Notes under the pieces: generated by a model
What the model saw: only the letters and a program-made list of their open reading frames with translations
Database searches by the model: none
Told to the model about the DNA's origin: nothing
Shown here: piece after piece, positions 1-28,370 of the stretch
How positions within the stretch are numbered: position 1 is the stretch's first letter
Layout of the letters: the number at the start of each line of letters is the position of its first letter
Program-made: the position numbers and the translations under genes
IMG/VR virus record: IMGVR_UViG_3300012920_009192
Span: 1-28,370 of that record
DNA length: 28,370 bases
DNA from: a virus
Reading direction: 5' to 3' (one strand)

Positions 1-2
1 CT

Positions 3-1115
3 TCGGAAGCTCGCGCAGCAGCGCTTGCCAAAAACCCCGACGCCAACGTACCCGTCGCAAGAACCTTGGACAAATTGGAACAGAAAACGGGGGACATTTT
101 GAAAAAAGGGTACAAAGGTTTTAAGGACACTCTTTTGATGACCAACAACGAATTTTTGTTCAAAAAGGGTTGGGACATGAGAAACACTCCCATCACGAAA
201 GCGTGGGACAAGTTTGACGAAACCATTGCAACCGCGTCTTCCAAGGTAAAGGACAGTAAACTCGTGAACAACAAAGCGATGAAAACGTTAAGCAAGTACG
301 GGGGAAAGCTTGGCAAGCTTACCGAAAAAGCTGCGCGTAATCCGTATGTTCAATTGGGACTAGCATCCATCGACGGAGTTTCCGAAGTGGTGGATTGGCT
401 TGGCGACAACGAGGGACGCGCCAAGGTTGTCTCAACACAGTACGACGCCGAACAGGGCAGAATGGTCAGCACCCCATCCGAAGTCGCGGTAAATGCCGAC
501 ACCTACAGAGAGTTTAACAAAATGGTTGATGAGATGAATCTTTCTCCCAACCTGTCTTTGGAAGATGCCCAAAAAAATGCAACGATGTTGCCCAAGAAAG
601 CCACCGACATTTTCTTTTCGGGCAATCAGCGCGCTACGGGTGATTTGGCTTTGGAAAAGTTTTTGAGATACCCTATGGAGCTAAGTGCCGATGCGGGAGA
701 CGATCCTCAAATGGCTTACTTTGTAGCGCAGTCTTTGCAGTTGATGAAAGACGCAAAAGCGATGCCCACCAACAATGCAAAGCAGGCTATGCAAAACCAA
801 GCCGACGCCAAAGATATGATTTTGGACATGGCTAAGAACATGATAAAAATGCGCACCGCCAAGAAGAATGCCGAATGGGCTTCGTGGGCAGAAGCCAAGG
901 GCAAGCGTTCCGCTTTCGGCAAGTCTATGGCTGCGATTGGACTTTCCGACACTGATTGGATTGACCCGCTGACAGGTGAAACGAGATCGGGAGCACCCGC
1001 CAACGATCCTGTTATGGAGTGGTCGATGTTGAGCCCTTCGGGTGACATTGTAGACAGAAAACGCATTATGAGAAACTTCAGCGCGGGTAGTATGTATCAG
1101 CCTGTCAAATTTTAA
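3..1115 (+). CDS. Putative internal virion protein, 5' end missing
   Basis: The reading frame is open from the window edge (first whole codon at 3) to the TAA at 1113-1115, so this is the last 370 residues of a longer gene. A TTG at 66 is the first possible internal start, but coding-like sequence (S-E-A-R-A-A-A-L-A-K) runs upstream of it, so I treat the gene as truncated by the window. The product is soluble-looking, rich in Lys, Ala and Met and mostly helical, with no signal peptide or recognised catalytic motif. It ends two bases before the start of the 3765-residue giant gene, so the two are probably co-transcribed. The neighbourhood of giant protein, portal and capsid genes suggests a virion or ejection protein. 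That role is inferred from position only; I do not recognise the family. Confidence 0.7.
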   Translation, partial: SEARAAALAKNPDANVPVARTLDKLEQKTGDILKKGYKGFKDTLLMTNNEFLFKKGWDMRNTPITKAWDKFDETIATASSKVKDSKLVNNKAMKTLSKYGGKLGKLTEKAARNPYVQLGLASIDGVSEVVDWLGDNEGRAKVVSTQYDAEQGRMVSTPSEVAVNADTYREFNKMVDEMNLSPNLSLEDAQKNATMLPKKATDIFFSGNQRATGDLALEKFLRYPMELSADAGDDPQMAYFVAQSLQLMKDAKAMPTNNAKQAMQNQADAKDMILDMAKNMIKMRTAKKNAEWASWAEAKGKRSAFGKSMAAIGLSDTDWIDPLTGETRSGAPANDPVMEWSMLSPSGDIVDRKRIMRNFSAGSMYQPVKF

Positions 1116-1117
1116 AA

Positions 1118-4100
1118 ATGGACGTAACTAGCAACATTGACTTGTTGGACGACGAAGAGGAAGAGAAGAAAAGTCCTCTAGACACCCAAACAGTCCCACC
1201 ATCTCTTTCCAATGTCTTTTCTAGCCGACAAGAGCTAGACACGGCGATATCCAACTTCGTTCCCGACAGTTATTATAAAGACGCGCGCGACCGCGTAAGC
1301 AAAACACGCGAACTGTTAAAGTCTAGCGAAGACCGAATGAAGCCCCTTTTACAAGAAATGGGCACGTTTAGAGATGAGCTAAACGACACGGCTAACGACA
1401 TCCCGAAAGAGAACCGTGTACCCTTTTGGGCAGACCTAGAAATAGAAGACGCGGACAATTACATTAACGAGATAAACAACGAGTTCCAAAACTTTGAAGA
1501 CACCAAAGACGATAACGGATTTCTGATTTTTGGTGGACAGGGCGCGGAACGCTCTGCTCGCGCACTTCCTTTGCGGGGCAAGTGGGACGGAATAGTTTCC
1601 AAGTACAGTAACGCCAAAGCGGACAACGAGATAATCAGACAACAACACGAAGAGGCTACCGCGTACAGAGACGAGTTTACCAAGCGCTACCTCACCATGT
1701 CCGACCCTCAACGCAGGGCTCTTCAAGATTTGTGGGAAGCGCAGAACCCCGACGTAGACGAAACCACAAAGGCTAGGGCACGCTCTAGAGTATCGTCCAC
1801 CGCAGGATACGACCCATATGCAGGCAGTACTTTAGATATTTTGGGATATGCCTCCAAGGCAGCGCAAACCCGCCGATCCATCCACAGCCAATCCAACTAT
1901 CAAGCCGAGCTTCAGCGTGAATACGATTTGGCGCGTGAAGCTGAAAAGCGCGGATTACGGTTCACTAAAAACGGCTACTTTGCGGGCTACCCGATGAATG
2001 TCAGCGAAGACGAAGCCAAGATTCTCTCCACACATAAAAACAACCCCGACAAAGCCATAGCCGATTTTGGCGAAGACGCGGTCGATAAGGCAAGATTTTC
2101 AGAAGTGTTTAACGCTACCGTGCTAGACTACAGAACCGCCCACAATAATGTGATGATGGCGGAGTCTAGCGGAGACGCCAAAAAACTAGAAAAAGCCGAA
2201 GCCGAGTTTGCACTCGCAAAAATCACCATGCGTGAAGCTCTGATAAAGGGCAACGATATGCAGATGTTGGGCGAATTGGTCGGTCGTATGCAAAGTAAGC
2301 AAGAGTACGGCTTGATGTCTAATCTCATGGCGGAAATAGGCAAAGAAGCGCAAACCGACAGTCAAGCGTCCGCTTTTGAAAACGGGGCTAAAATGGGCTT
2401 GTTGCAAACGATGCAGAGTTGGAGTGCGTTAGCCCAAGACATTGGACTAACATCGGACAAAGACCATGTAGCAAAACAGGCTGAGTACGCTGCGCAAATG
2501 CGCATAGCCCCCACACCTTTACGCTTGGGAGACATACAAAGCGCGGGAACGGCGATGGACTTCGCTACCGAAATGGTGGCTACAATGGGCACACAGTACG
2601 GCGCATCTTTGCCTGCGGGTTTAGCTGCGGGCTACGGCACTAAGAAGATGACGCAGTTTGGCGTGAACGCATTGGAAAAGCTTTCCAAATCGTCCGTTCT
2701 CAAAAGAGTGCCTCTCTTACGAGGCGCGCTACAATTTTCCAACGAACTGCTTAAAACTAAAGCGGGCAAACGGCTTTTGGGAGCAATGCCCGTTTTTACG
2801 GGAGGCGCAGCCACTAGTTATGTAGCCAACTACGGCGGTGCGTATATGGAAGCAGCGCAAGCTGTCAAAACGGAAACTGACCCCGAAGGCATTGATCTGA
2901 TGAACCAAGAGGCGCATTTGCGTCTGCTACACAATCCCGAAGCCGTAGCACAAGTTAAGAGAGGAGCGCGGGGCAAAGCGGGAGCGATATCAGCCATAGA
3001 AGGACTGACTTTCTTTGCAGGCGGTTTGACGTCGCAAGCGATGCTCAAGATGGGCGCTAAAGGTACTGTTATACCCACTATAGCAAGAGGCGTGGTTGAC
3101 GGAGGCATGGGATCAGCTAGTGAGGTAGCGGGACTGTACGCCATGCACCAAACTATGGGCATGGAACAGCCTTTTCTTTCTTTTGAGAAGAATGCCAAAG
3201 GTGAGTACGAGTTTGGCGGTTATCTCGCTGAAAACATGGAAGAAGTCATTATGGAGGCAATAGGCGGGCCTATTGTTGACGTATACCAAACGGGACTCAG
3301 TAAAGCTTTCACCTACACGGGCAAGAAGTACAATGAAGCGCAGGGCGCTATAAAAGACACTCTTGCCGACAAGAATTTTAATAAGCAATTAGAGTCTATG
3401 GCTCAAGAGGTCTTGGACGCCGAAGCGGGCGAAGAGAGCTCTCATAGAGGAAGCGTCATAGCGGAAGACGCCGTCACCGAAACCGAGTACGGTAGTACGG
3501 GAACTATAGACATGGGGCAGGGTAAGAAGTACACCACCCACACCGCAAAAGATGACGAGTCTTTGATTGGTTTACTGACTGACCGACTTGGCGAGGGCGC
3601 TTTGGGCAAACGAGAAACTAAGTTCTTGGATTCTCTTTTTACCGCGCTACAGGAAGCAGGCGGGGCAGAAGTAAAAGAAAATTGGCGGAATATGCGGATT
3701 GTATTCCGTAATGACTATGCAGAAACTACTCCGAAGGGGGAGGCACAGCCCCCAATGCAGTACAGCCAAAATGCCAACACGCTTTTCATAAACACTGATG
3801 CTAAGAGCAACTACGGCAGCGTAACGAACAAACAAGTAGACGTAGAGACAGGTAAGGTGCGAGACGAGCGTTCCTCCCTGTTAGCAAACATCGTACACGA
3901 AGTCGGACACTTCAGTGAGCGCTACATGGTAGGTGACGCGCGCGTGAAGGAGATGTTTGAAAAGATTGACGGTAATTTTAAGAGCAAGTCAGACGGTAAA
4001 AACCAAGGTATGTTCATGGCATTCTTGGAGTATAACACCGAGGCAAAGAAACGAGCGTTGGCAGGATCGCCCGATGCATGGGCGAAAGAACGCGATGCTT

Positions 4101-7100
4101 TTTACGCTCAGTACGAGAGCGACGACAATTTTGCACGAGTCGCCAAAAGCGAGTGGTGGGCAATGCAGTTTTCCCGTGTAGCGCAGAAGCGCACCGAAGG
4201 CATGGACAAAGGCATTGTCGGGATGATCAAGAATTTGTACAAAGCTCTCCGAAAGCCTTACAGAGACATGATGGGCAACGCTAAACTCAGCAACGCTGAA
4301 GTGGATGCGGAACTGTCTGAGATGTTTGGCTTTCGTCCCGAAACATCCCCTACCAACACCGTAAATGAAAGCGGTGAAACGGAAGCCCCCGACCCTCAAA
4401 AACTAGCGGAAAACGCAGCCGACTTGGCGAGCCCGACTGTAGAACCCGTAAAGGAAGAGCAGACAGATGCAGAACCCGACGCTTTTGACCAAGATCAAGA
4501 ATTGGCTATTCCCGAACCGAAAAAGAAAAAGAAAGCCAAAGACCCCGTTTCGACCGAGCCCACGACAGCGGAAGTACCTAAATCGACCGAGCCACCCAAA
4601 AAGACCAAGACCCCCGCAAAGAAGACCCCGAAAAAGGCAAAGCGCAAGCCCACGCCCGAAGAACAGTTAGCTAGACAAACCAAGACAAAGAAAACTGCTG
4701 CGCTAAAGAGAATCGTAACCGCAGCCAAGTCTACGCCCGAACAGGTAGACGCTGCGCTACGGGAAGCGCGTGACAGAGTCAGAAACGACCCCAATTCCAA
4801 CGCTCAAAAAGTGTTGGATGCTTATAACGCCAAAACCGAACGCGAGAAAAAGAGGCAAGAAAAGTTAGATCAGATCAAGCGGAATGAAGAGTATGCCACT
4901 ATGGCGTACCAAGACCCGAAAAAAGCTTTGGGCAAGAATTCAAAAGGGTCACCTTTACTAGAAGACAACGCATATTTTAACATAAATAAAAAGGGCGAAG
5001 TTATCGGCATACAAGACCCCAAAACGGGAACTTGGGTGGGCATTGAGCCCGCGAGCAAACGAGGACGTAAAACAAAGCCTTCCGAGCAAATGCAGTTAGA
5101 TTTGTTGGACGCACGCGCTGCTCGAAACGAAAAAATTACAAAAGTTAATAAAAATCTCCGCGCTAAACAGGCTGAGTTGGTTAAAGCTATGGATGTAGCT
5201 TTTGAAAAGAATAACAACAAACCCAACGATGAAACTCGTGCGCTTTTCGGAGAGTATCAGAAAGTTACTGACAGGCTTAAAAAAGTATCCCCTTACGCTT
5301 TTGGTGCAAAGCGCGTGATGAAAAAGACCGAGCGTATTCAGCGGTACAGAGCAAAAACAGGCAAAGTACCTATCTTAGACGGAGAAGGACAAGATAACAC
5401 ACCCGACTCAAAACAGTTAGCAAAAGCTTTGGGTGGCAGTCAACAAATACAGTCGGGCATGGAGACGGGTCATAACTACACCACAAAAAGCGGAGTAGAG
5501 GTTACGTTTAATGACAACGCCAACCCCATGTACTTCAATGCTGACACTAAAGACGAAGTACAGCTTGGGGGCGACGTAGAGTTAAATTTTATAGGAGTTC
5601 CCGAACAAAAAAACCGAAGAAAAGGCGCAGCGGGTAAAGAGCTTGATCGCATACTAGCCAAGGCAGACGAGCGCGATATGTCTATACAGCTACTGATCGA
5701 CCCGTACTCTACGGGCATGGCGGAAGGCGGAATGACTGCTCGGCAGTTGCGGAAGTGGTATGCAAGCAAAGGATTTATATTTCAAGGAAGTAACCCCAAT
5801 GGGTACAGACCCCGCGTTTCGGAAGACCCTCCTAAACTCGTTACTACGGACGACACTCTAGACGCTAGAGATACTATCACTTCAAGCGACGACTCTAAGG
5901 CAGTACGGCAAGTGTTTTCGGAAAAACAAAGCGCACGCATTGATACTCTTGCGGGCAAACTTTTGCCCTTTGAGCTTCGTCGAAAGTTAGCAGAAGCTCC
6001 TATTGCAAAGACCGAAGCCGAAGTCTTGGGCAAAGAAGTGTGGGACTCGTACCGCCAAGCTGCGGAAGCTCAGATACGCGACACTACTTTTAAGCAAAAA
6101 GTTTTAACAGAAATCGTTAAACGCAAGCAACCCAATGCCTCTCCGCACCAACGAGCGCGGAAGGTTATGGAGATCGTAGAAGACTCGGACGACACTCTTA
6201 ACGCTAGAGGTACGGTCAAGGGAGCGTTTTACAGCAGACGAGTTCCCAAAATCAAAGAGATAATGGTCAAAGCGTCTTCAAACCCACAACCTCCTGTGAA
6301 CCGTAAGATCGTAAAAGTGGACGTGGAGAACTCTCAAAGAATCGCTGATTTATTTGATGCGGGGGTCAACGCTCCAAACGACCCTAAAGTACGTGAAGCG
6401 TATGTGGCGATGGCTAGAGAAACCGAAAAGCAGTACGAAGTTATGGTTGAGGCGGGCTACAAAGTAGAAATGTATCCCGATGACGGCGAGCCCTATAAAA
6501 GCAGTCCCGAAATGCTTGATGACGTCATTGACAACAAGCATATGTGGATTTTTGGAACTGAGTCGGGCTACGGCGAGGAAGGCATCACTGAAGCTCAACG
6601 CGCTGTTGACCCACTACTCGCCAAGACCAAATACAAAGACGTGAACGGCAAGACAATGTTGGTAAATGACTTGTTCAGAGCCGTCCACGATTTCTTTGGA
6701 CACGGCGAACGTTCAAACAGTTTTGGAGCTTTAGGCGAGGAAAATGCGTGGGACGCGCACTCACAGATGTTTAGCCCACTAGCGCGTCGCGCTATGACTA
6801 CGGAAACTCGTGGGCAAAATTCGTGGGTAAATTTTGGAAAGCACATTCGTCGCAAAGACGGCACGATGCCGAAAAAAGGAGACCCCGACTATAAGCCTCT
6901 AGCAGACAGACCGTTCGCAGAGCAAAAATCCTTTTTACTTCCCGACGATGTGGTATTCCAACAGTGGAAAGATGAGCAAGCAGAAGTGGACGACGGTCTC
7001 GGCTTTATAGAATTAGAAGACGACACTCTAGACGCGCGGGGCACGTTCCAAAGATACGAAGACCCTAAAGACAAAAAACCAAAAGCTAAAAAACCCAAAG

Positions 7101-10100
7101 TTAAAAAGCTGAAGCTCACTTTAAAAGATAAGTACGACATCGACAAATACGAGTTTGAGATTAAGGAGACTAAGTTCGATAAGAACCACATAGATCGCGG
7201 TTGGTTTATGCTCGACGGTCGGTTTATGAACATCGGAGAAAATTACCATACAGACGCCCTTGTGCGTTTAGCTAAAGCGAATCTCGACCACCCGCACATC
7301 CAACATATGTTGGAGTACAAGATCGAAAACATGGATTTTGACTACGGCAAACCCGACGACGCTGCGCTTGAACGCCAAGCCATAGAACAGCTTTCTTACG
7401 ATGAAGCCATGCTTGCGGGCATGATTCGGGTTGAAATCCAAGGTAAAAGAATTTTCTTGGAGGGTCGGGGAACTTTGCCTCCGAACGAGGTTCGCGTTGC
7501 CGTTGAGTTGGCTGCGATCGAGAGAAATAAAGAAGTTTATTGGGAATCATATGGTACTAGAGCTCCCGCAAAAAAGTTGTTCCCCGACGACTCGTGGGAT
7601 GTATTGGGCGCACGCCCCACAAATTGGGTTTCTAAAGTTTCAGACGAGCACGATGCACTCAGAGTTGGGACTGCCAAACTAGGGAGCACTAGAAAGCCCA
7701 TACCTACTACTGCAAATGACAACTTAACCAAAGAGCGAGTCCCTCGAAAAGTTTTTGAAAAACAAATGCAACAGTTGAATGATCTGAAGCATTTGCCCGC
7801 ATCCATTCGTAGACTACGCAATCCCGATAAGAAATACGAAGCAGTCGTGGAGTTTTTCAAAGACAATCTGTTGGCTTTGCATGACAAGTTTGACCAACGC
7901 GACCGATCGCGCGCTACGCATTGGTATGATGGCGCTAGAACTTTGGCTGAAAATATCAGCAAAAAATTTACATCGACAAAAGAAGAACAGGCAGCGGGAG
8001 TTATCGCAGCGCTCTCACCGCAAAACGATTGGTTTCAAAATGTAGCGCAGGGCGAACAGCTTGTTGCCGTGTGGAACAATGACAAGAACACTCCGATCAC
8101 CGAAACATTGGTCAGAGATACTTTAGAAAGCATGGTCAGACGAACCACGCTGTCCACATCCGTCACCAAAGGTAAGACAAAAGAAGAAAAGGATGCGCTA
8201 TTAGCATTGGCAAAAGAAGGGCGTAGGGAAATTTTAGAAAGCGTTTTAAACACAACGATTGGGAAAATACAAGACCCCAAGCAACAGGCATGGGCAGCGC
8301 GTCTCATGGCAGAAACTCGTTTCGGTAGAAACTACCAAAACCTTAACCCCGAAGGTCTGTCCATCGGCATGGCGATCAACGACGGTGGCGACCTCTCCAA
8401 TCATGCATGGGGAGGAGCGGGCGACATTGCAAAAGCTTTGAGTGCGCTAAAAGATGGCTCTTTGGAAAACATCACGGAAATGCTTGGTAACAAGCACAAA
8501 GTAAGAAGCTTTTTTAACAACATAATAGCACCCAACTCTCCTTTCGGAGACGTCACAATCGACACCCACGCAGTCGCAGCAGCGCACCTCTTGCCAATGG
8601 CAGCGAGTTCTTTAGCGGTTAGTCAAAATTTTGGCACTAATATGGCGGGTTCTCCCGCACAGGGAATCAATGGTGGATATCACATCTATTTAGAAGCATA
8701 TAGGAGGGCTGCGCGCGAGCGTGATATACAGCCCCGACAAATGCAATCAATCACATGGGAAGCAGTTAGGCTCTTATATCCAAAAGAGGAGAAAGGTTCT
8801 AAGCTTGCCCAAATGCAGAATGTATGGAATAATAATGAAGATGTCACAGCAACAAGAGCCGAACTCCTCAGTCAAGAAATTGGTAGACCAATATGGAGTC
8901 TCGATGGACAGAGCGATGTCCTTGGAGCACGAGCTCCGTCCGTACTACGAGAAAAGGTTGGGCAAAAAGCTAACGTTGGAACAAGTCCACGCGATCGACA
9001 GCGACAAGCCTCTAGACGGGGATCAAGAATCAACGGAATTGAGTTAGACCCACGGGAAGACCCCACAGGTTTTAACAGAAGAATTTTTGATGACACATTA
9101 GGCGCGCGTGGACTTTATGCTACTACGCCCGACAAATTTTTTGCAAATGCGAGAGCAACCTTGTCAGCCTCTCAGCAAGTCTTTCTCGACGACAGTCTGT
9201 CTATAGTTGAGCGGTTAAAGCAAACCGTTGAAATTTTTGGCGACCCACTTCGTCGCAAAGTCCAAGACAAAATGTTGCCCGTCAGAAGGCTCATAGATGT
9301 TTTGGAAGAAGCTAAAGGCGGAACGTTTAAAGACGATTTGCAAACTTATGTAAAGCACGAGAATTATCACGGCAGAACGGGCGCAGCGCTTACTAACCAC
9401 AGCGAAGACTTTGAATTGCCTATAGCGCAGAGTGTAGTAGACAATCAGATAAACGTAGAAGTTTTGGACGATGTGATGCATTTGCGACACGCCCAAGAAA
9501 GAAACGCCGTTAATCGGGAGCAAAACAAAGTGGTCACCGTCAGTTACAGGAGAGCGGGCAGACTTGTCACAAAATCTTTCAAGGGCTACGGAGCGGACGC
9601 CAAAGCACGCGCTTTTTCCACAGGTTTTAAAGTCTCTTGGGTAAACACCTTTGCCGACGGTACTACCGAAACTAAGACCAAAGAATTTGCAGAACAGGCT
9701 AAAGCGGAAGCGTTTGCAAAGAAAAAACTCAAGAGGTCTCAGAAACCAAACTGGCCTAGACAGGGTAACGTCAAACTAGTAAAAGGACGCCTCACAGGTC
9801 GCACCATTTCGTCTAAAAGCACCGTGGAAGCGGGTTCGGGATACACTGACGACACTGCCAAGTTCGCGTTGGCATTAAACAAGAAAGCGATCGAACAACT
9901 ACACAAAAAAGGCGAGATTAACGACGATCAATTGGAACGCATCACCCGTATGATTGACGAAGTTAAAAAGAATCCAAACGGCTTAAAAGCGTACATGGAT
10001 ACCGCCAACATTGTGGACAAAATGAACCGAGCTTCTTTGGAAAGACAGTATAAGTCGGGACTCATTGCCAAAAAGGATTTTGATCGCATAAGAAAAGCTT

Positions 10101-12415
10101 ACAAGCACTTCATACCACTAAGAGGTTGGGAAGAGGTTTCTGCTTACTACGAGCACTCCAACATGGATGTTAAGAACCTTTTAAACCAAACAATGCCCGC
10201 CATCAGCAGGGGCATGAACACCATGAAGCACAAAATGAGAGCTTCATCGGGTTTACAGGAAGGAACAATGGTTTCCAACCACCTCGCATATGCGTTCGCT
10301 CTAGCGCGACAAGGTATAGTGGAGTCTGAGAAAAACGAGGTCATGCGTTCTTTCTTTGATCTAGTGGCAACTGCACACAAAGACCCTGCCCTCAAAGGCA
10401 TGGCTAAAAATTGGTTCAGCTACACCAAAGGTCTTATGATTACAACTGTCGGAAAAGACGGCAGACCTAGAAAGCAACTAGACCCCCGTTGGAAAGATGA
10501 TCCTAATGTGATCGGCATGAAAATAAACGGTCAAACCGTAGCCATGCGATTACAGGGCGATCGCCTAGACGGAACTAGTTCCGTAGCGCGCGCTCTCAAA
10601 AATTTGGGTGCAGAAAAAACGGGAGCTTTTGTAAGAACCGTAAAGTTTACCACCCGTTGGATGGCTGCGCTACGCACTACACTATCACCCGCATTCACCC
10701 CCGTTAACTTTGTTCGGGATTGGGGCATGGGCTTTTACTCTATTAAAGGGTTGGAAACTGACTTTAAGGAACAAATCGAAAGAGGCGAAATCACTGAACA
10801 AGAGGTGGACGATATAAAGTCAGAAGCTCTTAAAAACCTGTATAATCCGAACATATTGAGGAAGGCTTTCCAAGGAGCGGTACACCACTCTACAGGCGGT
10901 AGGGGCATGGACGTCACCCAAGGCATACAGAAGCTAATAGGCAAAAAATTCACTCCTTCAGCAGAAACTCTCAAATGGTCTGCAATCTTTAAAGACTTTT
11001 CAGACAACGGCGGTAGGATACAGCATTTTGGATTTTCATCGGTACAGAAAACTGCAAGCTCTTTTGGGGCTTCCGTGCGAGAGCTAGACCCTAACGATCC
11101 TCAGAAAATCAAGTCTTTCATAAAAGGCGCGTATGATTTTATGGACACTTCAAGTGGCGCGATTGAAAATTTAATCAGAGTCACGACTTATGACGCTCTC
11201 GTGAGAAAGGGTATCAGTAAGCAAAAAGCTGCGAACATGGCTTTGAACTTGACCACCAACTTTACACGAAAGGGGGAGTGGACTACTGCGCTAAACGGTA
11301 TGTACTTGTTCTTCAACGCGGGCGTGCAGGGCAGTTACAAGGTTTTGAGCACCGCGTACCGCGCACCAAAAGCTAGAAAGTTCTTAGGAGGAGCAGTGTT
11401 GCTAGGCTTTATGAACTCTTTCATAAACCGCATACTGTCAGACGAAGACGAGGAGTTGGAAGCTTCATCGTGGGACAGAGTCAGCCCGTACAGTAAAACC
11501 CATAATCTACACTTTTTCTTACCCTCTTTCGGTGAGAAGCACGCAAAAATACCTACACCTTACGGAATAAACGTATTCACATCTGCGGGCACTCTTTTAG
11601 AAAACGTTGTTTTCGGCGACATGAAAGTTGGCGACGCAGCGATGACGTGGGGCTCTACTGCGCTAGAAAGCTTTAGTCCGATAGGCGGATCTTCTATGGC
11701 ATCAGCCTTGACGCCCACCGTGCTTCAACCCATCACGGACTTGGGCATGAATATGGATTACAAAGGTGCGCCCATTTACAAAGAAGATCATTTTAACAAA
11801 TCCACTCCCGACTCGTCACTACATTGGTCTAGCACTTCGGAACTGTCCAAAAGCATAGCCCAAGGATTGAATAAACTCACGGGAGGAGACTTGGAAAGGG
11901 CGGGAGGCATAGACATCTCTCCCGACACCATTGATTATATGGCTAATCATATTTTCGGCGGTTTGGGAGGCTTCTTAACCCGTTCTGCGGATTTCGGAGC
12001 TAAGATCGTTAGCGATGAGAAAGAAGCGCCTAGCCTTAACGATATTCCCATTGTACGTAGATTTTTAGGCGACGAGACGGCTTATTACGATACGGAAAAG
12101 TTCTACAAGCTTATAAACATGACCACAAACTCACAGGCACGCATAGATCGCTACCGCAAGGAAGCCTCGTCGCCCGAAGAGCTTAGAGCCGTCTTACTGT
12201 ATGAAACTCCGCGAGCCAAGTTACATAAATCGTATACTCGAAACATACAGCCAAAAATTGCAAAAATTCGTAAAGACATAGAAGCAATCAGATCAAACAA
12301 AAACATGACAGGTCAGCAGAAGCACGATCAGACGGAACTTTTGAAGAGACGACGCAAAGTGATTATGAACCAACATCTAAAACAAGCAAAACGCTTGGGA
12401 ATAGACGATTATTGA
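1118..12415 (+). CDS. Giant 3765-residue polyvalent-type phage protein with metallopeptidase, GNAT-like, HDFFGH and LPD38-like regions
   Basis: One uninterrupted frame of 3765 codons. Domains seen by eye: an acidic, coiled-coil-prone N-terminus (1-200); an Ala/Gly-rich hydrophobic stretch (about 480-680); a zincin-type HEVGH at 927-931 with a possible third ligand E1012; a Lys/Pro/Thr-rich linker (about 1130-1200); a GNAT-like block (about 1455-1565, RRKGAAGKELDRIL then WYASKGF); a domain with HDFFGH at 1857-1862 followed by GEENAWDAH and RGQNSWVN; a possible HhH-GPD glycosylase-like region (about 2225-2590, with IDTHA near 2479 and GGYHIYLEAYRRAA near 2518); and a C-terminal third resembling LPD38 of polyvalent proteins (FVRDWGMG near 3198, NAGVQGSYK near 3400, SWDRVSPYSKTHNL near 3451). 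Linker motifs of DD-T-L-x-A-R type start at 1578, 1691, 1968, 2157, 2599 and 2658. Phage polyvalent proteins are thought to be packaged and injected; applying that here is inference. It lies just upstream of the portal operon. Confidence 0.85.
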   Translation: MDVTSNIDLLDDEEEEKKSPLDTQTVPPSLSNVFSSRQELDTAISNFVPDSYYKDARDRVSKTRELLKSSEDRMKPLLQEMGTFRDELNDTANDIPKENRVPFWADLEIEDADNYINEINNEFQNFEDTKDDNGFLIFGGQGAERSARALPLRGKWDGIVSKYSNAKADNEIIRQQHEEATAYRDEFTKRYLTMSDPQRRALQDLWEAQNPDVDETTKARARSRVSSTAGYDPYAGSTLDILGYASKAAQTRRSIHSQSNYQAELQREYDLAREAEKRGLRFTKNGYFAGYPMNVSEDEAKILSTHKNNPDKAIADFGEDAVDKARFSEVFNATVLDYRTAHNNVMMAESSGDAKKLEKAEAEFALAKITMREALIKGNDMQMLGELVGRMQSKQEYGLMSNLMAEIGKEAQTDSQASAFENGAKMGLLQTMQSWSALAQDIGLTSDKDHVAKQAEYAAQMRIAPTPLRLGDIQSAGTAMDFATEMVATMGTQYGASLPAGLAAGYGTKKMTQFGVNALEKLSKSSVLKRVPLLRGALQFSNELLKTKAGKRLLGAMPVFTGGAATSYVANYGGAYMEAAQAVKTETDPEGIDLMNQEAHLRLLHNPEAVAQVKRGARGKAGAISAIEGLTFFAGGLTSQAMLKMGAKGTVIPTIARGVVDGGMGSASEVAGLYAMHQTMGMEQPFLSFEKNAKGEYEFGGYLAENMEEVIMEAIGGPIVDVYQTGLSKAFTYTGKKYNEAQGAIKDTLADKNFNKQLESMAQEVLDAEAGEESSHRGSVIAEDAVTETEYGSTGTIDMGQGKKYTTHTAKDDESLIGLLTDRLGEGALGKRETKFLDSLFTALQEAGGAEVKENWRNMRIVFRNDYAETTPKGEAQPPMQYSQNANTLFINTDAKSNYGSVTNKQVDVETGKVRDERSSLLANIVHEVGHFSERYMVGDARVKEMFEKIDGNFKSKSDGKNQGMFMAFLEYNTEAKKRALAGSPDAWAKERDAFYAQYESDDNFARVAKSEWWAMQFSRVAQKRTEGMDKGIVGMIKNLYKALRKPYRDMMGNAKLSNAEVDAELSEMFGFRPETSPTNTVNESGETEAPDPQKLAENAADLASPTVEPVKEEQTDAEPDAFDQDQELAIPEPKKKKKAKDPVSTEPTTAEVPKSTEPPKKTKTPAKKTPKKAKRKPTPEEQLARQTKTKKTAALKRIVTAAKSTPEQVDAALREARDRVRNDPNSNAQKVLDAYNAKTEREKKRQEKLDQIKRNEEYATMAYQDPKKALGKNSKGSPLLEDNAYFNINKKGEVIGIQDPKTGTWVGIEPASKRGRKTKPSEQMQLDLLDARAARNEKITKVNKNLRAKQAELVKAMDVAFEKNNNKPNDETRALFGEYQKVTDRLKKVSPYAFGAKRVMKKTERIQRYRAKTGKVPILDGEGQDNTPDSKQLAKALGGSQQIQSGMETGHNYTTKSGVEVTFNDNANPMYFNADTKDEVQLGGDVELNFIGVPEQKNRRKGAAGKELDRILAKADERDMSIQLLIDPYSTGMAEGGMTARQLRKWYASKGFIFQGSNPNGYRPRVSEDPPKLVTTDDTLDARDTITSSDDSKAVRQVFSEKQSARIDTLAGKLLPFELRRKLAEAPIAKTEAEVLGKEVWDSYRQAAEAQIRDTTFKQKVLTEIVKRKQPNASPHQRARKVMEIVEDSDDTLNARGTVKGAFYSRRVPKIKEIMVKASSNPQPPVNRKIVKVDVENSQRIADLFDAGVNAPNDPKVREAYVAMARETEKQYEVMVEAGYKVEMYPDDGEPYKSSPEMLDDVIDNKHMWIFGTESGYGEEGITEAQRAVDPLLAKTKYKDVNGKTMLVNDLFRAVHDFFGHGERSNSFGALGEENAWDAHSQMFSPLARRAMTTETRGQNSWVNFGKHIRRKDGTMPKKGDPDYKPLADRPFAEQKSFLLPDDVVFQQWKDEQAEVDDGLGFIELEDDTLDARGTFQRYEDPKDKKPKAKKPKVKKLKLTLKDKYDIDKYEFEIKETKFDKNHIDRGWFMLDGRFMNIGENYHTDALVRLAKANLDHPHIQHMLEYKIENMDFDYGKPDDAALERQAIEQLSYDEAMLAGMIRVEIQGKRIFLEGRGTLPPNEVRVAVELAAIERNKEVYWESYGTRAPAKKLFPDDSWDVLGARPTNWVSKVSDEHDALRVGTAKLGSTRKPIPTTANDNLTKERVPRKVFEKQMQQLNDLKHLPASIRRLRNPDKKYEAVVEFFKDNLLALHDKFDQRDRSRATHWYDGARTLAENISKKFTSTKEEQAAGVIAALSPQNDWFQNVAQGEQLVAVWNNDKNTPITETLVRDTLESMVRRTTLSTSVTKGKTKEEKDALLALAKEGRREILESVLNTTIGKIQDPKQQAWAARLMAETRFGRNYQNLNPEGLSIGMAINDGGDLSNHAWGGAGDIAKALSALKDGSLENITEMLGNKHKVRSFFNNIIAPNSPFGDVTIDTHAVAAAHLLPMAASSLAVSQNFGTNMAGSPAQGINGGYHIYLEAYRRAARERDIQPRQMQSITWEAVRLLYPKEEKGSKLAQMQNVWNNNEDVTATRAELLSQEIGRPIWSLDGQSDVLGARAPSVLREKVGQKANVGTSPRDRQRQASRRGSRINGIELDPREDPTGFNRRIFDDTLGARGLYATTPDKFFANARATLSASQQVFLDDSLSIVERLKQTVEIFGDPLRRKVQDKMLPVRRLIDVLEEAKGGTFKDDLQTYVKHENYHGRTGAALTNHSEDFELPIAQSVVDNQINVEVLDDVMHLRHAQERNAVNREQNKVVTVSYRRAGRLVTKSFKGYGADAKARAFSTGFKVSWVNTFADGTTETKTKEFAEQAKAEAFAKKKLKRSQKPNWPRQGNVKLVKGRLTGRTISSKSTVEAGSGYTDDTAKFALALNKKAIEQLHKKGEINDDQLERITRMIDEVKKNPNGLKAYMDTANIVDKMNRASLERQYKSGLIAKKDFDRIRKAYKHFIPLRGWEEVSAYYEHSNMDVKNLLNQTMPAISRGMNTMKHKMRASSGLQEGTMVSNHLAYAFALARQGIVESEKNEVMRSFFDLVATAHKDPALKGMAKNWFSYTKGLMITTVGKDGRPRKQLDPRWKDDPNVIGMKINGQTVAMRLQGDRLDGTSSVARALKNLGAEKTGAFVRTVKFTTRWMAALRTTLSPAFTPVNFVRDWGMGFYSIKGLETDFKEQIERGEITEQEVDDIKSEALKNLYNPNILRKAFQGAVHHSTGGRGMDVTQGIQKLIGKKFTPSAETLKWSAIFKDFSDNGGRIQHFGFSSVQKTASSFGASVRELDPNDPQKIKSFIKGAYDFMDTSSGAIENLIRVTTYDALVRKGISKQKAANMALNLTTNFTRKGEWTTALNGMYLFFNAGVQGSYKVLSTAYRAPKARKFLGGAVLLGFMNSFINRILSDEDEELEASSWDRVSPYSKTHNLHFFLPSFGEKHAKIPTPYGINVFTSAGTLLENVVFGDMKVGDAAMTWGSTALESFSPIGGSSMASALTPTVLQPITDLGMNMDYKGAPIYKEDHFNKSTPDSSLHWSSTSELSKSIAQGLNKLTGGDLERAGGIDISPDTIDYMANHIFGGLGGFLTRSADFGAKIVSDEKEAPSLNDIPIVRRFLGDETAYYDTEKFYKLINMTTNSQARIDRYRKEASSPEELRAVLLYETPRAKLHKSYTRNIQPKIAKIRKDIEAIRSNKNMTGQQKHDQTELLKRRRKVIMNQHLKQAKRLGIDDY
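8835..9047 (+). CDS. Possible overprinted 70-residue protein inside the giant gene (+1 frame)
   Basis: Within the giant gene, the +1 frame holds an ORF starting at ATG 8835 or ATG 8841 (M-K-M-S-Q-Q-Q) and ending at TAG 9045-9047. Its sequence looks like a folded helical protein (for example DRAMSLEHELRPYYEKRLG followed by KKLTLEQVHAID). The giant frame over 8936-9050 is an unusual Arg/Ser/Gln-rich stretch that looks more like out-of-frame translation. However, the giant frame carries the recurring DVLGAR linker at about 8915-8932, so that frame is also real. The start has only a weak purine run (GGAAT) upstream. Two explanations are open: a true overprinted gene, or a chance open frame opposite a disordered linker. 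I cannot separate them without homologues. Confidence 0.25.
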   Translation: MKMSQQQEPNSSVKKLVDQYGVSMDRAMSLEHELRPYYEKRLGKKLTLEQVHAIDSDKPLDGDQESTELS

Positions 12416-12624
12416 TGGAGATTCCGTATCAAGATCAGCGAGAGCAGTTTGAAAAAACTTTCGCCCTGTTTTTAGACAATATTTACGAAGAGTTTGATCT
12501 AATAGACGACGACATTGCGCTAGTGTGTATAGATGTTTTGAAAAAGCGACTAACTACGACCGTAGATTTTGAAGCAGATTTTGAAATTGAAGACGACGAA
12601 GACGACGAAGACGACTACGAATAA
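12415..12624 (+). CDS. Small acidic hypothetical protein
   Basis: A 69-residue protein starting at ATG 12415, which shares one base with the TGA of the giant gene (TGATG), a usual arrangement for translational coupling. A TTG at 12412 would add one residue and is less likely. The N-terminal part is probably helical (QREQFEKTFALFLDNIYEEF). The C-terminus is a run of Asp and Glu ending in DDEDDEDDYE, giving a very acidic protein. It lies between the giant gene and the portal gene. Strongly acidic small proteins in head operons can act as chaperones or charge partners for DNA-binding virion proteins, but nothing in this sequence proves that. I do not recognise the family. Confidence 0.7.
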   Translation: MEIPYQDQREQFEKTFALFLDNIYEEFDLIDDDIALVCIDVLKKRLTTTVDFEADFEIEDDEDDEDDYE

Positions 12625-12640
12625 TGCAACCTGTTGTAGC
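12622..12640 (+). promoter_or_regulatory. Copy of the intergenic motif TAATRCAACnnnTTG, upstream of portal
   Basis: TAATGCAACCTGTTG starts on the TAA stop of the small acidic gene and includes a perfect small dyad (CAAC-CT-GTTG). It is the most diverged of four similar sites (also at 16887, 17889 and 20534). The 45-base gap before the portal start is otherwise T-rich and has no Shine-Dalgarno sequence. It may be a phage promoter or processing site; the function is inferred only from recurrence. Confidence 0.35.
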
Positions 12641-12669
12641 GCACCTCCTTTACGTCTATTTTTTTACCA

Positions 12670-14676
12670 ATGAACACTACAAGCCTTGTATTAAATGAAA
12701 AACAAGAGGCAAAACTCTTAGAATATGTAGAAAAGAGGTTAGCTTCTTTGGAAGATGACAACAGGGATCGCATATTAAATGACGAGCACTCTTGGCAAGT
12801 GTATCACAATGAGCGCGCAGACAGGGAACAGCCCGACAGTATTTTTGAAAAATCAAATGTTTCCGTTCCCTTGACCACATTGGTAGTGGATCACTTCGTG
12901 ACTCGTGCGGAAGATGACATAACGGGACAGACGCCTTACGTAAAGTTTGATGCGCAAGGGTCTTCCGACATGAAGCAGGCACAGGATTTTGACCGATACT
13001 TCAATTGGAAACTTGAGACAAAAGGTAAAAACCGTCGCCTGTTGGAAGATGCGTATTTACAGGCTTTTGTTCAGCGCGCAGCGATTCTCAAAGCTACGTA
13101 CAAGGCAGACATTGCACAGTACACGGATCGCGAAGCACGAGTCTTGTACGCCATAGGCTCTTCTGAACCCATTGTTTTAGAAAGTATCGGATTAATAATT
13201 GAGGGTGAGGCGGAGTTCGTTCAAATAATGAACCCCGCAACACAGATGCCCCAAATGGTTTTACAAAACGACCCTAGTTTCGTTTTTGACCCCATGCAAC
13301 ACGAGTTCCGCGAGTATACCAAAGGTATCGATATGCAGACAGTGCGCTATAAAGGGCCTAAGACAGCTTTAGTAGATTATGACCGCTTTTTAGCACCAAA
13401 TGACGTAGTGTCGTTAGAAGACGCGGACTTTCTAGCAGAAAAATACGACAAACCTTTGGCATGGGTGGAATCAATGTTCTTGCAACGCGATTTTTATTCG
13501 TATGACGACTACAAGAACATGGTCAAAGACAAGACCACGGCAGAACCAAAGACCGATGGGTATCGAGAACGTGAAAACAGAGAAAACTTAGGCTTCGATC
13601 GAGACGATCCAAAACTAGAAATCATCGAGTGTTGGATCAAAAGAGACGTTCTAGGCACAGGAGTTCCTCAAGAATTCTGTTTCTTTTACGACCCTCTCTG
13701 CAAGAAAGCCATCTACTACGAGTATGTGCAAAAGATAACCCCCGACAAAGCTATTCCATACTCCATAGTGAGCATAAACAGGGACAGAAACAGGTGGTGG
13801 GGCCCGTCTCTCCCCGAACGCATATCAACTTTTCAAGAGTTTATAGACAAACAGTTCAACTCGCAGGCTTTCCGCAATGAAATAAGCGCCAATCCTGTGC
13901 TAGGAGCTAACCCACAAGCGCTAGAAGAAGAACCCGATGATGTAGAGATTCATGCAGGCAAAGTGTTTACTTTGAAAGATCAGTACAAAATGCAGGACTT
14001 TCTCTCCGCCATTGAGATACCCAATCAAGACAACAAGACGCAGAACTTGATCGACTTTGTTTTCAGCGTAGTTCAGTTATGGTTAGGCGTGAGCAATCTA
14101 GCGCAGGGCGATATGCAAGTGCTACAACCCGCCACTACAGCCACAGGCGTCGAGGCTACTTTGAGAGAAGCTTCCAAGATCGGCAGACGGTGGTTGCGTA
14201 GGATCGTAGAGCAGTTTGAAGAGCATCTTACCAAGTTAGTCGCCATAGAGTGCGCTACTTTGGATCAGAAAGAAGTTTTTGAATACATGGAAGGAGATGT
14301 GAGAACGTTTGCGGAGATGAATCCCCGCGATCTTCAAAACCTTTCCACCAACGTCACAATAGAAGTTTCACAGGAACAGGGACAAAGGCAGATTGAAAGA
14401 GCCGACCTCGCACTCAAATCTATGGACAGATACTTTGCGTATCCACCCGAAATGCGCGCTTTTGTGAAGCCGATGATTCGCGAGATTATAAAAGCTTTGG
14501 GCTATGAGAACGCAGACGAGTATCTGCCCGACCAAGCACCCGATGTTCCTAGAGACGAGGAGGGAATGCCCAACGACAAGGCGTTACAAAATTCGGGAAT
14601 GTCTGATGCCGTTCGGGGGAAAGGTAACTCCAATCAACAAGGAGCAAATCAGTACACGGAAGGAAGGGGAGCGTAA
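12670..14676 (+). CDS. Portal protein
   Basis: A 668-residue protein of the size and pattern of podovirus-type portals, the dodecameric ring at the capsid vertex through which DNA is packaged and ejected. Recognisable portal features include the central block NRDRNRWWGPSLPERI (about residues 370-388), followed by a long helical EFIDKQFNSQAFRNE stretch, and a TTATGVEATLREASK block (about 487-500) leading into the C-terminal crown helices (RRWLRRIVEQFEEHLTKL). The last 45 residues are a low-complexity tail rich in Asn, Gln, Gly and Asp. The ATG at 12670 follows a T-rich leader with no clear Shine-Dalgarno site. The stop overlaps the next start (TAATG at 14674-14678). The scaffold and capsid genes downstream fit a head operon. 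I am confident of the function, less so of the exact portal subfamily. Confidence 0.9.
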   Translation: MNTTSLVLNEKQEAKLLEYVEKRLASLEDDNRDRILNDEHSWQVYHNERADREQPDSIFEKSNVSVPLTTLVVDHFVTRAEDDITGQTPYVKFDAQGSSDMKQAQDFDRYFNWKLETKGKNRRLLEDAYLQAFVQRAAILKATYKADIAQYTDREARVLYAIGSSEPIVLESIGLIIEGEAEFVQIMNPATQMPQMVLQNDPSFVFDPMQHEFREYTKGIDMQTVRYKGPKTALVDYDRFLAPNDVVSLEDADFLAEKYDKPLAWVESMFLQRDFYSYDDYKNMVKDKTTAEPKTDGYRERENRENLGFDRDDPKLEIIECWIKRDVLGTGVPQEFCFFYDPLCKKAIYYEYVQKITPDKAIPYSIVSINRDRNRWWGPSLPERISTFQEFIDKQFNSQAFRNEISANPVLGANPQALEEEPDDVEIHAGKVFTLKDQYKMQDFLSAIEIPNQDNKTQNLIDFVFSVVQLWLGVSNLAQGDMQVLQPATTATGVEATLREASKIGRRWLRRIVEQFEEHLTKLVAIECATLDQKEVFEYMEGDVRTFAEMNPRDLQNLSTNVTIEVSQEQGQRQIERADLALKSMDRYFAYPPEMRAFVKPMIREIIKALGYENADEYLPDQAPDVPRDEEGMPNDKALQNSGMSDAVRGKGNSNQQGANQYTEGRGA

Positions 14677-14969
14677 TGGCTACGGGAAATCATCCAAAAG
14701 GCGCAGCTTGGACACGGAAGGCGGGCAAGAACCCAAAAGGCGGTTTGAACGCCAAGGGTCGCGCGTCATACAATAAAGGCAGAACCAAAACAGGTAAGAA
14801 GCGAAATCTAAAACCTCCTGCCCCGAACCCCAAAACCAAGAAAGACAAGGGGCGTCGAAAAAGTTTTTGCGCTAGAATGAGCGGTATGAAGAAAAAGCTC
14901 ACTAGTAAAAAGACGGCAAACGACCCCGATAGCCGTATTAACAAATCATTAAGAGCTTGGAATTGTTAG
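14676..14969 (+). CDS. DUF6321-type small basic protein
   Basis: A 97-residue, very Lys- and Arg-rich protein. The pattern KAGKNPKGGLNAKGR, then PAPNPKTKKDKGRRKSFCAR, then KTANDPDSRINKSLRAW is characteristic of the DUF6321 family, which is common in tailed phages and often sits near portal or terminase genes. Its molecular function is unknown; the charge suggests nucleic-acid binding or packing inside the head. Translation is probably coupled to the portal gene because the ATG overlaps the portal TAA, and a purine-rich GGAAGGGGAG stretch lies just upstream as a good ribosome binding site. The gene abuts the following gene with no gap. Confidence 0.8.
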   Translation: MATGNHPKGAAWTRKAGKNPKGGLNAKGRASYNKGRTKTGKKRNLKPPAPNPKTKKDKGRRKSFCARMSGMKKKLTSKKTANDPDSRINKSLRAWNC

Positions 14970-15257
14970 ATGATATCCATAAACGACACAGACAAACGCA
15001 TACAAGTGCTTCAAATGGTCGAGAGCGAAGCTTTCGAGATGTTAGCACGAGCCCATGACGAAAATGTAGAAAAAATCATGTTGCGTATGATGGATTCTAA
15101 AACAACCGATCACGACACCATTGTTTTGAAAGGCGTTTTAAATGAAGTTAAACGACTAGACCCACGAGTTTTAGCCCACACTTTAGTTTCAAAAATAGAG
15201 GGACGCATGAAAAAAGAAGGGTTGGGCGTAGTAATTTTAAAAAACAAAAACAATTGA
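14970..15257 (+). CDS. Small hypothetical protein
   Basis: A 95-residue protein whose ATG directly follows the TAG of the DUF6321 gene. The sequence is mainly helical (VLQMVESEAFEMLARAHDENVEKIMLRMM) with a basic C-terminus ending in KNKNN. No signal peptide, membrane segment or recognised catalytic motif is present. It is in a tight run of genes from the portal to the fibre-like genes and ends three bases before the next start, so it is very likely expressed with them. I do not recognise the family and assign no function. Confidence 0.7.
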   Translation: MISINDTDKRIQVLQMVESEAFEMLARAHDENVEKIMLRMMDSKTTDHDTIVLKGVLNEVKRLDPRVLAHTLVSKIEGRMKKEGLGVVILKNKNN

Positions 15258-15260
15258 TCG

Positions 15261-16118
15261 ATGAGAACCGTAAAAATAGAAGATTTACCATTAACCACGA
15301 ATGTCGCCCCTACTGATGAGATACTTGTAATACAAAACGGAGAGGTTAAGCGTGCGCTAGTTTCCACTATCACGCAACTTGATGTTTCTTCGCCTAGCTC
15401 CTCTAGTTTAAGCTCGCCTTCTAATTCGTCTAGCGCATCATCATCTTCATCAGCTTACTCAACATCATTTTCATCTGCGAGCTCGTCGCCTTCGTCGTCA
15501 TCTCTATCGGACTCTTCGTCGGCTTCCTCTTCATCGAGCGGAAGTAGTTCTCCATCATCTTCATCGAGCCCTAGTAGTAGCGGATCATCTTCAGCGAGCC
15601 CTAGTGGATCATCTTCAGCGAGCCCTAGTGGGTCAGCTTCAGCGATGAGCACTAGCGGATCAGCCTCCTCAACTTCAGAGTCCATATGGAACGGAATACT
15701 TCTCAATGAAGACCTAGACGATTTGGACAGTGATGGCGTGCCCGACAATTGGACAGTCGAAGGCGGTACTTTGGACGCCTATGAAATGGGTAATGGCAAC
15801 GTGAAGGGCGACAATGGCGACGTTACCATAAAAGCAGTTTTACAACCGTCAGTGGGACTCACTTCGGGCACATATACGGTCACAGCTACTCGCGTTGACA
15901 GCGGTTCGGGAGGCGTTCAACTACGGACTAACGCACCCGTTACGTGGTCGGGAGCGACCAATCAAAACGGGCACACACAAGATTTCGCATGGTCGCCCGC
16001 CATAAACCAAATTAGTTCCTTTACTTTCACGGTAGGCATTACTCCTATTACCGAACTAACTGTGAACACGGGCAACGGTGGGCATATAATCTCATCCATA
16101 ACCATAGTAGAAGATTGA
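15261..16118 (+). CDS. Fibre-like virion protein: anchor, serine-rich linker, beta-sandwich-like C-terminal domain
   Basis: A 285-residue, three-part protein. Residues 1-40 (TVKIEDLPLTTNVAPTDEIL then VIQNGEVKR) resemble a short N-terminal module common on phage fibres and decoration proteins. Residues 42-141 are a ~100-residue linker made almost only of Ser with Pro, Ala and Gly, encoded by mixed Ser codons. From 142 on is a beta-rich domain that starts with the calcium-binding-type motif DLDSDGVPDNW and continues with alternating strands (TVTATRVDSGSGGVQLRT), like carbohydrate-binding beta-sandwiches. It probably displays a binding domain on the virion. That reading is inferred from architecture. 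It shares the serine-linker plan with the genes at 16933-17891 and 21544-28341. The stop overlaps the next gene's TTG start. Confidence 0.7.
   Translation: MRTVKIEDLPLTTNVAPTDEILVIQNGEVKRALVSTITQLDVSSPSSSSLSSPSNSSSASSSSSAYSTSFSSASSSPSSSSLSDSSSASSSSSGSSSPSSSSSPSSSGSSSASPSGSSSASPSGSASAMSTSGSASSTSESIWNGILLNEDLDDLDSDGVPDNWTVEGGTLDAYEMGNGNVKGDNGDVTIKAVLQPSVGLTSGTYTVTATRVDSGSGGVQLRTNAPVTWSGATNQNGHTQDFAWSPAINQISSFTFTVGITPITELTVNTGNGGHIISSITIVED
15582..15665 (+). repeat. 24-bp tandem repeat in the serine linker
   Basis: Two identical 24-bp units (15582-15605 and 15606-15629), each encoding G-S-S-S-A-S-P-S, followed by a degenerate third. Linker length here could change by slippage or recombination without breaking the frame. 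Confidence 0.85.
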
Positions 16119-16591
16119 GAAAAACTTTTCTAATGGAACTGTTAATATTGTTAACAATTACAATGTTGTTGATGTGCTCGTCATCGTGCAGTTTTAAACA
16201 GTTTTATCCCACGGGAGGAGCGATCGTCGGAGGCGGAGTCGGAAGCTTGGGCGGGCCTGCCACCGCTGCGGTAGGCGCGGGCGCGGGAGCACTAGTAGGC
16301 GAGATCGCAAAAGGTAACGAAGAAATAGAAGAAGCACGCGAAACAATAGAAGCCTTGACCACAGGAGATGTAGAAGCCCTCGTACAAAAAGGCATGGGAG
16401 AGCATAAAAATGCCTTTGAAGATTTCGTTTCTACAATACAACGTATTCTCTTAGGCGCAGGAGTGTGTTTATTGTTATATCTAGGTATCCCTCTAATCGT
16501 AGCGCAACGGTGCGCTAGAACAGAGGCTGCCAAAAGTTTAACAAGAGCACCATTTCCAACATCTCCACCACGACCCACCGACCGACCATGA
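16115..16591 (+). CDS. Membrane protein with N-terminal signal/anchor, Gly-rich zipper and C-terminal transmembrane helix
   Basis: 158 residues if read from the TTG at 16115, which overlaps the previous stop as TTGA. I prefer this start because it gives a positively charged n-region (MRKTF) before the hydrophobic core; the ATG at 16133 would give 152 residues without it. The core LLILLTITMLLMCSSSC could be a lipoprotein signal, but neither cysteine has a canonical lipobox. Residues about 32-65 are a Gly/Ala-rich stretch (GGAIVGGGVGSLGG) like a glycine zipper, followed by an acidic helix. About residues 109-131 (RILLGAGVCLLLYLGIPLIV) form a second membrane helix, then a Pro-rich tail. A role in lysis or membrane passage is possible from topology and its small membrane neighbour, but unproven. 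Confidence 0.65.
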   Translation: MRKTFLMELLILLTITMLLMCSSSCSFKQFYPTGGAIVGGGVGSLGGPATAAVGAGAGALVGEIAKGNEEIEEARETIEALTTGDVEALVQKGMGEHKNAFEDFVSTIQRILLGAGVCLLLYLGIPLIVAQRCARTEAAKSLTRAPFPTSPPRPTDRP

Positions 16592-16704
16592 GAAACTTCT
16601 TAATGCTAAAAGACGCATTCCACAGAATGCCTACAAACAAGCGCATTGCGATAATAGCCATAGCTTGCATCGTTTTTGCGGGAATCCTAAACTTAATATT
16701 CTAG
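16588..16704 (+). CDS. 38-residue single-helix membrane protein
   Basis: A short gene starting at ATG 16588, overlapping the previous stop as ATGA, and ending at TAG 16702-16704. The product has an amphipathic, basic N-terminus (MRNFLMLKDAFHRMPTNKR) and then one hydrophobic helix (IAIIAIACIVFAGILNLIF) that reaches the C-terminus. The coupled start and the well-formed N-in membrane topology support it as real despite its size. Small one-helix proteins in such positions include pinholin-like and spanin-partner proteins, but there is no diagnostic motif here. Together with the upstream membrane protein it forms a compact cassette of unknown role. Confidence 0.55.
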   Translation: MRNFLMLKDAFHRMPTNKRIAIIAIACIVFAGILNLIF

Positions 16705-16706
16705 CC

Positions 16707-16889
16707 ATGCCACAAGGACAAAAAATGAAAGACAGGCTAATGAAGGTAAAAGACTCATTGCCAAAACTTAAAAGTAAGCCAAAAGCCAAAAAGCCATATA
16801 AGGCTAAAATGGGCGATTGGACGGAAAGCAAGATGCCAAAAGCTATGTATTCCAAAAAGGGAACGGGTCTAAACCCTTCTTACAAGTAA
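16707..16889 (+). CDS. 60-residue lysine-rich protein
   Basis: I choose ATG 16707, two bases after the stop of the 38-residue gene; an upstream TTG at 16665 would overlap that gene almost fully and gives a poor N-terminus. The product is strongly basic, with Lys at about a quarter of positions (SLPKLKSKPKAKKPYKAK), then the more conserved-looking MGDWTESKMPKAMYSKKG. No membrane segment or enzyme motif is present. Like the DUF6321 protein upstream, it may bind DNA or an acidic partner in the head; this is inference from charge and position. The gene ends on a TAA that is also the first three bases of the TAATACAACCGCTTG element. Confidence 0.6.
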   Translation: MPQGQKMKDRLMKVKDSLPKLKSKPKAKKPYKAKMGDWTESKMPKAMYSKKGTGLNPSYK

Positions 16890-16907
16890 TACAACCGCTT
16901 GCAAATA
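16887..16907 (+). promoter_or_regulatory. Copy of the intergenic motif TAATACAACCGCTTG
   Basis: The element begins on the stop codon of the 60-residue gene and is identical over 15 bases to the site at 17889. It precedes the frameshifted fibre-like gene by about 30 bases; a GAGGA ribosome binding site follows at 16921-16925. It is a candidate promoter or RNA-processing site. The resemblance of TAATACAAC to the start of T7-type promoters may be chance. Confidence 0.45.
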
Positions 16908-16932
16908 ACACACAATATCCGAGGATACTAAT

Positions 16933-17343
16933 ATGACGACACCTAAAGACTTATTCGGAGCGAGTTATTCTGCCGATAGCAGTTCCATAACTATAGCATT
17001 GGCTGATTTGTTGCCTGCGGGCGAGCTAACCGCTTTAGAAGCCGACGCCAACAACGGCAACGGTTTGAAAGTAGCGTACGCTTTGATTAAAACTTTTTCC
17101 GACAAGCTTGCGGGTCTGAGTGACCCCCCTACGAGAGTATCATCTTTTGAAGGTTCGTACTCCACCAACGCTGACGGCACGGTTTCTCGCACATACACAC
17201 AGACTTTTGACTTTTCTGTAGGCGATGTAGCGGACGAGCCCGACGTTTCTTCGCCGTCCGCTTCTGAGTCCGATTCTGCTTCTGTTTCTGTTTCTGTTTC
17301 TGAATCCGCTTCTGAATCTTCTTCCCCTTACGGGGGAAACTAA
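16933..17343 (+). CDS. Fibre-like protein, short form and N-terminal part of a -1 frameshift product
   Basis: The unshifted product is 136 residues: a compact N-terminal domain (about 1-100, containing ALADLLPAGELTALEADANN and a beta-like RTYTQTFDFSVGDV) followed by the first 30 or so residues of a Ser-rich linker, ending YGGN and TAA. A Shine-Dalgarno GAGGA sits 7 bases before the ATG. The linker is cut in mid-course: the same Ser-rich composition continues in the -1 frame directly past the stop. A GGGAAAC heptamer at 17334-17340 (codons GGA-AAC), a 6-base spacer and a hairpin at 17347-17377 form a standard -1 frameshift signal. The shifted product would be 319 residues. The N-terminal domain probably attaches to the virion; I do not recognise its family. 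Confidence 0.8.
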   Translation: MTTPKDLFGASYSADSSSITIALADLLPAGELTALEADANNGNGLKVAYALIKTFSDKLAGLSDPPTRVSSFEGSYSTNADGTVSRTYTQTFDFSVGDVADEPDVSSPSASESDSASVSVSVSESASESSSPYGGN

Positions 17344-17377
17344 GTAGCCCCTCTAGCTCAGAGAGCGCTAGTGGGGC
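17334..17377 (+). promoter_or_regulatory. Programmed -1 ribosomal frameshift signal
   Basis: Slippery heptamer G-GGA-AAC (17334-17340) is in the X-XXY-YYZ register of the upstream gene and directly precedes its TAA. After the 6-base spacer TAAGTA comes a hairpin: GCCCCTCTAGC (17347-17357), a 9-base loop, and GCTAGTGGGGC (17367-17377), giving 10 pairs with one T-T mismatch. GGGAAAC is an established -1 slippery sequence, and the spacer falls in the usual 5-9 base range. A second hairpin, TTCCCC/GGGGAA (17322-17327 with 17333-17338), overlaps the slippery site itself. Confidence 0.75.
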
Positions 17378-17891
17378 AGATTCATCCGAGCCTTCATCAC
17401 CAAGTTCATCAAATTCAGACTCTTCAGCACCGAGCTCTTCAGCATCGAGCTCTTCAGCACCTAGCTCTTCAGCACCTAGCTCTTCAGCACCTAGCTCTTC
17501 GCCAAGTAGTTCAGAGCCTACGGGGTTTGCTACCGAAGACGTGGGCAGAACCTTTACTGCATTGCAAACTAAACCCGCTCGCGGTTTGGTGCAGGGCACG
17601 CAGTATACAATTACTGAAGTCCCCAACGAAATTGATGCAACACACGACGGAGATTGCGCTTATGCAGTAGAGGGGTATTACCCGCTTTACCTCGACCAAG
17701 CCACCGCAGAAGCCAATTCTCCATCATCGCAGTCGCATACTCATACGTTTAACGGCGACAATAATACTTACTATATGCCATCGGGCGGAGTAGAAAACAC
17801 CGATTTCTACCACGGCACATATACAGGCAATGCGTGTCTCGGCCCATACATCAATTTTAACGCAAGAGGTCAGTATTGGGATTGGGATTAA
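17340..17891 (+). CDS. C-terminal part of the frameshifted fibre-like protein
   Basis: This frame is open from 17316 and is entered at CTA 17340-17342 after a -1 slip. It adds 183 residues: the rest of the Ser-rich linker (about 60 residues) and a C-terminal domain with the pattern AYAVEGYYPLYLDQATAEAN, then SQSHTHTFNG and YYMPSGG. I have the impression of similar GYYPLY, HTHTFNG and YYMP blocks in other phage fibre proteins, probably a displayed receptor-binding domain. There is no ATG, GTG or TTG in this frame before GTG 17541, which already lies inside the folded domain and has no ribosome binding site. An independent gene from 17541 (116 residues) is therefore the weaker reading. The gene ends on the TAA that starts the next TAATACAACCGCTTG element. 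Confidence 0.75.
   Translation, partial: LSSPSSSESASGADSSEPSSPSSSNSDSSAPSSSASSSSAPSSSAPSSSAPSSSPSSSEPTGFATEDVGRTFTALQTKPARGLVQGTQYTITEVPNEIDATHDGDCAYAVEGYYPLYLDQATAEANSPSSQSHTHTFNGDNNTYYMPSGGVENTDFYHGTYTGNACLGPYINFNARGQYWDWD
17421..17495 (+). repeat. 15-bp tandem repeat in the serine linker (5 copies)
   Basis: Five head-to-tail 15-bp units, each encoding a five-residue S-S-A-P-S-type unit; the last three (17451-17495) are identical (TCTTCAGCACCTAGC). This is the coding linker of the frameshifted protein and could vary in length between strains without changing frame. Confidence 0.9.
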
Positions 17892-17931
17892 TACAACCGC
17901 TTGAAATACATTTAGTATTATTGCTATATCA
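17889..17931 (+). promoter_or_regulatory. Copy of the intergenic motif with possible promoter, upstream of scaffold
   Basis: TAATACAACCGCTTG begins on the stop of the frameshifted gene. It runs into TTGAAA, which could be a -35 box with TATATC about 18 bases downstream as a weak -10. That would place the transcript start almost at the scaffold ATG (17937), with no Shine-Dalgarno site visible. It is either a sigma70-like promoter or part of a phage-specific element. Confidence 0.4.
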
Positions 17932-17936
17932 ATTTA

Positions 17937-18914
17937 ATGACAGAGCCTAAATCGCAGGGCGCGGGAGACCCGTCCGACGAACAGGAGCTCGATCCTAGCG
18001 AGATGACCGACGAAGAACTTCGCAGTTATTTCACAGGAGAAGCAGTCGGCGAGGAGACTCCCGAAAGCGACGAGCCCGAAACCGAAACGCAAGAGGATAC
18101 TGAGGTCGGTAACACCACCGAAGAGCCTACCGAAACGGATCAAGAGACTGAAGACCGTCTTTCTAAGATGCGTGTTCGTCCGAGAGACGACTTGGATCAA
18201 CAAATTCTAGACTTGTATAAGTCGGAAGGATTTCAAGGAACTCTCGCAGACGCTTCCGCAGTTATTAGGGGAGACGCTCCCGTAGCTCCAAAACAAGAGC
18301 AAACGGAAGCACCGCCCGAAAAAGATGGAATTCAAGAGCAACTAGCGCAGATTGACGCCAAGGTCAAAGAGCTCAACGAAAAAGCCCACACTGCGTCCGA
18401 AGATTTGGACACAGCGGAAGCTTTTAAGTTACAGCAGGAGATCATGGAGCAAAGCATTCTGAAAGTTAAGCTCGAAAGTCAGCTTGAACGTGAAGCGGAG
18501 CGTCAAGAAGCGGACTTGAACGCTGCTTATCACCAAAAAGCAGTGGCAAGCAAAGAGAAGGTTTTTAAAAGGTATCCCGTTCTACAAGATGCCGAAAGCA
18601 TACAACGTAAACAGTTTGATGCTTTCATCGCTGAAAAGCAGAACGATCCCGATTATCAAGCTATCTTTCAAAGTCCAAAGTGGGTCGAAATAATGGCGAA
18701 TGAGTTTGCCGAAACTGTAGACATTTCACCGCCTAGCGCGGAGGTCTCCATAGACAATCTCAATCGTCCACCAAAAACGAACACTAAGGTTCTGACAAGT
18801 GCATCAAACACGTCAACAGTTTCAAAACAACCAAAAATAACACCACAGGGGGTTAGGGACAATATGCATCGCTTAGACCGCGACACACTTTACAGTATGT
18901 TAGGTCAAGAGTGA
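17937..18914 (+). CDS. Scaffold (capsid assembly) protein
   Basis: A 325-residue protein immediately upstream of the major capsid gene, the usual place of the scaffold that shapes the procapsid and then leaves it. The first ~90 residues are highly acidic and disordered (Glu, Asp, Thr, Pro-rich, for example ESDEPETETQEDTEVG). Residues about 130-205 form a long charged coiled coil (QEQLAQIDAKVKELNEKA and LQQEIMEQSILKVKLESQL). The C-terminus (about 270-325) is more basic (NRPPKTNTKVL, NMHRLDRDTLYSML) and would be the capsid-binding end by analogy with other scaffolds. No protease motif is visible. The function rests on composition, helical pattern and position. Confidence 0.8.
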   Translation: MTEPKSQGAGDPSDEQELDPSEMTDEELRSYFTGEAVGEETPESDEPETETQEDTEVGNTTEEPTETDQETEDRLSKMRVRPRDDLDQQILDLYKSEGFQGTLADASAVIRGDAPVAPKQEQTEAPPEKDGIQEQLAQIDAKVKELNEKAHTASEDLDTAEAFKLQQEIMEQSILKVKLESQLEREAERQEADLNAAYHQKAVASKEKVFKRYPVLQDAESIQRKQFDAFIAEKQNDPDYQAIFQSPKWVEIMANEFAETVDISPPSAEVSIDNLNRPPKTNTKVLTSASNTSTVSKQPKITPQGVRDNMHRLDRDTLYSMLGQE

Positions 18915-18919
18915 CGGAT

Positions 18920-18967
18920 AAAGCCCCTACCTAATTTTAACACACACCGCCCATAGGAGGGGCATTT
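18920..18967 (+). promoter_or_regulatory. Hairpin that can cover the capsid gene ribosome binding site
   Basis: GCCCCT (18923-18928) can pair with AGGGGC (18958-18963), which overlaps the strong AGGAGG Shine-Dalgarno sequence at 18955-18960 before the capsid ATG. AAA (18920-18922) can add pairs with TTT (18965-18967) across a one-base bulge. The loop is 29 bases. This could limit capsid translation until unfolded, for example by ribosomes finishing the scaffold gene at 18914. Confidence 0.4.
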
Positions 18968-18970
18968 ATC

Positions 18971-20467
18971 ATGGCAGTATCTAATTCAAACATCGGAGCA
19001 GGCACATTCGGCTCTCCATCGAACGGTTCAGTACGCGAACTTCCAGGGGCCACTGATTGGGCAGGACAGGACGCAACACTTAAACCCGAAATTTGGTCGG
19101 AGCTCGTTCGTCGGGACACCAAAGAAAAGAATGTATTCAAGGATTTCGTAGGTGGCGAAGGCGCAAATCAGCCCGTCGTAACCAAGCGCGATCTCGCAGC
19201 AGGCGGAAAGACCAAAGTTACTTTCACCTCCACCACTCCCATTCGCGGACAAGGTGTAATCGGTGAGAATCAACTGAAGGGTAATGAAGACAACCTCCGC
19301 TTCGGAACACACTCCGTTGAGGTTGACCTCATTCGTCACGCTGTTGCTTACACTCAAGTTCTTCAGCTTCTTCGTTTTACGGGCAAGACCCTCGACCAAC
19401 TCTCCGCTGAGTTGATGTCCGATTGGGCTGCTCGCAAAATGCAGGACGACATTATGATTTCGTTCCGTAACGAAGCTTTAGCGCAGACCAATGACGCAGC
19501 TACATGGTTGGCTGACACGGACAACTTGTCCGCTACATCAGCCTTGTTGACCACCGACGAAATCGAGGAGTCCAAACTTCGTTTGATCGGTTCGGGAGCA
19601 CAGCCAATGTCAATTGATTCGGATTATTCGGGAGCAGACGTACCTCAGTACTTGGCTTTCGCACCCGCGAACGTAATGAACAACCTCCGTTCTGACACTA
19701 CTTACGCCAATGCGCTACAGTACGCTGCGCAACGTTCCACCACGGATCACCCATACTTCAAGGGAACTCTTCCCGCTTGGGAAAACAACGTAATCTACAG
19801 CCACAACATCATTTTTGATACGGCTGAAGGTCGCCAAGGTTCTCCTCTGCTTCCTGTTGCGTTCCTCGGAGACCCCATCGCAGGGCAGGCTAACGCCAAC
19901 TACGCGGGTGACATCGATGGCGGTGGACAGTACGGCAACAATGGGTTGGATTACTTCGCCAACTTCTTGGGTTATCAGTGGAAGTTTACTTCCTACACCT
20001 CATTGCCCGCTGACTCTAACCGTGAATATCACTTGACCATCTACGACACCAAGACTCACAAGTACAATGTCGTGAAGTACAAGGCAGGCGATGTGTCCGC
20101 TGACGGTTCTACGATCACTCGCGCGAACGGAAACCTCACTGTTGTTGCAAGCTCTTCTAACGGTAACAACAACGTCGAGGCAGTTGGCAAAGGATCGATC
20201 ATTTATCAGTCCTACGCCAACGGAAAGCCAATGGGCTTTGCCTTGCACATGGGCGGAAACGCCATGTACTACGCGGAAGGATCGATTAGTTCCGAGCCTA
20301 TCTACCACTACGATGACTTCGCAACCTCTAGCGGAAGAGCGCACCTCACCGCAACGGGTGTTCAGTCAGTTCGTGGTCTTGCTCCATTCAAGGACAGCTT
20401 GGGTAGAATGCCTAACTTCAACGTGATCGCCTGTCAGGCGAACATCGTCGGAGTGACCGCAGTCTAA
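18971..20467 (+). CDS. Major capsid protein, N4-gp56 family
   Basis: A 498-residue protein that forms the capsid shell. The early region VRELPGATDWAGQDATLKPE, the loop TPIRGQGVIGENQLKGNED (from about residue 88) and HSVEVDLIRHAVAY followed by a long helix (LDQLSAELMSDWAARKMQDD) match the N4-gp56 type of major capsid proteins. The C-terminus (PNFNVIACQANIVGVTAV) is also typical in style. The ATG at 18971 is preceded by a strong Shine-Dalgarno sequence (AGGAGGGG), the best in the window. Codon use favours C-ending codons (TTC, AAC, CTC, ATC) more than neighbouring genes, as expected for the most highly expressed gene. It follows the scaffold and is terminated by an intrinsic terminator, so it probably has a high-abundance transcript end. 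Confidence 0.9.
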   Translation: MAVSNSNIGAGTFGSPSNGSVRELPGATDWAGQDATLKPEIWSELVRRDTKEKNVFKDFVGGEGANQPVVTKRDLAAGGKTKVTFTSTTPIRGQGVIGENQLKGNEDNLRFGTHSVEVDLIRHAVAYTQVLQLLRFTGKTLDQLSAELMSDWAARKMQDDIMISFRNEALAQTNDAATWLADTDNLSATSALLTTDEIEESKLRLIGSGAQPMSIDSDYSGADVPQYLAFAPANVMNNLRSDTTYANALQYAAQRSTTDHPYFKGTLPAWENNVIYSHNIIFDTAEGRQGSPLLPVAFLGDPIAGQANANYAGDIDGGGQYGNNGLDYFANFLGYQWKFTSYTSLPADSNREYHLTIYDTKTHKYNVVKYKAGDVSADGSTITRANGNLTVVASSSNGNNNVEAVGKGSIIYQSYANGKPMGFALHMGGNAMYYAEGSISSEPIYHYDDFATSSGRAHLTATGVQSVRGLAPFKDSLGRMPNFNVIACQANIVGVTAV

Positions 20468-20502
20468 GTTGGATATTTCATCCGCCACACACACTTAAAG
20501 AG

Positions 20503-20534
20503 GGGCTCTTCGCACGCGCGGAGAGCCCTTTTTT
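20503..20534 (+). terminator. Intrinsic terminator after the major capsid gene
   Basis: An 11-bp stem, GGGCTCTTCGC (20503-20513) with GCGGAGAGCCC (20518-20528), containing one G-T pair, has a 4-base loop and is followed directly by six Ts. It lies 36 bases past the capsid stop. It is the only strong terminator in the window and separates the abundant capsid transcript from the tail genes. Confidence 0.9.
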
Positions 20535-20573
20535 AATACAACTTGTTTACGTTCCGTAGTAAGCAGAACACAC
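20534..20573 (+). promoter_or_regulatory. Copy of the intergenic motif after the capsid terminator
   Basis: TAATACAAC (20534-20542) begins on the last base of the terminator T-run, followed by TTGTTTACG. Unlike the other copies it is not placed on a stop codon, which supports the motif as a genuine element. AACACAC (20567-20573) also occurs here, as it does before the 16933 gene and before the capsid gene. A promoter restarting transcription for the adaptor and repeat-protein genes would be expected at this spot. Confidence 0.4.
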
Positions 20574-20582
20574 TATTATATT

Positions 20583-21542
20583 ATGGCTGACGGTGATTTT
20601 TTAGATTTGCAGAACCAATTGGGAGCTATGATGGGCGCGGACGACGTCGGAAACCTTCCCTTGGTCGAACAAGAACGAATAAAAAAGGTAATAAATCAAT
20701 CTTACCGAGAAATGTACAGTCCGTCGGACGGTTTTCGTCCTCCGTGGGGCGTACAGGCTTTCGGCTTCGATCTTGCAGGAGTTATTCACATTACGGGGCA
20801 GACAACAAAAGGCTCTAGCGCATTCACTTACACGGGCAATGATCTTACTACCGAAATGGAAGGCAGTATGTGTTTTGTCGGAGGCGTTGCCAATCGCATA
20901 GCGAAAGTAGACGCAGCGACGAACACGGGTGAGTTTATAGCGCAGGCATCGTCTGACGAAACAACCTTTAAAGTTCACCACAACTCCCAAAGACTGCCCG
21001 CAGAAGTTATAGACGTAGACGGGCGACCCGAACGAGTTGGGTGGGGCGTACTATCACCCATGAACGGGCACGACGAAGAAGCGCGCTACCGCAGTTTACT
21101 CGGCTATGACTTTGCGCCTCAAACAGGCTTTGGACACCGTCGCACCGTTCAGATAAACACTAACGGCGATGAGTACAACTTTGGAGACCCTATGTTTTTC
21201 TATATAGATTCCGCCACGCTCGGCTATGACACGGAAGCTATTACTCGCAGGCTAGTAGTGTACCCTCTTCCCGACAGACCCATGAGCATTAGGTTTCGAG
21301 GTAACATATTGCCTAAACCTCTTTCCGCTGACACCGACAGGGCTAAACTTCCCGCCGATGTGGTTGACGACATACTCCTGCCTATAGCGCGAGCAAAGCT
21401 TGCAATGGTAGACCCTAGATACAATTCTCAAAATATACAGTTTCTAATGGCAGATGCCAAAGAAGCTCAAAGAAGATTGAAAAGTATGGGGGATGCTCAA
21501 AAGGTACGAAGTCGTCGAGTTAGATTAAAAGTGGGGTACTGA
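20583..21542 (+). CDS. Probable head-tail adaptor (neck) protein
   Basis: A 319-residue protein directly after the capsid gene and before a giant tail protein. The N-terminal helix (LVEQERIKKVINQSYREMY), a middle beta-rich region, the LVVYPLPDRPMSIRFRGNIL strand pair, then LPADVVDDILLPIARAKLAM and a basic C-terminal helix (DAKEAQRRLKSMGDAQKVR) follow the plan of adaptor or tail-tubular-A-like proteins that bind below the portal. The assignment rests on this pattern and the gene order; no exact family is claimed. No Shine-Dalgarno sequence is evident before the ATG at 20583; the leader is AT-rich (CTATTATATT). The gene ends one base before the next start. Confidence 0.6.
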   Translation: MADGDFLDLQNQLGAMMGADDVGNLPLVEQERIKKVINQSYREMYSPSDGFRPPWGVQAFGFDLAGVIHITGQTTKGSSAFTYTGNDLTTEMEGSMCFVGGVANRIAKVDAATNTGEFIAQASSDETTFKVHHNSQRLPAEVIDVDGRPERVGWGVLSPMNGHDEEARYRSLLGYDFAPQTGFGHRRTVQINTNGDEYNFGDPMFFYIDSATLGYDTEAITRRLVVYPLPDRPMSIRFRGNILPKPLSADTDRAKLPADVVDDILLPIARAKLAMVDPRYNSQNIQFLMADAKEAQRRLKSMGDAQKVRSRRVRLKVGY

Positions 21543-21543
21543 G

Positions 21544-24500
21544 ATGGCTAACGAATACATTCGTCCCGTCGGCAAACCTATTGTCGAAAAGAGTACAAAC
21601 GGTCTTCGTAAGATCACCCGTCGCTATGTGGTTCACGGGCCTTCTAGCGGAGCGATTACCGTAGAAGACAGAGTCTTCCTACCGTTTTGCACTGTAGACG
21701 AAGAGTACACGGAAGCTTATCTAGTTCAACAGAAGTTGGAAGGTTCGCAAGACGCGAGCCAAGACGTTTTAGTTCGCACTTATTTGGAGGTCAATGACCT
21801 ACCCGCAGAAATTGATCCACCCGATTATGTAAGAGACGGCGTGGGGCGTGTGCGTGTTTCAAAAAGCTATATAGTAAAAAGCCCATACAATTCAGCTTGG
21901 TCGGAAGCTCGTGTGGGTACGGAAACTTGGACAACTCCCAATGGGGACGAAACCATACTCGCAAAGGTTACTTTCGATGACAAAACTTGCTACGCCGAGT
22001 ACAAAGAAGATTACTACCAAATAGGCATTATTTCTTTTAAAGAAGAGGTTAAGCATAACGGTAAGCTTAAAATCAGAACCTACAGGTCTATAGGACTTGA
22101 GACCGCTCAAGACTTCCTAGACGAGGCTAATTTAGGTACGGATTGGGTGTTAGTCGAGAATATGTCGGGAGCGGGCTCTGCTGACTACCAATACGGGGGT
22201 TTGGAGGTCAAAACATGGACATTGGTAAAAGGAGCGGGTCGCATTGTCTTGGAACAGGAAGACATGGGCTCTGCCCAAATAACTACCGAAGTTATCATTG
22301 TTCCCGACGAAGAATCTTACGCACCGTACAGCGACATACCGCCCAACCAAGTTTACGAAACTAAAGTCGAGGACAAGCAGGGCTACGATTTGTGGACAAT
22401 AAGTGGCGTTGTGGGGCAGGGTGAGATTGACCGAAAACACGAAGTTCGATTTAACGGTGCGCTAGAAATAATCACCATTAAGAATATTGGTCAGCAAAGC
22501 ACTCCGCCTGCGGGTTTTGTGCGCGTCTCCGAGAAGCATGACCAAAGTGGGCGCTATGATATTTTTACGGATGTTTACGTTAAGGGGCTTGGGCTAGTTT
22601 CTGAGGAAGAGGAAGATAAGGGAACTGCTCAAATCACCACACAGGTGTGGATTACGCCCAATGGAGGCAATCCACCGCACACCATACCCGCTAATCAAAT
22701 TTTTGAGACTAGAGTCGAAGAAAAAGACGGCTACGAGATACACACAATCCGAGGAGTAATCGGACAAGGTGAAATCGAGAGGCGTGAGGAAACTAAGCAC
22801 AACGGCGCGTTATCTATAGTAACGATAAAGAATATTGGACAACAGTCCGTTCCTCCTGCGGGGTATGTAAGAGTTTCCGAAAATTTTGATCAATCGGGAC
22901 GCTTTGACATTTTTACTGATGTTTATGTAAAAGGGCAGGGGCTGATCAGCACTTCCGAAGAAGATAAAGGAACTGCTCAGATTACCACCGAAGTTCACAT
23001 TGTTCCCAATGGCGGAGCTCCCGCGTCCGCAATCCCTGTAGCGCAAGTTTTTCAAACTAGAGTAGAGGAGAAAGACGGCTACGAAATACACACCATCAGC
23101 GGTGTAGTAGGGTCGGGTGAAATAGAGAGACGCGAAGAGACTAAGCACAACGGCGCACTCTCAATCATTACCATTAAGAATATTGGTCAACAGAGCCCCG
23201 TTCCTGCGGGTTATGTGCGTGTTTCGCAAAATTACGACCAATCGGGCAATTTTGATATTTTTACAGATGTATATGTGCGTGGACAGGGTTTGATCACCAC
23301 GGAAGAGGAAGACAAAGGCACGGCGCAACTAGCCACGGAAGTTCACATAGTTCCAAATGGCGGAGCGCCTGTATCTAACATTCCGCCCAATCAAGTTTAC
23401 GAGACAAAAGTTGACGAGCGAGATGGTTATGAAATCCACACGATTAGAGGTGTGGTGGGAGCAGGGGAAATCGACAGAAAACTAGAAATTAAGCACAACG
23501 GTGCGCTAGAAGTTCTGACAATACAAAACATTGGACAGCAAAGTCCTATACCCGTGGGCTATGTTAGAATTTCCGAAAAATTAGACCAATCGGGAAGGTT
23601 TGACATATATACGGATGTGTACGCAAAGGGTGCGGGACTTGTTTCCGTGTCTGAAGAAGAAAAAGGTCTTGCAACAATAACCACCGAAGTATGGCTAACA
23701 GAAAACGGGGGAAATCCCCTTACAACGATCCCCCAAGGTCAAATCTACCGAACAACCACGGAAGAAAAGGACGGGTACGAAATCCACACGATTGTGGGAG
23801 TGCAGGGACAGGGAGAAATCGACAGGAAGCTAGAGACGAGGAAACAGGGTGCGCTAGAGATACTGACGATTCAGAGCATTGGAGCGAAAGCCCCGAATCA
23901 AGTTGGTTATACGCGCGTCAGCGAAAGAAACGACAAAAGCGGAAATTTTGAGATATTTACGGACGTTTTCGTAAAGGGAGCGGGTAGGATACAAACATCC
24001 AAGACTACAGGTTCGGGAAACACGATTCGCGAAACAGTAACCTACCTCACGGCAGACGATGAGCCTGTCCCGCAAGGGTGTGTCACCGCCCAAGACATTG
24101 AGGACAATGACGGCTATGTTCTGTACAAGAAAACGTACACATCTTCGGCAGGGGTTGGTGCGCTAGTTACATCAACACGGACTGATCAATATGGTATTTT
24201 TTACCCAACGGTCACAGAAACCGCCAACAATCCTCCAAACTATCCGAATAGCGTAGCAATAACCGCGAAGCGCGAAACACGACTCAATTGCTTGGACGGT
24301 CAGAATGCGATCACGGAATACGAGTACACATTTGCAGTCCTCCCTGCCGATCTTGAAGTGTCAAGAAGTGTCAAGACATCGGGCAATGTGAAAACCACGG
24401 ACATTGTTACTATCAACAATCCCCCACAGAATAACGGATGTATCTTAGCCGAATCGGACAGAGATTTGTATGATGTCGATGGAGTAGCCTACGCTACCAT

Positions 24501-27500
24501 ATATTCAAGGACTTTTGTTGAGGGAACGGGGGCAATCTCTGAGAGCGTCTCTACCTCAAACGGAATTACTAAAAGAGTCAAGAAGACTGTCGGTAACGTA
24601 CCTCCCGCAGGCGGTTGCGTGGTTTCAAAAAACGAAGAACCAATCGTAGACATAGACGGCAATGACTGCGCTATAGTTTATACTTATGCCTTTTTGGAAG
24701 TTCAGCAGGGTGAGTTGGAGCGCACAGTATCTTCTAGCGGTGGCGTCACCAAAACCCGAATACGTCAAGCGGGACAAGCTCCCAATGCTCAAGGGTGTCT
24801 AGTTGCCAAAAAAGAGGAAGAGATAAAAGACATTAACGGGCAAGTTTGCTTCGTAATATACGACCACACATACGCCGACGGACAGGGAGAAGTTAGTCGA
24901 TCAGTTTCTAGTAGCGGTGGCATAACCAAGACTACCATTAAGTCAATTAAAGTCCCTCCCGCAGGGCAGGGCTGTCTAGTGGCGAAAGATGAGGAAGAAA
25001 TTCAAGGCATCAACGGGGCGTGCTACACCATTTACACATACACTTTTGCCGAAGGTGCGGGAGAGTTGGAGCGATCGACTTCCTCTAGCGGAGGCATCAC
25101 TAAAACAAGAATTAAAACAATAGGCGCAGCGCCCGCAGGGCAAGGATGCATTGTCGGTCGAAGTGAAGAAGAAATAAAAGGAGTAAACGGTCGGTGCTTC
25201 ACGATATACGATTACACGTTTGCAAGCGGTCAAGGAGAGTTAGAACGGACTGTATCTTCTAGCGCAGGCATGACTCGCACTCGCATCAAAAGTTTGGGAC
25301 AAGCGCCACAGGGACAGGGATGCGTAGTTTCAAGAGGCGAGCAAACTACAAAAGACGCGAACGGACAAGACTGCTTGACCGTATACACTTATGAATTTCT
25401 AGATGCAGGCGGGGGCGAGATGGAGAGAAGCACTAGAACTAGCGGAGGTCTCCAAATACAGCGAATAAAATCCGTAGGACAAGCCCCCGCAGGGCAGGGT
25501 TGTTTAACATCAAAATCAGAAGAAGAGATAAAGGATGCGAACGGACAGGTTTGCACCACGATATACACTTACGAGTTCACTTCGGGACAGGGAGAGCTAG
25601 ACAGATCGGTCACAACTTCGGACGGGGTTACGCTGACGAAAGTTAAACAGTTTGGAGGCGTTCCCGCAGGGCAATGCGTTACGCAAAGTTCTAGCGAAAA
25701 CGTGTATGATATAAACGGAGGCGTTTGCGACACCATAGAAACTAGAACATTCATGGGTTGGCAAGAGGGGATTTTGTCAAAAACGACAAAGACAGGCCCC
25801 GAAAATATGCTCATTACTACCATTGTCAGCACCAACCAAGGAGCAGGCGCTCCCGCAGGAGGTTGCGTAATGGGCGAGGGCACGAAAGAGTTCAGAGACA
25901 TAGACGGCAATATTTGCTTTACGCGCTACACCACTACATACGGGACAGCGCCTGCAAATGGTGAAATAGAAAGAACTACTCGCAGTGGTGGCGGTCAGTC
26001 GATCACAACGATTAAAGCAGTTGGTCAAGCTCCCGCAGGGCCTGGGGGCGCGTGTCAAACGGGCGAAAGTAAAAAAGACATCATGGATATGGACGGAAAC
26101 GTTTGTTTCTCCGTATACACCGCAGAGTTTACGCAAGGCACGGGCATGATGGATGATAAAGCCACAACACGGTCGGACGGCGGTTTGGAAATACGCTCTA
26201 GAGCGCGGGGGCAAGTTCCTCTCCCACCCACAAACAATGCGTGCGTTTTAGGCAAAGCCGAAGAAGCTGTTTACGATAAAGACGGAAATCAGTGTGACAC
26301 GATATACACTTGGACTTACCTCGTCCCACCTAGCGGACATATAGTGTCCGAGACATCCAATACGAATAGCAACGGCATCACCGTAACTACGATTGTGGGG
26401 GCAAACATTGTGCCCCTTCCGCCCAATGGAAACTCTTGCTTAACGGGCGAGGGCGAAAAGGTCGTTAACGATATGGACGGCAACGAGTGTTACACAATAT
26501 ACACTAGAGAGTTTTCTTCGGGCAGTGGAATTATTCGGGAAAGTGTACGTTCTTCGGGAGGTCTTACTTACCGCACGATTAAAAGCGTTGGTAACCAACC
26601 TCCCCAAGCAAACGGCGGGTGCTTGACTGCAAAATCCGAAATTCAGCACAAAAGTAAGGACGGTAGTGTTTGCTACACGGTCTATGAATACGAGTTTCTA
26701 GCGCAGACGACTTATAAAGTATTAGAACAAAGCGTAGATTTGGGAAGTAACGGTTTGAAAAAAACTACTACCAAAACTTTGGAAGCTCCATACCAAGGGC
26801 AGGGCTGTAAGGTAGGAGAAGGTTCTTACGACATCCAAGGCGTAAACGGTAAGTGCGCTACAGTGTACACAACGCAACACGTGGAAGGCATGGGCGAATA
26901 CGATCGAGACGTTTCTCCAAGAACGGGATATTCCATTGTAACTATCAAATCAATCGGACAACCTCCGCAACCTCCTAACAACCAAAGGTGTTTGTTGAGC
27001 AGTTCTGAAGTTGATGTGCAGGGAATAGATGGCTCTTGCTTTAAGAAATATAACTACCAATACATTGTAGGCGAATATGGCAAACTGCTAAGTACGACTT
27101 CTCGTTGGAGCGAGGGCGTTCTATACACAACAAAAAGACAAATGGATCAAGCTCCCGCAGGGCAGGGCTGTAAGATAGGGGAATCTACGGACGAAATAAT
27201 CGGAGAGAATGGGGTCTGCATTACCATATATGAAACTACTTTTGCAGAAGGGCAGGGCGAAGTCGATCGAAGCGTTACGACAAGAGACGGTATAGTGTTT
27301 ACGACCATAAAAAGCATTGGTCAACCTCCGCAAGGAGATGGGTGTCTTTGGTCTAAGGGAGAGACTACTAGGCGAGGTATGGACGGCGCTAGTTGTTACA
27401 CTATATACAATTACACTTTCGCAAAAGGCTACGGAGAAGTGAGTCGAACAACGAGAACCGATGGTTGCGGAATCACGTACACGACCATCGAATCAATAGA

Positions 27501-28341
27501 CCAACCTCCCGCAGGCAACGGAACTTTACAATCTGCTACCACTACCCAAGAAAGTGGTGGGGAAGGTGTGTGCTTTACGCGCTACAAATATGTTTTTGTA
27601 GACACTTCGGGACAGGGGACTATTTACGAGTCTACCTCATACCGCAACGACGGTTCTGTTCTGTATACGGCGTCGGCATATAATCAAGCGCCCGCTCAAA
27701 CGGGACAGTGTTTGGTGGAATCAAGAGTCAAATGTGATGAGGTTGGAACACTGTACACTACCGTCAGTTGGAGTCCTCCGACAGGCTTTGTTACGAATGC
27801 GACGGGGCGCTACTTTAAAAGAGGTAGAATAAAACTTAACGGCGACGGAGTAGTAGAAGTTACCGAGCCTCCCGTAGACCAACTAGTCGTGGCTACTGTT
27901 AGCGTAAGCTACTCTCAAGCCCCACCTAACGCTACCATTGAAGAGTCAGATCACGCGCCTATCTTGGAAAGAACCGTGCTGAGTCACGGTGGGGGCGTGT
28001 CCGTGCATAACAGGACGTACAAAGGCTACTGCGCTACTCAATCTGCTCCTGTGGAAAAAGAAGACATTATGTTTAACGGGATACCCGTAAAATCTGTAAA
28101 GTCTACACTTTATGGAGGAAGATGCCAAGGAGACTCCAAGGTCATTAAAATAGTTTCGGACAGAGTCGCAGCTTTTGGAGGCGGTTCGGGATGTACTTTC
28201 TTCCGAAACGAAATATGGACTTACGGAGGAGGAGGAGGGTCTAGTTCTAGTTCTAGTTCTAGTTCTAGTTCTAGTTCAAGTTCAAGTTCAAGTTCAAGTT
28301 CTAGTTCAAGTTCTGTCCGTCAAGGTAATCCGAATTACTAA
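21544..28341 (+). CDS. Giant 2265-residue repetitive tail or fibre protein
   Basis: Layout: an N-terminal region (1-246) with RPVGKPIVEKSTNGLRKITR and LPFCTVDEEYTEAYLVQQKL, likely the attachment end; five repeats of about 116 residues (247-828) carrying KDGYEIHTI, HNGALSIITIKNIGQQ and DQSGRFDIFTDVYVKG; about 20 repeats of 58-65 residues (829-2055) with PAGQGC, a second Cys in NGxxCxTIY and GELERS; a non-repeat C-terminal region (about 2056-2230); a run of 25 Ser (2233-2257); and an 8-residue end. Each 116-residue unit looks like two copies of the shorter module without cysteines. The whole is predicted beta-rich and elongated, suited to a long tail fibre or tail-tip protein. No enzymatic motif is seen. 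It follows the adaptor gene by one base and overlaps the next gene (TAATG). The role is inferred from architecture and position. Confidence 0.75.
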   Translation: MANEYIRPVGKPIVEKSTNGLRKITRRYVVHGPSSGAITVEDRVFLPFCTVDEEYTEAYLVQQKLEGSQDASQDVLVRTYLEVNDLPAEIDPPDYVRDGVGRVRVSKSYIVKSPYNSAWSEARVGTETWTTPNGDETILAKVTFDDKTCYAEYKEDYYQIGIISFKEEVKHNGKLKIRTYRSIGLETAQDFLDEANLGTDWVLVENMSGAGSADYQYGGLEVKTWTLVKGAGRIVLEQEDMGSAQITTEVIIVPDEESYAPYSDIPPNQVYETKVEDKQGYDLWTISGVVGQGEIDRKHEVRFNGALEIITIKNIGQQSTPPAGFVRVSEKHDQSGRYDIFTDVYVKGLGLVSEEEEDKGTAQITTQVWITPNGGNPPHTIPANQIFETRVEEKDGYEIHTIRGVIGQGEIERREETKHNGALSIVTIKNIGQQSVPPAGYVRVSENFDQSGRFDIFTDVYVKGQGLISTSEEDKGTAQITTEVHIVPNGGAPASAIPVAQVFQTRVEEKDGYEIHTISGVVGSGEIERREETKHNGALSIITIKNIGQQSPVPAGYVRVSQNYDQSGNFDIFTDVYVRGQGLITTEEEDKGTAQLATEVHIVPNGGAPVSNIPPNQVYETKVDERDGYEIHTIRGVVGAGEIDRKLEIKHNGALEVLTIQNIGQQSPIPVGYVRISEKLDQSGRFDIYTDVYAKGAGLVSVSEEEKGLATITTEVWLTENGGNPLTTIPQGQIYRTTTEEKDGYEIHTIVGVQGQGEIDRKLETRKQGALEILTIQSIGAKAPNQVGYTRVSERNDKSGNFEIFTDVFVKGAGRIQTSKTTGSGNTIRETVTYLTADDEPVPQGCVTAQDIEDNDGYVLYKKTYTSSAGVGALVTSTRTDQYGIFYPTVTETANNPPNYPNSVAITAKRETRLNCLDGQNAITEYEYTFAVLPADLEVSRSVKTSGNVKTTDIVTINNPPQNNGCILAESDRDLYDVDGVAYATIYSRTFVEGTGAISESVSTSNGITKRVKKTVGNVPPAGGCVVSKNEEPIVDIDGNDCAIVYTYAFLEVQQGELERTVSSSGGVTKTRIRQAGQAPNAQGCLVAKKEEEIKDINGQVCFVIYDHTYADGQGEVSRSVSSSGGITKTTIKSIKVPPAGQGCLVAKDEEEIQGINGACYTIYTYTFAEGAGELERSTSSSGGITKTRIKTIGAAPAGQGCIVGRSEEEIKGVNGRCFTIYDYTFASGQGELERTVSSSAGMTRTRIKSLGQAPQGQGCVVSRGEQTTKDANGQDCLTVYTYEFLDAGGGEMERSTRTSGGLQIQRIKSVGQAPAGQGCLTSKSEEEIKDANGQVCTTIYTYEFTSGQGELDRSVTTSDGVTLTKVKQFGGVPAGQCVTQSSSENVYDINGGVCDTIETRTFMGWQEGILSKTTKTGPENMLITTIVSTNQGAGAPAGGCVMGEGTKEFRDIDGNICFTRYTTTYGTAPANGEIERTTRSGGGQSITTIKAVGQAPAGPGGACQTGESKKDIMDMDGNVCFSVYTAEFTQGTGMMDDKATTRSDGGLEIRSRARGQVPLPPTNNACVLGKAEEAVYDKDGNQCDTIYTWTYLVPPSGHIVSETSNTNSNGITVTTIVGANIVPLPPNGNSCLTGEGEKVVNDMDGNECYTIYTREFSSGSGIIRESVRSSGGLTYRTIKSVGNQPPQANGGCLTAKSEIQHKSKDGSVCYTVYEYEFLAQTTYKVLEQSVDLGSNGLKKTTTKTLEAPYQGQGCKVGEGSYDIQGVNGKCATVYTTQHVEGMGEYDRDVSPRTGYSIVTIKSIGQPPQPPNNQRCLLSSSEVDVQGIDGSCFKKYNYQYIVGEYGKLLSTTSRWSEGVLYTTKRQMDQAPAGQGCKIGESTDEIIGENGVCITIYETTFAEGQGEVDRSVTTRDGIVFTTIKSIGQPPQGDGCLWSKGETTRRGMDGASCYTIYNYTFAKGYGEVSRTTRTDGCGITYTTIESIDQPPAGNGTLQSATTTQESGGEGVCFTRYKYVFVDTSGQGTIYESTSYRNDGSVLYTASAYNQAPAQTGQCLVESRVKCDEVGTLYTTVSWSPPTGFVTNATGRYFKRGRIKLNGDGVVEVTEPPVDQLVVATVSVSYSQAPPNATIEESDHAPILERTVLSHGGGVSVHNRTYKGYCATQSAPVEKEDIMFNGIPVKSVKSTLYGGRCQGDSKVIKIVSDRVAAFGGGSGCTFFRNEIWTYGGGGGSSSSSSSSSSSSSSSSSSSSSSSSSVRQGNPNY
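22282..24027 (+). repeat. Type A coding repeats: five units of 354 or 348 bp
   Basis: Units at 22282-22635 (354 bp), 22636-22983, 22984-23331, 23332-23679 and 23680-24027 (348 bp each). Equivalent points (the GG of IGQQ or its counterpart) are at 22489, 22837, 23185, 23533 and 23881, exactly 348 apart. The protein identity between neighbours is high, falling in the last copy. Confidence 0.95.
24028..27712 (+). repeat. Type B coding repeats: about 20 units of 58-65 residues
   Basis: Each unit begins near PP/AP-x-G-x-GC and continues through a second Cys before TIY, an aromatic strand pair and GELERS-SSGG-I-TxTxIKSIGQ. Units 4-9 are the most alike; those near the ends, and units with insertions such as VPLPP, are more diverged. 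The pattern shows tandem duplication followed by divergence. Confidence 0.9.
28240..28314 (+). repeat. Hexanucleotide (AGTTCT/AGTTCA) tract encoding 25 serines
   Basis: Twelve and a half hexamer units near the 3' end of the giant repeat protein gene, encoding only serine with alternating AGT and TCT or TCA codons. It is flanked upstream by a Gly run. The tract is prone to length change by 6 bp, which keeps the frame. Confidence 0.95.
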
Positions 28342-28370
28342 TGGCTGAGATAATTCCAACAGGCGGAAAA
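28341..28370 (+). CDS. Start of the next gene (truncated by the window edge)
   Basis: An ATG at 28341 overlaps the TAA of the giant repeat protein as TAATG, the same coupling used at 14676. Only ten codons (MAEIIPTGGK) are present before the window ends. The overlap with a known stop and the N-terminal MAE start support it as a real gene. Nothing can be said of the function. Confidence 0.6.
   Translation, partial: MAEIIPTGGK

Follow-up and report, generated by a model that had tools for sequence, protein, structure and literature searches.

The stretch of DNA analysed here (the window) is the virus record IMGVR_UViG_3300012920_009192, 28,370 bases long. Its plus strand encodes a giant protein of 3765 aa (1118..12415), and the gene adjoins that of a portal protein (12670..14676, plus strand). 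Both portal and major head protein families were matched by PHROGs downstream of the giant ORF. Within the giant protein, Pfam placed an LPD38 domain at residues 3451–3646 (11468..12055, E 7.2e-40) and the best stretch of DUF7178 at residues 2243–2321 (7844..8080). PHROGs matched phrog_3170 at residues 1760–1917 (6395..6868), besides long C-terminal matches. Residues 927–931 (3896..3910) read HEVGH, a zincin-type metallopeptidase motif that was assigned by the motif only, as no Pfam zincin match was found over the giant protein. All these features lie on the plus strand. The combination of an LPD domain with several unlike modules (LPD38, DUF7178, phrog_3170 and the HEVGH motif) points to a protein of the polyvalent type. 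The Pfam matches thus bear out the sequence-only reading, which had proposed such a protein and had noted HEVGH in the same chain.

Some further features of the window and its modules were recorded. The core of the phrog_3170 module (6395–6868), HDxxGH...GEENAW...TRGQNSW, is invariant, and viral contigs very commonly carry the module, with more than 599 stretches; this core may resemble the metal-binding HxxxH of aromatic amino acid hydroxylases. The DUF7178 module (7685–8899, residues 2190–2594) appears as a high-confidence helical domain in an AlphaFold2 model. Fold searches of the PDB gave no match at E 0.001 or better, the best for the DUF7178 module being an insignificant one to an archaeal 8-oxoguanine DNA glycosylase (E 0.07). 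A protein of 2265 aa with many similar repeats and a long C-terminal serine run is encoded at 21544–28341, and serine-rich runs also occur in the ORFs at 15261–16118 and 16933–17343. The AT skew is positive along nearly the whole window, at about 0.2 and reaching 0.40, which amounts to a strong excess of A on the coding strand.

A short sequence, referred to here as the tag, recurs in the giant protein. Tag 1 is DDTLDAR (residues 1578–1584, 5849..5869), tag 2 is DDTLNAR (residues 1691–1697, 6188..6208) and tag 3 is again DDTLDAR (residues 1968–1974, 7019..7039); the phrog_3170 module lies between tags 2 and 3. Tag 4, DDSWDVLGAR (residues 2157–2166, 7586..7615), precedes the DUF7178 module, and tag 5, SDVLGAR (residues 2599–2605, 8912..8932), stands at the exit of that module. 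Tag 6, DDTLGAR (residues 2658–2664, 9089..9109), is found just before the conserved C-terminal part. All six are encoded on the plus strand and occupy exactly the residues of the 1118–12415 translation at which they had been reported, residues 1578–2664 corresponding to 5849–9109. The repetition is real: across 20,000 residue shuffles, the pattern D.L.AR (seven occurrences in the protein) averaged 0.109 and never exceeded 3, and DDTL.AR (four occurrences) averaged 0.0005 and never exceeded 1. In an unbiased scan for 4-letter gapped patterns, the protein ranked sixth, with a score of 2.9e-6 compared to 0.0019 for the best shuffled protein. A doubtful seventh copy, DLLDAR (residues 1328–1333, 5099..5116, plus strand), may not count, since AlphaFold2 puts it in a helix (pLDDT about 81–87). 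The flanks around the tag copies are unrelated (mean identity 0.08), and the tags are therefore not a duplicated linker. Low-complexity sequence, which had been described next to the motifs in general, is clear, by eye, beside one copy only, that at 1968.

The position of the tags was examined in two AlphaFold2 models, covering residues 1300–2185 (mean pLDDT 63) and 2140–2720 (mean pLDDT 77). All the six copies noted earlier are located within stretches with pLDDT below 50 or border on one, in keeping with the claim that they mark module boundaries. Copies 1–4 and 6 fall within such stretches (in tag 4 the WDVLGAR part; in tag 6 all except the last residue, which is just outside), and copy 5 begins two residues ahead of one, the stretch starting at its third residue. 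As about 31% of residues 1300–2720 are below 50 (computed from the listed segments), six out of six would be expected by chance with a probability of about 0.001, if differences in linker composition are ignored. The first model had many aligned sequences over the phrog_3170 module alone, and low pLDDT in the rest of it may partly reflect a scarcity of relatives. The models thus place six of the seven copies within, or bordering on, what would be exposed linkers between folded modules, and the seventh within a modelled helix.

L171, a locus from a contig of 67.8 kb, encodes a full-length homologue with 3763 aa. The first 1100 residues of the two proteins are 53% identical, a C-terminal stretch is 77% identical and the portal proteins (that of the window carries no tag) are 88% identical; HEVGH at 927 is also kept. 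In contrast to both ends, which align, the middle of the L171 protein aligns poorly, and a variable module region of the window protein (about residues 1320–2640, 5075..9037) differs largely between the two. An ART-PolyVal domain occupies residues 1475–1621 of L171 and is not found by Pfam in the window protein; one middle module (window residues about 1990–2150) is common to both by eye. L171 has six tags of the form ELGAR, ILGAR or EFGAR, two of them at the places of window tags 4 (aligned with GMELGARPTN) and 6 (aligned with GDELGAR). The arrangement of motifs at module edges hence recurs in this relative despite largely different modules. It may be noted that L171 was counted as tagged mainly through this alignment, its score in the blind scan (0.006) being worse than that of the best shuffle (0.0019). 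The search for further relatives of the window lineage gave, beyond the contig already known, three distant loci, and none among genome contigs.

Giant proteins of other lineages were gathered by three module-based scans of viral contigs, each of which took up to 80 loci from a larger number of matches. The gapped-pattern scan was run on 176 non-redundant proteins of at least 1200 residues, again among the matches listed, and 18 of these beat the best shuffled score (0.0019). Ten of the 18 were judged tag-like by eye (the window protein, L117, L090, L128, L157, L106, L165, L068, L136 and L104); the other eight comprise repeat proteins, runs that are clustered or of low complexity, and unclear cases. 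The tags differ from lineage to lineage. LxASxAxP occurs nine times each in L128 and L106 (one L106 copy begins with I), FALDP or YALDP six times in L157, LFGG (LFGGA) five times in L165, DDIRRMPE three times in L068 and DIRYSRAKP three times in L248. The tag is QxAAxR in L117 and NYSIG in L136, and L105 has a TFSIA-like one. In ten tagged giants, none of 59 tag starts falls inside a Pfam or PHROGs stretch, compared to 7.5 expected; these pattern starts represent 56 tags, the three of L248 being counted twice, and L106, L105 and L090 are outside the count. When related giants were checked for the motif at domain edges, as had been suggested, it was the position that recurred and not the motif itself, as lineages carry their own tags. 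The pattern D[IVT]x[YF]SR was tried as a common tag and rejected: with only six copies in 211 non-redundant giants among the matches listed (1.0 in shuffles), it is one tag among several. PLxRFG, the name of a related Massilia plasmid protein, was also set aside as an earlier account of the tags: in NCBIfam, neither P0001 nor L171 matched a family of that kind. Another kind of inter-module repeat was seen in the L090 ORF at 9433, where KYNENHDARGQF occurs five times in a 1289-aa protein with a phrog_3170 module.

The sequence that follows the recognisable end of an ART domain also varies by lineage. The ART end and the tag read NPNI-LGARKG in L171, SSDI-RFALDP in L157, SDSI-LRASGATP in L106, DERI-LFGGAESD in L165, SDDI-RRMPE in L068, SANI-NYSIG in L136 and SPDI-RYSRAKP in L248; many other ART ends in the same comparison show no obvious tag. 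A first test of tag sharing (at least four of five residues identical) was discarded as confounded and replaced by anchor-recurrence and flank tests, because its downstream control was also raised. Over 39 sites, ART-end sequences recur in their own protein 36 times, where other proteins give an expectation of 15.2, with flat controls inside the domain (12 and 14.3 expected) and beyond it (16 and 15.1). The starts of DUF7178 recur 31 times compared to 10.7 (22 sites; controls 8 and 11.8, 10 and 8.9). The phrog_3170 anchors were not clean (51 compared to 26.9), as the controls were also up (39 and 25.0, 40 and 27.7). For the flank test, 37 candidate ART sites were dropped and 22 kept, from which L103 and L121, judged tandem, were removed by hand to leave 20. 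The N- and C-terminal flanks of these single ART domains scored 20.0 compared to 15.8 on re-pairing, a value reached in none of 20,000 permutations. Two controls were flat, and a third, which paired the C flank with sequence lying farther upstream, was mildly raised (72 of 20,000). Both sides of one ART domain tend to share the tag of their own protein.

These results bear on another explanation, in which the tag is no more than the final strand of the ART-PolyVal domain and is copied along with it. Many ART ends do read D-I-x-[YF]-S, and the window tag starts similarly with D-[TV]-L. However, one and the same ART end leads into different tags across lineages, tags also follow non-ART modules and the window protein has no Pfam ART match, which makes this explanation extremely unlikely.

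The codons of the tags were compared next to the residues. In the window, the same codon is used in 30 of 107 residue-identical pairs (0.28), where codon usage would give 0.33. The codons thus show no excess similarity, and synonymous positions vary freely, so the repetition is kept at the protein level. Values near expectation were also obtained for L128, L106, L157, L165 and L117, slightly higher ones for L136 (0.59 vs 0.49) and L090 (0.67 vs 0.55), and values well above expectation for L171 (0.51 vs 0.31), L068 (0.90 vs 0.38) and L248 (0.74 vs 0.33). A DNA-level repeat or recombination signal was accordingly ruled out for the window by the codon test, and may apply to L171, L068 and L248. 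A related proposal is that linkers travel with their modules during shuffling, the tag being a relic of insertion with no job in the protein. Modules clearly shuffle, and the alike codons of L068, L248 and L171 fit copying there. In the window, on the contrary, unrelated flanks (0.08, as above) and randomised codons mean that the residues were kept while the DNA drifted, and we consider a mere by-product of shuffling quite improbable.

Within the sequence examined, the tags are confined to the giant protein. Outside it, the window has a single plus-strand match to the tag pattern, NFNAR in the frame at 17315, and no tag was found in the portal or MCP ORFs. In the other contigs, several of which were available in part, tags outside the giants occur only in short frames of 101–270 aa, which with one exception are antisense. 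This has a bearing on whether the tags could be read by a general prohead protease, one that trims capsid proteins as well. There is a precedent in phage P1, whose prohead protease Pro, according to the accessible text of PMC12810830, cuts DarA as well as the capsid protein. Against it, an HK97-type S78 prohead protease was found in none of 11 records, some of which are fragments, and the capsid genes of the window are without the tag; such a general protease is a very unlikely reader of these sites.

A candidate protease within the chain itself was also considered. HExxH is present in nine of 12 tagged giants, HExxxH only in L165, and neither in L136 and L090; the ORFs of these three may be incomplete. 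For a zincin, the most natural place of cleavage would be ahead of a hydrophobic residue. In most tags this residue would be L, F or Y, which would not put the cut after the Arg. The sequence-only reading had envisaged termini after the Arg; as a general rule this is not favoured, because most other lineages have no Arg at the equivalent place (FALDP, LFGGA, NYSIG, LxASxAxP).

Taken together, the tags behave as marks that would be read by something phage-specific, and we infer cutting to be the most economical reading. Our leading explanation, which we hold to be about evenly balanced, is that they are lineage-specific inter-module recognition tags, most likely sites of proteolytic processing and plausibly for the zincin of the same chain. 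Cutting at the tags would divide the giant virion protein into separate effectors, and the same-chain zincin could plausibly do the cutting; the act, the agent and the timing are what we infer. Such cutting fits the proposal, in the accessible text of Iyer et al. (2017, PMC5512222), that zincins process polyvalent chains. A fuller version, in which every lineage has its own private punctuation code, modules that are brought in take on the tag of their new protein and a matching protease, which could be the same-chain zincin, frees them, is possible and put forward only tentatively. Counted against cutting are the HExxH gaps in L136, L090 and L165, the full-length virion RNA polymerase of phage N4 discussed below, the weak scan score of L171, the alike codons of L171, L068 and L248, the mildly raised flank control and the unclean phrog_3170 anchors.

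A real rival, which we rate as unlikely, is that the tags are docking or threading handles, bound by a portal, scaffold or ejection protein for head loading or for pulling the modules singly through the tail channel, with no cutting at all. The linker position, the lineage specificity and the selection at the protein level would fit it equally. The N4 polymerase is also in its favour: in the accessible text of PMC12633501, this giant protein with an HExxH motif is ejected and was seen at full length, with no sign of degradation on expression, and HExxH therefore need not mean self-processing. Handles would nevertheless leave unexplained why tags are placed at module ends and not anywhere in the chain. 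The N4 protein resembles the window protein in size and in its HExxH motif and has a long low-complexity linker; it differs in that no repeated tag is reported in that text.

As for the preferred reading of cutting at the tags, there is a likeness with viral polyproteins, which are cut at repeated short sites. In both, a short lineage-specific sequence is repeated at module boundaries. In contrast to those systems, cutting at the tags is a prediction here, the candidate protease is an HExxH motif and the capsid ORFs examined carry no tag. Polyvalent proteins as described by Iyer et al. are likewise very large, multi-module, encoded near head genes and provided with LPD38 and HExxH, but no inter-module site motif is given in the accessible text of PMC5512222, whereas the giants described here have a repeated, lineage-specific tag. 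A search of open-licence full texts, a scope that most subscription papers fall outside, gave no description of such tags. How polyvalent effectors act separately after delivery is a standing question, for which processing was only proposed in 2017. The tags predict, lineage by lineage, exactly where the chains would be cut or held, and they help to locate the borders of modules in proteins for which family searches give little annotation. If cutting is confirmed, they would provide matched pairs of protease and site. A protein of Caulobacter phage Jess A (L270:13210–19329) could serve as a cultured test case, if a weak one with just two flanking copies: LTQGE precedes its ART domain and LAQGE follows it.

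Follow-up and report, generated by a model that had tools for sequence, protein, structure and literature searches.

In a virus record of 28,370 bases, the whole of which was analysed and is termed the window below, a small gene ahead of the capsid gene very probably uses hairpin-stimulated -1 programmed ribosomal frameshifting (PRF) at G_GGA_AAC, by which a minority of the translations of a 136-aa protein would be turned into a 319-aa form with a linker and an accessory domain. Comparison of the sequences demonstrates the signal, its conservation in a related phage, the exchange of the domain behind it and the presence of the core gene alone in another relative, and we infer that frameshifting occurs, as a minority event. 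The frameshift itself is of a known kind. What is new, and goes beyond an earlier sequence-only reading of this DNA, is that the displayed domain is exchangeable with the signal kept, and that a nearly identical twin element recurs in prophages of Paenibacillaceae.

The frameshift site and its gene neighbourhood

The 0-frame ORF (16933..17343, + strand), predicted to give the majority product, encodes 136 aa, namely a core domain (about residues 1-103) and the start of a Ser-rich linker, which is read directly from the sequence in frame 0 at 17246..17340 (+). The end of the ORF reads ..GGG GGA AAC TAA, with the slippery heptamer G_GGA_AAC in register (X XXY YYZ) at 17334..17340 (+), and the stop codon TAA together with the remainder of the 6-nt spacer TAAGTA occupies 17341..17346 (+). 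Next comes a putative stimulatory hairpin (17347..17377, +), whose 11-nt arms, GCCCCTCTAGC at 17347-17357 and GCTAGTGGGGC at 17367-17377, form 10 pairs with one T-T mismatch around a 9-nt loop (17358-17366); its folding energy is -19.6 kcal/mol with a z of -2.6, lower than for shuffled sequences. Starting about seven codons 5' of the slip, the -1 frame has no stop until 17889-17891, and its extension of 183 aa (17340..17891, +) continues the Ser-rich linker and then enters a C-terminal domain (about 17511-17888), which gives a long form of 319 aa (136 + 183) with the predicted junction-spanning peptide ..SPYGGNLSSPSS... The -1 frame has its first ATG, GTG or TTG at 17541, a GTG within the domain that no clear Shine-Dalgarno sequence precedes. 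The ORFs, heptamer, spacer and hairpin had been placed correctly to the base by the sequence-only reading, as a direct check of the sequence confirmed, and the same is true of the linker split over two frames, the stop right after the in-register heptamer, the lack of a start until inside the next domain, and the lengths of 136 and 319 residues.

In the proposed mechanism, tandem -1 slippage at G_GGA_AAC would take place in a minority of ribosomes, aided by the hairpin 6 nt downstream. Most ribosomes would stop at the TAA adjoining the heptamer and yield the short 136-aa form, while the shifted ribosomes would yield the 319-aa form with the Ser-rich linker and the C-terminal accessory domain. 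Through the long form, accessory domains would probably be placed on the particle in limited number. It should be noted that G_GGA_AAC is less shift-prone than G_GGA_AAG in E. coli according to tRNA arguments (PMC5009743), which was counted against the best explanation. Rfam gave no match, and a scan of the locus for sigma-70 promoters and terminators gave nothing above chance.

The gene order of the window is that of a podophage-type structural block. A large LPD38 polyvalent protein of 3765 aa, with LPD38 and DUF7178 domains (window 1118-12415), is followed by a portal of the SU10 type (12670-14676), which matches the Pfam family SU10_portal, and then by two small genes, a Ser-linked protein (15261-16118), a lipoprotein-like gene and another small gene. 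The core gene at 16933 comes next, then a scaffold-like gene (17937-18914), the major head (capsid) protein (18971-20467; phrog_334, PF13252), a tail gene 3' of it, and a tandem-repeat protein of 2265 aa with many repeats (21544-28341). The core gene is thus two genes upstream of the capsid gene, between lysis-type genes and the scaffold and major capsid genes. Its product is probably structural, and this position suggests that both forms enter the virion, where the domain would face outward and probably bind the host surface or matrix. The term fibre-like, applied to the protein earlier, goes beyond the evidence; the core is a protein of about 103 aa encoded in the structural gene block. It has no match in Pfam, PHROGs, NCBIfam or PDB sequences, its AlphaFold model is weak (pLDDT 51), and cultured relatives of the core protein or the portal were not found in the phage collection searched.

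Some other features of this block were also observed. The box AATACAACCGCTTG is present at window 16889-16902 and 17890-17903, just past a stop codon and immediately upstream of the core gene and the scaffold-like gene, respectively, and equivalents occur upstream of both genes in L001/L146 and in L147 (relatives described below), that is, in all three phages, with one L147 copy reading AATGCAACCGCTTG. It is a candidate phage promoter or processing site. In the second Ser-linked protein (15261-16118), the C-terminal domain is in one frame. Its counterparts differ in length, with only 79 aa at L001:4641-4880 and 328 aa at L147:2984-3970; therefore, accessory domains appear to come and go there too. 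The 2265-aa repeat protein ends in a poly-Ser tail (..SSSSS..VRQGNPNY), which its L001 homolog lacks.

Relatives with and without the signal

L001 is an IMG/VR contig of 67.8 kb from a separate metagenome assembly, whose major head protein is 82% identical to that of the window. Its core gene (L001:5721-6092) is 73% identical overall, and the N-terminal residues, about 103 in number, align throughout, whereas the Ser linkers of the two phages differ in sequence and length and are unalignable. The signal of L001 reads GGGAAACTAAGTAGCCC[T]TCTAG...CTAGTGGGGC, with the heptamer (L001:6083-6089), the 0-frame stop, the 6-nt spacer (identical to that of the window) and the stem all kept in the same frame; the stem shows one C-G to U-G change and the loop is rewritten. 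The hairpin folds at -15.1 kcal/mol with a z of -2.9, and past the signal the -1 frame stays open over 270 aa. The signal is consequently a conserved island between diverged linkers. That the same element is conserved in the same frame in L001 indicates that it is not due to chance, and the alignment with relatives that had been proposed for the heptamer and hairpin is in this respect favourable. It makes -1 PRF that adds a C-terminal domain, as first proposed, the best reading of the locus. The genomes with both the core gene and the signal are two in number, the window and L001. A pseudoknot between the loop and a downstream GCTCTT had been seen by eye in the window, and was dropped since it is not conserved in L001.

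The same comparison bears on three other explanations of the break. An assembly or sequencing error, or a true indel, could have divided a single gene in two, for five Gs stand in a row at 17332-17336 of the window and one more would fuse the frames. However, the break has an identical position in L001, which comes from another metagenome and has no more than three Gs there, and the same motif is the site of the break in more than 20 distinct Paenibacillaceae elements (described below), isolate genomes included. Because the conserved signal island recurs in L001, an indel in one assembly cannot explain the break, and this origin is regarded as extremely improbable. The G5A3 run of the window could also favour transcriptional slippage, rather than ribosomal frameshifting, as the source of the long form, but the heptamer region of L001 is G3A3 only, without a long homopolymer and short for polymerase slippage, and a conserved hairpin at ribosomal spacing fits PRF; the probability left to slippage is negligible. 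Thirdly, the -1 ORF may be a separate gene unfused to the core, with a start of its own or with termination-reinitiation at the TAA, which is a stop within the overlap. Non-standard starts (ATT and CTG, CTA not being one) are possible by sequence, but there is no ATG, GTG or TTG between the last -1 stop and the GTG at 17541, the Ser linker runs on smoothly over the junction in two phages, and a separate gene would need no conserved heptamer and hairpin. We consider a separate gene very unlikely.

The -1 domains of the two phages are dissimilar. That of L001 is LamG-like; it matches a virion structural PHROG (E 5e-22) and resembles the LamG-like regions of cyanophage proteins (31% over 98%). 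For the window domain (..HTHTFNGDNNTYYMPSGG..YHGTY..), the searches gave no significant homolog or family match, a 50-aa piece has weak hits to Salinibacter phages only (E 0.2), and the structure model has a pLDDT of 31. As judged from the two sequences, the cargo domain is exchanged between the window and L001 while the signal stays.

A more distant phage, L147, whose major head protein is 58% identical, carries a core gene (L147:5328-5693, 54% identical) that stands alone and ends ..GDIADEA, without linker, signal or extension. This core gene alone suggests the 136-aa product as the basic subunit, with the linker and domain as an accessory reached by frameshifting. Could the -1 domain instead be a decaying or unused remnant, with the short form alone being made? 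The core-alone gene of L147 and the lack of a significant homolog for the window domain would agree with such a remnant, whereas the open -1 frame spans 183 aa in the window and, in L001, 270 aa with an intact LamG-like domain, and the signal is conserved but its flanks are not. A remnant is therefore highly improbable in our judgement, and frameshifting to an accessory domain is preferred.

Twin elements in Paenibacillaceae prophages

When viral and genome collections were searched for the pattern GGGAAACTNAGTAGCC, the matches comprised the window type and a coherent group of prophages in Paenibacillus, Cohnella and Gorillibacterium. In these prophages, an ORF of about 450-590 codons ends GGA AAC TGA, and the -1 frame encodes a peptidoglycan hydrolase. 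The cargo is an SLT domain in six loci (L004, L018, L024, L141, L163 and L249), a glucosaminidase in three (L037, L017 and L089) and a VgrG3-C/GH46-like domain in L207, and the spacers are TGAGTA, TGAGCA, TGACTA, TGAATA or TGAAAA. With a covariance model of the element, 11 of 250 Paenibacillaceae genomes gave a match; ten of these were inspected and all ten have the same 0-frame stop and -1 lysin frame, while the eleventh, L272, matched model positions 7-46 only and was missed by the inspection pattern. As these sequences indicate, the signal stays and the cargo changes in the Paenibacillaceae prophages too. The same type of signal at a clear 0/-1 junction, with a -1 SLT or glucosaminidase domain conserved over many genomes, supports the mechanism proposed for the window.

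The two kinds of locus share GGGAAACTRAG.AGCCCC ... GCTAGTGGGGC, the stop right after the heptamer, an exchangeable -1 domain and an LPD38 protein, but the Paenibacillaceae carrier, a protein of about 550 aa, is unrelated, as is its cargo (SLT, glucosaminidase, GH46/VgrG3-C-like), and the hosts are Gram-positive. Cultured relatives of the Paenibacillus protein of about 550 aa were not found in the phage collection searched, and a literature search found no published description of this protein and lysin element.

How alike the signals are was compared position by position in Python, with the heptamer and the stem base left out, as MAFFT misregistered stems with short loops. The window element agrees with the nearest Paenibacillaceae elements at 11/12 positions on the 5' side and 9/9 on the 3' side, that is, at 20 of 21 free positions, and L001 agrees at 10/12 and 8/9, respectively, the nearest match being picked separately for each half. 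In 20,000 random draws, neither 11/12 nor 9/9 nor a sum of 19 was ever reached. Since the 5' spacer belonged to the first search pattern, only the 3' half of this likeness is free of selection by the search. Both of the compared linkers are rich in Ser, Ala, Gly and Pro.

A scan with an unconstrained spacer, GGGAAAC N6 GCCCC..GGGGC, showed this architecture to be a general one and served as the null set for functional likeness. Among the matches listed, at least about 20 other junctions resemble gene pairs of the tail assembly chaperone (TAC) type, with varied spacers. For the 21 other junctions among the matches listed, the sum is at most 16, reached by L207, which is itself a Paenibacillus-type gene, and the next is 13. 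Over 20 elements, one stem pair shows A-U to G-C changes and one a C-G to U-G change. The stem base GCCCC/GGGGC hardly varies and was partly fixed by some of the search patterns; consequently, the support from covariation is thin.

The frameshift signal and a short linker may constitute a transferable cassette, or 'socket', that was moved between unrelated phages and joined to unrelated structural proteins, with accessory domains swapped behind it at a fixed low dose, a reading that we hold with somewhat less confidence than doubt. The phages concerned would be a podophage with a probably Gram-negative host and the Paenibacillaceae prophages, and its cargo would comprise LamG-like, beta, SLT, glucosaminidase and GH46-like domains; we offer this assignment just as tentatively. 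Common ancestry of the window and Paenibacillaceae cassettes is plausible, although we lean slightly against it. The LPD38 protein is common to both phage types (26% over 337 residues, E 4e-9), which makes it quite conceivable that their ancestors exchanged genes.

In addition, the 3765-aa polyvalent protein of the window is distantly like a 1214-aa protein adjoining the frameshifted gene in the Paenibacillus locus L037. A possible further junction, GGGAAACTGAGCAGCCCCTCC..GAGGGGC, was seen at L129:738-1906 (the same element occurs in L139), where a 318-aa ORF ends shortly before a prohead-protease-like gene. In the -1 frame of this junction an ATG lies upstream, so that no frameshift would be needed.

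Comparison with known systems

A tail assembly chaperone is ruled out by gene context and family searches, despite the common signal architecture. GGGAAAC, six spacer bases and a GCCCC..GGGGC hairpin are present in many TAC-like pairs (L126, L131, L148, L154, L160, L177, L205 and others), where the spacer of exactly six arises because six was fixed by the search pattern and other spacings were not sampled. In their spacers and loops, the TAC-like pairs among the matches listed agree with the Paenibacillaceae set at no more than 13 of the 21 free positions, whereas the window agrees at 20. In long-tailed phages, the gene for the G-like protein is upstream of the tape measure gene, and to our knowledge neither G nor GT is present in the virion. 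The window, in contrast, has a podophage-type order with the core before the scaffold and major capsid, and no family match. The heptamer itself is known from g-t of HCTV-1, which uses G_GGA_AAC (PMC5009743).

Frameshifting in a display protein had been called unusual by the sequence-only reading, which is too strong, since PRF-extended virion proteins are known (PMC5009743, PMC6669499, PMC6316719, PMC7881722). Such extensions are made in T7/T3 gene 10, Lactobacillus A2 and Listeria A118/A500/PSA (PMC5009743), and the minor capsid protein of phiEco32-like phages arises by a frameshift at GGGAAAG (PMC7881722). T7/T3 10A/10B and the phiEco32/SU10-like phages resemble the window in that a gene of a podophage structural block has a -1 shift near its end that gives a minority C-terminal extension (PMC5009743, PMC7881722). 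As in the 10A/10B type, the short and long forms of the window, predicted from sequence alone, would share an N-terminal core, to which the long form would add a C-terminal domain. However, in those phages the major capsid protein is extended, whereas the window has a core of about 103 aa, a long Ser linker and a swapped domain. A homolog of the major capsid 10A/10B is also ruled out, as the extended protein is not the major capsid, for which the window has a separate gene.

Few phage structural proteins are known in which frameshifting doses an accessory domain, and the present loci would add to them two virus groups, uncultivated or prophage, and two unrelated carrier genes. With a short element defined by its sequence, it is also easy to look for virion genes that are split in this way and stay hidden because annotation pipelines end them at the stop.

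Closest in logic are the proteins in which a stop and a recoding signal dose an exchangeable accessory domain on a virion protein. These include phage virion proteins with PRF-appended Ig-like domains (Fraser et al., 2006, as cited in PMC5009743), SPP1 gp17.1/gp17.1*, present at 3:1 in tails (PMC6316719), and TpeX of the 936 phages with carbohydrate-binding modules (PMC6669499). The logic is the same as in T7 10A/10B, SPP1 gp17.1* and TpeX, which makes the window less unusual than had been held. As to Ig-like cargo, the window domain has no family match and that of L001 is LamG-like, not Ig. The known Ig-like and carbohydrate-binding extensions belong to proteins of the tail tube or capsid, with +1 shifts in several cases, whereas in the window and its relative the signal is kept and the domain replaced. 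According to a review, frameshifting for such domains reflects their chance landing out of frame (PMC5009743). The signal retained here while the cargo changes argues, on the contrary, that the low dose itself may be selected.
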